From the NCBI GenBank assembly GCA_024763055.1, contig JANTGH010000012.1, positions 1 to 44,572 of the forward strand: a stretch of 44,572 bases of DNA. Direction: 5' to 3'. Source of the stretch: Desulfobulbaceae bacterium. Lineage in GTDB: Bacteria > Desulfobacterota > Desulfobulbia > Desulfobulbales > Desulfobulbaceae. Below the pieces are notes generated by a model. The model did not search any database and was not told the origin of the DNA. It worked only from the letters and a program-made list of their open reading frames with translations. Shown here piece after piece: positions 1-44,572 of this stretch. Each line of letters opens with the position of its first letter. Position 1 is the first letter of the stretch. The position numbers and the translations under genes were made by a program.

Positions 1-1
1 G

Positions 2-439
2 ACGGCAATCAGTGTTTGTCTTGGAGCTGCGATTGCCCTATTCATGAGCGGGTTCAGCAGCGCCTATCTGAGCGAGGCTGCTGAGCGTAAAAAAGAACTG
101 AGAGAGCTGGAACGGGCCCTGCTCACCAACCTGCAGGAGAGCGATTACGGACAAGCAAGCCGTTATGTACCTGTACTTGTGGCACTGGTTAACGGTTTTT
201 CACCCCTACTGATCTCTCTTGTGATCATTGCTCCTCTTTGGTTTGCGAAATGGGGCGTTCTGCCGCCTTTTCTTTCTCCTTTTATCCTTGCGATCAGTAT
301 TGCGCTCGGCAGTATTTTTTTGTTGGGTGTTTTTCTATCCAGCGTCAGCGGGACATTCTGGTTATGGTCCGGATTGCGTACGCTGATGATTGCAGCGGTC
401 ACACTTGTCCTTATTTTTTTCGTCGGAGGTGTGCCTTGA
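2..439 (+). CDS. VIT/CCC1-family membrane protein, 3' part only
   Basis: The reading frame is open to the window edge, so only the last ~145 residues are present and the true start lies upstream. The visible part begins inside a membrane helix and continues with the motif SGFSSAYLSEAAERKKELRELE. In VIT1/CCC1-like proteins a helix followed by such an acidic/basic amphipathic stretch is typical. Three further hydrophobic segments follow (about residues 60-80, 90-115 and 125-145 of the fragment), ending VGGVP. Known family members move Fe2+ or Mn2+ across membranes, but many bacterial relatives are uncharacterised, so metal transport is inferred. No neighbour on the visible side explains its role: a REP-like pair and a riboswitch-controlled porin gene follow. 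An internal Met at position 44 could be mistaken for a start, but the homologous region begins before it. Confidence 0.72.
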   Translation, partial: TAISVCLGAAIALFMSGFSSAYLSEAAERKKELRELERALLTNLQESDYGQASRYVPVLVALVNGFSPLLISLVIIAPLWFAKWGVLPPFLSPFILAISIALGSIFLLGVFLSSVSGTFWLWSGLRTLMIAAVTLVLIFFVGGVP

Positions 440-508
440 AAAATTAGGATTTTCGTTAAAAATCAGGTAAGCACAGACTCCAAGGCCAGTGAAAAATTTC
501 AAGCACAT

Positions 509-613
509 TGTAGGAGCCGCCCCCTGCGGGCGATAGCTGTTCATTGCACGTTACGGTTTTTAATCACTTGCAGATAAGCGAACTTGTAAGACTGCGGGGG
601 CAAGCTCCTGCGA
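509..613. repeat. REP-like inverted pair (REPIN-like)
   Basis: Two GC-rich palindromic units face each other. The left unit at 509-535 starts TGTAGGAGCCGCCCCCTGCG. The right unit at 592-613 reads, on the minus strand, TCGCAGGAGCTTGCCCCCGC. Both share the TGTAGGAGC-type head well known from bacterial REP sequences, in inverted orientation about 55 bp apart. Single-stranded DNA or RNA here could fold into a long hairpin with the AT-rich middle as loop. No RAYT transposase is visible and no further copy was noticed in the window. Confidence 0.6.
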
Positions 614-1061
614 TTTTGTGGGTTGCGGGTTTTCCGCCTTAGTTAAAAGATGACGGTTCCAGGATCCGGCCGGTAATGGAGGAAGCCGTAGGGCGACCGA
701 AATTGCCGATCTGGCCTTGGTGGCTCTATCATATACCGAAGTCAAGCGGTTGCATAAAGCACTCATAGCAAAAATACCCAATACTTTTGTAATCCTCTAT
801 TCTTCCCTGTATTTTCTTTCTTTATTTCCTTCCACTTTCATTCCCCGTAAAACGATCATAAATCCGAGGAGGATTCGGATTTATGTCAACAGCATCAACT
901 GGCAACGTTTCTCTGCCTGTCTTCAGTATCAGAAAAAAGAGCCTCTTGGAGTAGGCGATGCGAATAAAAAAAATGAAATTCTTATGGGGTTCCCGGTCAA
1001 CACTTTATTGACGCCGGCTTTTTCTTGAAAAAATGAAGAAATTAGATTCTATTGGAAATGA
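614..1061. other. intergenic region without a recognisable gene
   Basis: About 450 bases between the REP-like pair and the riboswitch. Short open frames exist on both strands, but none has a ribosome-binding site plus a protein-like sequence. The last third is AT-rich, as expected for the promoter of the riboswitch transcript, but I could not assign -35/-10 boxes with confidence. A short stretch at 675-790 has a faintly coding look and could be the remnant of a decayed gene; nothing identifies it. Confidence 0.4.
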
Positions 1062-1245
1062 TATTTTCAGATGCTCATAACAGAGCTTAATAGGGAACCC
1101 GGTGTAAATCCGGGACGGGCCCGCCGCTGTGATCCCGCCTTTATCTGCTGATAAAGGAACCCTTTCAACCTTGCGTGTCACTATTCTGCTGAAGCGGAAT
1201 GGGAAGGCCGTTGAAAGGGCGGGAGAGTCAGAAGACCTGTCTGGA
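1062..1245 (+). promoter_or_regulatory. cobalamin (B12) riboswitch
   Basis: The core of the adenosylcobalamin/cobalamin aptamer is readable: TTCAGATGCT near 1066, TTAATAGGGAA at 1088-1098, CCGGTGTAAATCCGGGACGG at 1099-1118, CCCGCCGCTGTGA at 1119-1132, a GAAGGCCG segment near 1203, and the terminal GAGTCAGAAGACCTG at 1225-1239. Order and spacing match the family. An intrinsic terminator follows at 1353-1399, before the porin gene, so the simplest model is transcription attenuation: cobalamin binding favours termination and lowers expression. Which strands compete between aptamer and terminator was not worked out. Confidence 0.93.
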
Positions 1246-1352
1246 AAATGAAAGGTCATTTTATGAAGCGAAAGCTTCTATAATGAATCTTGAGGATTCC
1301 CTCGTGGACAAGGGGACATTCTGTAGCGGTATTCGTGGAAAAATCAGGGACT

Positions 1353-1399
1353 CCCCGAATCTATTTTTTAGTCTGTAAATAGATCCGGGGATTTTTTTT
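1353..1399 (+). terminator. intrinsic terminator/attenuator in the porin leader
   Basis: A 14-bp inverted repeat pairs CCCCGAATCTATTT (1353-1366) with AAATAGATCCGGGG (1377-1390), with one mismatch, and is followed by an A and eight T residues. It lies between the cobalamin aptamer and the porin start codon, so it probably is the expression platform of the riboswitch. Confidence 0.85.
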
Positions 1400-1461
1400 G
1401 CCTGTTGCGGACGCAACTTTTCCGGATCTTAACTCTGCTGTTTAAGAAAAGGAGAAGAAAA

Positions 1462-2685
1462 ATGAAGAAGAAATTGGTAAAAACAATTGCCTTGGCCGGG
1501 GTGGTCAGTCTTGTTGGAATTTTTCCTGCATTTGCAGGCGGCACTGTTGACGATATTGAAACCTTGAAACGTCAGATGCAATTACTCATTGAACAGAATC
1601 AACAGCTCATGAAGAGGGTAAGTGAGCTTGAAAAAACAAAACAAAGTGCAGATGTGCCTGTGATTTCAGACGAAGCCCTGGAAAAACAAGTTTCAAAAAT
1701 ATTACGCCATAAAAAGAAAGCGCAAAATGAAGGTTTTGGTCACATGACCAATAAGTACATCGACTTCAGCGCATTGATTGAAGTTGAAGGCTCAACTGCC
1801 GAAAATTTTGAAGGAGTGAATGAAAGTAATTTTGAGCTGGCAACAGTTGAACTTGGTTTCGTTGGCAAGGTTACTGACTGGGCAAGCGCACATCTTACAC
1901 TCCTTTATGAAGAGGGAGAAGACGATAAAGTTCTTATCGACGATGCTCACATCATTATAGGCAATACCGAAAAATTTCCTCTGTATCTCAATGCAGGCAG
2001 GCAATATGTTCCCTTTGGTAATTTTACATCAAATATGATTTCAGATCCCCTTACCCTTGAAATCGCAGAAATTCAGGAGACTGCTCTTCAGATAGGCTTT
2101 GAGGCAAGTGGCGCCTACGGCTCCGTTTTTGCCTTTAACGGAGACACCAATCAAGGCGGGGGCGACAGCGAGGTAGAACAGTTTGGTGCTAACATCGGTT
2201 ACGCTTTTAAACAGGCAGAATACGCAATAGATGTAGGCATGAGCTATATAAACAGTCTTGGCGACAGTGATGGATTAAGCGAAATACTGAAAGAAGATGC
2301 TTTGCTTGAAGCCGACTATGTTGGCGGTTTTGGCGCTTATGCTATTGCTGCGATTGGGCCGGTATCATTGGTCGGCGAGTATATTACAGCCCTTGATAAT
2401 TTTGGCGGGTTTGATGATAATCAACCGATGGCCTTTAATATTGAAGCCGGCTATACCTTTGAAATAAGAGGCGTGGAGTCTACTGCGGCCGTTGCCTACC
2501 AGGGCACCGATGATATGATTGGACATCTGCCGGAAAGCCGTATCCTCGCCTCTTTTGGTATTGGTATTTTTAAAGGCACCACCCTTGCCTTTGAATATGC
2601 CCACGATGAAGATTATGATACAGCAGTTGGAGGCACTGATGAATCTGCCGATACCTTCACTGCACAATTGGTTTATGAATTCTAA
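1462..2685 (+). CDS. LbtU-type outer-membrane porin under cobalamin riboswitch control
   Basis: The start chosen is the ATG at 1462, preceded by AAGGAG seven bases upstream; an in-frame ATG at 1405 lies just after the terminator and lacks an RBS. The 407-aa product has a signal peptide (residues ~1-25, ending PAFAG), a short coiled coil (DIETLKRQMQLL... to ~residue 58), then an acidic, glycine- and aromatic-rich beta-barrel with a terminal Phe (AQLVYEF), the usual outer-membrane insertion signature. The arrangement matches the LbtU family, named for the Legionella legiobactin receptor, which works without a TonB box. The riboswitch upstream suggests that this copy serves uptake of cobalamin or a related corrinoid rather than a siderophore; that is an inference. 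A terminator follows directly, so the gene is monocistronic. Confidence 0.82.
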   Translation: MKKKLVKTIALAGVVSLVGIFPAFAGGTVDDIETLKRQMQLLIEQNQQLMKRVSELEKTKQSADVPVISDEALEKQVSKILRHKKKAQNEGFGHMTNKYIDFSALIEVEGSTAENFEGVNESNFELATVELGFVGKVTDWASAHLTLLYEEGEDDKVLIDDAHIIIGNTEKFPLYLNAGRQYVPFGNFTSNMISDPLTLEIAEIQETALQIGFEASGAYGSVFAFNGDTNQGGGDSEVEQFGANIGYAFKQAEYAIDVGMSYINSLGDSDGLSEILKEDALLEADYVGGFGAYAIAAIGPVSLVGEYITALDNFGGFDDNQPMAFNIEAGYTFEIRGVESTAAVAYQGTDDMIGHLPESRILASFGIGIFKGTTLAFEYAHDEDYDTAVGGTDESADTFTAQLVYEF

Positions 2686-2711
2686 CCTTTTTTGATGAGA
2701 CTTCTCCTTGC

Positions 2712-2752
2712 CTCCCGGCAGGCTGTTGCCCACCGGGAGAGCACGTTTTTTT
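2712..2752 (+). terminator. intrinsic terminator after the porin gene
   Basis: CTCCCGG (2712-2718) pairs with CCGGGAG (2733-2739), followed by AGCACG and a run of seven T residues. It separates the plus-strand porin gene from the convergent minus-strand gene ending at 2758. Confidence 0.75.
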
Positions 2753-2757
2753 CAGAA

Positions 2758-3255
2758 TTATCTTTCCAGAATATCAACCAGCTCAATGCCTGAAATCAGC
2801 CACTTGCCCCGGATTTCCTGCATTTTCAGCTTCACCTCCTGCACGTCTGTAAACTCTTCGGCTTTCGACTTTCCCAAGAGCCGCATGGTGAGCAGGACCA
2901 CGGAACTGGTGTCGGAGGTAAAATGTATGGTGATATCATAGAAAGAAACCTTGAGCCGGGAAAAAGAATTTCTCACCCTATTGACCCGATCCATAATTTC
3001 CTTGCGGCTGTAGTTGCCCTCAATCTTCGGGTTACTGATTTTTAAGATACAGTTTTCTGCGAACAGACCGCTTATCCGTGTTGTTTTCGTCAGCGTTTTA
3101 AGCGTCGGTTCATTTCGTTTTTTGGATGCATATTCAGTGAGGTTATTGAGTTGCTTTTTAACCCGCTTTTCTTTACTCGGAAAGAGGTATAAGCCAAGAA
3201 CAACAACCAGGCAAAGGAGAATAGATATAAAAAAAAGGTGTTTAGACGTTACCAC
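2758..3255 (-). CDS. membrane-anchored NTF2-like hypothetical protein
   Basis: A 165-aa protein with GTG start at 3255, preceded by GGAGG (3262-3266) at a good distance; its start overlaps the 3' end of the signal peptidase gene by 7 bases, so the two are co-transcribed. Residues 6-25 form one hydrophobic N-terminal segment (ISILLCLVVVLGLYLF), followed by a basic region and a soluble alpha+beta domain ending RGKWLISGIELVDILER. That ending resembles the last strands of NTF2/SnoaL-like folds, which often close with a W-[KRL]-[IV] strand. No catalytic residues can be assigned. The likely topology is a single N-terminal anchor with the domain outside the cytoplasm. Function unknown. Confidence 0.7.
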   Translation of the reverse strand: MVTSKHLFFISILLCLVVVLGLYLFPSKEKRVKKQLNNLTEYASKKRNEPTLKTLTKTTRISGLFAENCILKISNPKIEGNYSRKEIMDRVNRVRNSFSRLKVSFYDITIHFTSDTSSVVLLTMRLLGKSKAEEFTDVQEVKLKMQEIRGKWLISGIELVDILER

Positions 3256-3710
3256 AGTACACCTCCAAGTATCCGCTGCATATCAACCTGGCCAAAATGA
3301 TGCCGGTGCATTGAAATACCACGGTTATCACCGACCACGTATACCCGACCCCGGGCAACCTGTCTTGACGGCAGGTTCCAGTTCGATCGGTAGCGGACAT
3401 AGGGTTCCTCCACCCTCTGGTTGTTAACAAAAAGAATTCCATTCCGAAATTCAACGGTTTCTCCGGCAAGGGCAACAATGCGTTTAAGAAGCACCACCCG
3501 TTTGCCGGCAAAACGAATGGCGACCACGTCACCGTGTTCCGGTTCCAAAAAAAAGTACTTTTGCAGCCAGCAGAAGCGAAAACCGCCATCCGGATAATTC
3601 GGCTCCATGCTTTGCCCTTCAAGACGAAGCGGAAGAATAATATAGCTGAAAACAATCCAGGTACCCAGCGAGATGATGAGGATTCTGAAGAGACTTTTTT
3701 TCTTCAACAT
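3249..3710 (-). CDS. lepB: type I signal peptidase (S26 family)
   Basis: The 153-aa protein has one N-terminal membrane helix (residues ~9-27), then the catalytic serine motif GQSMEP (Ser34), the lysine motif LLKRIVALAGE (Lys76), and the late VVGDNRGIS motif (about 126-133). The Ser/Lys dyad is intact, so the enzyme should cleave Sec and Tat signal peptides on the periplasmic face. Two points are unusual. It is short compared with the ~200-320 residues common in proteobacteria. The residues after GDNRxxS read MHRHHFG, where the family usually has xDSRxxG. A second, specialised signal peptidase, such as those in exported-protein loci, is therefore possible. It lies 154 bp downstream of the aconitase gene on the same strand; the RBS is weak. 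Confidence 0.85.
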   Translation of the reverse strand: MLKKKSLFRILIISLGTWIVFSYIILPLRLEGQSMEPNYPDGGFRFCWLQKYFFLEPEHGDVVAIRFAGKRVVLLKRIVALAGETVEFRNGILFVNNQRVEEPYVRYRSNWNLPSRQVARGRVYVVGDNRGISMHRHHFGQVDMQRILGGVLW

Positions 3711-3864
3711 TTATTATATGATGGCGTCGTAAAAACTTCGATCTACTGCGTCGTGTGTCTCAGGGCGATTCGTAGGCATACTACATGTCTAATTAAGACC
3801 CGCCACAGAACACTACTCCTCGGAGTCTACGCTTATCCGGTCATTACTGATTTCAAGCAGGTGG
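3711..3864. repeat. possible dispersed intergenic repeat
   Basis: The spacer between aconitase and signal peptidase contains nested small palindromes (ACTCC/GGAGT at 3815-3826, GTAG/CTAC around 3773-3785) and begins with GATGGCGTCGTAAAAAC. This organisation resembles the dispersed non-coding repeats that are common in Desulfobacterota genomes. No second copy was seen in this window, so the call is a suspicion based on style only. No U-tract terminator was recognised. Confidence 0.25.
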
Positions 3865-6681
3865 TTACTTAGTTTTATGAATATTCGTTGCATTTGATTC
3901 TCCAGCGAGCATCTGGCGGAGAACCTTGTGCAGAATGCCGCCATGGCGATAGTATTCAACCTCTATGGTGTTATCAAGGCGTACGAAAGCTGTAAAAGAA
4001 CTCGAAATTTTTCCTTCTTTCTGTATTGTTACCATAACCCGTCCTCCGGGTGTCAGCCCATCGGCAAGTCCGTGCAGGGTAATTTTTTCACTGCCGCCAA
4101 TGCCGAGAGAAGCGGCATCTTCTCCGGCTTCAAACTGGAGCGGCAGCACGCCCATTCCGATAAGATTACTGCGGTGAATCCGCTCAAAGGATTTGGCAAA
4201 AACCGCCTTCACCCCAAGCAGCAGCGTTCCCTTGGCGGCCCAGTCGCGTGAACTGCCGGTACCGTAATCTTCTCCGGCAAAGATCACCAGCGGTGTCTCG
4301 CTTTTTTTATACTCCATGGCGGCGTCAAAAATACTCATCACCTCTCCACCCGGCATCAAGCGGGTAAACCCGCCTTCCCGGTCAACCATTTGATTGCGAA
4401 TCCGAATATTACCAAAAGTTCCGCGCATCATGACCTGATGATTGCCGCGCCGCGAACCAAAACTGTTGAAGTCCGCAGGATCAATGCCGTGTCCCTGCAG
4501 ATATTCTCCGGCCGGACTGTCCACCGGAATTGCACCGGCAGGTGAGATATGATCAGTGGTAATGGTATCGCCGAAAATCACCAGGACGGCGGCATCCCTG
4601 ATATCCGACACGGGTCTCGGCTTTTCGGGTAATCCTTTGAAAAACGGTGGTTCCCGAATATAGGAAGAGTCGGCATCCCACGCAAACAGACTACCGCCGG
4701 AAACCTTCATATCGTTCCAGCGTTCATTGCCGGAAAAGACCTGCCCATAACTCGCGGTAAATAATTCCGGTCTGACAGTCTCTTTGATAACAGCACGGAT
4801 TTCTTCATCGGTGGGCCAGATATCACGCAGATAAATCGGGTGGTCATCTACCGTCACCGCCAGAGGATCATTGTGCAAATCCACGGTCACACTGCCGGCG
4901 ATGGCATAGGCGACGACAAGTAAGGGTGAACAGAGGTAATTGGCACGAACAAGAGGATGAATACGCGCTTCAAAATTTCGATTACCGCTGAGCACCGAGG
5001 CCGTCACCAGCTTCTTTTGTTTGATGATCTTTGCTATTTCACTGTTCAGCGGGCCACTGTTGCCGATACAGGTGGTACATCCATAGCCGACGATGTAAAA
5101 GCCAAGGGCCTCCAGCGGCGCAAGCAGACCGGCGTCTTCAAGATAACGGCTGACAACTTTTGACCCCGGCGCCATGCTGGTTTTCACCCATGGTTTTGCC
5201 TGTACTCCAAGTTGTACAGCCTTACGGGCCAGTAGTCCTGCCCCAATCATAACGGCCGGATTTGAGGTATTGGTACAGCTGGTGATGGCGGCAATAACCA
5301 GGGAACCGTCTTTGAGAGGAATCTGCTCGCCATTCACATCAAAATACCCTTGCCGCAATCCGTTTTCATGGACCTCAGAACATCCGCACTCAGGGACGAC
5401 CAGTTGACAGGCACCGCCCTCATCCGCCCAGCAGCCGCCGTTACTCTCCTGCGATGCCTTCTGATCCGGCGCTGGGGACAGCTGGGTGAAAAACGCATCA
5501 TTCATTCCGGATAACGGGATCCGGGTCTGCGGTTTTTTAGGCCCGGCCAGGCTCGATTCAACCTGATCGAGTTCAATAGTATAAACAACGCTATAAAGAG
5601 GATCAGGACCGTCCTGGGAGCGGAAAATCCCCTGCTCTTTACTGTACTGTTCGACCAGATTAACCAGTTCTTTTTCCCTGCCGCTGGCACCAAGATAGGT
5701 GAGTGTTTGCTCATCCACAGGGAAAAATCCCATGGTCGCCCCATACTCCGGGGCCATGTTGGCGATGGTTGCCCGATCCGGCAGACGGAGCCGACTGGTG
5801 CCCGGACCAAAAAATTCGACAAAGCGGCCGACCACACCCTTCTCACGTAAAAACTCGGTAATGGTGAGGACCAGGTCGGTTGCCGTAATACCCTCCCGCA
5901 AGCTGCCGGTCAATTGTACACCCACAACTTCAGGAATCTGCATGAAATAAGGCTGACCAAGCAGGACCGCCTCCGCCTCAATGCCGCCGACTCCCCAGCC
6001 AAGCACGCCCAGGCCGTTAATCATGGTTGTATGCGAGTCGGTGCCGAGGACCGTGTCCGGGTAGAGAAAAAGTTCACCATCCTTATCCGTCTTCTGCACA
6101 ACAGAGGCCAGGTACTCCAGGTTGACCTGATGAACGATACCCGTACCCGGCGGTACCACCCGGAAATGAGCAAAGGCCTTCCGTCCCCAGCGCAGCATGG
6201 CGTACCGCTCCCGGTTACGCTCCATTTCACGCTCTACATTACGAGCCAGGGCGTCTTTATCGCCAAAAAAGTCCACCTGAACGGAATGGTCAATAACAAG
6301 ATCAGCCGGGACAAAGGGGTTCATCGTGTCCGGATCTCCCCCGTGACGGGCAACCGCTGCCCGAAGAGCCGCCAGATCAACAAGTGCCGGCACCCCGGTG
6401 AAATCCTGCAAAACAACACGAGCCGGCATAAAAGGAATAGAGCCGGGGTTGTTCATCTCAGGATGCCAGGACGCCAATTTGTCAATATCCTCCCGGCTCA
6501 CCATATCCGTCCCTCCATAGCGGAGCAGATTTTCCAGCAGAATGCGGATGGAAAAGGGAAGATGATCGATATTTTTATACCCGTACTCCTTAAGAGCGGT
6601 CAGTGCATACAGGGTATAGGTCGTGCCGTTGATCTGAAGCTGCCTGCGGACATCTATTTCTGCTGAGGCGGAATGAGTCAT
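3865..6681 (-). CDS. acnA: aconitate hydratase (AcnA/IRP type)
   Basis: A 938-aa enzyme interconverting citrate and isocitrate in the TCA cycle. Iron-sulfur ligands are visible in ITSCTNTSNP and YGCTTCIGNSGP, together with the substrate loops VLGTDSHTTMINGLGVLGWG and GEDYGTGSSRDWAAKG. The swivel domain (GDTITTDHISPAG onward) is complete. The start at 6681 has AGGAA upstream; an alternative ATG at 6705 overlaps the stop of the upstream gene as ATGA and would add eight residues. It is longer than the usual ~890 residues because of an insertion just before the ITSCTNTSNP motif. That insert has four cysteines (417, 425, 432 and 434 from the 6681 start) in GGCWADEGGACQ...ECGCSEV. As last gene of the fatty-acid operon, it would help burn the acetyl-CoA produced. 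Confidence 0.95.
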   Translation of the reverse strand: MTHSASAEIDVRRQLQINGTTYTLYALTALKEYGYKNIDHLPFSIRILLENLLRYGGTDMVSREDIDKLASWHPEMNNPGSIPFMPARVVLQDFTGVPALVDLAALRAAVARHGGDPDTMNPFVPADLVIDHSVQVDFFGDKDALARNVEREMERNRERYAMLRWGRKAFAHFRVVPPGTGIVHQVNLEYLASVVQKTDKDGELFLYPDTVLGTDSHTTMINGLGVLGWGVGGIEAEAVLLGQPYFMQIPEVVGVQLTGSLREGITATDLVLTITEFLREKGVVGRFVEFFGPGTSRLRLPDRATIANMAPEYGATMGFFPVDEQTLTYLGASGREKELVNLVEQYSKEQGIFRSQDGPDPLYSVVYTIELDQVESSLAGPKKPQTRIPLSGMNDAFFTQLSPAPDQKASQESNGGCWADEGGACQLVVPECGCSEVHENGLRQGYFDVNGEQIPLKDGSLVIAAITSCTNTSNPAVMIGAGLLARKAVQLGVQAKPWVKTSMAPGSKVVSRYLEDAGLLAPLEALGFYIVGYGCTTCIGNSGPLNSEIAKIIKQKKLVTASVLSGNRNFEARIHPLVRANYLCSPLLVVAYAIAGSVTVDLHNDPLAVTVDDHPIYLRDIWPTDEEIRAVIKETVRPELFTASYGQVFSGNERWNDMKVSGGSLFAWDADSSYIREPPFFKGLPEKPRPVSDIRDAAVLVIFGDTITTDHISPAGAIPVDSPAGEYLQGHGIDPADFNSFGSRRGNHQVMMRGTFGNIRIRNQMVDREGGFTRLMPGGEVMSIFDAAMEYKKSETPLVIFAGEDYGTGSSRDWAAKGTLLLGVKAVFAKSFERIHRSNLIGMGVLPLQFEAGEDAASLGIGGSEKITLHGLADGLTPGGRVMVTIQKEGKISSSFTAFVRLDNTIEVEYYRHGGILHKVLRQMLAGESNATNIHKTK

Positions 6682-6701
6682 AGCGGTATTCCTGTGGTTT
6701 C

Positions 6702-8837
6702 TCATTGTGTATTAAGGACATCACCTATAAAACGGTGGACGATTTCAAAAACCTCTTCCTCGCCCGCACCGGTGACGATGATATGATTCTTTCGTGGCAG
6801 CATTATCAGTTTTTTCATTGAAGAATGCACCTGCCTGTAGATAAGCTGGGCACTTTTGGGATTGACGACCGGATCATTATCCCCCTGCAGGACCAGTATG
6901 GGTTCCGTAATATTTTCAAGTGATTTATCAACCCGTTTCATCACCTTTTCCATCTGGGCGATGGAGGCAAGCGGGTGTCTGCCGTAATTGATATCCGGAT
7001 TTTCGCTCTTGTTTTCAACCCATTCCTTGATGCCTTTGGCATGCAGGTGCGCTATCATTTCGTTAAAGGCCTGCAATGTCGGCACAATATAACTTACCTG
7101 CAGATTATTGAGCTTTAATGCCGAATTTACGGCAATCACACCATCCGTATCATACTGCGCCGCATGCAGCAGGGCCAGTAAACCGCCGGTGGAAAAGCCG
7201 CCGATAAATACCCTGTCACAGACCTGCCGCATGGCGGTAAAGGCGCGCTCAAAATCCAGCACCCAGTCGTCGGCGCTGACGTGTTTCAGTGCTTCCGGGT
7301 CGGTGCCGTGTCCTCGCAACCTGGGCAGGTAGACATTGATACCTCGCGCAAAGAGATACTGCGCAAGCTTTTTCCCTTCCGCCGGCGCGGCCATATACCC
7401 ATGGGAAAAAACCAGACCTGTCGTATTTTCCGGATCATACCACACCCTCGGGGCGCCGACATCCTCTTGAGTGGGTGCGCCGTCATCATGATAGCTCAGG
7501 TATTCCCGTTCATAGAGATCCCAATCAATGTTCTGCAGATGGGTGAAATTATCGGCACGGAGTTCCGCTTCAGTATAGGTGGCATTATGCTCGGCCAGTT
7601 TGACTATTTTCCGTTGCCACTTGATCTCGTTCAGAATCACCTGCAGGGTATTTTTCACTCGTATTTTATTAAAGTCATATTCCTGCTCAAGGAGATGCCG
7701 ATCAAAGAGATAGTCTCCCTCGCTGTCCCGGTAGAGAATCTTCTGGTGTTCCGCCAGCCTGATTGCCGAAACAAAAGGGGCATAGTTCTGATCAAGAATG
7801 AGTTTAAACAACTCATTTTTCAACTCCGGGTGCAGGTTGAGACCCTCAATCTTCGCCAGCTCTCTGGCATTTTTATAGATGAGCGTTTTAAGATAACTCG
7901 GGCATACCTTCAGGGTCGGCATGGTCACCAGACTGAGGATAAAAATATGGTCAAAATTGATCTGCATATTGCCATACACCCTGGCCATGGCATCATTGAT
8001 CACCTCTCTTCGTTGATGCTCAAACAGTCCATCTATAAAGTCTTCGTCGTCAAGGCTTCCTCCGTGTTTCTCCATGTATTGATCGAGATAGTGTTCTGCT
8101 GCAATGGCCTTGCCGAAATGAAGATGCATATTTGCATGCATGAGAAGATTAATTTCAACTTCCAGTTCCTCAAACAGTCTGGTACCACGCAGGTTGAACC
8201 ACTTGTCAAGCCGGAGGAGCAACCTGTTTTTCCCGGGACGAACAGGATAATAGGTGATGGAAAGCGGCACGATATGGAGGGTGAGATTTTCATTGATCTT
8301 TTTCCTGTCCACGGCATGCCTGGAGCAGAACCGTTGTATCTGCTCAGCATCATTGGTCTCTCTGACTTTTTTTCGCATGATCTCCGACTTGAGAGCAAGC
8401 ATGGCGGCGCCGGTATGCACAGGTCCTTCACGCATCGCCGTATGAATGCAGAAAGCGCCGTTGTCAAAGGTGATTCGTTTGTTCTTGACCATATGCCCTT
8501 CGGGGTAGATGATCCAGTCGGCATGACCGGAGAGAAAATCATCAACGATGATGCAGTCTCTTGCTTTGTTTTTGGTGGATATGGAACCGACAAGGTTGAG
8601 ATACCCGCCCAGCCAGCCCACAAAAACAGTATCATCCGCAAGCGACCTGGCTATCCTCTTATATTTGCTGAACAGAAGATAGGGAACGGCAAAGGTTTCA
8701 AAACGGGTGAAATGGTTGGCTAAAAAGAGAACCGGCGCCGCAGGAGGTTCTTCGCCGCTGATGGTGACATTGGCGCCACTGAGTTTTTTGACGATAAAGA
8801 GAAAAATGGTGGAAATCCAAAGCATTACCTTGAGCAT
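6702..8837 (-). CDS. acyltransferase (PlsC-like) fused to alpha/beta hydrolase
   Basis: A 711-aa two-enzyme fusion. The N-terminal part carries a glycerolipid acyltransferase core: NHFTRFE (His42, Glu47; the family motif is H-x4-D/E) and YPEGHM (111-116; family FPEGTR). A long linker of about 250 residues follows. From about residue 475 there is an alpha/beta hydrolase: FSHGYMAAP, RLRGHGTDPE, nucleophile GFSTGG (Ser near 546), acid GDNDPV (near 652) and base KNHII (near 684). The triad is complete. Such a protein could move or release acyl chains, for example as a lipid-remodelling or thioesterase/monoacylglycerol lipase activity next to beta-oxidation; the real substrate is unknown. The start has AGGAG upstream and overlaps the FadE-like gene by 13 bases, showing translational coupling. 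Confidence 0.85.
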   Translation of the reverse strand: MLKVMLWISTIFLFIVKKLSGANVTISGEEPPAAPVLFLANHFTRFETFAVPYLLFSKYKRIARSLADDTVFVGWLGGYLNLVGSISTKNKARDCIIVDDFLSGHADWIIYPEGHMVKNKRITFDNGAFCIHTAMREGPVHTGAAMLALKSEIMRKKVRETNDAEQIQRFCSRHAVDRKKINENLTLHIVPLSITYYPVRPGKNRLLLRLDKWFNLRGTRLFEELEVEINLLMHANMHLHFGKAIAAEHYLDQYMEKHGGSLDDEDFIDGLFEHQRREVINDAMARVYGNMQINFDHIFILSLVTMPTLKVCPSYLKTLIYKNARELAKIEGLNLHPELKNELFKLILDQNYAPFVSAIRLAEHQKILYRDSEGDYLFDRHLLEQEYDFNKIRVKNTLQVILNEIKWQRKIVKLAEHNATYTEAELRADNFTHLQNIDWDLYEREYLSYHDDGAPTQEDVGAPRVWYDPENTTGLVFSHGYMAAPAEGKKLAQYLFARGINVYLPRLRGHGTDPEALKHVSADDWVLDFERAFTAMRQVCDRVFIGGFSTGGLLALLHAAQYDTDGVIAVNSALKLNNLQVSYIVPTLQAFNEMIAHLHAKGIKEWVENKSENPDINYGRHPLASIAQMEKVMKRVDKSLENITEPILVLQGDNDPVVNPKSAQLIYRQVHSSMKKLIMLPRKNHIIVTGAGEEEVFEIVHRFIGDVLNTQ

Positions 8838-10999
8838 CGAAAATACTCCTCATGGCTGAATGAATCAACCCCGATTATGCTGCGCTGCAGTTTTTCCGCC
8901 TTGGCTATCAAAACCCTCTCATTTTCATCAAGGGATTGCTCCCCGGAAGTTTTACGATGCGAAAAGGCCTCATTAGCCGCCTGCATGGCCCGGGCGGCCG
9001 CAATCAGTTCCCCTACCCTGCCGCTGCGGTAGATGTTGTTGCAGAGACGATCACGCACCGATTCATCAAAGGTTAACAGGGTGGCGATCTTATGTACATC
9101 CTTATCCTGCATGACCGAACCAAAACGGTTAATGGAGGCATAAAAGCCGATACTCTTAAACAACAGGCCGACAAGCCCCCGGCCCAGATTCTGATAGATA
9201 CCGGCAAAAGATCTATCGATTTCATTAAAGCCGTTGACCATGGCTACCTTGAGAAAGACTTCGTCTTCTTTTTTTTCGCCCTCCTGCCGAAACCGCTTCA
9301 GGGCGGCAGTCAGCAGATACATCCGGGCAAGGACATCGGCAAAGCGGCCGGAAAGCGACTCTTTTCTCTTTAAGCCTGCTCCCATAACACCAAGGGCCAC
9401 ATCGCTTAAAAAGGCAAACCGGGCCGATGCCCAGGAGAGTTTCTGTTCATAACGACGGGTAACACCGCCATGTTGTGATCTGTGCAGATGTCCTCTGGTA
9501 AACCCCAGCAGCACGGATCTGAATCCGTTGACCAGAACGTGTTTGACATGGGAAAAGAACAAGGCGTCAAAGCTTGAGATATCACCTTTTTCAAGCGCTT
9601 CTATCTCGCCGTAGGCATATGGATGGCAGCGGATGACTCCCTGGCCGAACTGGATCAGTGTGCGGGTCATGATGTTTGCCCCTTCGACGGTTATGGCGAC
9701 AGGAGCACCGAAATAGGCATGGGCGAGCAGATTGTTCGGCCCCCTGCTGATTGCGGCCCCGCCCTGGATATCCATGGCATCCGAAATCATCTTCCGGAAT
9801 TTTTCGGTGCTCTGATACTTCATAATCGCATTGGCGACCGCCGGTTTTTCTCCATTATCAATGGCGCCGATGGTAAAGGTTCTGGCGGCATCGAGCAGAT
9901 AGAGATCCGCTCCCATCCGGCCGAGAACCTCGGCAATGCCCTCGAATTTACCAATGGCAATGCCGAACTGCCGGCGAACCGAACTGTAGGCGGAGGCGAC
10001 AAAAAGCGCCAGCTTGCCGCCGCCGGTGGAAGTGGACGGCAGAGAAATACCGCGTCCCACGGCCAGAGACTCCATCAGCATCGTCCAGCCGTTACCAAGG
10101 CCCTTTTCACCACCGATGATATCATCAATACCGATCACCACGTCTTTGCCCACCAGGGGCGCATTGACAAAGGGAACATTCAGCGGGTCATGACGCCTGC
10201 TCTGGTCCACGCCCTCTTTTGCCGCATCAACCAGGGCGCAGGTGATACCGAGGTCCTCACCCCGGCCCATCAGATTGTCCGGATCCCGCAGGACAAAGGC
10301 AAGTCCTATGACGGTGGCAATCGCCCCGAGGGTGATATAGCGTTTTTCAAACTGCAGCCGTATTTTCAACTCTCCGTCACTGTCTCGAAAAACGGTTCCA
10401 TGGGACTGGATAGAAGTCGCATCACTGCCCGCCTGTGGCTCGGTAAGGGCAAAGCAGGGAATCTCGCGCCCATCGGCCAGACGCGGCAGGTAATAGTCCT
10501 TCTGGCTTTCAAGGCCATAGTGGAGCAGCAGTTCGGCCGGGCCCAATGAATTGGGCACCATCACCGTGATGGCAAGCACCTGGGAACAGGTGGCCAGTTT
10601 TTCGATCACACAACTGTGGCCATAGGCGCTGAACCCCAGTCCGCCGTACTCTTTGGGAATTATCATCCCGAAAAAACGTTTTTCCTTGATATATTCCCAT
10701 GCCTGCTGCGGAAGATCTCGCTGCCGAAAAACCTCCCAGTCATCGGTCATGGCGCACAGTTCTTCAACTTCGTTGTCAAGAAAGCTCTGTTCCTCTTCAC
10801 GAAGACGTGGATAAGGATTGGCCATGATCTTTTCAAAATCCGGATGACCGCTGAAGAGATCCCCCTCCATCCAGACACCCCCGGCACGCAGGGCTGTTTT
10901 TTCCGTCTCTGAAATCGAGGGCAGAAGACCTTTTGCTGTGAGTAGAGAAAACAACGGCTTTGTCAGCAGTTGCATCCGTATTTTTTGAACAATACTCAT
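8825..10999 (-). CDS. fadE: acyl-CoA dehydrogenase, FadE-like
   Basis: This 724-aa flavoenzyme introduces the first double bond into acyl-CoA, passing electrons to the electron-transfer flavoprotein. The acyl-CoA dehydrogenase domain shows IIPKEYGGLGFSAYGHS, CFALTEPQAGSDATS and VEGANIMTRTLIQFGQG, the hallmarks of the long FadE/DUF1974 branch. The extra C-terminal domain (about residue 500 onward) is present, although the protein is shorter than E. coli FadE (814 aa). Two N-terminal hydrophobic segments of the E. coli protein are absent, so it may be only peripherally membrane-bound. The start follows GGAGG and overlaps the FadJ-like gene as ATGA. Position inside a complete beta-oxidation operon supports the assignment. 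Confidence 0.93.
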   Translation of the reverse strand: MSIVQKIRMQLLTKPLFSLLTAKGLLPSISETEKTALRAGGVWMEGDLFSGHPDFEKIMANPYPRLREEEQSFLDNEVEELCAMTDDWEVFRQRDLPQQAWEYIKEKRFFGMIIPKEYGGLGFSAYGHSCVIEKLATCSQVLAITVMVPNSLGPAELLLHYGLESQKDYYLPRLADGREIPCFALTEPQAGSDATSIQSHGTVFRDSDGELKIRLQFEKRYITLGAIATVIGLAFVLRDPDNLMGRGEDLGITCALVDAAKEGVDQSRRHDPLNVPFVNAPLVGKDVVIGIDDIIGGEKGLGNGWTMLMESLAVGRGISLPSTSTGGGKLALFVASAYSSVRRQFGIAIGKFEGIAEVLGRMGADLYLLDAARTFTIGAIDNGEKPAVANAIMKYQSTEKFRKMISDAMDIQGGAAISRGPNNLLAHAYFGAPVAITVEGANIMTRTLIQFGQGVIRCHPYAYGEIEALEKGDISSFDALFFSHVKHVLVNGFRSVLLGFTRGHLHRSQHGGVTRRYEQKLSWASARFAFLSDVALGVMGAGLKRKESLSGRFADVLARMYLLTAALKRFRQEGEKKEDEVFLKVAMVNGFNEIDRSFAGIYQNLGRGLVGLLFKSIGFYASINRFGSVMQDKDVHKIATLLTFDESVRDRLCNNIYRSGRVGELIAAARAMQAANEAFSHRKTSGEQSLDENERVLIAKAEKLQRSIIGVDSFSHEEYFRCSR

Positions 11000-13137
11000 A
11001 AGGCGCCTCCGTAAAAGGTTGCATGGCTCCTGTCCATGGAGAGCAAAAGATCACAGGGCGCAAACCGGCTGCCGCAGGTGGTCTTCAGCAGACCAAGCCT
11101 GCCGACAACGGCATCAATGCCCAGGTCATCGGCATACCGCATCAAACCGCCCCGAAACGCCGGAAATCCTGTGCCCATCACCATTGCCATGTCAAGATAT
11201 CCGGCATTATCCACCACGCCCTCTTCCAGGCATCGCGCCGCCTCATTAATCATGGTTAACAGCGTCCGATCAAGGATAGTTTGTTCATCAAGCTTTGCCT
11301 TTCCCTTTTGCAGTCCTGCAATACCTCTGTTGATTTCAGGATGCTTCTTCGTATGGTCGTAAAATCCAACGCCGCTCTTTTTGCCCAGCCAGCCTTTTTC
11401 CACCATCCGGGTCATGATTTCACTGACAACCATCCGCTCGCCATAGGCCCGGTGCAAAATTGCAGAAACTTTTTCGCCGATATCCACCCCGACGGTATCA
11501 ATCAGGGCAAAGGGTCCCATGGGCATGCCGAATGAGAGCAGAGCTGCGTCTATTTTCTGTATGTCCTCCCCTTCCTCAAACATGGTTACCGCCTCACTGA
11601 GATAGGGCATCAGGATTCGGTTGACCAGGAATCCCTCTGATTCCTTGACCTTGATCGGAGTCTTGCCCATTCGCTTGGCCAGCTTGACCACCGTGGCAAC
11701 GGTTTGATCATCGGTTTTTTCTCCGGCAATGATCTCGACCAGGGGCATACGGTGAACAGGATTGAAAAAATGCATACCGACGAACCGATTGGGGTGGTCG
11801 AGTTGTGCCGCCAGATTACTGATGGAAAGAGAGGAGGTGTTGGAGGCGATAATGGCCGAAGGTTGCAGAATGGCTTCAAACTCTTTATAGACCTGTTGTT
11901 TCACTTTGAGGTCTTCAACAACGGCCTCCAATAGAAAATCAGTGTCGTCAAAACCTTCGTACTCGGTGCTGAAAGTTATTTTATCCATCTTCAACGCTAT
12001 TTCGCGCTCGTCCAGACGCCTGCGCTTCCTGATTCCCTCGTAAATTTTTCGAATATTGGCAATTGCCCGCCCAATACTGTCGTTATTGATATCTTTTAAG
12101 CGGACATCGATATCCTGGTTATTGAGCGCCCAGGCGATACCGCTGCCCATGGCCCCGGTCCCGACGATGGCGCTGTGTTGGATCTCTTCCGCCTGCGCCG
12201 TACTGAAAGTTTCTTTTTTCAGCTGCTCGGAAATGAGGAAAAGCTCAATCAGATTTTTTGAAATCGGGGTAAGGGCGAGCCCGGTGACGGCCTGCCGCTC
12301 AATGGCAAGTCCGTCTTTGAGCGGCTTGCCGAAACTCTCCTCCATCACCTTGATCACGGCCAAAGGGGCGGGATAATGCCCATGTGTTTTTGCCCGTACT
12401 TTTTTTTCAGCCACCCTGCCGATAAATGTCCGCACCGGGGCAAGCTTCTCATACCAGGCAATGCCCTTACGAGCGCAGCAAAGCTTCTTCCCAAGATTGC
12501 CGGTAAGGATTTCTTCGATAAACTCTTCTTTCTTAAAGCCGAGGTATCCGCTCGGCACACAGGCGTCAACCACGCCGAGTTTGAGCGCCTTTTCCCCTTT
12601 AAGCCGTTTGCCGCCGATGATCAGTTCCATGGCCTTGGCATAGCCGACCAGCGGCGTAAGTCGCTGTGTACCGCCGAATCCCGGCAAGATGCCGAGATTT
12701 ACCTCGGGCAGGCCGATCCTGGTATGGGGATGACTGGTCGCCACCCGAAAACTGCAGGCAAGGCTCATCTCCAGGCCGCCGCCGAGACAGGCCCCGTCAA
12801 TCATGGCAATGGTCGGGAGGGGAAGGGACGCAAGCTTTGTGAAAATATCCTGACCCTGCCGCACAAAGGCGAAGATGGTCTCTTTATCATCGGCTGCCTT
12901 TATCTCATGAATATCAGCCCCGGCAATAAAAATATCCTCCTTGCCGCTCTCAATAAAAAGCGCTTTTATGCTCTTGTCTTCGGCCAGCTCATCAAGTCGG
13001 TCTGCAAATTCCAACAACGCCCCCCGGGAAAAGATATTGGCCCTGCTTTCAGGAGTGTTAAAGATCAGAGTGGCTATGCCGCGCCTGTCCGTTGTCAGCT
13101 CAAAATATTTTTTTGTTCCCTTCGATTCTGTTGTCAT
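10996..13137 (-). CDS. fadJ: enoyl-CoA hydratase / 3-hydroxyacyl-CoA dehydrogenase (FadJ-like)
   Basis: A 713-aa bifunctional alpha subunit of the fatty-acid oxidation complex. The crotonase half (1-190) has the oxyanion loop DIFIAGADIHEI, GACLGGGLEMSLAC and RIGLPEVNLGILPGFGG, with catalytic Glu123 and Glu145. The NAD-binding half begins at IVGTGAMGSG (325-332) and contains GMHFFNPVHRMPLVEI with catalytic His456, followed by the C-terminal dehydrogenase domains. All key residues are present. It overlaps the thiolase stop by one base (TAATG), with GGAGG upstream, and overlaps FadE by four bases. FadB and FadJ are hard to separate from sequence alone; the FadI-like partner next door argues for the FadJ type. 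Confidence 0.94.
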   Translation of the reverse strand: MTTESKGTKKYFELTTDRRGIATLIFNTPESRANIFSRGALLEFADRLDELAEDKSIKALFIESGKEDIFIAGADIHEIKAADDKETIFAFVRQGQDIFTKLASLPLPTIAMIDGACLGGGLEMSLACSFRVATSHPHTRIGLPEVNLGILPGFGGTQRLTPLVGYAKAMELIIGGKRLKGEKALKLGVVDACVPSGYLGFKKEEFIEEILTGNLGKKLCCARKGIAWYEKLAPVRTFIGRVAEKKVRAKTHGHYPAPLAVIKVMEESFGKPLKDGLAIERQAVTGLALTPISKNLIELFLISEQLKKETFSTAQAEEIQHSAIVGTGAMGSGIAWALNNQDIDVRLKDINNDSIGRAIANIRKIYEGIRKRRRLDEREIALKMDKITFSTEYEGFDDTDFLLEAVVEDLKVKQQVYKEFEAILQPSAIIASNTSSLSISNLAAQLDHPNRFVGMHFFNPVHRMPLVEIIAGEKTDDQTVATVVKLAKRMGKTPIKVKESEGFLVNRILMPYLSEAVTMFEEGEDIQKIDAALLSFGMPMGPFALIDTVGVDIGEKVSAILHRAYGERMVVSEIMTRMVEKGWLGKKSGVGFYDHTKKHPEINRGIAGLQKGKAKLDEQTILDRTLLTMINEAARCLEEGVVDNAGYLDMAMVMGTGFPAFRGGLMRYADDLGIDAVVGRLGLLKTTCGSRFAPCDLLLSMDRSHATFYGGAL

Positions 13138-14423
13138 TATTCCACCTCCAGAAGAAGCGCTGCTCCCTGGCCGCCGCCGATACAGAGCGTTGCCAGACCC
13201 GTTTGCAGATTACGGTTGCGCAGTTCATGCAAAAGGGTGAGAACGAGCCGGGTACCGGTCATGCCCACCGGATGCCCCAGCGCTATGGCGCCGCCGTTGA
13301 CGTTGAGAATTTTCGGATCAATGGCGCCGACGGCATTGGTCCCGCCCAGATTGGTTCGGGCAAACATGGTGGAGGAAAACGCCCTCAGGCAGGCGATTAC
13401 CTGGGCGGCAAAGGCCTCATTGATCTCCACAAGATCAATATCAGCCATCGTTAACCCGGTGCGGCCAAAAAGTTTATAGGTGGCAAACACCGGCCCCAGT
13501 CCCATACGCTTTGGATCAAGTCCTGAATATTCATAGGCGTGCAAATACCCGAGCGGTTCAAGGCCCCTGGCTTTTGCCTCTCCCTCGCCCATAACAACCA
13601 CGGCTGCTCCGGCATCGGTTATCTGGGATGAATTCCCGGCGGTTACCGTACCGTTTTTCTTGTCAAAAAAAGGTTTCAGCCGGGCCAGCTTTGCCAGTGT
13701 CTGTCCAGCTCGAATGCCGTCATCCACCTCAAGCATGGCACCGGTAAAATCATCATAGACAACCGCCATACTCTCCCGGGCAAACCTGCCGCTCTCCCTT
13801 GCCTTGAGCGCCTTCTGATGACTTTTTAGAGAAAAGCTATCCTGCTGCTTACGGCTGATGCCGAAATCCCTGGCCAATACCTCCGCCGTCGATCCCATCA
13901 GCAGACCACTTACCGGATCAGTCAAACCCGACATCAGGCCGACGATCGGTTTCAAAAAGGCGGGACGAAAACCAAAGAGCGCTCGTACACGGTCAAGAGC
14001 GGTCTTTGACCTGGAAAGGCGCTCAAAGAGTCGTGTCATTTTTCTGGAATACACCAGCGGAATATTGCTCATGGACTCGACTCCGCCGCACAGGTAGACC
14101 TTGCCTTCACCTGCGTGGATCCTGGCCGCAGCGGTGGTGATGGACTCCATTCCCGAGGCGCAGTTCCTGTGAACGGTTACCGCAGGGGTAGACTCGGGAA
14201 AACCGGCCCGCAGGGCAATCACCCGGGCAATATTTGCCGCATGGATAGGTTGGGCGACATTGCCGATGATGACTTCGTCTATTTCATCAAAACCAACGGG
14301 AGAGCGCAGCATCGCCTCTCTGACGATTCTACTGCCGAGCGCGTCGGCCTGAAGGGCCTTAAACTTGCCGCCCGCCTTTGCCATGGGGGTTCTGAGCCCT
14401 GATATGATTGCGATACGTTCCAT
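13137..14423 (-). CDS. fadI: 3-ketoacyl-CoA thiolase (FadI-like)
   Basis: The 428-aa thiolase performs the last step of beta-oxidation, releasing acetyl-CoA. Catalytic residues are visible: nucleophilic Cys88 in HRNCASGMES, His384 in GHPVGMTGTR and Cys414 in CIGGGQGAA. The ~25-residue region SRSKTALDRVRALFGFRP between the domains and the overall length match the FadI class rather than the shorter FadA class. An AAGGAG site lies at a good distance before the ATG at 14423. It is 56 bp downstream of the acyl-CoA synthetase gene and is coupled to the FadJ-like gene, forming the beta subunit of the complex. Confidence 0.94.
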   Translation of the reverse strand: MERIAIISGLRTPMAKAGGKFKALQADALGSRIVREAMLRSPVGFDEIDEVIIGNVAQPIHAANIARVIALRAGFPESTPAVTVHRNCASGMESITTAAARIHAGEGKVYLCGGVESMSNIPLVYSRKMTRLFERLSRSKTALDRVRALFGFRPAFLKPIVGLMSGLTDPVSGLLMGSTAEVLARDFGISRKQQDSFSLKSHQKALKARESGRFARESMAVVYDDFTGAMLEVDDGIRAGQTLAKLARLKPFFDKKNGTVTAGNSSQITDAGAAVVVMGEGEAKARGLEPLGYLHAYEYSGLDPKRMGLGPVFATYKLFGRTGLTMADIDLVEINEAFAAQVIACLRAFSSTMFARTNLGGTNAVGAIDPKILNVNGGAIALGHPVGMTGTRLVLTLLHELRNRNLQTGLATLCIGGGQGAALLLEVE

Positions 14424-14479
14424 TCGTTGGTCTCCTTATGCAAAGCGGCCTGTCATGTTTCCCGGGTCCGGCTCGGCCC

Positions 14480-16231
14480 TTAGATGTGGCCTGTATACAT
14501 ATTCTCGATCACCTCATTAAATCGGGTCTCAACATGGTTTCGGGCCAGCTTCATGGACGGCGTCAAATCGCCGCCCTCTATAGTAAGAGTCTCTGAAATG
14601 AGGTAAAAATTTCTGATTTTCTCCCAATGGTTTAATTTTTTATTTATTTTTTTTATCAATCTGAAAATCTTCTTCTGGAACCTTCTCGTTTCCACAACCT
14701 CGGCCGCATTTCTCAAACCATGCCGTTCGGCATAACCATTGACCGAAACGGGATCCACCATAAGTAATGCCGTCACAAACGGCCTGTTATTGCCCACAAC
14801 AAGCACATGATCAAACCAGCCGCTTGCGAGAAGCAACTGCTCTATAAAAGGGGTTGCGATGTATTTTCCCGTGGATGTTTTGGCAAGCTCCTTGCTTCTT
14901 CCGGTAATGGTTACATAGCCATCGTCATCAATGGTTGCCAGGTCACCGGTATTGAGCCAGCCTTTTTCATCAACCGTGTCCCGGGTCGCCTGCGGATTGT
15001 TATGATATCCCTTCATGATGCCGGGTCCGCGCGCCATAAGCTCTCCTGTCGTATTTATCCTCACCTCCGTGTGAGTGAAATGTCTACCGCAGGTACCGAC
15101 CCTGTTTTCACCAGGGGCATTGGCGCAGATGACAGGGCTTGCCTCGGTGAGGCCATAACCCTGATACAGAGGAATACCGATGTTCAGAAAAAAGCGATAC
15201 AGGTCGTCGGCAAGGGGAGCGCCCCCGGAAATCAACATACGGATTTTCCCGCCCAGCGCATCCCGGAACTTAGCATAAACCAGGGTATCGAGCAGCCGAT
15301 CCAGCCATATCTTCCTGCATAACGGATCTTTACTTTGAGCCCGGTGAAAGGCGATCAGAGCGATCAATCTTTTCAGAAGACTTGCGGCCATCGCCTTTAC
15401 GCGCATCTTGAAACAAACCTTTTCCAGAAGCCTGGGCACAACGGTCATGATCGTCGGATGGACCGACCGCAACAGATCACCCACATTGCGCACATCATCG
15501 GCAAAGTAGATGCTCATGCCGGTACTGAGATAAAAATGCATCACCATCCGCTCAAAGATATGGGCCAGGGGCAGAAGACTCAAGGCGGAATCCGCTTCCG
15601 GATCAAAGGTATACTTCAGCCCGGTGTCAATGATCTGGGAGGTAAGATTGGCATGGGTCAATTCCACGCCTTTGGGCAGGCCCGAAGTGCCGGAAGTATA
15701 GACGATGGTGATCAGGTCATCCGGGGATATTTTGGCTAATAATCCAGTAAACCTGCCCGGATCATCGGCATCAATTTTCCGGCCCCGGGTAATAAAGTCG
15801 GCAAGTGATCTGCGGCCGGGATCGGTGGAATCAATATCAATACAGGTGATGGTGCTATCGGCCTCCAGAATGATCCGTTCCTGCTCCCGGGTCCGGATGA
15901 AGACCGTATGAATATCCGCATCGGCAATTTGAAATCGCAGATTCTTGGTAGAAATATTGGTAAAAAGGGGGACACTGACGGCGCCGCTGAGTATCAGGGC
16001 GTAATCAATCATCAGCCAGTACGATGAGGGTGCTATTGCTATGGCAATCTGCCTGCCGTGCCAGCCTTCTGCGGAAAAGGCAAGGGTAAGGGCACGAACA
16101 TTTTCTATAAATTGTGTTTTGGAAAAGGTCTTCCACCGGCCGGACTCTTTATGATGCAAAAAGTTGTGGTTCTCCGGCAATGCTTCTATTTCCCTGTAAA
16201 GATCAGCAAAACTTTTTTTCTTTTTTTTCAT
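14480..16231 (-). CDS. fadD: long-chain acyl-CoA synthetase
   Basis: A 583-aa AMP-forming ligase that activates fatty acids to acyl-CoA. The ATP-binding P-loop-like motif TIVYTSGTSGLPKGVEL lies near residues 173-190, the adenylate-binding LYQGYGLTEASPVI near 355, and the hinge LNTGDLATIDDDGYVTITGRSKELAKTS near 430-455. The lysine expected at the end of the family's C-terminal domain (GDLTPSMKLARN) is also present. It resembles the long-chain, FAA1/AMP-binding family with a cytoplasmic or peripheral membrane location. It is the first gene of the fatty-acid operon; the start is preceded by AAAGGAG. Which chain length it prefers cannot be read from the sequence. Confidence 0.93.
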   Translation of the reverse strand: MKKKKKSFADLYREIEALPENHNFLHHKESGRWKTFSKTQFIENVRALTLAFSAEGWHGRQIAIAIAPSSYWLMIDYALILSGAVSVPLFTNISTKNLRFQIADADIHTVFIRTREQERIILEADSTITCIDIDSTDPGRRSLADFITRGRKIDADDPGRFTGLLAKISPDDLITIVYTSGTSGLPKGVELTHANLTSQIIDTGLKYTFDPEADSALSLLPLAHIFERMVMHFYLSTGMSIYFADDVRNVGDLLRSVHPTIMTVVPRLLEKVCFKMRVKAMAASLLKRLIALIAFHRAQSKDPLCRKIWLDRLLDTLVYAKFRDALGGKIRMLISGGAPLADDLYRFFLNIGIPLYQGYGLTEASPVICANAPGENRVGTCGRHFTHTEVRINTTGELMARGPGIMKGYHNNPQATRDTVDEKGWLNTGDLATIDDDGYVTITGRSKELAKTSTGKYIATPFIEQLLLASGWFDHVLVVGNNRPFVTALLMVDPVSVNGYAERHGLRNAAEVVETRRFQKKIFRLIKKINKKLNHWEKIRNFYLISETLTIEGGDLTPSMKLARNHVETRFNEVIENMYTGHI

Positions 16232-16413
16232 AGCACGCTCCTTTCTCCAATATGGAAAATTTTTCCCATGTGGAAAAGCATGAAAAAGTGGAAGGCAACA
16301 AGGATTGTCCGTTTTGCTGTTTTTTGTCGAATATTATTTTTCCATAAAAACTCTATTGCTATTGATAAGTATTACCTGTTCTACATAAAAGTATAATCAT
16401 TCTCCCGGCAAAG
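16232..16413 (-). promoter_or_regulatory. putative promoter/operator region of the fatty-acid operon
   Basis: This 182-bp AT-rich spacer precedes the first gene of the beta-oxidation operon. It contains an imperfect palindrome ATGGAAAATTTTTCCCAT (16252-16269) with a related half-site TTTTCCAT near 16339. Such a site close to the start codon is where a TetR- or FadR-type repressor of fatty-acid degradation could bind. No regulator gene is in the window and the site is only suggestive. Confidence 0.3.
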
Positions 16414-17229
16414 TCAGGAAAGGCCCTCACTATTTATATCACATTGTGGTTTTCCCTGAACTATTTTCTCAAGCTCTTTCTTCAGAGAGGCGGAAAAGAG
16501 CAGGGTATCATGGCCGTACCCGGAAAACTCCTTCATAGCGACCAGGCAAGGAATGTGGCGGCGCAGCCTTGCCACATGCAGGGGAGCAACGATTTCATCA
16601 TCAGAGGAATTATAGACAAAAACAGGCGCGGTTATTTTTTCTACAAAATCCGCCGTGTCGAATTTATACCGGATAAAGAGCTCAGGAACAAAAAACGCCT
16701 TTTCCCGAACGAGCGCACGCACCGAGTCAAAAGGCGCCACCAGCACTACCCATTCCGGCTCCCGCCGGGAAGCGACGTACGAGGCAACGGACGAGCCAAG
16801 GCTGTATCCCGCCAGGCCGACATTTTTATAGTTCCGTACCGTCCAGTCATAGGCTATCAGGCTATCGGCAAGAATATTTTTTTCGGTTGGACGGCCCCGA
16901 CTTTTCCCGTATCCACGGTAATTAAAGGTAACCCACCGCACCTGCGGATATTCACCCGATAATTTTTGCACCAAACCGACACTGTCCTGCTCCTTGCCGC
17001 CGAAATACAGTATGGTCAGGACCGGCTGATCCGGCTCATAGGTTATTCCCTCGATTACTACGCCGGGCGCAACCTGCAACTGATGCAGACGATACCGGTC
17101 GGCATGTTCCAAAAACCAGGAACGATTCGGATAATACGTCGGGGAAAAAACGTAATGCCGCTGGGGAAAATAGAATAACAAGGACAGGCCCACCAACAGG
17201 AAAACACCCAAAATTATCCACACAACCAT
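16414..17229 (-). CDS. membrane-anchored alpha/beta hydrolase
   Basis: A 271-aa protein with one N-terminal hydrophobic helix (residues 3-21) and then an alpha/beta hydrolase domain. The nucleophile elbow is GYSLGS (Ser143), the acid probably Asp210 or Asp211 in NSSDDEIV, and the base His240 in GYGHDTLL. A conserved FNYRGYGKSRGRPTE loop precedes the nucleophile. It resembles the BEM46/ABHD-like serine hydrolases of unknown substrate. It lies between the decayed gene at 17275-17709 and the fatty-acid operon, all on the same strand, with a promoter-like spacer after it, so its link with lipid metabolism is only by position. Confidence 0.85.
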   Translation of the reverse strand: MVVWIILGVFLLVGLSLLFYFPQRHYVFSPTYYPNRSWFLEHADRYRLHQLQVAPGVVIEGITYEPDQPVLTILYFGGKEQDSVGLVQKLSGEYPQVRWVTFNYRGYGKSRGRPTEKNILADSLIAYDWTVRNYKNVGLAGYSLGSSVASYVASRREPEWVVLVAPFDSVRALVREKAFFVPELFIRYKFDTADFVEKITAPVFVYNSSDDEIVAPLHVARLRRHIPCLVAMKEFSGYGHDTLLFSASLKKELEKIVQGKPQCDINSEGLS

Positions 17230-17274
17230 TAATTGTCTTCCTTGCCGACAAGAAAACCAGACATCTTCTGATAC

Positions 17275-17709
17275 TCAATCGGAGTACAGTTCCGTTTCAA
17301 GCAACTCATACCTGGTACAGGTGTAAATTGTTGTTTTTCCATTTAAGGTCATCCGGTACGACCGATCACCGCCGTCATTTTCCTTGACTTCACCACCTGC
17401 ATCTTTTACTGCCTTGGCTATTGCCCTCAGGTGACGTATAGTACGAATTCATCAGCACCCCATATTCGTCCGATCAGGCCGCCTCACATAGACGGGCTAT
17501 AGATTCGTTGGCCTGCTTGAACAAATCTGGAGCACTGATGAACTCGTACGGGCCCTAAATCGATCCCAAAACACTATTCCCGATGAACTATTAGTTCGTA
17601 TACAGCCGTGCATGTCAAAGGAATGCGAAGATGAATAATGATAGTTTTTAGCCGGACAGAAAGAAGCGGTTAGGCCAATGAGAAGAGCTGTTAAAATGAC
17701 AATTTTCAT
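17275..17709 (-). pseudogene. frameshifted gene for a small secreted protein
   Basis: The 5' end is intact: GGAGG, ATG at 17709 and a signal peptide MKIVILTALLIGLTASFCPA. After about 70 codons the frame meets a stop. Protein-like sequence continues in other frames on the same strand: PYEFISAPDLFKQANESIA, then SDEYGVLMNSYYTSPEGN, then AIAKAVKDAGGEVKEN and finally TIYTCTRYELLETELYSD, stopping at 17275. At least two or three indels would reconstruct one exported protein of about 140 residues. No family is recognised. The gene lies between citrate synthase and the hydrolase. A sequencing error cannot be excluded, but several indels in 300 bases favour true decay. Confidence 0.6.
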
Positions 17710-17719
17710 AATACCTCCA

Positions 17720-18904
17720 TTAACGCCGCCGGCCAAGGGGTTCAAACGTACATCCCATCGGACCACAGTATTGCCCTGTATATTCGGCTTTGGGACGATA
17801 AAGAGCTGGTTTTACCTGGGCTTCACCGGTCTTTTCCTCAATGATATGAGCGCTCCACCCTGCCACCCGTGAAACACCAAAAATTGGTGTCATCAAGTCC
17901 GACGGAATTCCCAACAGATGGTACACGGAGGCGCTGTAAAAATCTACATTTGGTTTGATCTTCGTCTTGCCGCGTTGTTCAAACTCAGCTAAAGCCGCCT
18001 GCTCAATCTGCAGGGACAGGTCGACAAGTTTTTCCTGACCGACTTCCCTGCTCAGCTGCACAGCCATTTTTTTTAAAAATCTCGCTCGCGGGTCCATGGT
18101 TTTATAGACGGCATGCCCCATGCCCATAATCCGCTTACCGGTTTCAAGCTGCCTCTTTACCCAGCCGGTGATGTCCTTTTCTCCCTGCAGAGAGTGCAGC
18201 ATCTTCATAACCTGGGCATTGGCTCCGCCGTGCAGACTCCCGGAAAGGGCTCCAATACCTGCTGCAACGCCGGCATAGATATGCGCCCTGGTCGAAACGA
18301 CTTGACGACAGGAAAATGTTGAGGCGTTAAAGGTATGATCGGCATGGAGAACCAGGCAGGTATCCAACACATGGGCCATCTTTGCAGAGGGTTTTTCTCC
18401 GTGCAACTGCCAGAGAAAATTAGCGGCATGGGAAAGTGAATCATCGGCGGGCAGAGGCTCAAGTTCCTGCCGGATACGGTGCCAGGCGGCTACCAGTACC
18501 GGAAGCCGGGCAATGAGCCGTATCGCCTTTCTAACATTGGCCTCCCTGCTCTCATCGGCAAGCTCGGAATCACCCATTGCCAACAGCGGTATCCCGGCCT
18601 GCAGAACGTCCATTGGATTCGCCTCGACAGGAAACTGCTTAAACGAATCATATACATAGGAGGGTATGGTTGATCGTGCCTCCCGCAGCCGGCCTTCGAA
18701 ATCAGTGAGTTGCTCAACCGTCGGCAGGACTCCATACAACAGAAGATAGGCTGTTTCAGGATAGGTGGTCTTTTCCGCCAGATCTTCGATACGATAACCG
18801 CGATACACAAGTATTCCCTTATCACCATCAATAAAACTCACCTTGGTATCCGCGACAATAACCCCTCTTAACCCGATATTTTTCACATTGATTGTTTCCG
18901 TCAT
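17720..18904 (-). CDS. gltA: citrate synthase
   Basis: The 394-aa enzyme condenses acetyl-CoA and oxaloacetate (possibly also propionyl-CoA, as in 2-methylcitrate synthases). The active-site residues are recognisable: His in LHADHTFNASTF (near 187), His in MGMGHAVYKTMDPRA (near 263) and Asp in NVDFYSASVYHLLGIP (near 320), with the SGSLHGGANAQVMKML loop before them. The length of ~390 residues is typical of the short, non-allosteric dimeric form. GGGAGG precedes the ATG. It is followed by the decayed gene and is separated from the fatty-acid operon, yet supplies the step that consumes the acetyl-CoA made there, while aconitase is encoded at the end of that operon. Confidence 0.95.
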   Translation of the reverse strand: MTETINVKNIGLRGVIVADTKVSFIDGDKGILVYRGYRIEDLAEKTTYPETAYLLLYGVLPTVEQLTDFEGRLREARSTIPSYVYDSFKQFPVEANPMDVLQAGIPLLAMGDSELADESREANVRKAIRLIARLPVLVAAWHRIRQELEPLPADDSLSHAANFLWQLHGEKPSAKMAHVLDTCLVLHADHTFNASTFSCRQVVSTRAHIYAGVAAGIGALSGSLHGGANAQVMKMLHSLQGEKDITGWVKRQLETGKRIMGMGHAVYKTMDPRARFLKKMAVQLSREVGQEKLVDLSLQIEQAALAEFEQRGKTKIKPNVDFYSASVYHLLGIPSDLMTPIFGVSRVAGWSAHIIEEKTGEAQVKPALYRPKAEYTGQYCGPMGCTFEPLGRRR

Positions 18905-19594
18905 ACCGGCCTCCCTGTAGCGTTTATTTAATCAATCGAAGCTCACCCGATTTCCTTTAAGATGACGAATTTCGACCTATGAGAAATATACTTTAAAAGA
19001 TGCCCGGTATTGCTTTCCGGGCAAATATATAATCCCTCGATCATATTCGCTATTATGAGTTGAGTCGTCATCCAGGCCGTCCATTTTCTCCCATTTCTAA
19101 TTTTCCCTGTAGCAGAAAAATGCTGTGACCTCGTCAACAAATCTTCCCGGAACCATTTGATAATGAAATCGACAGAAAGCGTACTGCTTGTATTTACGAT
19201 AAGTATTTTTTTGTGTTTGTCCCCTTTTATAAAAACTGAAAATTAAAATTTTATCGCTTTTAAATCAGGAATAACTATTGATACTATGTGGTACCAACCG
19301 AAAGTCAATATTTCGTGACAATCACTACCGCTTATATTTTTTTTATATGGAATTTATATGAAATCAGGTGAGTTATGCTTATAACTGCCAAAGCGCTATA
19401 CGAATAAAGAAAATATTAAATAAGAAAAAAAATAAAAAAAACCTTCCAAAATAACAAAAAAGTATTAGTGTAACAAAGTAGCACAGAGGGAATAAATCTT
19501 TGCCGAGACAGTTTGACGCCAAGAGGTTTTTCCACGCCTGTTCGTTACCTTTTCCGGCGCAGCTATAACCTGAATGACGTAGGGGGAATATACT
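18905..19594. other. divergent AT-rich intergenic region
   Basis: This 690-bp region lies between divergently transcribed citrate synthase and the start of the copper/surface cluster, so it should hold promoters for both. The part 19180-19480 is strongly AT-rich with many A-tracts. One small hairpin, GCCCGG/CCGGGC at 19002-19022, lies in the citrate synthase leader but has no clear U-tract. No convincing gene, riboswitch or sigma-54 box was found. The region just before the start of the DUF1566 gene (19500-19580) is GC-richer and may be a structured leader. Confidence 0.4.
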
Positions 19595-20452
19595 ATGAAA
19601 AGGAGTTATCTGTTTTTTTTCCTTCTGATGGTGAGTGTCGTACCCTGGATTCATCCTGTATCGGGGAACGGGGCAGAGACAACGGAGCAGCAACAACGAA
19701 CTGTACTAAACATTATTAACGAGCTTCTCCTCTTCAATCCTGCGGTTCTTCCCGCGGATTCAGTTTCTCCCTCCGGCAGCGGTTCAGGCTCCGGGAGCCA
19801 GGGAACTACTTCCGGCACCCAGGGTCTGGGCGGAACGGTCAATGGCATTCAGATTACGATTGGCGGTCCGGGAGGGCGGCAGATCCTGGTCCGAACGGCC
19901 GACGGCCTCCTGTTTAATCTGACCAAGGTCAGTTCATCGGGGGCTGAGCTGAGTGCGGATTCCCGCCAGTGGGCCTGTCTCAAGGATAATATCACCGGAT
20001 TGATCTGGGAAAAGAAGACAAGTGATGGCGGGTTGCATGACCAGCGGGACTCTTTTGTCTGGTATAACACCGATTCGACTTCAAACGGCGGAGCCGCAGG
20101 TTTTGTCGACAGCAGCGGCTCGACCTGTGAGGGATATGTCGCCGGAGATCCTTCCACCTATTGCAATACACAGGCATTTGTCCAACGGGTTAATACCGTC
20201 GGTTATTGCGGTTATCGTGACTGGCGCATGCCGACGGTTGAAGAGCTCGGCGGTATTGTTTCTCTAAATAAGGTCGCCCCGGATTTCTCTCGAGACTTTC
20301 TTCCGCGGGGAACCGGTAACGCCGTCTGGACGGCATCCGTTGTTCCGCGTTATCCCGGTTTTGCCTGGCATATATATTTAAATGACGGTTATGCGCACGG
20401 AATAGACCGTAGTGGTAATCTCCCGGTACTCCTGGTTCACAGCGCTCAATAG
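19595..20452 (+). CDS. exported DUF1566 (Lcl C-terminal) domain protein
   Basis: A 285-aa exported protein preceded by AGGGGG. Residues 1-25 form a signal peptide. A short helix (TVLNIINELLLFNP) and a Gly/Ser linker (PSGSGSGSGSQG, ~55-75) follow. The C-terminal half is a DUF1566/Lcl domain: DNITGLIWEKKTSDGGLHD, then CGYRDWRMPTVEELGGIVS and the closing AWHIYLNDGYAHGIDRSGNLPVLLV. DUF1566 domains occur in secreted and surface proteins of environmental bacteria and are related to C-type-lectin-like/FGE-like folds; no activity is known for this one. It is the first gene of the plus-strand cluster, 75 bp before the giant surface protein, which suggests an accessory or adhesive role. Confidence 0.8.
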   Translation: MKRSYLFFFLLMVSVVPWIHPVSGNGAETTEQQQRTVLNIINELLLFNPAVLPADSVSPSGSGSGSGSQGTTSGTQGLGGTVNGIQITIGGPGGRQILVRTADGLLFNLTKVSSSGAELSADSRQWACLKDNITGLIWEKKTSDGGLHDQRDSFVWYNTDSTSNGGAAGFVDSSGSTCEGYVAGDPSTYCNTQAFVQRVNTVGYCGYRDWRMPTVEELGGIVSLNKVAPDFSRDFLPRGTGNAVWTASVVPRYPGFAWHIYLNDGYAHGIDRSGNLPVLLVHSAQ

Positions 20453-20527
20453 TATTTTTTTTAGTTATCGTCGTAAACTTGACGGTTCGTTAACTACAGC
20501 CCCAACGACGCAAACGGAGGGAACACG

Positions 20528-23500
20528 ATGGACGGACACCTCACCTGGACAACAAACAAGCAAGCACGTCCTTTGTGCTTTTTTCACCTGATATCTATTT
20601 TATGTATATTTACTGTTTCGCTCCTGTTTGCCGAAACAGTGTCGGCCGCAAGTCTTCGGGTCCTCGGCGTCCAGAAAAGCGGAACCATCAGTCGGCTTGC
20701 CGAATACCGCTGGGTTATTGAAGAAGATCTGACTTACAATGTCGTGCCCGGTGTCCAGGTTGCCACCCCCCTTGCAGTGCAGTTCCATCGCAGTTACATG
20801 CCGGTTGTGGCCCAGGGTGACAACACTACGCCGCTTCCTGCCCTTGACGCCGCAAAGAGATATTATGTTTCGGTTATTCCCAAAACAGCAGGTACCTACA
20901 GCGTCGGTGGCGCACCTCTTGTTGGTGATGGAAGGGTAACGGTATATCTCAACCAGTTACCTCTGCCCACCGCCCAGATCACGGTTTTTGTCTTTCAGGA
21001 TATAAGTCCCATCAATAATGCCTTTGATACCGGTGAGCCTGGTCTTGCAGGGTTCAGAATCAAGCTGGAAGATGCCGGCGGTCGCTATGGTATTTCCGCC
21101 GGAGAGCAGATGGCAGATGCCTTTGGGAATCCCCTGGGAACACGCTATCTCAAGACCTGCGATGAGTTCGGACAGAATCCGGGCTCCGGCACTTCTGGTT
21201 GCCTGGACGCTGACGGTGCGCCGATAGTTGCCGTTGATGCAGGCGGTAACCCTGTTGTTGAGCCGTTAATCACCGGACCGGACGGACGGTTGACCATTAA
21301 AAATCTGGCACCGGGCAAGTATGGTGTTATTGCGATTGCACCTAATGCTGTAGAAGATCCACCCGGTTCCGGTAACTTTGTCGGCACCAACTGGGTGCAG
21401 ACCTCAACCATCGAGGGAACCAAAGTGATCGATGCCTGGGTCAAGGCAAATGAGCCGCCGTTTTTTCAGGAATTCGGCGCGCCGGGTTCCCATGTCTCCA
21501 TCGGTTTTGTTCCCGCCGGCCCGAATAAGCCCTTTATTGATACCACTGTCCTCACCGGAGGCGCTGCCATCAGTGGTCAGGTTGTCAACCTGCACCTTTC
21601 CAGGCCGCCTGCTACTGCGTTTTTCAATGGCGCCCCCTTTGCCCATACCACACCCTGGGTTGGCCTGAATCAGGGTGGGGCAGGCGTTGGTCGGGGCATT
21701 TACGCTGCCCGGGCAAACAGTGACGGTACTTTTACTATTCCCAACGTTCCTGACGGCAGTTATCAGCTGGTGATCTGGGATGATTCTCTCGATATTATCT
21801 TTGCCACCCATGGTGTGACCGTTACCGGCGGCACTGCCGTCGACCTGGGCGAGGTTCCGGTCTTCCAGTGGTTTGCCAGGGTGGAAAATCATGTCTATAA
21901 CGATGTCAACGAAAATGGGTTCCGGGATACCGGTGAAGAGGGTATTCTTGAGCAGGCAGTTAATCTGCGCTGGCGTGACGGCTCGATTTATCAATCCTTT
22001 CCGACTGACAGTGAAGGATTTGTACCCTTTGATCAGGTCTTCCCGTTTTTTTCCTGGCTGGTTGCCGAGGTTGACTTTGCCCGTTTCAAGGCAACCGGTC
22101 TGACCGTCACCATAGATGATGGCGGTCCTATTGACAGTGCGGATCCCTGGTCCTGGGAAGGGGTACTCAATCCCCAGCCTCAGGGCGTACCCCCTGATCC
22201 GGACAGCGCCGTAGTAACCACTAAGTATCGCACGGAACTTGGTCCGGTGCTGACCGAGGGTTTTCAGGCCTTTCTCGGCCAGACCCATGTCTTTGAATGG
22301 GGCAAGAAACCCTATGGCCCCGATGAAAACGGCGGTATTTCCGGAATCGTGTACTATGCCGTGACCAGGGCCGAGGATGATCCGGAACTGGCCGCCGCCG
22401 AACCCTGGGAACCCGGTATTCCCTCGGTACAGGTGAACCTCTATGCCTATGATCAGAGCCAACCCGGCTATAAGGGCGCGCTTTTAAACTCCACCTTGAC
22501 CGACAGCTGGGACAATGATCCGCCGCAGAATTGCCAGTATGGAGCCAATGCGGGCAGCGGTACCGACGATCCCTTTGTTTTACGCGGTGTGCCCACCGAC
22601 TGTTTTGATGGTATGCGTAACTGGAACCAGGTGCGTCCGGGTGTCTTTGACGGCGGTTATGCCTTTGATTCCATCATCGACCCGCAGACCTCGGCGCTGA
22701 TCAGTCCCATCCCACCGGGACGCTATATTGTTGAAGTTGTCCCGCCGCCTGGTTACCAGGTTATCCGGTCGCAGGATAAAAATGTCGATTTCGGCGACAA
22801 CTATGTTCCGGGTCCGCAACTGCTGCCGCCGGAATGTGTAGGTGATACCTATACCGTCCCTGCAGAACTCAACCTTTTTCCGGGAGTTCCGGCCGCCTTT
22901 GCCGGGCAGAGCCTGCCGGGCTGTGAGCGCAGATTGGTATCACTTGTCGGTGGAGCCAATGCGGCCGCTGATTTTATGCTCCATACGGATGCCCCTGTGG
23001 CCGGACATATTATCGGTTTTATTCTTGATGATACCGCCAATGAGTTTGATCCAACCTCTCCCCAGTTTGGCGAAAAATTTGCCCCGCCCTGGCTGCCTAT
23101 TTCCATCCGGGACTGGACCGGCCGTATGATCAGCTCAACCTATTCCGGCGAGTATGGGGTCTATAATGCCCTGGTGCCTTCTACATATACGGCGAATCTC
23201 CCCAAACCAAGCGGCATGTCGCCCAATATGCTTACCACCTGCATGAATGATCCGGAAGCCGATACCCTTGGCGGATTTTATAATCCTCAATATTCAACCT
23301 TCTGCTACACTCTGCAGTATATGCCGGGAACAACAACCTACCTGGATACCCCGGTGGTCCCGGTCGCCGCCTTTACCGGGCCGGATCAGTTCCCGCTTGA
23401 CTGCGAGTTCCCCGAGCATACGCCAAGAATCAGTGTGGTGACGTCCAGTGACGCTCCCGGGCCCTACCTGGCAGCCGACAGCGGTACCCTGACCCTGACC

Positions 23501-25615
23501 TCAATGGGAGATGTCAATGTGCCCAACCCCATATACGATGGTTCCGGTGGTACGGAGCCGAAAACAATCATCCGCGATTACGGGTTCGGCGCTACCACGG
23601 GTACGGTAACGCTTGGCGGGACATCCTTGACGGTGAGCTCGTGGAATAACACGACCATCCAGGCAACTGTTCCTGCCGGAGTGACTTCCGGCCAACTGGT
23701 GGTTACCCGGGGAGATAACAATATCTCTTCAATCACCGCTGTTACGGTCCAGATCGGGCTTCGCTTTCGGGCTACCCTGCGAACGGTCAGCGCCGGTGAA
23801 TCCATTCAGGCGGCCATTGATGCCGCCAGACCCAATGACCTGATTCTGGTCGGACCGGGGACCTATCATGAGATGGTCATCATGTGGAAGCCTGTGCAGC
23901 TGCAGGGGTCCGGTGAAGGAACGATTATCAGCGCCACCAAAGTTCCGGCGGAAAAAGTGGTTGCCTGGCGGGAAAAGGTTAATCAGTTCAGTGCATTCTA
24001 TGACCTGGTTCCCGGCCAGGGAGGGGCTGTCGGTGGTGTTGAGCCTGGTCCGTTTTTCAGCGAAGAGGGGGCCGGAGTCCTGGTTCTGGCAACGGCCGAC
24101 CCTGCTAATCTCTACAGTTTTAGCAATGCACGCAATCAGGCTGCCCGTATTGATGGCTTTACCATCACCGGCGCTGATGTCGGCGGTGGAATAGTGGTCA
24201 ACGGGTATGCGGATTTTCTCGATATCTCCAATAACCGGATAACCGGTAATAACGGCTTTTTCGGCGGTGGTGTCCGGGTTGGTCATCCCACGCTCACCAA
24301 TGATGTCGGAGGCGTGATGGTCTTTTCCGACTCCGATAACGACAATGTTGATATCAGGAACAATTATATCAGTCGTAATGCCGGTTTCAGCGGCGCAGGC
24401 GGCGGTGTATCTCTCTGTAACGGTTCGGATAATTACCTGGTTACCGGTAATTATATCTGCGGCAATTTCAGTCAGCAGGATGGAGCCGGTCTGGCCCATC
24501 TCGGCCTGAGCAATAACGGCGAGATTTCAGATAATATCATTGTTTTTAATGAAAACTTCAATCAGGGCGTCACGGTCAATGGCGGTGGGATATCCATTGC
24601 CGGTAATCCCGCTCCCGGCTGTCCCATTGACCCCAATACCGGTCTGGCGGATCCGGCCTGCCTGGCTGATCCCCTGCGGGCCTTATCTGCCGGGTCCGGC
24701 TCCGTTCAGATCCTGCGCAACCTGATCCAGGGTAATTCCGCCGGTGTCGGCGATGGCGCCGGTATTCGGTTGAGCCGGATCAACGGTCAGGATATGGCTG
24801 CAACACCTGCTGATGATACCACGTGGCATAAGGTAGATATTGTCAACAACATGATATTTAACAATGTTGCCGCTCTTGCCGGTGGTGGTATCTCGGTACA
24901 GGACGCCCTGCGAACCAGGGTATTGTACAACTCCATAGCCAATAATGACTCTACCGGCACCGGATCAGAAGCATTTACCCCTGGTGTACCCAGTGAATCC
25001 AACCCACTGCCCGGCGCCGGTATCGTTGCACGGGTGCACAGTACGGAACTGGCCGGGTTCCTGCCGGTCGGTGAGGCCGCTTTTTCAGACCTTGCCCTGC
25101 AGAACAATATCATCTGGCATAACCGTCAGTTTCATTTTCTGGTCGATTCCACGGATCCGACAAATGTCCTGAGCGGTCTCTGCCCGGATATCAACGGGTC
25201 CGTCGGCCTTGCCTGTGCCGGCGGTAATGCTCCCGTTTACAATGATTTTTCTGTGCTGCCGGCAGCAGCCGGCAGCCTGACATCTACCAATGACATCGTT
25301 TCCGGTGATCCCGATCCGGGATTTGTCTTTGAATATGTCAACGGTAACCGGGCGCCGACGATCAATCTGCCGGAGAATACCACGGCCATCGCTGCTCCGC
25401 CCGCCTTTGATGAGGGCGGTAATTTTATCCGCCTTCGTTTTGGCCCGTTGACCAGGATCAGGAGTTCCGCCGGTGATCCGAATATCGGTTCATTGTATGG
25501 CGATCTTCACCTGCAGGCATCCAACAATGGCGGCGCTGCCATTACCGGAATTACCGATGATTTTGACGGTGACCCGAGAAATGATCCGCCGGATATAGGG
25601 GCGGATGAGTTGTAG
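20528..25615 (+). CDS. giant exported SdrD-B / IPT / beta-helix protein
   Basis: The 1695-aa product starts after GGAGGG and has a long signal peptide (~1-40, ending ETVSAAS). It then shows a mosaic. SdrD-B-like Ig modules are near residues 155-260 (FVFQDISPINNAFDTGEPG) and 450-560 (HVYNDVNENGFRDTGEEG). A carboxypeptidase-regulatory-like region with PPGRYIVEVVPPPGYQV lies near 600-780. An SIRDWTGR...LPKPSGMSPNMLTTC module follows. An IPT/TIG domain is near 985-1080. A right-handed pectin-lyase-like beta-helix starts at VSAGESIQAAIDAARPNDLI (~1085) and continues to the C-terminus DIGADEL. No sortase or outer-membrane anchor is visible. As the largest protein of the cluster and immediately upstream of the cupredoxin genes, it may be a surface scaffold or substrate-binding platform for the oxidase. 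No enzymatic residues could be assigned to the beta-helix. Confidence 0.85.
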   Translation: MDGHLTWTTNKQARPLCFFHLISILCIFTVSLLFAETVSAASLRVLGVQKSGTISRLAEYRWVIEEDLTYNVVPGVQVATPLAVQFHRSYMPVVAQGDNTTPLPALDAAKRYYVSVIPKTAGTYSVGGAPLVGDGRVTVYLNQLPLPTAQITVFVFQDISPINNAFDTGEPGLAGFRIKLEDAGGRYGISAGEQMADAFGNPLGTRYLKTCDEFGQNPGSGTSGCLDADGAPIVAVDAGGNPVVEPLITGPDGRLTIKNLAPGKYGVIAIAPNAVEDPPGSGNFVGTNWVQTSTIEGTKVIDAWVKANEPPFFQEFGAPGSHVSIGFVPAGPNKPFIDTTVLTGGAAISGQVVNLHLSRPPATAFFNGAPFAHTTPWVGLNQGGAGVGRGIYAARANSDGTFTIPNVPDGSYQLVIWDDSLDIIFATHGVTVTGGTAVDLGEVPVFQWFARVENHVYNDVNENGFRDTGEEGILEQAVNLRWRDGSIYQSFPTDSEGFVPFDQVFPFFSWLVAEVDFARFKATGLTVTIDDGGPIDSADPWSWEGVLNPQPQGVPPDPDSAVVTTKYRTELGPVLTEGFQAFLGQTHVFEWGKKPYGPDENGGISGIVYYAVTRAEDDPELAAAEPWEPGIPSVQVNLYAYDQSQPGYKGALLNSTLTDSWDNDPPQNCQYGANAGSGTDDPFVLRGVPTDCFDGMRNWNQVRPGVFDGGYAFDSIIDPQTSALISPIPPGRYIVEVVPPPGYQVIRSQDKNVDFGDNYVPGPQLLPPECVGDTYTVPAELNLFPGVPAAFAGQSLPGCERRLVSLVGGANAAADFMLHTDAPVAGHIIGFILDDTANEFDPTSPQFGEKFAPPWLPISIRDWTGRMISSTYSGEYGVYNALVPSTYTANLPKPSGMSPNMLTTCMNDPEADTLGGFYNPQYSTFCYTLQYMPGTTTYLDTPVVPVAAFTGPDQFPLDCEFPEHTPRISVVTSSDAPGPYLAADSGTLTLTSMGDVNVPNPIYDGSGGTEPKTIIRDYGFGATTGTVTLGGTSLTVSSWNNTTIQATVPAGVTSGQLVVTRGDNNISSITAVTVQIGLRFRATLRTVSAGESIQAAIDAARPNDLILVGPGTYHEMVIMWKPVQLQGSGEGTIISATKVPAEKVVAWREKVNQFSAFYDLVPGQGGAVGGVEPGPFFSEEGAGVLVLATADPANLYSFSNARNQAARIDGFTITGADVGGGIVVNGYADFLDISNNRITGNNGFFGGGVRVGHPTLTNDVGGVMVFSDSDNDNVDIRNNYISRNAGFSGAGGGVSLCNGSDNYLVTGNYICGNFSQQDGAGLAHLGLSNNGEISDNIIVFNENFNQGVTVNGGGISIAGNPAPGCPIDPNTGLADPACLADPLRALSAGSGSVQILRNLIQGNSAGVGDGAGIRLSRINGQDMAATPADDTTWHKVDIVNNMIFNNVAALAGGGISVQDALRTRVLYNSIANNDSTGTGSEAFTPGVPSESNPLPGAGIVARVHSTELAGFLPVGEAAFSDLALQNNIIWHNRQFHFLVDSTDPTNVLSGLCPDINGSVGLACAGGNAPVYNDFSVLPAAAGSLTSTNDIVSGDPDPGFVFEYVNGNRAPTINLPENTTAIAAPPAFDEGGNFIRLRFGPLTRIRSSAGDPNIGSLYGDLHLQASNNGGAAITGITDDFDGDPRNDPPDIGADEL

Positions 25616-25652
25616 GGACACCGCACAGCCGGCTGGAACTGGAATTTTTGAT

Positions 25653-25676
25653 CTGTTGATTGATGACAATCAACAG
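25653..25676 (+). promoter_or_regulatory. perfect intercistronic hairpin before the first cupredoxin gene
   Basis: CTGTTGATTG (25653-25662) is perfectly complementary to CAATCAACAG (25667-25676) with a four-base loop. It is followed directly by the Shine-Dalgarno AAAGGAGG and the start at 25693. There is no U-tract, so it is not an intrinsic terminator. It could protect or process the mRNA so that the oxidase genes are expressed at a different level from the giant upstream gene, or it could mask the RBS. Confidence 0.55.
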
Positions 25677-25692
25677 GAGAAAGGAGGACATC

Positions 25693-26913
25693 ATGGCAAC
25701 AGGATATCATAGAATCATAATGAAAATCGTCCTCACCGGATCGCTGTTCTTTCTTGGGTCTTCCGCTGTCCAGGCCGGTGTTCTGGTGCAGTGTCCGGGT
25801 GATGCCGATGGTTCGGCAACCTGGACCGGCGCCGAGGTTCAGCCTGTCCACGCCAAGTGCATGCATCTTGGGGCAGGGGATGGCTTTATTACCATGGCCG
25901 ATGGGAAGTTACAGTATATGTTCGGATTTTCCAACCTGACCGGTATTCCCGCCAACACGCCGACAGGGACGGCGGAAATTCTGGATGCCGGCACCTTGGC
26001 TGCCTCTTTTCCTGCCCCACTCATTGCACTTGACGAGGGGGATGAATTTTATCTGACGCTGACCAACATCGGTATGTCGATGCGGCCGGACCTGTTTGAT
26101 CCGCATACTGTCCATTTCCACGGGTTCCCACAGGCGGCCTCCATCTTTGATGGTCTTCCCGATTCCAGCATCAGTATCAACATGGGCTCCAGTCTGACCT
26201 ATTATTTCAAACTCAACAATCCGGGCACCTATATGTATCACTGCCATGTGGAGGCTGCCGAGCATATGCAGATGGGGATGCTGGGAAGTTTCTATGTCAG
26301 GGCGGCCCAGAATGGAACGATTTTTAATTACAAGGGTAAAGATTTTTCTCTGTTTGCCTACAACGACGGAGACGGTTCCACCGGTTATGACAGGGAATAT
26401 CCGATCCAGATTGGATCCTTTGATTCAGCTTTTCATGATGCCAGTCTTGCCGTGCAGCCGTTGCCCTTTGCCACCATGTTTGATAATTACTCCATGCTCA
26501 ACGGCCGGGGCTATCCGGACACCGTCAATCCGAATCCGCTGCCGCCGCCGGCCGAGAACGGCGGCAAGTTGTCCCAGGTAGAGAGTACCTTGATCACCGC
26601 CTCGCCGGGAGAATCCGTTCTGTTGCGTATTTCCAATCTCAACGTCACCAAAATGAATACCCTGGCGACGCTGGGCATTCCCATGCGGGTCATCGGTAAG
26701 GATGCCAGGCAGTTGCGGGGTCCGGACGGGAAAGATCTTTACTACAACACCAATTCCATCACCCTCGGCGGCGGAGAGAGCTATGACGTCATTCTTGACA
26801 TCCCTGCCGGCGACGCTGGAAAAACCTATTTTCTGTATACCACGCAGTTGCATTATCTGAGTAATGATGCCGAGCAGTTCGGCGGCATGATGACGGAAAT
26901 ACGAATTAATTAA
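25693..26913 (+). CDS. cupredoxin protein 1: type-1 copper plus half trinuclear site
   Basis: A 406-aa exported protein. The ATG at 25693 follows AAAGGAGG; the in-frame ATG at 25660 lies inside the upstream hairpin and has no RBS. After the signal peptide (~1-29) and a short Cys-containing segment (C34, C56) come two cupredoxin domains. The first has HTVHFHG (His138, 141, 143) and YHCHVEAAEHMQMGM (His183, Cys184, His185, His191, Met196). This equals the HxxHxH and HCH...HxxxxM motifs of multicopper oxidases, so it supplies a type-1 copper site and four of the eight trinuclear histidines. The second domain (~250-406) has no copper ligands. Only half a trinuclear centre is present, so a partner is needed; the next gene has the missing ligands. 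Conserved features such as AYNDGDGSTGYDREYPIQ point to a defined multicopper-oxidase subfamily. The substrate is unknown. Confidence 0.88.
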   Translation: MATGYHRIIMKIVLTGSLFFLGSSAVQAGVLVQCPGDADGSATWTGAEVQPVHAKCMHLGAGDGFITMADGKLQYMFGFSNLTGIPANTPTGTAEILDAGTLAASFPAPLIALDEGDEFYLTLTNIGMSMRPDLFDPHTVHFHGFPQAASIFDGLPDSSISINMGSSLTYYFKLNNPGTYMYHCHVEAAEHMQMGMLGSFYVRAAQNGTIFNYKGKDFSLFAYNDGDGSTGYDREYPIQIGSFDSAFHDASLAVQPLPFATMFDNYSMLNGRGYPDTVNPNPLPPPAENGGKLSQVESTLITASPGESVLLRISNLNVTKMNTLATLGIPMRVIGKDARQLRGPDGKDLYYNTNSITLGGGESYDVILDIPAGDAGKTYFLYTTQLHYLSNDAEQFGGMMTEIRIN

Positions 26914-26931
26914 CGCATGGGAGGGTATGCG

Positions 26932-28266
26932 ATGACAACGAGATTCAATCTGACCATGCAGCTGTCAGCAGTTCTGGCTCTGCTATTTTGGGTGAGCCCC
27001 CTGCAGGCCGGCATTGACGGCATTACCGGTACCAACTTTACCCTGAGCGTTAAAACAGGCAGGGTTTTTACTCCGGACGGCGGATCTCTTCTCCTCTGGG
27101 GATATGCCGACGGCACCGGTCCGGCCCAGTACCCGGGGCCGACCCTGATCGTCAACGAGGGCGATACCATTACCATTACCCTCAACAACGCACTGACCGT
27201 TGCCGGAACAGCTTCCGCGCCCAATGTGTCCATGCTCTTTCCCGGCCAGCGGGCGGAGACCTCGACAACCGATCCCGGCGTTCCTGGAATACTGACCAGT
27301 GAGGCAGCGCCGGGCGGTTCGGTGACTTATACCTTTATTGCCGCCCATCCCGGCACCTATCTGTACTACAGCGGCACGGATCCGGCTTTGCAGGTGGAAA
27401 TGGGCCTGATGGGCGCAATTATCGTTCGGCCGTCCAACGGCGCCAATTTTGCCTATAATCATCCGGACACCGCCTTTGACCGGGAATACCTTTTCCTCCT
27501 CAGCGAAATGGATCCACGCATCCACGAGGCGATCGAACTTGACGGCCCCCAGTCCACCGCCGTGGGCCCATATCTGGCCAATCCCTTTCCCGTGGTCTGG
27601 TTTATCAACGGTCGCAACGCCCCGGACACCCTGGATATTCCCAACCTGCCGGTACTGCCCAATCAGCCGTATAATTCTGCGCCGATGATGCATCCAGGTG
27701 AGCGGGTGCTTATGCGTGTTCTCGGTGGCGGCCGGGACCTGCATCCCTTTCATCACCACGGCAGTCATGCCAGGATCATAGCCCGTGACGGGCGTCTTCT
27801 TGCAAGCAGTCCCGGAGCAGGCCCTGATCTGAGTCATGAGGTTTTTACCATCAAGTCGGTTCCCGGCGAGACCGTTGACGCCATCTTCGAGTGGACCGGT
27901 AAGGGGCTGAACTGGGATATCTACGGAACGCCTGCGGATGGACCGCAGTTTGTCCACACCTGTGTGGATGGCAATGGTGATGATTTTGATGACACCACCC
28001 ATGAGTACTGCCCGGATCATTACAAACCGATTCCGGTGGTTCTGCCGGATAATCTTGATCTGGCGTTTGGCGGTTTTTACAGCGGCAGTTCCTTTATGGG
28101 CACCCTTGGTTCCCTGCCGCCCGGGGAGGGCGGTTTGAATCCCCATGGCGGCTATGCCTATATGTGGCATTCCCATACGGAAAAGGAACTGACGAATTTT
28201 GATATTTTTCCCGGCGGTCTGATGACCATGCTCATTATCGTGTCGCAGGGCGCGCCGATTCCTTAA
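26932..28266 (+). CDS. cupredoxin protein 2: complementary half trinuclear site
   Basis: A 444-aa exported protein; ATG at 26932 follows GGGAGGG (an earlier in-frame ATG at 26917 precedes that RBS). The signal peptide is ~1-26. The first cupredoxin domain has lost its ligands: the expected His motifs read NVSMLF and YLYYSGTD. The second domain contains HPFHHHGSH (His271, 274, 276) and MWHSHTEKE (His413, 415) but no Cys, so it lacks a type-1 site and offers the four histidines missing from protein 1. An insert with HTCVDGNGDDFDDTTHEYC (342-360) has two cysteines and an Asp-rich loop that may bind calcium. The gene starts 18 bases after the first cupredoxin gene, implying stoichiometric expression. 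I infer a heteromeric oxidase in which the trinuclear cluster sits at the interface. Confidence 0.87.
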   Translation: MTTRFNLTMQLSAVLALLFWVSPLQAGIDGITGTNFTLSVKTGRVFTPDGGSLLLWGYADGTGPAQYPGPTLIVNEGDTITITLNNALTVAGTASAPNVSMLFPGQRAETSTTDPGVPGILTSEAAPGGSVTYTFIAAHPGTYLYYSGTDPALQVEMGLMGAIIVRPSNGANFAYNHPDTAFDREYLFLLSEMDPRIHEAIELDGPQSTAVGPYLANPFPVVWFINGRNAPDTLDIPNLPVLPNQPYNSAPMMHPGERVLMRVLGGGRDLHPFHHHGSHARIIARDGRLLASSPGAGPDLSHEVFTIKSVPGETVDAIFEWTGKGLNWDIYGTPADGPQFVHTCVDGNGDDFDDTTHEYCPDHYKPIPVVLPDNLDLAFGGFYSGSSFMGTLGSLPPGEGGLNPHGGYAYMWHSHTEKELTNFDIFPGGLMTMLIIVSQGAPIP

Positions 28267-28283
28267 CAGTTGGAGGTTGCTTT

Positions 28284-29297
28284 ATGAACAGATCAATATC
28301 CGGAACCGGTAAACGTGTTGGATACCTCCTTGTTCTGCTGCTGGTATTGACTGCGGGTCCCGCCCTGGCTGTTAATCTGGCCGCCGTTGAACGGATATGG
28401 ACGCCGCCGGACGGAGGAGCCGCAATCAGGATGTGGGGTTTTGTCGAAGATCCCGGCTCCTGCACCGCGCTCCCGAATTCCTGGCTGCCTGGGCCGACTC
28501 AGCAGGGCGTGGTGAATGGGACACTCTCCATAACGCTTCGCAACTGTCTGAGTGAACCCGTCTCGTTGATTATCCCCGGTCTTGAAACCAACCTGACGCC
28601 CCAGACCTTTGTCGATGCCAAAGGCAGAACAAGGGTGCGTGCGTTTACCCATGAGGTGCCCGCCGATAATGGAACAACGGTCGTCACCTATAGCTGGAAC
28701 AATCTTCGCGCCGGGACTTATCTCTACCAGAGCGGTAGTCATCCGGCCAAGCAGGTGCCAATGGGGTTGTACGGTGCTCTTACTGTAGGCAGGAATTCGG
28801 CGGCGGCAAATGATGTTGTGCTTCTCTTCAGTGAGATTGATCCGGCCCTGCACGGCTCCGCCGAAGCGGCAAATACCAAAAATTATAAACCGAAATATTA
28901 TCTGATTAACGGTCAATCGGCGCTGCCGGGGTCCACACCGCCGGTAATCGCCGGTGGGAGAAATCAGAAAACCCTGCAGCTGCGATTTTTAAATGCCGGT
29001 CTTATGACCCATGTCCCGACCATCCAGGGACCGTACATGAAGATCATTGCCGAGGACAGCTATCCCTATCCCTTCACAAGAGAACAGTATTCGGTATTAC
29101 TGCCGGCAGGCAAAACCATAGACGCCCTGTGGCGTCCGGATGCACAGGCTTCTTTTGCCCTCTATGATCGTCGTCTGTCCATGACCACCAACGGTATACC
29201 GGGCGGGGGGATGCTGGTGTCTCTTAACGTGGCGAAAAAATTTCCCTGGATACTCTATGTGCCCCCGATCATTCATGGAGGAGTTGTCCTGCCGTGA
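28284..29297 (+). CDS. cupredoxin protein 3: ligand-less multicopper-oxidase homologue
   Basis: A 337-aa exported protein (signal peptide ~1-29), start preceded by GGAGG. It has the same two-domain layout as protein 2, with closely parallel landmarks: TYLYQSGSHPAKQVPMGLYG resembles TYLYYSGTDPALQVEMGLMG of protein 2, and LLFSEIDPALHGS resembles LLSEMDPRIHEA. All copper motifs have been lost: positions equivalent to HxHG and HCH read SLIIPG, YQSG, TIQGPY and LYDRR. It therefore should not bind the catalytic copper, and is likely a structural subunit completing a six-cupredoxin-domain assembly. It ends in a short tail FPWILYVPPIIHGG. It overlaps the lipoprotein gene by four bases (GTGA). Confidence 0.85.
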   Translation: MNRSISGTGKRVGYLLVLLLVLTAGPALAVNLAAVERIWTPPDGGAAIRMWGFVEDPGSCTALPNSWLPGPTQQGVVNGTLSITLRNCLSEPVSLIIPGLETNLTPQTFVDAKGRTRVRAFTHEVPADNGTTVVTYSWNNLRAGTYLYQSGSHPAKQVPMGLYGALTVGRNSAAANDVVLLFSEIDPALHGSAEAANTKNYKPKYYLINGQSALPGSTPPVIAGGRNQKTLQLRFLNAGLMTHVPTIQGPYMKIIAEDSYPYPFTREQYSVLLPAGKTIDALWRPDAQASFALYDRRLSMTTNGIPGGGMLVSLNVAKKFPWILYVPPIIHGGVVLP

Positions 29298-29788
29298 AAG
29301 ATGTGAACGGACATCTTGAAGGGGGTATACCTGTTGGCCGGGCAGTCGCAGGAAGGCAGAGCAATAAGAATCCGTCTGCTGTTTTAGTGCTGCTGACACT
29401 CTTTGTTGTGATGACTGGCTGTGCCGGACGGGAGAAAACCGTTGATCAGGCACGCCTGATGAAAGACAAATGGGGCATTGAAATCACCAGGCTGCACCTG
29501 ACCGCCAACGGCTATATGATTGATTTGCGCTACCGGGTACGGGACGCGACCAAGGCTAAGGAGCTTTTTGTCGGCAAGAATAAACCGATGCTTATTGATC
29601 AAAAAAGCGGAAAGGTACTGACGGTCCCCAATATGGGGAAAATCGGTCCGCTGCGCAATTCCAACGCCCCGAAGCAGGGGAAAATATATTGGATGTTTTT
29701 TAACAATATGTCGGGATTGATCCAGCCCGGCAGCATGGTGACCGTTGTTATCGGCGCCTTTCGGGCCGAAGATCTGGTCGTTCGTTAA
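29294..29788 (+). CDS. small exported lipoprotein of the oxidase cluster
   Basis: A 164-aa protein, GTG start overlapping the preceding stop. After ~28 polar residues comes a hydrophobic stretch ending in a lipobox-like VVMTGCAG (Cys43), so it is likely lipid-anchored in the outer or inner membrane. The mature part contains WGIEITRLHLTANGYMIDLRY and KIYWMFFNNMSGLIQPGSM, giving a compact beta-rich domain with several Met residues (including MLIDQKSGK and NMGKIG). No family was recognised. Coupling to the ligand-less cupredoxin gene suggests that it tethers or helps assemble the complex; a copper-chaperone role through the methionines is only a guess. Confidence 0.72.
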   Translation: MKDVNGHLEGGIPVGRAVAGRQSNKNPSAVLVLLTLFVVMTGCAGREKTVDQARLMKDKWGIEITRLHLTANGYMIDLRYRVRDATKAKELFVGKNKPMLIDQKSGKVLTVPNMGKIGPLRNSNAPKQGKIYWMFFNNMSGLIQPGSMVTVVIGAFRAEDLVVR

Positions 29789-29839
29789 CGGGGCGGGCAA
29801 TTTTCCGTCCACTAAGCACTATAGAGAGATTAACACCCT

Positions 29840-31447
29840 ATGAAAAACAGCGCATCTTTCATCATCCTTCTTTGTGCCGGTATGCTCTGGCTGTTACCCG
29901 GTAGTGGTGAGGCCGGGAACATCAGTTCTGATCTTACGGCAAGGCTTGCCCGGATGCGGCCGGGTGAAGTTGTGGATGTGCTTGTTTATTTTACTGATCA
30001 GCTGGATGCCAAGCGGCTTTTTCAGCAAAAAAAGGACGTGCTCACTGCCGGGGAAAAACGGATCAGGATCAATAAGGCGCTGCGCAGCAAGGCTGCTCAG
30101 GCGCAGGCCAAGGTGAAACAGCTGTTACTGCAGAACAAGGTTCGGAATATACGGTCCTTCTGGATCGTCAATGGACTGGCGGCAACCGTCCCCGTTGCAG
30201 CGATTCAACAAATTGCCTCCCAGCCGGGAGTGGCAAGGGTCGCCCTTGACGGCACGGTCAGGCTGCCGAAGACAACGATTGCATCCGCAGCTGCCAACAT
30301 TGCCTGGAATATTGATCTGACCATGGCGCCTCAGCTCTGGCAGCAGGGCTATGACGGCAGTGGTATCGTGATCGCCATTGTCGACACCGGCGTTGATATG
30401 GAGCACCAGGACCTGCAGGCACGCTGGCGGGGAGGGAACAACAGTTGGTATGACCCCAACGGTGAACATCCGACGCCCTATGATCCTGACGGCCACGGCA
30501 CCGGGGTTGCGGGCATCCTTGTCGGCGGTGATGCGGGCGGATCCGCCATCGGCATGGCTCCGGGCGCGCGCTGGATAGCGGTCAAGATATTTGATGACGC
30601 CGGCAATGCCTCCTACTCCGATATTCATCTTGGTTTTCAATGGCTGCTTGATCCGGATAATGACCCCTTGACCGATGATGTTCCCCAGCTGGTCAATAAT
30701 TCCTGGGGATTAAATGGTCTGGTCGGCCAATGTGTCACCGAGTTTCAACCGGATATTCAACTGTTGCAGGCAAGCGGAATTGCCATCAATTTTTCAGGGG
30801 GCAATGGTGGTCCCAATGCGAGCACCAGTATCAGTCCGGCAAATTATCCGGAGAGTTTTGCCGTCGGCGGAATCGATGTCGCATTGCTGGTTACGGATTT
30901 TTCCAGTCGTGGACCATCCGCCTGCGGCGGTGCTCTGTATCCGGCCCTGGTCGCCCCGGCGGTGGACATCCGGACAGCCGACCTAACCTTTGGCGGCCTC
31001 TTTCCGGACAGCTATGCCACGGTATCCGGCACCAGTTTTGCCGTCCCCCACATTACCGGGGCCATGGCCCTGTTGAAAAATGCCCGGCCCTGGATTACTG
31101 CCGCCGATCTCCGGCAGGTTCTGACCCTGTCGGCGGACGATCTGGAAGCGCCGGGACCGGATAATGATTCCGGCTATGGTCTGGTCAACGTGGTGCAGGC
31201 GCTTAATCTCCTTGATTCGCACACCTGCACGGATGCAAACGGTCAGCCCTATTTTGGCAGCGAGGGTTGCAATGGCGGTGGCGGACAGCCTGGTTTTAAA
31301 GGAATTGCCCCCATTCTGCATCTGTTATTGAGTCATGCGAAGATCAAACTTTACGGCGATGGGGTTTTCCTGTCGTCGGTGGCCCACAATACTTCGTCTC
31401 CCCGGTTAACCCCTACCCATGAGGTATCTTATGAGAGCACTATATAA
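29840..31447 (+). CDS. secreted subtilisin-like serine protease (S8)
   Basis: A 535-aa protease with signal peptide (~1-25), an inhibitor-I9-like prodomain (~30-140: EVVDVLVYFTDQLD... VNGLAATVPVAAIQQIA) and a subtilase domain. The triad is complete: Asp182 in IVDTGVD, His219 in PDGHGTGVAGI, Ser399 in SGTSFAVPHITG, with oxyanion Asn322 in SGGNGGP. The C-terminal ~75 residues hold a Cys pair (HTCTDANG...GSEGCNGGGG) and a hydrophobic segment IAPILHLLLSH. Position inside the oxidase cluster suggests processing or maturation of the large exported proteins rather than nutrition. The gene overlaps the following repeat-protein gene by 17 bases. Confidence 0.92.
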   Translation: MKNSASFIILLCAGMLWLLPGSGEAGNISSDLTARLARMRPGEVVDVLVYFTDQLDAKRLFQQKKDVLTAGEKRIRINKALRSKAAQAQAKVKQLLLQNKVRNIRSFWIVNGLAATVPVAAIQQIASQPGVARVALDGTVRLPKTTIASAAANIAWNIDLTMAPQLWQQGYDGSGIVIAIVDTGVDMEHQDLQARWRGGNNSWYDPNGEHPTPYDPDGHGTGVAGILVGGDAGGSAIGMAPGARWIAVKIFDDAGNASYSDIHLGFQWLLDPDNDPLTDDVPQLVNNSWGLNGLVGQCVTEFQPDIQLLQASGIAINFSGGNGGPNASTSISPANYPESFAVGGIDVALLVTDFSSRGPSACGGALYPALVAPAVDIRTADLTFGGLFPDSYATVSGTSFAVPHITGAMALLKNARPWITAADLRQVLTLSADDLEAPGPDNDSGYGLVNVVQALNLLDSHTCTDANGQPYFGSEGCNGGGGQPGFKGIAPILHLLLSHAKIKLYGDGVFLSSVAHNTSSPRLTPTHEVSYESTI

Positions 31448-33605
31448 CAAGTACACCCTGTTATGGTTTGTCATTTCGGTCTTTCTCTTCATGGGTACGG
31501 CAACAAGCGTCCTGGCGGCGTATCCGACGATTGATGGTGATAATTCTTTTGAGTGGATCACCAATGTCACGTTCAACACCATAGATAACACCACCGTTGC
31601 CGATACCAGTGGCTATGGAGATTACACCGCTGTTTCCACCACGGTTGCCCCTGGTTCCACCTATTTGCTTTCCGTTACCATCAAACCGGATACCGGAGAG
31701 AAGATCAGTGTATTTTTTGACTGGAATCAGAATGAGGTATTTACCGACCCGGGCGAAGAGGTGGTGGTCACCCCTGACATTATTCAGTCCTCGGATCCCA
31801 ATTCATTTACAGCTACAATAAACGTTAATGTTCCGGTTACGGCCACCCTGGGGGCGACCAGGATGCGCGTTGTGCTCAGTTTTCTTAACGCCGACACGGA
31901 TCCGGTTCAGAGTTCAGGTACGCTCCCCGGTGGTGAGGCGGAAGACTACACGGTAATTCTCGATAACGGCGCCGGAGGTCCGGTGATAACGGCCACGGCA
32001 GGGGCAAATGGAGTCATTGCTCCTTCCGGAGCGGTCAATGTCACCAGTGGCGCAAACCAGGCCTTCACCATTACGGCGAATGCCGGTTTTTTTGTTGATG
32101 ATGTACTTGTCGACGGCGGTTCCGTGGGCGCGGTCACTTCCTATACCTTTACCAATGTTGTGGCCGACCACACCATCCATGCGGTCTTTTCCTCCACACT
32201 CAACCATACGGTCACCGCCACTGCCGGCGCAAATGGTTCCATTGCTCCGGCAGGAGCGGTCAGAGTTGCCGATTCAACCAACCAGACTTTTTCCATCCAG
32301 CCGGCCTCGGGCTATCTGGTGAATGATGTGCTAGTTGATGGTGTAAGTGCCGGTGCGGTTTCATCCTATACCTTTACAAATGTAACTACAGACCATACCA
32401 TTGCCGCCGGCTTCGCTGCTGACACGGCCTATCCAGCTGTCAGTTCCAGTGATTTCAGTCTGGAATGGATCACCAATGTAACCTTCGGCACCATCAATAA
32501 CAGTTCCAATGCTGAGGGTTATGGCGCGTTTCTTGATAAGAGTACAACCGTACAACAGGGTGGGTCCTATCCTATCGCCATCACTATCCATCCCCAGGCC
32601 GATGAAAATGTCAGTGTGTTTATCGACTGGAACCAGGATGGTGACTTCACCGATGCCGGTGAAGAGACCAAGGTGGTTGAACTTTCCCCGGCGGCAGGCC
32701 CCCATGTCGCCACCGTCACGGTACCGAACGGCGCCGTCCTGGGCACAACCAGGATGCGGGTCGTTGTCCGTAATTTCTTGGCGGCAATAAGTTCGGGCGA
32801 TCTTGCCGCCGATAACGCAGGTGGGGAGGCCGAGGACTATACCCTTATAGTTGCCTCACCGGTTCCCGCCATTGATGCCTCTTTGGGTAATAATCCCACT
32901 TTCGGCACCATAGACCCACTCGGTCATACTCCGGTTGCCAGTGGAGCGAATGTGGATATAACGATCGATGTCACTGATCCCGTGTACTTTATTGATGATG
33001 TTCTGGTTGATGGGGTGACACTGGGAGGACCGTTTACTGCTCCTTACACCTATACCTTCAACAATATTGTCGTTACCCACACCATCCGGGCGGATTTCAG
33101 CAACATTCCCTTTCAAACCATCACCGCCACCGCTGGTCCAGATGGTTCGATTTCACCCTTTGGCGCCTTGAAAGTGCCGGTGGGGGGGAACAAGGTCTTT
33201 ATGATGACGCCCAATCCCGGCTTTGTGATCAAGGATGTCCAGGTTGATGGCGGTTCCGTGGGACCGGTGGAGTCGTATACCTTTACCAATGTTACGGCTG
33301 ACCATTCGATTACGGCCATGTTCAGTCTTTTTGCAGAAATCACAGCTTCAGCGGGACCCCATGGAACAATTTCTCCTGCCGGTGTCGTCAAAGTAGCGCT
33401 TGGCAACTCTCAGGTGTTCACCATCACGCCTGATGCGGGGTACGCGGTAAAAGATGTGCTGGTGGATAACGTTTCCGTTGGTTCCGTCGAATCCTACACC
33501 TTCACCAACGTGACCGTTCCGCATCAGATCTCGGCAAGTTTTGAAAAAACGTTTTCCTGGCCCATGTTTCTGCCGGCAATCGTTAACACCAACCGAGGAG
33601 CGTAG
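31431..33605 (+). CDS. exported GEVED / InlB-B-repeat protein
   Basis: A 724-aa protein; the ATG at 31431 is preceded by GAGG inside the end of the protease gene (an ATG at 31419 lacks an RBS). A signal peptide (~1-28, ending VLAA) is followed by two GEVED domains (each with an FFDWNQ or FIDWNQ calcium-like loop and closing GGEAEDYT, near 29-180 and 333-475). Five divergent InlB-B-like repeats of ~75 residues occur near 185, 260, 480, 560 and 635, each with (T/S)AG..G.I.P.G and SYTFTNV..(D/P)H.I.A.F. The protein ends WPMFLPAIVNTNRGA. Such proteins are adhesive or structural surface proteins; no enzyme signature is visible. It probably is part of the extracellular scaffold of the oxidase system. 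Confidence 0.86.
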   Translation: MRALYNKYTLLWFVISVFLFMGTATSVLAAYPTIDGDNSFEWITNVTFNTIDNTTVADTSGYGDYTAVSTTVAPGSTYLLSVTIKPDTGEKISVFFDWNQNEVFTDPGEEVVVTPDIIQSSDPNSFTATINVNVPVTATLGATRMRVVLSFLNADTDPVQSSGTLPGGEAEDYTVILDNGAGGPVITATAGANGVIAPSGAVNVTSGANQAFTITANAGFFVDDVLVDGGSVGAVTSYTFTNVVADHTIHAVFSSTLNHTVTATAGANGSIAPAGAVRVADSTNQTFSIQPASGYLVNDVLVDGVSAGAVSSYTFTNVTTDHTIAAGFAADTAYPAVSSSDFSLEWITNVTFGTINNSSNAEGYGAFLDKSTTVQQGGSYPIAITIHPQADENVSVFIDWNQDGDFTDAGEETKVVELSPAAGPHVATVTVPNGAVLGTTRMRVVVRNFLAAISSGDLAADNAGGEAEDYTLIVASPVPAIDASLGNNPTFGTIDPLGHTPVASGANVDITIDVTDPVYFIDDVLVDGVTLGGPFTAPYTYTFNNIVVTHTIRADFSNIPFQTITATAGPDGSISPFGALKVPVGGNKVFMMTPNPGFVIKDVQVDGGSVGPVESYTFTNVTADHSITAMFSLFAEITASAGPHGTISPAGVVKVALGNSQVFTITPDAGYAVKDVLVDNVSVGSVESYTFTNVTVPHQISASFEKTFSWPMFLPAIVNTNRGA

Positions 33606-33669
33606 TGCATTGTTGAGGTTTTATCTCTTTTTCTGTTAACCATCCTGTTACTTTTACGTGTGAATTTTT

Positions 33670-34140
33670 ATGAAAAGATTTATTTTCCTGTTGACGGTCA
33701 CGATTCTGCTCCTTTCCTCTGTCTGCCTCCTGGCTGCGGAACCTGTAAAGCCCGGTCCCAGAGACCGTTGCCCGGTGTGCGGGATGTTTGTTGCTCCTTA
33801 TCCGGCATGGATTGCTCAGATTGAATTTAACGATGGCTCACGGGTATTTTTTGACGGAGCCAAGGATATGTTCAAATTCTATCTGAATCTGCCTGCGGAG
33901 GGAGAAGGTCACAGCCGGAAAACCATTGCCGGGATATACGTGACTGAATATTATTCGGCAAAAGCGGCAGCGGCAGACACCTTGCTGTATGTAGTCGGCA
34001 GTGATGTCCTTGGTCCGATGGGAAAGGAGTTGATTCCTGTAGCAGGGAAAAAAGCCGCTCAAACATTTGCCCGCGACCATGCCGGTCGTACCATTCTCAC
34101 CTTTGATCAGGTTACGAAAAAAATCCTTGCCGGATTATGA
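33670..34140 (+). CDS. nosL: NosL-family copper chaperone
   Basis: A 156-aa exported protein with a signal peptide (~1-23) and the copper motif DRCPVCGMFV (Cys34, Cys37, Met39) characteristic of NosL, the accessory protein that binds Cu(I) for nitrous oxide reductase. The rest (DGAKDMFKFY, YVTEYYSAKAADT-like stretch, ARDHAGRTILTFDQV) follows the family pattern. Typical NosL is a lipoprotein; here the segment SSVCLLAA lacks a good lipobox, so it may be periplasmic. No nosZ lies in the window, so its client is probably the multicopper oxidase encoded upstream. It overlaps the next gene by four bases. Confidence 0.88.
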   Translation: MKRFIFLLTVTILLLSSVCLLAAEPVKPGPRDRCPVCGMFVAPYPAWIAQIEFNDGSRVFFDGAKDMFKFYLNLPAEGEGHSRKTIAGIYVTEYYSAKAAAADTLLYVVGSDVLGPMGKELIPVAGKKAAQTFARDHAGRTILTFDQVTKKILAGL

Positions 34141-34472
34141 GACGAACAAAGGTTTTTCTCTCCTTTATTACTTTCCTGCTTTTTTTGTCTGTCTTCTTTG
34201 TAGGGCATAGTCACCATGAAAAACGGTTATGGCGCCAAAGAGAACTTCCGTCAGCGAGACAACTTATCCATCACTTCGGCCTGACTGATTTTGCCCTCTG
34301 GACCGAGGCCCGCTATACGAGGAACCCGGCCCTGGCTGATTTCTTCGCTCCTTTTCAGGATTTCCCAGCCGCCTTTGAACATTTCCCAGCCGGATCCATT
34401 CTTGCGCCCTCCCTTCCGGCAGTGGATACCAGGCTTTCCATCGGCAGGACGGCGGCCGGTTTTCCTCAATGA
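34137..34472 (+). CDS. small His-containing exported or membrane-anchored protein
   Basis: A 111-aa protein whose start overlaps nosL (ATGA) and whose stop overlaps the permease gene (ATGA); the double overlap argues that it is real. One hydrophobic N-terminal segment (residues 5-22) is followed immediately by GHSHHEKRLWRQRE (His24, 26, 27) and later IHHFG (His45, 46). The remainder is Pro/Phe-rich (FFAPFQDFPAAFEHFPAG) with no recognised fold. The cluster of histidines just outside the membrane and the position between a copper chaperone and a transporter suggest copper hand-over, an inference without family support. Confidence 0.62.
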   Translation: MRRTKVFLSFITFLLFLSVFFVGHSHHEKRLWRQRELPSARQLIHHFGLTDFALWTEARYTRNPALADFFAPFQDFPAAFEHFPAGSILAPSLPAVDTRLSIGRTAAGFPQ

Positions 34473-35629
34473 TTCGGTTATTGAAAATATTGGAATTTGC
34501 GCTCTCTTCGCTTGGTCGGAGAAAGTTTAAAAATTTTTCCATCATCGTTGTCTATTCGTTGACCATTACCGCGCTTGCCTCGGTGCTGTTGCTGACCTCT
34601 TCGCTGAAAAAAACGGCTTTAAATGTTTTGGTTGATGGGCCAAATATTGTTGTTCAGCGTCTTGCAGGCGGCCGCCATGATCTTATCCCTACGGATTATG
34701 CCCGCATCATTGAGAAAATACCGGGAGTTGGCCGGGTTAAGCCGAGAATCTGGGGCTATTATTATGACAGCCTGTATCATGCAAATTATACCATTCTCGG
34801 TATCGATAGAGGGTCGGAGCAGTTTGCAATGGTTGAGGGGAAAACACCGGCCGGTGATGAACAATGTATGGTCGGACAGGGGGTAGCCGAGGCGCAGCAT
34901 GCGGAGCCGGGAATGGATCTTTTGTTGATTAACAGTAAAGGTATCGGTTATTCCTGTGAAATATCCGGAACCTTTAAGGCGAAATCAGCCCTGTGGACCA
35001 ATGATCTCATCGTCTTTACCACCGGCGCCCTTAAGCGTTTTTTTACCATGCCCGATGGCCTGGCAACGGATATTACCGTGGAGGTCTTTAATGCCGGGGA
35101 GGTGGCACTGGTTGCGCAAAAGATCAAACGGCTGCTACCCGATACCCGACCGATAACCATTGATGAAATTCTCCACACCTATGAGTCGATTTTCAACTGG
35201 CGAAGCGGCATGATGCTGACAATTTTTACTTCATCTCTGCTTGCCTTCTCCATCCTTGCCTGGGACAAGGCCACCGGCATCAGCCGTGAGGAAAAGCGGG
35301 AGATCGGTATTCTCAAGGCCATCGGCTGGGATACCGGTGATGTCCTGACTTTGAAATTATGCGAGGGTGCCGTCATATCCGTCACCGCATTTCTTATTGG
35401 AATATCACTTGCCTATATCCATGTTTTTTTGCTGAACGCGCCGCTTCTTGTACCGGTGCTTAAGGGCTGGTCCGTTCTCTTCCCCCGCTTCCATCCTGTG
35501 CCTTATATAGACGGCTATCAAATTATTATCTTGGGTTTTCTAACGATAGTTCCCTATATGGCAAGCACAGTCCTTCCCTCCTGGAAAGCGGCGATTACCG
35601 ATCCTGAAAATGCGATGCGTGGAGTGTAA
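34469..35629 (+). CDS. FtsX-like ABC transporter permease
   Basis: A 386-aa MacB/FtsX-type permease. The N-terminal helix (~22-45) is followed by a periplasmic MacB-like domain (~50-235), then three helices near 250-270, 300-330 and 350-375. The cytoplasmic coupling sequence WDKATGISREEKREIGILKAIGWDTGDVL is typical of this class, and the C-terminus PSWKAAITDPENAMRGV matches the family's end. Such permeases act in mechanotransmission or extraction of lipoproteins and other periplasmic clients rather than solute import. It is encoded three bases before its ATPase. In nos-type clusters the equivalent NosFY pair delivers sulfur/copper-site components, so a maturation role for the oxidase is plausible. 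Confidence 0.88.
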   Translation: MIRLLKILEFALSSLGRRKFKNFSIIVVYSLTITALASVLLLTSSLKKTALNVLVDGPNIVVQRLAGGRHDLIPTDYARIIEKIPGVGRVKPRIWGYYYDSLYHANYTILGIDRGSEQFAMVEGKTPAGDEQCMVGQGVAEAQHAEPGMDLLLINSKGIGYSCEISGTFKAKSALWTNDLIVFTTGALKRFFTMPDGLATDITVEVFNAGEVALVAQKIKRLLPDTRPITIDEILHTYESIFNWRSGMMLTIFTSSLLAFSILAWDKATGISREEKREIGILKAIGWDTGDVLTLKLCEGAVISVTAFLIGISLAYIHVFLLNAPLLVPVLKGWSVLFPRFHPVPYIDGYQIIILGFLTIVPYMASTVLPSWKAAITDPENAMRGV

Positions 35630-35632
35630 GTA

Positions 35633-36313
35633 ATGGCCGGGATTATTCAGGTTGAGCGCATCAGTAAGTATTACAATCGGAACCAACCCGATGAGGTCAG
35701 GGCACTGTCGGACATACATCTGACAATAGCAGCAGGGGAAGCTCTGGTTGTCAATGGCGCCAGTGGTTGCGGCAAGACGACCCTGCTCGGGCTTGTCGGT
35801 TGCATGTCGCGCCCTACCTCCGGCAGCGTCCTGGTAGATGGCCGGGATGTGTCCCGGCTGCCCGAGAGATTTCTTGGCGATATCCGAAGGCGGACCTTTG
35901 GCTTTATCTTTCAGCAGCTCAACCTGATAAAGAGCATCAGCGTGTTGGAAAACACCCTGCTGCCCCTCTATCCCGGTAAACTTTCCATGAAAGAAATGAA
36001 AATACGGGCTGAAGAGATTCTTGCACGGTTTGATCTCAATACCCGGGCCGGAGAGAAAGTTTCACGACTCTCAGGCGGTGAACAACAACGGGTCGCCATT
36101 GCAAGGGCCCTGATTCATCAGCCGCAGGTCATCATTGCCGATGAGCCGACCGCTCATTTAGACAGTGTTCTTGCTGCGGAACTGCTTGATATTCTCTCCG
36201 GGCTGAACCGGGAGGGCAAAACCGTACTCATTGCCACCCATGATCCTTTTGTCTCCAATCACTCATTGATAGATCGCGTCATCCGCATGCGGGATGGTCG
36301 TATTATTGATTGA
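35633..36313 (+). CDS. LolD-like ABC transporter ATPase
   Basis: A 226-aa ATP-binding subunit with Walker A GASGCGKTTLL (~43-53), Q-loop FIFQQLNLI, signature LSGGEQQRVAIARAL (~143-157), Walker B VIIADEPTAHLDS and switch ATHDPF. The sequence is of the LolD/MacB type, which works with FtsX-like permeases, and the gene starts three bases after such a permease, with GGAG upstream. The pair probably powers assembly or release of a periplasmic component of the copper system. All ATPase motifs are intact. Confidence 0.93.
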   Translation: MAGIIQVERISKYYNRNQPDEVRALSDIHLTIAAGEALVVNGASGCGKTTLLGLVGCMSRPTSGSVLVDGRDVSRLPERFLGDIRRRTFGFIFQQLNLIKSISVLENTLLPLYPGKLSMKEMKIRAEEILARFDLNTRAGEKVSRLSGGEQQRVAIARALIHQPQVIIADEPTAHLDSVLAAELLDILSGLNREGKTVLIATHDPFVSNHSLIDRVIRMRDGRIID

Positions 36314-36321
36314 TCAGGCCC

Positions 36322-37329
36322 ATGATATTGCATCCCGGAATTCTTGCTCTGCTCCTTGGCGCTTTGGTTTCCCTTGTCCTGGTTTTTTTTGCCGCTCTGG
36401 TCGGGGTAAAAATCATGCTGCACTGGGATCCTTCCTCCTCCTCGGCGGAACAGTTACGCCTTGAACGAACAACCTACCTGATCTCCACCATTGTCGGCCT
36501 GGTTCTGTGTTTTTCAATTTTTTCGGGGCTGCTTTTTCTCTACACGATTGACGATATTCATTCCCTGTTCATCGGAGCAATGTGTGCCACCGGCACGTTG
36601 AATGCCAACCCGATCGGCTGGAATGTTTTGCTGATAAAAGGGATTATTTTTTTCCTGGCCTCGTTGTGGGTGATTTTCAATGCCATTGATCAGTCTTGTG
36701 AAGACACCCCGCTTGTCAGGAAGAAGTATGCGGTATTACCAATACTTACCCTTCTGTTGGCCGCAGACTTGGTGCTTCAATTCAGGTTTTTTACCGGATT
36801 GCATCCCGAAAGAATTACCTCCTGCTGCGGCTCCCTGTTTGCAACGGGAAGCGGTACGGTTGCGGGTGAGCTGGCTGGGCTGCCGCCGGCAACAACCATG
36901 ATCGTTTTTTATGCGGCCGCATTCATCTGGCTGTGTACCGTCCTTCTCTGTCTTGGTAATCGATCCGGCCGGCTTCGCCTGCTCCTTTTCCTGGAGTCCC
37001 TGCTCCTGCTTCCGCTTTCCCTTGTCGCCGTCATTTCATTTATCTCTCTTTATGTCTACCAGATGCCCTCCCATCATTGCCCCTTTGACATGATTCAGAA
37101 AAATTACTCTTTTATCGGCTATCCGCTCTATATCGGTTTGTTTGTGGGGATTCTCTTCGGACTTGTTCCCGGTATCGGCAGGGTGTTGCGTAGAACTACA
37201 AGTCTGAAACGGGAAATAGAGAAGCGGGAGAGGAAATGGCTGCTGTCGGCCTTTGTTTTTTTTTCTCTCTTTCTTGTTCTGTCGAGTTGGCATATACTGT
37301 TTGGTAAATTTCAGCTTTTTTCTCACTAA
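36322..37329 (+). CDS. polytopic membrane protein with Cys/His motifs
   Basis: A 335-aa protein with about eight hydrophobic helices, short loops and a final helix before FGKFQLFSH. Two motifs stand out: ITSCCGSLF (Cys168, Cys169) and MPSHHCPFDMIQ (His251, His252, Cys253), both in loops after helices, hence likely facing the periplasm and able to bind copper. A GTLNANPIGW loop follows the second or third helix. No family was recognised. The ATG at 36322 was chosen; a TTG at 36310 overlaps the ATPase stop and would add four residues. Its position between the ABC transporter and SCO1 supports a role in copper or electron delivery to the oxidase. Confidence 0.75.
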   Translation: MILHPGILALLLGALVSLVLVFFAALVGVKIMLHWDPSSSSAEQLRLERTTYLISTIVGLVLCFSIFSGLLFLYTIDDIHSLFIGAMCATGTLNANPIGWNVLLIKGIIFFLASLWVIFNAIDQSCEDTPLVRKKYAVLPILTLLLAADLVLQFRFFTGLHPERITSCCGSLFATGSGTVAGELAGLPPATTMIVFYAAAFIWLCTVLLCLGNRSGRLRLLLFLESLLLLPLSLVAVISFISLYVYQMPSHHCPFDMIQKNYSFIGYPLYIGLFVGILFGLVPGIGRVLRRTTSLKREIEKRERKWLLSAFVFFSLFLVLSSWHILFGKFQLFSH

Positions 37330-37364
37330 AAGGCCACCTGTTGGTGGAATCTCCGGAGGTTTCT

Positions 37365-38087
37365 ATGCGTACATTTATCCGAAAATCCCTCGAGACAGGG
37401 CGTGTCCATGCCGGAGCAAGGGGTTTTCATCGTTCCTTGTGGCCGGCCAATCCGGAGTCTCCACTACGTTCCGCTTACCTGGTCCAGGCATGCTGGTTTA
37501 TAAAAAGCATGACGTGTCTCTGTCTTGTCGCAGGCATGGTGTTTTTTTTCAACCTCCCTTCGGTGCAGGCAAAACAGCGTTATGTCAGGACCCTGGAAAA
37601 ATACACCATCCCGGATGTTACCCTGGTCAACCAGGACGGGAAGAGTATTGCCCTGAAACACTATCTCGGGGATACCGATAAAAACGTTGTTCTCGAATTC
37701 ATTTTTGCCACCTGCACCACCATCTGTCCGATTCTTTCCATTGGCCTGACCAACCTGCAGAAAAAGCTGGGCGATGAGGCGGGCGGCGTACAACTGGTTT
37801 CAATTTCCATAGATCCCGAACACGACACGCCCAGAGTAATGAAGGAGTATTTGAAGCGGTATAATGCAGGGCCGGGCTGGGACTTTCTGACCGGCAGTCT
37901 TGAAGACATCAACCGTACCATGCGTGCCTTTGACGCCTATGTCTCCGATAAAATGGGCCATCGGCCCCTTGTCTTTCTGCATGCCCCGAAAGCGGAAACA
38001 TGGGTGCGAATTGATGGGCTTTTGAGTGGCAGGGAGTTGAAAAAAGAATACCTGCAACTGGGAAAAAAGAAGATTCCGGCAAAATAG
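37365..38087 (+). CDS. SCO1/SenC-family copper-site assembly protein
   Basis: A 240-aa thioredoxin-fold protein. The ATG at 37365 follows CGGAGG at a good distance (the ATG-like start at 37341 lacks an RBS). A hydrophobic segment (~48-68) anchors or exports it. The copper motif is FATCTTICPILS (Cys117, Cys121), and the distal ligand His199 lies in KMGHRPLVFL, so all three SCO ligands are present. SISIDPEHDTPRVMKEY is the family signature. SCO proteins load or reduce copper sites, classically CuA of cytochrome oxidase; no cytochrome oxidase is encoded here, so the nearby multicopper oxidase is the more likely client. It is the last gene of the plus-strand cluster and converges on the next gene with only 21 bp between. 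Confidence 0.92.
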   Translation: MRTFIRKSLETGRVHAGARGFHRSLWPANPESPLRSAYLVQACWFIKSMTCLCLVAGMVFFFNLPSVQAKQRYVRTLEKYTIPDVTLVNQDGKSIALKHYLGDTDKNVVLEFIFATCTTICPILSIGLTNLQKKLGDEAGGVQLVSISIDPEHDTPRVMKEYLKRYNAGPGWDFLTGSLEDINRTMRAFDAYVSDKMGHRPLVFLHAPKAETWVRIDGLLSGRELKKEYLQLGKKKIPAK

Positions 38088-38108
38088 TTTGGTTGAAGGT
38101 AATTGTTT

Positions 38109-39755
38109 CTACATGCGTGGAACGATCCAGGTCGCGGAAGTTTTGCCGTCATCGTTCTTTTGAAGGATAAAAGCGCCCTTGGCCAGGTATCGCTGGCCGG
38201 GCCCGTAACTCAGGCGCGGGTAGTTGATGGAAAAAATCGCCTTGGCATTGCCGTGGTCAAGGGCGTCCATAAGATAGTCGCGATAAAAATGCCTTTTTAT
38301 GTGCATTAAGCCTTCACCAAGTATCATGCAGGCGTAATAGGTCTGCCCCAGAATTCTTCGTCGATCCAGGGCAATCTTTCTGCTTCGCAGCCAGGGGGCA
38401 ATTCTTTTGAACACGGCTTGCCTGTTTTTCGGCAGAATAAAAGGAGAGGCCAGCTTGACTTGTGTTTCCAAGCGGTCGAGAAAGCGAGGAGAAATTTTGT
38501 CCAGCAGGGTAGAGGAAAGATAGACCTGCCCCTTGATCATTTTTTTCAGCTCAGTAAAATCTATCCGGGTGATTGTTTTTGCCGGCAGCCAGAGGATGAC
38601 GCTATCCGCTGCCGACGCTCTGATTTGGGTCGACAATTTTTCCGGAGAAAATACTTCCCCCTGCTCCAGCTGCCAATTCTTGACTGAAATGAGCCGGCTG
38701 GTATCAATGGCGTTAGTAAAAGACAGGGCGCCGAATTTACCCCTCCTCTTGTCTGCATACACCTGGAGCACGCGTATGGGCCGCTTTTGCCGGATAAGAT
38801 CGGTGGCGATAACCCGGGCCTCAAGGCGCAGGCCTTCAGAGAAATACAGCGTATAAAAATCATTGGTCCCGATACCGCCGGGTCGGTCGGTATTGGGCAG
38901 CAGACAGGGGATTTCTCTGTTTTCGCAAAACGTATGTATCGACTGCCAGGAACCTTGTACCATGCCGCCGAGCAGGGCAAAAACCGGTTGCTTATGGAGG
39001 TAATTATCCATTTGCGCGGCCCAGGTATCAGGGGGGCCATGCAGTTCCCAGACATGAAGGACCCATTTACGGTAGGCCTTAAGCCTGTAGGTCTGATAAA
39101 AAGGGCCACGATTGCTTCGTTTTCTTTCATTGCGGGTTTTGGCGTTTTTATCATTGAAAAAACTATGCATGACCGCAAGCATTGCCATACGGTCCGCCGG
39201 ATCGATTCCGCCATCGACAACAGTTGCAAAATGAATTTCCCCGTCGGTCAATCCGGGAGAGAATGTACCGGACAAGGTCTTTAAATAAGCAATCAGAGCC
39301 GTCATTTCCCGGTCGGGAAGATCATAGGTCGGCATCTCCGGGGTCAATTTCGTCCCTTCGGGAGTTTCTCCCTGCCGGATGCATGCCTCAAGCGACTCAT
39401 CGTCATAGGCTGATCTTTCCAGATACATACTGTCACGGGGAGCAAAGAGCGCAGCCGGATTAATGGCCAGGGTAAATGTCTTGCCCTCGCCGCCGCCCAT
39501 GCCGCTTCTTCCGTGGCAGTTCAGGCAGGTAAACTGGGTACCGAAAACCTCAATGTCGCCCATGACATGGGCCTTGACGGGCTTACCGTCGGCAAGTATT
39601 CCCTGGCGGTAGATTTGGCGCCCCAGGGCAATCATGTCCGGGGAAACAATTTGTCCGTTAACCGTTATTCCATCCTGTGCGGAGCATGATCCGGCGGCAA
39701 CAGCCAGGAGCAGGACAATGAGTGGTGTTAAGACAGGAAAAAAGAACGAAATCAT
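38109..39755 (-). CDS. cytochrome c domain fused to periplasmic binding protein
   Basis: A 548-aa exported protein. The ATG at 39755 starts a good signal sequence with lipobox-like VAAGSCSAQ (Cys24); a TTG at 39824 that overlaps the HIT stop would only add a charged extension without RBS. Residues ~40-165 form a c-type cytochrome with haem motif CLNCH (77-81) and a likely Met ligand in LTPEMPTYDLP. The remaining ~380 residues resemble a type-1 periplasmic binding fold (GEIHFATVVDGGIDPADRMAML, VFALLGGMVQGSWQSI, FYTLYFSEGLRLEARVIA). This joins an electron carrier to a ligand sensor, perhaps for electron exchange with the oxidase system. Convergent position with scoI-type gene supports only association by neighbourhood. 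Confidence 0.82.
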   Translation of the reverse strand: MISFFFPVLTPLIVLLLAVAAGSCSAQDGITVNGQIVSPDMIALGRQIYRQGILADGKPVKAHVMGDIEVFGTQFTCLNCHGRSGMGGGEGKTFTLAINPAALFAPRDSMYLERSAYDDESLEACIRQGETPEGTKLTPEMPTYDLPDREMTALIAYLKTLSGTFSPGLTDGEIHFATVVDGGIDPADRMAMLAVMHSFFNDKNAKTRNERKRSNRGPFYQTYRLKAYRKWVLHVWELHGPPDTWAAQMDNYLHKQPVFALLGGMVQGSWQSIHTFCENREIPCLLPNTDRPGGIGTNDFYTLYFSEGLRLEARVIATDLIRQKRPIRVLQVYADKRRGKFGALSFTNAIDTSRLISVKNWQLEQGEVFSPEKLSTQIRASAADSVILWLPAKTITRIDFTELKKMIKGQVYLSSTLLDKISPRFLDRLETQVKLASPFILPKNRQAVFKRIAPWLRSRKIALDRRRILGQTYYACMILGEGLMHIKRHFYRDYLMDALDHGNAKAIFSINYPRLSYGPGQRYLAKGAFILQKNDDGKTSATWIVPRM

Positions 39756-39820
39756 GTAGCCTTGTGTCCTGTTTTTAAAAAAATGATATCTGTTGATGGC
39801 TGCCGCCCCCTGGCGTGAAA

Positions 39821-40162
39821 TCAACCCGGAGGCCAGTTCATATCGCGGCCGCCGAGAATGTGCATGTGGATATGGAAGACGGTCTGCCCGGCCTGTTCGC
39901 CGTTATTAAAGACAACCCGATAATGGTCGATGCCCTCTTTTTGCGCAATCTCGGAACCCTTGCGCATGATTTTCCCGATGAGCTGCTCGTCTTCCGGCGT
40001 AAGGCTTGACGGGCCACTGATGTGCTTTTTGGGAATGACGAGAAAGTGGACCGGCGCCTGGGGCGCTATATCCCTGAAGGCCAGAATGTCATCGTCTTCG
40101 TATATAATATCGGCCGGTATTTCTCCGCGGACAATTTTACAGAAAAGACAGTTGTCGGACAT
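39821..40162 (-). CDS. HIT-family nucleotide hydrolase (HINT-like)
   Basis: A 113-aa protein with the HIT triad motif HIHMHILGG (His97, 99, 101), N-terminal CLFCKIVRGEIPADIIYEDD and the typical PVHFLVIPKKHI stretch. Members hydrolyse purine nucleoside phosphoramidates, including aminoacyl-adenylates, as a housekeeping function. The ATG at 40162 follows AGGAGGAG; an upstream in-frame start at 40189 would place the RBS inside the gene. It ends three bases within the possible extended start of the cytochrome fusion gene and is probably co-transcribed with it, but there is no functional link visible. Confidence 0.95.
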   Translation of the reverse strand: MSDNCLFCKIVRGEIPADIIYEDDDILAFRDIAPQAPVHFLVIPKKHISGPSSLTPEDEQLIGKIMRKGSEIAQKEGIDHYRVVFNNGEQAGQTVFHIHMHILGGRDMNWPPG

Positions 40163-40350
40163 GGCACTTCTCCTCCTATTGATAACCAATTATTTAATAA
40201 AAAATATTTTCCTACCCAGTAAAACATTTACATTTATACAATTTCAAGATCAATTTTTCCCCAGCAGTACAAAACCGGGGCAGGATTGCGGATATTCAAT
40301 CATTTCCTTTTAAACATGTACCCAGTAATTATCCAGGATAATTTTGACAA

Positions 40351-40564
40351 TACCTAAATTGAGCGATTTTCATTTTGGTACAAGATGCGAGGATTCGGTT
40401 GTTTCATTGTAGTCGTGCCTACATGGAGCAACCGGTGACGAAGCAGATTGTGCCAAAATGGAAATCCCACCGGGTTTCACTCATTTGCAACACTTTGTTT
40501 ATCAACCATATGTTATTATAATATTTTTTTATTTTGCAAATGAGTGAAACGCTCAATTCAGGTA
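40351..40564. mobile_element. MITE-like structured element flanked by TA
   Basis: A 214-bp non-coding element with 15-bp terminal inverted repeats TACCTAAATTGAGCG (40351-40365) and CGCTCAATTCAGGTA (40550-40564), 14 of 15 matching. Inside are a 16-bp inverted pair with two mismatches (ATTTTCATTTTGGTAC at 40366-40381 and GTGCCAAAATGGAAAT at 40450-40465), a further hairpin in its loop (40397-40433), and a perfect 17-bp pair (GTTTCACTCATTTGCAA at 40474-40490 and its complement at 40534-40550). The whole folds as a closed three-way junction. TA at both ends fits the target duplication of IS630/mariner-type transposons, whose non-autonomous derivatives look like this. No transposase is in the window. 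Confidence 0.68.
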
Positions 40565-40695
40565 ATATACTCTTTTGGATAATAGAGGCTTAATTCTTTG
40601 AGTAGTTTGCCTCAAATTCCAATGCCAAAGCGGTGTGGAGATTGACGGGTTGGAAAAAAACGAAAATTTTTATGTAAAGCCCTCGGCAGATCAGT

Positions 40696-40724
40696 AAAAA
40701 AAAAAGAGGAAAAAAGGATCTCTT
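40696..40724 (-). terminator. weak terminator after the TolC-like gene
   Basis: On the minus strand, AAGAG and CTCTT form a short stem with an 11-base loop and are followed by about ten U residues, directly after the stop codon at 40724. The stem is only five base pairs, so the call is tentative. Confidence 0.35.
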
Positions 40725-42343
40725 CATTCTTCAATCGATAAATTAATTGATGGAATAGGGTTTGGGTTACCGACTTGCCAGGCAAATTGCCGATACAGGG
40801 AACCAAGCGTATTAATGGTTTCCATCAGGGCATTTTTGGCGTCAATCAGACGATTTTGCGAGGTGAGTAAATCCTGCATGGAGGTTTGTTTAATGGTATA
40901 CGATTTCAGGGAAAGAACAACTATTTCCTGCTGTTGCCGCAGATGAATCTGCTGGGTAGTATACACTTTTTGCAGGCTGATAATCAGATGCCGGTTGTTT
41001 TCCATGGCATGAATGGTTTTTCGAAGATCGGCATATTGGGTAACATCGGCAATATGCTCGGCCATACTCCGGGTTTTACTGTTACTGATAATTGTCCCGC
41101 CGGAAAAAAGAGGTACCGAAAAGACCAGTGCCAGTGATCCTTCACCGTTAAATTTACTGAACTGCGTATCAATCCTGCGGTCATAGAGCCCGCGAACACT
41201 CAACCCCGGCCATTCGTTTTGCGTATGAGTCAGGGCTTTATTCCTGGCAAGATCCCGCTCCAGATGGACCTTGGTAGCCAGAAGACTGTGCGCAAAGAAA
41301 TATTGCCGCAGATCGTCGTCGTCATAGGAATCAACAAAATCCTTTATTCTGGTGGAGTTCTGTTGAAGGTTGGCCAGAGAATTGATACAGCCGGCCGTGG
41401 AAATTTCATCAATTAACAATTTATTCAGTCGATGAAAAACAGGATGCACCGCTTTCAATCCGGAAAAATCAAGCAGCTCTCGCAGGGCAACCTCTCGGCG
41501 CTGTTCATCCAGGTCGCGGCGGGCCTCCAGCTCCTTGAGATTGGCCTGGGCACGGAGAAGCTGCAACCTGGTCTGATCACGCAATTCATATCCCTTGAGG
41601 ATTTTATTGACATGCTCTGTCGACAGGCGGACGGAATTGCGCAGATTGAGTAATCGATAGGAGGCTATCAGATAGTTGCCTAACAATTCGCGCAGACGAA
41701 GATCGAGTTCCTGCGTTTTTATAATAAGATTATTTTCAGCTAATTGCTCGTCAGCTTCGGCAATTTTGATTCTGATTGATACCGGACGCCGGTAAACAGG
41801 CAGATCAAGGGTAAAACCCCAGTCCTGATAATCTTCGCCGTCCGTATACTGGTAGGGTTGATTTGTCTGAGCATCACCGGCTGGTGTTACAGTAGAATCC
41901 ATGTTGAATTCATGGACCTGCGAGAATCTGGCGTTAACGGCTGGCGCCAGGCGTTGAGCCCAGGCAGTGTAACGCTGGGCATTTTTTTGTTTTTTCTGAG
42001 CCCGGGCGATACGAATATCCGGCGCAATGGTGTAAGAAAGCTGAAAGAGATCGTTGTAAATATTTATTATTTCTGGCTGGTTAACCATTGTACCCGCTGT
42101 TGCAACAGCGGCAATATTTTTCTCGGAATCTTTTTTTTCCGCGGATTTTTTTTGCCTGCCTTGTGATAAACTGTCGACGCCGGCCATTGAAATGCCTTGC
42201 GGATACACTGCAGGAAAGGGACTGTTCTTCGTGAAGTTCTGGCCGGCAAATGCGTGTACAGGGAAGAGAAGAGCAATCGATAAGAAAAAGAGACAGCATG
42301 GCCGGAACCGTTGGGCAGGATGGGTGGGACCAATATGCAGCAT
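40724..42343 (-). CDS. TolC-like outer-membrane efflux/secretion factor
   Basis: A 539-aa exported protein (signal peptide ~1-34). Residues ~85-520 show the two-repeat TolC architecture: long amphipathic helices (e.g. IAEADEQLAENNLIIKTQEL, RTQLLRAQANLKELEARRDL-like stretch, IHAMENNRHLIISLQKVY) alternating with beta-barrel strands (ALVFSVPLFSGG). The characteristic TSMQDLLTSQNRLIDAKNALMETIN stretch near the C-terminus is present. Such proteins form the outer-membrane channel of type I secretion or efflux systems. It lies downstream of the RTX-protein gene on the same strand, so it may export that protein, although no ABC or membrane-fusion gene is visible. No clear RBS was found before the ATG. 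Confidence 0.85.
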   Translation of the reverse strand: MLHIGPTHPAQRFRPCCLFFLSIALLFPVHAFAGQNFTKNSPFPAVYPQGISMAGVDSLSQGRQKKSAEKKDSEKNIAAVATAGTMVNQPEIINIYNDLFQLSYTIAPDIRIARAQKKQKNAQRYTAWAQRLAPAVNARFSQVHEFNMDSTVTPAGDAQTNQPYQYTDGEDYQDWGFTLDLPVYRRPVSIRIKIAEADEQLAENNLIIKTQELDLRLRELLGNYLIASYRLLNLRNSVRLSTEHVNKILKGYELRDQTRLQLLRAQANLKELEARRDLDEQRREVALRELLDFSGLKAVHPVFHRLNKLLIDEISTAGCINSLANLQQNSTRIKDFVDSYDDDDLRQYFFAHSLLATKVHLERDLARNKALTHTQNEWPGLSVRGLYDRRIDTQFSKFNGEGSLALVFSVPLFSGGTIISNSKTRSMAEHIADVTQYADLRKTIHAMENNRHLIISLQKVYTTQQIHLRQQQEIVVLSLKSYTIKQTSMQDLLTSQNRLIDAKNALMETINTLGSLYRQFAWQVGNPNPIPSINLSIEE

Positions 42344-42704
42344 GTAGTTTGGGCCGTGAATTCCAGGTTCGTCATAAATAAACAGCCTGCTTTGAGAACA
42401 ATCCTGATAATTCCCGGAACAGGCTGAAATTTTCTCCTCAATACATTATGTTATGCGAAAATTGTTCTGTTGTCACGAATAAATAAGCATTGCTGAACCG
42501 AATTTTATATGAAAGTGCCCTTCAAGATGTTGACGCTGACGACACTTTCATCGTTCGTTGTGGCTGTGTTCTTAAAATTTTGGTCCAGCCACGCTGGTTA
42601 CAATCCAGTCAAACGATAAAAATCGACCGAACCGCTACCTTTCAGTCCCTATCATAAAAAATTTTGCTTTTGCAGCTGTCTGCCCGACATCAACAGTTTT
42701 CTCT
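42344..42704. other. spacer between RTX and TolC-like genes
   Basis: A 361-bp region without a convincing gene. It contains an inverted pair GAAAGTG/CACTTTC (42511-42517 and 42543-42549) with a 25-base loop but no U-tract. The likely promoter of the TolC-like gene is in the AT-rich part around 42440-42520; no boxes were assigned. Confidence 0.4.
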
Positions 42705-44572
42705 TCATGTAGCAAGAACTTCTTCGTGAAGGGGAGCAGGTTCCTGAATATCCTCCGGAATAATTGCATCGTCAACACCAAGTCCCGCGTCTTCAGGTTC
42801 AAGCAACGGCTGCTCCTCCGGTGTCGCGTCAAGACCGTCCATGGGTGGAATTTCATCCAGAGCAGCAGGAGCTGCATCACTTACCATAAATGGATCCAGA
42901 GATCCTTCCGCCCCGGCATTTCCACCGGCATCGGTTACCGCAAAATGATCCAGTGTGGCATCCACATTGCCTGCGGAACCATCAAACGAATCCAGAAGAC
43001 CGGTGTCGTCCGGGTCGGTTGCCGAAAAAGATGCATCCTGATCATTTGCATCGGCTAAAACAACTGTCGGTGTTTGGCCAACGCTTGCAATATCGTCATC
43101 AATATCTGTATCCGATTGCAGTGTTTGTTCCGTTGTTATACTCGGTTCAGCTGTTGTTACGATCGGTTCAACAGCGGTACTGTGTTCCTGCGACTGCTGC
43201 CCGCTGTCGGCTGCAGGAGAGGGACTCTGGTGCGTAACGGATTCAGTGGCCTGTACCGGAGCAGAATGCTCTTGTGCGGCATGCACCTGCTCAGAAGTTT
43301 CCGATGATACCGCTGCCTGATCATGAACGGATTCCGGGCCGGCAATGTTATCAGCCATACTTTCTCCATGTATTGGAGATGCATGATGTTCAACCTCGGT
43401 TTTCTGATCATCAGCAAAATGCCCGGGTTCCTCGTCCGTATCTTCACCTGAAGTATGGGTGGATAGCGTAGAAGAAGGGAGTTGATCCAGGTGCAGGTCT
43501 CCCACGGAAATCATTCCCGGATCCGCTGCATTTCCAGTTTGCCCGGAAGTTTCTGCAGTTACATTTGTCTCGTGAGAATAATTTTCCGTTTCACTCGGGC
43601 CACTCTCAGTTGTCGGATCCACCGGATTCTGACTATGTTCGCCATTAACAGATGCCATGTCAGTCCGCATATCAATATCAATAGAAGGAACCTTGATTTC
43701 CATGGTAGAATCGTCATGAGCCTGAGTGGTTCCCATGGTCGCCATATCATCAGGCAGCGAGGAAAGAACATTGTCACGACGATTCCCCGCCGTCATGGTA
43801 TCACTTACGCTGTCATCAATATGTTCAAGGAAATCACCATGATCAAGTTCGGTTTTGGCCACCAGCATATCCTCAACATGTTCCATGGCCGCGTCCTCAT
43901 TGACATAGCTCTTACCAACCTGCTCGACCAACTGCTGTATGTCTTCTTCGGATGCCGTTCGCAGGTCAATATGTACATCGGCCAGGGCTTCACGGATCTC
44001 ATCGGTGATGACAATACCATCGTAGGCGTCACCGTTTTTATCCAGCGACTGGAGGAAGGTGGCCATGTTTTCCGTATACTCATCATTGAGATCGGTGCGG
44101 TCAACATCAGCTATATCCTGGAGAAAGGTCTGACCACTTGCAACGTCATCGGCTGTGGCCACTCCAAGGGTGACGCCACCAACAGTAAAGGTCACGTCAT
44201 CGCCGGCAACAAAGGCGAAATCACCATTCGCATCGGTAATCCCATGCAGACCGGATGATGTTTGATATTCGAGACCTTCAACTGCGCCGTCAATGACGCT
44301 GCTTGACCCCAGATCCGAAGTTGCTATGTCTCCATCAGAAAAACGAAGTGTCTCAACATTGTCGACCTCAACCGCCTTACTTTCTTCGTTTAAGGATTCT
44401 GTTACACTGATTGTTCCACCTGAACTTTGAAATGAATAATCACTCTTGTTCCCTGCAAAAACGACGGTATCAGTCCCTTCTCCGCCGTCGATCCGGTCAC
44501 CGGAATCACCATAGATATAATCGTTGCCCGTTCCGCCGGATACAGTGTCTTCACCGCCGCGGGCGTCTATGG
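42705..44572 (-). CDS. RTX-type secreted protein, C-terminal part
   Basis: The frame is open to the window edge, so the N-terminus is missing; 621 residues are visible. The first ~40 contain calcium-binding nonapeptide-type repeats (GGEDTVSGGTGNDYIYGD, then RIDGGEGTDTVVF). A small beta domain follows (SSVIDGAVEGLEYQTSSG... DANGDFAFVAGDDVTFTVGG) resembling carboxypeptidase-regulatory-like modules, then a helical acidic region and a long, low-complexity Ser/Thr/Glu/His-rich tail (~350 residues, ending DIQEPAPLHEEVLAT). RTX proteins are exported by type I systems through a TolC-like channel; such a gene lies 361 bp downstream. The long disordered acidic tail after the RTX repeats is unusual in a type I substrate, where the secretion signal is at the C-terminus. 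An internal Val (GTG) at 44195 could be mistaken for a start. Confidence 0.82.
   Translation of the reverse strand, partial: IDARGGEDTVSGGTGNDYIYGDSGDRIDGGEGTDTVVFAGNKSDYSFQSSGGTISVTESLNEESKAVEVDNVETLRFSDGDIATSDLGSSSVIDGAVEGLEYQTSSGLHGITDANGDFAFVAGDDVTFTVGGVTLGVATADDVASGQTFLQDIADVDRTDLNDEYTENMATFLQSLDKNGDAYDGIVITDEIREALADVHIDLRTASEEDIQQLVEQVGKSYVNEDAAMEHVEDMLVAKTELDHGDFLEHIDDSVSDTMTAGNRRDNVLSSLPDDMATMGTTQAHDDSTMEIKVPSIDIDMRTDMASVNGEHSQNPVDPTTESGPSETENYSHETNVTAETSGQTGNAADPGMISVGDLHLDQLPSSTLSTHTSGEDTDEEPGHFADDQKTEVEHHASPIHGESMADNIAGPESVHDQAAVSSETSEQVHAAQEHSAPVQATESVTHQSPSPAADSGQQSQEHSTAVEPIVTTAEPSITTEQTLQSDTDIDDDIASVGQTPTVVLADANDQDASFSATDPDDTGLLDSFDGSAGNVDATLDHFAVTDAGGNAGAEGSLDPFMVSDAAPAALDEIPPMDGLDATPEEQPLLEPEDAGLGVDDAIIPEDIQEPAPLHEEVLAT

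Follow-up and report, generated by a model that had tools for sequence, protein, structure and literature searches.

A single multicopper oxidase site common to two polypeptides, P1 and P2, with a third protein, P3, as an additional subunit, is the probable explanation of three adjacent genes of a Desulfobulbaceae bacterium, found in a 44,572-nucleotide stretch of DNA (contig JANTGH010000012.1; hereafter, the window). The best reading is a heterotrimer of paralogous two-domain oxidases, in which one site of three would be live.

Gene layout and copper ligands

P1 (25693..26913, 406 aa) and P2 (26932..28266, 444 aa), recognized as two-domain cupredoxin proteins by Pfam matches and motifs and, for P2, also by fold, are followed on the same + strand by P3 (28284..29297, 337 aa), a two-domain cupredoxin-fold protein with Cu-oxidase_3 and Cu-oxidase matches. 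Each of the three has a signal-peptide-like start, as judged by eye. P1 begins at the ATG at 25693 with an AGGAGG-like site upstream (the mechanical open reading frame starts at the TTG at 25660), and P2 at 26932 with GGAGGG upstream (mechanical start, 26917). Re-reading of the DNA returned the 18-bp spacing between P1 and P2 that the first-pass annotation had given; the gap between P2 and P3 is 17 bp. A giant protein of 1695 aa, containing SdrD_B, polysaccharide-lyase-like fn3_3, TIG and weak NosD-like stretches, is encoded upstream (20528..25615, + strand). The range originally assigned to the system, 25693–28266, covers P1 and P2 and misses P3 and the giant gene, both of which are part of it.

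In the translation, domain 1 of P1 has H138, H141 and H143 in HTVHFHG and, in a second motif, H183-C184-H185, followed after five residues by H191 and after four more by M196, the stretch from H138 to M196 being encoded at 26104..26280 (+ strand). H138, C184, H191 and M196 are the T1 ligands, and H141, H143, H183 and H185 the first-half trinuclear ligands, while domain 2 of P1 in the window contains no HxH. In P2, the ligands of the second half lie in domain 2, with H271, H274 and H276 in HPFHHHG and H413 and H415 in HSH (27742..28176, + strand; assigned, as for P1, from translation, motif reading and aligned rows); domain 1 has no HxH in the window translation, and no Cys stands at the T1 place, the two Cys of P2 (344 and 360) falling in an inserted stretch. 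P3 lacks the copper ligand set in both domains. P1 and P2 together therefore supply one T1 set, entirely from P1, and eight trinuclear histidines, four from each. The three motif claims made earlier, namely a T1 site with four trinuclear histidines in the first domain of P1 and an empty second one, loss of the first-domain ligands in P2 with HPFHHHG and HSH but no T1 Cys in the second, and a sum of one T1 site and exactly eight trinuclear histidines, all hold on the DNA and the translations.

None of P1, P2 and P3 carries, as a single chain, T1 and trinuclear ligands in both domains, as a two-domain oxidase does, nor the HxH pairs in domain 1 and HCH in domain 3 of a three-domain oxidase. What corresponds to a six-domain oxidase, by motif only, is the presence of one trinuclear site among six cupredoxin domains, two in each chain (by Pfam matches in both halves of P1 and P3, and in P2 also by fold). 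These domains are not joined in one polypeptide but lie in separate open frames in the window, in 42 loci and in 17 further loci. Since no protein has the whole site and P1 and P2 together have exactly one, an assembly of different subunits is most likely, and we infer from the sequences that a homotrimer of P1, of P2 or of P3 could not form the site.

Conservation and genomic partnership

P1 was aligned over 61 rows and P2 over 62, the latter falling into 54 groups when clustered at 90% identity. Wherever a residue is present at one of the 13 ligand positions, it never varies. The ligand set is complete in 59 of the 61 P1 rows and in all 62 P2 rows; the two incomplete P1 rows, L024 and L036, are cut short by contig ends. 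Most other histidines of the window proteins drift, with H53 and H387 of P1 at 10% and 13% and H275 and H302 of P2 at 21% and 6%. The invariance of the ligand positions while most other histidines drift indicates that the ligand pattern is more than chance. Domain 2 of P1 has no HxH in any of the 61 rows, and the equivalent places of P2 domain 1 have none in any of the 62. A P1 homologue keeping a full trinuclear set of its own, the case that would speak against a split site, was sought among the 61 P1 rows and was not encountered. A His occupies the first HCH place of the putatively dead sites in 20 of 62 P2 rows and 10 of 60 P3 rows (equivalence by eye), and these residues appear to be relics.

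Some histidines outside the ligand set are also retained: H248 of P1 and H363 of P2 are invariant, and H198 and H254 of P2 are largely kept (94% and 85%). An extra HxH occurs at residue 252 of P2 in 25 of the 62 rows, and one P1 row has an HxH in an interdomain insertion that follows residue 212.

The proposed partnership of P1 and P2 is supported by their distribution, for both are present in an identical set of 17 genomes out of 395 (E up to 1e-30) and neither in the remaining 378, with equal copy numbers (two of each in G209, five of each in G449). The five copies in G449 form adjacent P1–P2 pairs, and at E up to 1e-10 every match there belongs to a pair. The order P1–P2–P3 is found in 40 of 42 loci, the remaining two ending at contig edges, and in all 17 further loci. 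P3 is the N-terminal part of a fusion to a giant protein in 28 of the 42 loci, and the giant protein of the window, encoded separately, is homologous to the C-terminal part of these fusions. This constant association of P3 and the giant protein with the pair favours a heterotrimer over a heterodimer. No true fusion of P1 with P2 was found in the 42 loci; long frames in L028 and L030 (1193 and 1129 aa), considered as such fusions, were rejected since P1 has its own open reading frame there, overlapping the long frame and, in L028, ending in a different frame, and they are taken as open GC-rich frames.

Structural models and alternative explanations

The best PDB match by sequence is 3g5w for P1 (E 6.2e-17), for the P2 profile (E 1.6e-15) and for P3 (E 3.9e-4), whereas P2 as a single sequence matches best a NirK (E 1.7e-11), with 3g5w at E 1.2e-8. 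Domain 1 of P1 aligns with domain 1 of 3g5w and domain 2 of P2 with its domain 2, motif on motif. The nearest folds to P2, among the matches listed, are 2zwn (Z 30.1) and 3g5w (Z 29.7), over 273–274 residues at 2.7–2.8 Å. In the tree, P1, P2 and P3 are separated from type A/B two-domain oxidases and NirK-like proteins with support 91, and P2 and P3 group together with support 99.

The P1+P2 model is an AF2 prediction of an artificial read-through chain, by a program that knows related enzymes. In VIA, this window model superposes on 6vow with Z 25.4 and 4.1 Å rmsd over 369 of 409 residues, the alignment spanning model residues 24–823, that is, P1 residue 51 to P2 residue 437, from domain 1 of P1 to domain 2 of P2. 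By motif, 6vow is a three-domain protein, with HxH pairs in its first domain and HPIHLH and HCH in its last, and in three-domain oxidases the first and last domains hold the trinuclear cluster. The modelled arrangement of P1 and P2 thus resembles that of 6vow, and a contact between P1 domain 1 and P2 domain 2 is predicted, in line with the earlier suggestion that the cluster lies between the two proteins. Ranked 39, 6vow is the sole low-rmsd match spanning P1 and P2 among the 50 VIA matches listed, three others that span both being at 15–16 Å. In the window model, loops next to the site (118–132, 757–771 and 775–781) have pLDDT <50.

A P1–P2–P3 model of locus L002 gave TM 0.67–0.74 (target length) to Thermus laccase over 757–774 columns in four Foldseek entries, the corresponding alignments of the window P1+P2 model reaching 0.49–0.50. 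Among the 50 VIA matches listed for the three-protein model there is no three-domain oxidase, and those extending beyond P2 are nitrite reductases, including 6hbe (427–1141, 2.5 Å), 1et5 (19–931, 4.4 Å) and three at ~14 Å. Lone P3 rows are absent from the underlying alignment (A4, 59 rows), so that P3 has a depth of ~13 rows; a 93-row alignment (A2) was dropped because lone P3 rows were set on other columns, with low identities and mixed residues at P2 columns. A ceruloplasmin-like ring in the chain order P1–P2–P3 was rejected: ceruloplasmin and MnxG are among the top Foldseek matches of the three-protein model by E-value, but superpose poorly (ceruloplasmin, TM ~0.2, rmsd 33.9–34.4 Å; 14.6–15.5 Å for the window P1+P2 model), and such a ring is thus not what was modelled. 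The absence of both proteins among the 50 VIA matches listed for either model does not count against them. Given the predicted contact of P2 domain 2 with P1 domain 1, the ring order would have to be P2–P1–P3, which an order-preserving aligner cannot show fully against ceruloplasmin.

A heterodimer or larger heteromer in which P1 and P2 alone build the site, P3 serving just to carry the giant protein and joining loosely or not at all, seems rather unlikely to us. Every ligand is in P1 and P2, and P3 is less conserved relative to its window counterpart (in L010, 31% identity vs 43 and 44% for P1 and P2). However, P3 has a two-domain fold and its gene stands behind that of P2 in 40 of the 42 loci and in all 17 further ones, and pTM is 0.71 with P3 (L002) vs 0.58 without (window P1+P2), a weak contrast because species and lengths differ. 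Considerably less probable is a division into independent proteins without a trinuclear cluster, in which P1 would carry electrons by its T1 site and P2 would be a His-rich copper binder or chaperone. Such a division would suit the complete T1 set of P1, the signal-peptide-like start on each protein (by eye), and the HxH at residue 252 (25 of 62 rows) and invariant H363 of P2, but H141, H143, H183 and H185 are invariant although needless for a T1 carrier, and H274, H276, H413 and H415 of P2 fall on the HxH pairs of 3g5w domain 2. We regard a NirK-like single type-2 copper at the P1/P2 interface as the least credible explanation, with very little probability: two HxH on each side make eight histidines, and P1 and P2 score 36.1 and 38.4 bits with the NirK model TIGR02376, vs a cut-off of 296.3, which does not place them in that family, even though NirK structures are among the nearest listed folds of P2, a NirK is its best single-sequence match, and NirK also keeps T1 in domain 1.

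Proposed mechanism and related systems

In the preferred heterotrimer, the genes would have diverged after duplication in which half of the site each retained or lost. With the ring order P2–P1–P3, suggested by the known geometry of two-domain trimers, one live trinuclear cluster would lie between P2 domain 2 and P1 domain 1, fed by the single T1 copper in P1, and the remaining two interfaces would be dead. Electrons may reach the P1 T1 copper from an external donor, for which Fe(II) or Mn(II) (or Cu(I)) is the most plausible candidate, and O2 would be reduced to water at the P1/P2 interface; copper loading, O2 reduction and substrate are all deduced here. A metal as the substrate, based on one proteomics paper on a relative, is a tentative assignment to which we give slightly less than an even chance. 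P3 would serve as a non-catalytic third subunit and as the attachment to the giant extracellular adhesin-like protein.

Genes for proteins of two copper chaperone families, NosL (33670..34140, + strand; Pfam E 5.2e-30) and SCO1/SenC (37341..38087, + strand; E 1.9e-20), lie downstream and presumably have accessory roles, and they flank genes for an FtsX-type permease and an ABC ATPase (34469..36313, + strand; domain matches), for which position alone suggests a role. A protein with Cytochrom_C (E 2.3e-5) and Peripla_BP_6 (E 9.9e-4) matches and one CLNCH motif (38109..39824, − strand) is a possible redox partner; this domain pair has been described for MofC-like proteins (PMC5566968). It was rejected as an obligate partner, being found in 7 of 57 related genomes (E up to 1e-20), with P1 in 7 of the 57 (E up to 1e-10) and both in 3. 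Six proteins sampled downstream of the trio in L008, L018, L019 and L023 have no Pfam match at E up to 0.01, to SCO1/SenC or any other family.

The two-domain oxidases with T1 in domain 1 (3g5w from Nitrosomonas europaea and 2zwn from a metagenome), which we take to be 'type C', share the fold and the motif places of P1 and P2. However, a 3g5w-type oxidase is the product of one gene, a homotrimer with three equal sites, whereas P1, P2 and P3 are three paralogous chains with one site. Fungal heterodimeric laccases likewise are multicopper oxidases with two kinds of subunit. Their whole copper set is on the large subunit, with none on the small. Two-domain laccases are homotrimers whose site lies between monomers, according to PMC3192119. 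According to PMC3600357, ceruloplasmin and MnxG have, like P1, P2 and P3 together, six cupredoxin domains and one trinuclear site, but in one polypeptide with T1 in even-numbered domains, in contrast to three polypeptides with T1 in the first domain here; schemes for ceruloplasmin-type evolution given there start from a postulated ancestor in which a two-domain unit was triplicated and two of the three trinuclear sites were lost.

A cluster of this kind is already in print (PMC5566968 and PMC12016527). Slit_1816–1818 of Sideroxydans lithotrophicus ES-1 comprises, as described, three tandem cupredoxin genes, of which one is far larger and lacks motifs; SCO1/SenC and a cytochrome are present, as in the window, and other authors have connected the cluster with growth on an iron mineral. 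This description and the locus L023 of a Sideroxydans MAG fit P1, P2 and a P3–giant fusion, the identity of the ES-1 genes being likely on these grounds. There, however, two of the proteins are described as having canonical or typical oxidase motifs, not as sharing one site, and no mention of a split site was found in the literature searched, including the accessible text of PMC5566968 and PMC12016527 (subscription journals and preprints lay outside the search).

We lean, by a small margin over even odds, towards a heterotrimeric ceruloplasmin-like oxidase in three genes, halfway between homotrimeric two-domain oxidases and six-domain single chains, in which both the duplication and the loss of two of three sites would predate any gene fusion and a dead subunit would have become the tether to a giant cell-surface protein holding the enzyme against a mineral electron donor. 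If the split site is true, a three-gene enzyme with two sites already lost would mean that site loss can precede fusion. Each 'multicopper oxidase' of the cluster should then be inactive when expressed alone, single-gene tests would give false negatives, and the design of studies on this candidate extracellular iron-mineral oxidase would change.

Ligands of the three cupredoxin paralogues

The two-domain cupredoxin paralogues P1 (25693–26913), P2 (26932–28266) and P3 (28284–29297) are all encoded on the forward strand, each with a signal-peptide-like start (by eye) and a first domain matching Cu-oxidase_3 in Pfam, followed by a second domain matching Cu-oxidase in P1 and P3 and Cu-oxidase_2 in P2. 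In the window translations, domain 1 of P1 carries H138-x2-H141-x-H143 and H183-C184-H185-x5-H191-x4-M196, with HxH absent from its domain 2; domain 2 of P2 carries H271-x2-H274-x-H276 and H413-x-H415 and lacks the type-1 Cys, with HxH absent from its domain 1; and P3 contains no HxH throughout. The first-pass annotation, according to which P1 and P2 form an obligate heteromer sharing one type-1 site and the eight His residues of one trinuclear cluster, had counted these motifs correctly, and its 18-bp gap between the two genes is confirmed by the coordinates. The stretch at about residues 295–405 of P2, which is modeled with low confidence in part and holds C344, C360 and H363, is some 90 residues longer than its counterpart in the two-domain oxidase 3g5w; it could form a cap over the site or bind the electron donor.

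In a survey of the window and 61 related loci (61 P1, 62 P2 and 60 P3 rows; identity to the window P1 45–93%, median 50), the ligand set is full in 62/62 P2 rows and in 59/61 P1 rows, the other two P1 sequences (L024 and L036) being truncated, yet agreeing wherever residues are present. The complete listing of HxH places it at P1 residue 141 in 59 rows and at residue 183 in 60, and nowhere else in the 61 rows except once, in an insertion after residue 212. In P2 it stands at 274 and 413 in 62 rows each, and otherwise at 252 (25 rows), 42 and 196 (2 each), 340 (1) and in an N-terminal insertion (1), whereas P3 has it only at 241, in 2 of 60 rows. The P2 252–254 motif, in domain 2 outside the known motifs and replaced by MMH in the window itself, may be a further metal site. 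At the places matching H183/C184/H185/H191 (equivalence by eye), domain 1 of P2 reads Y/H/Q-S-G-Q, and of its 62 rows 20 keep a His relic in the first of these positions and 5 in the last. The P3 counterpart is E/Q/H-S/T-G-Q, in which 10/60 rows begin with His. The non-ligand His residues of the window mostly drift, but P1 H248 and P2 H363 are likewise invariant. P1 H248, P2 H198 and P3 H190 occupy apparently equivalent places (by eye) outside the motifs, and conservation is 100% for H248 and 94% for H198.

When genome contigs were scanned with P2 as the pattern, 42 loci were recovered (best-segment identity 37–94%), including some in records named Desulfobulbaceae, Thiobacillus, Thiomicrorhabdus, Anaeromyxobacter, Acidobacteria, tubeworm symbionts, Sideroxydans and Rhodoferax. 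The order P1-P2-P3 on one strand is kept in 40 of them, the two exceptions, lacking P3 (L030) or P1 (L031), both lying at contig edges. Within the phylum of the window, P1 and P2 occur in the identical 17 of 395 genomes (E up to 1e-30), and the three genes are in order in all 17 regions taken from the remaining 16 (one of which has two copies). The 42 loci and 17 regions may share genomes; among the P2 rows, only two pairs are more than 97% identical, and grouping all 62 at 90% gives 54 groups. One acidobacterial genome (G449, that of L020) encodes five P1 and five P2 proteins as five adjacent pairs on contigs C1, C4, C11 and C32. The 1.2-kb P1–P2 gap of a Lamellibrachia symbiont contains an open frame of 146 aa that resembles P2 (L021, 7747–8184) and may stem from partial duplication or faulty assembly, and the P3 frame of L003 (2601–3185), of just 195 aa, stops about 30 bases short of the contig end, either as a truncated P3 or as an edge error.

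Ancestry and predicted geometry

Sequence searches of the PDB give 3g5w as the top match for P1 (E 6.2e-17), the P2 profile (E 1.6e-15), P3 (E 3.9e-4) and, weakly (E 0.23) with motifs aligned on motifs, P2 domain 2 alone; the single P2 sequence is closest to Geobacillus nitrite reductase (E 1.7e-11; 3g5w, E 1.2e-8). Since the alignments of 3g5w show the Cys in domain 1 and a Cys-free HxH in domain 2, P1 carries the first and P2 the second ligand-bearing half of a 3g5w-like site. A 44-sequence, 309-column tree separates P1, P2 and P3 (support 91) from eight references, namely five two-domain oxidases assigned by motif to types A and B and three NirK-like proteins, one of which scores above the family cut-off; with no 3g5w-like reference included, it does not fix the exact sister. 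P2 and P3 are joined at support 99, and the individual clades have supports of 100 (P2), 100 (P3) and only 78 (P1). A genome of the same phylum also encodes a two-domain oxidase in one chain, whose HCH motifs, one in each domain, class it as type A (L085, 1306–2403).

Two AlphaFold2 models, with chains read through stops, comprise P1-P2-P3 of L002 (1171 aa, 59 rows; pLDDT 76.3, pTM 0.71) and P1 plus P2 of the window (830 aa, 63 rows; pLDDT 79.8, pTM 0.58). The folds nearest to P2 in the latter are 2zwn (Z 30.1, 273 residues, 2.7 Å) and 3g5w (Z 29.7, 274 residues, 2.8 Å), in effect tied. Three-domain oxidases hold the trinuclear cluster at the contact of their first and last domains. The oxidase 6vow, whose HWH and HPH lie close to the N-terminus and whose HPIHLH and HCH lie close to the C-terminus (the three-domain motif order), aligns with the window model over 369 of its 409 residues (4.1 Å), from model residue 24 (P1 51) to 823 (P2 437); the match is located by its first and last aligned residues only, which do not place the middle domain. 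Since the alignment keeps residue order and takes in almost all of 6vow between those ends, it is most simply read as placing the first domain of 6vow on P1 domain 1 and the last on P2 domain 2. Four Thermus laccase entries match the three-protein model with TM 0.67–0.74 by their own length over 757–774 columns (Foldseek), which needs more than a two-domain match. Counting against this geometry, however, the same laccases score lower, 0.49–0.50, with the window model; 6vow is the only match of its quality spanning both proteins among the 50 VIA matches listed, and none of that kind is among the 50 listed for the three-protein model; and the loops at the site have low model confidence. Altogether, a site divided between P1 and P2 with P3 as a third subunit is very likely real, and the P1/P2 interface considered by itself is more probable still.

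The giant protein and the downstream genes

Directly upstream of the trio, at 20528–25615 on the forward strand, lies the gene for a 1695-aa adhesin-like protein, with Pfam matches above cut-off to SdrD_B and fn3_3 of polysaccharide lyases, and TIG and others just below. In 28/42 loci it can be aligned to the section of the P3 frame that follows the P3 domains (best pieces 29–49% identical), and in many of the 28 most of the giant protein is covered, indicating that P3 and the giant protein are one protein in most loci and two in the window, as also in, for example, L001, L002 and L018, and hence that the trio is functionally tied to it. A homologue lies upstream in 15/17 regions of the phylum (cut by the contig start in three); in the other two (L072 and L077) the contig begins near P1. 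In L027, a piece of the giant gene (1–633) is on the strand opposite the trio, so that its position is not fixed.

Downstream are encoded NosL, an FtsX permease with ATPase, SCO1/SenC and a protein combining cytochrome c with a region resembling periplasmic binding proteins; by inference, these genes may serve to deliver copper and to supply an electron partner. The cytochrome was rejected as an obligate partner, being present in 3 of the 7 P1-bearing genomes among 57 related genomes. A subtilisin-like serine protease (29840–31447) and a GEVED-domain protein (31419–33605) are encoded between the trio and these copper-handling genes.

Comparison with published oxidases

In the portion of PMC12016527 (2025) covered here, three proteins of a similar cluster in Sideroxydans lithotrophicus ES-1 (Slit_1816-1818), all predicted to be extracellular, show higher expression on magnetite than on Fe(II)-citrate; canonical oxidase motifs are present in two of them and absent from the third, which is larger. 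That portion makes no mention of the two motif-bearing proteins sharing one site. According to PMC3600357, six-domain oxidases descend from a triplicated ancestor and have a single trinuclear site, which lies either between domains 1 and 6 or between domains 2 and 3, and PMC3192119 describes two-domain laccases as homotrimers whose site is formed between monomers. The trio would likewise have an inter-chain trinuclear site, but its chains differ and, by motif, none carries a whole site. A metal as the substrate is a tentative proposal, falling slightly short of an even chance. Within the literature searched, the combination of different chains, each without a whole site, with a dead third paralogue linked to a giant protein of the surface is new.
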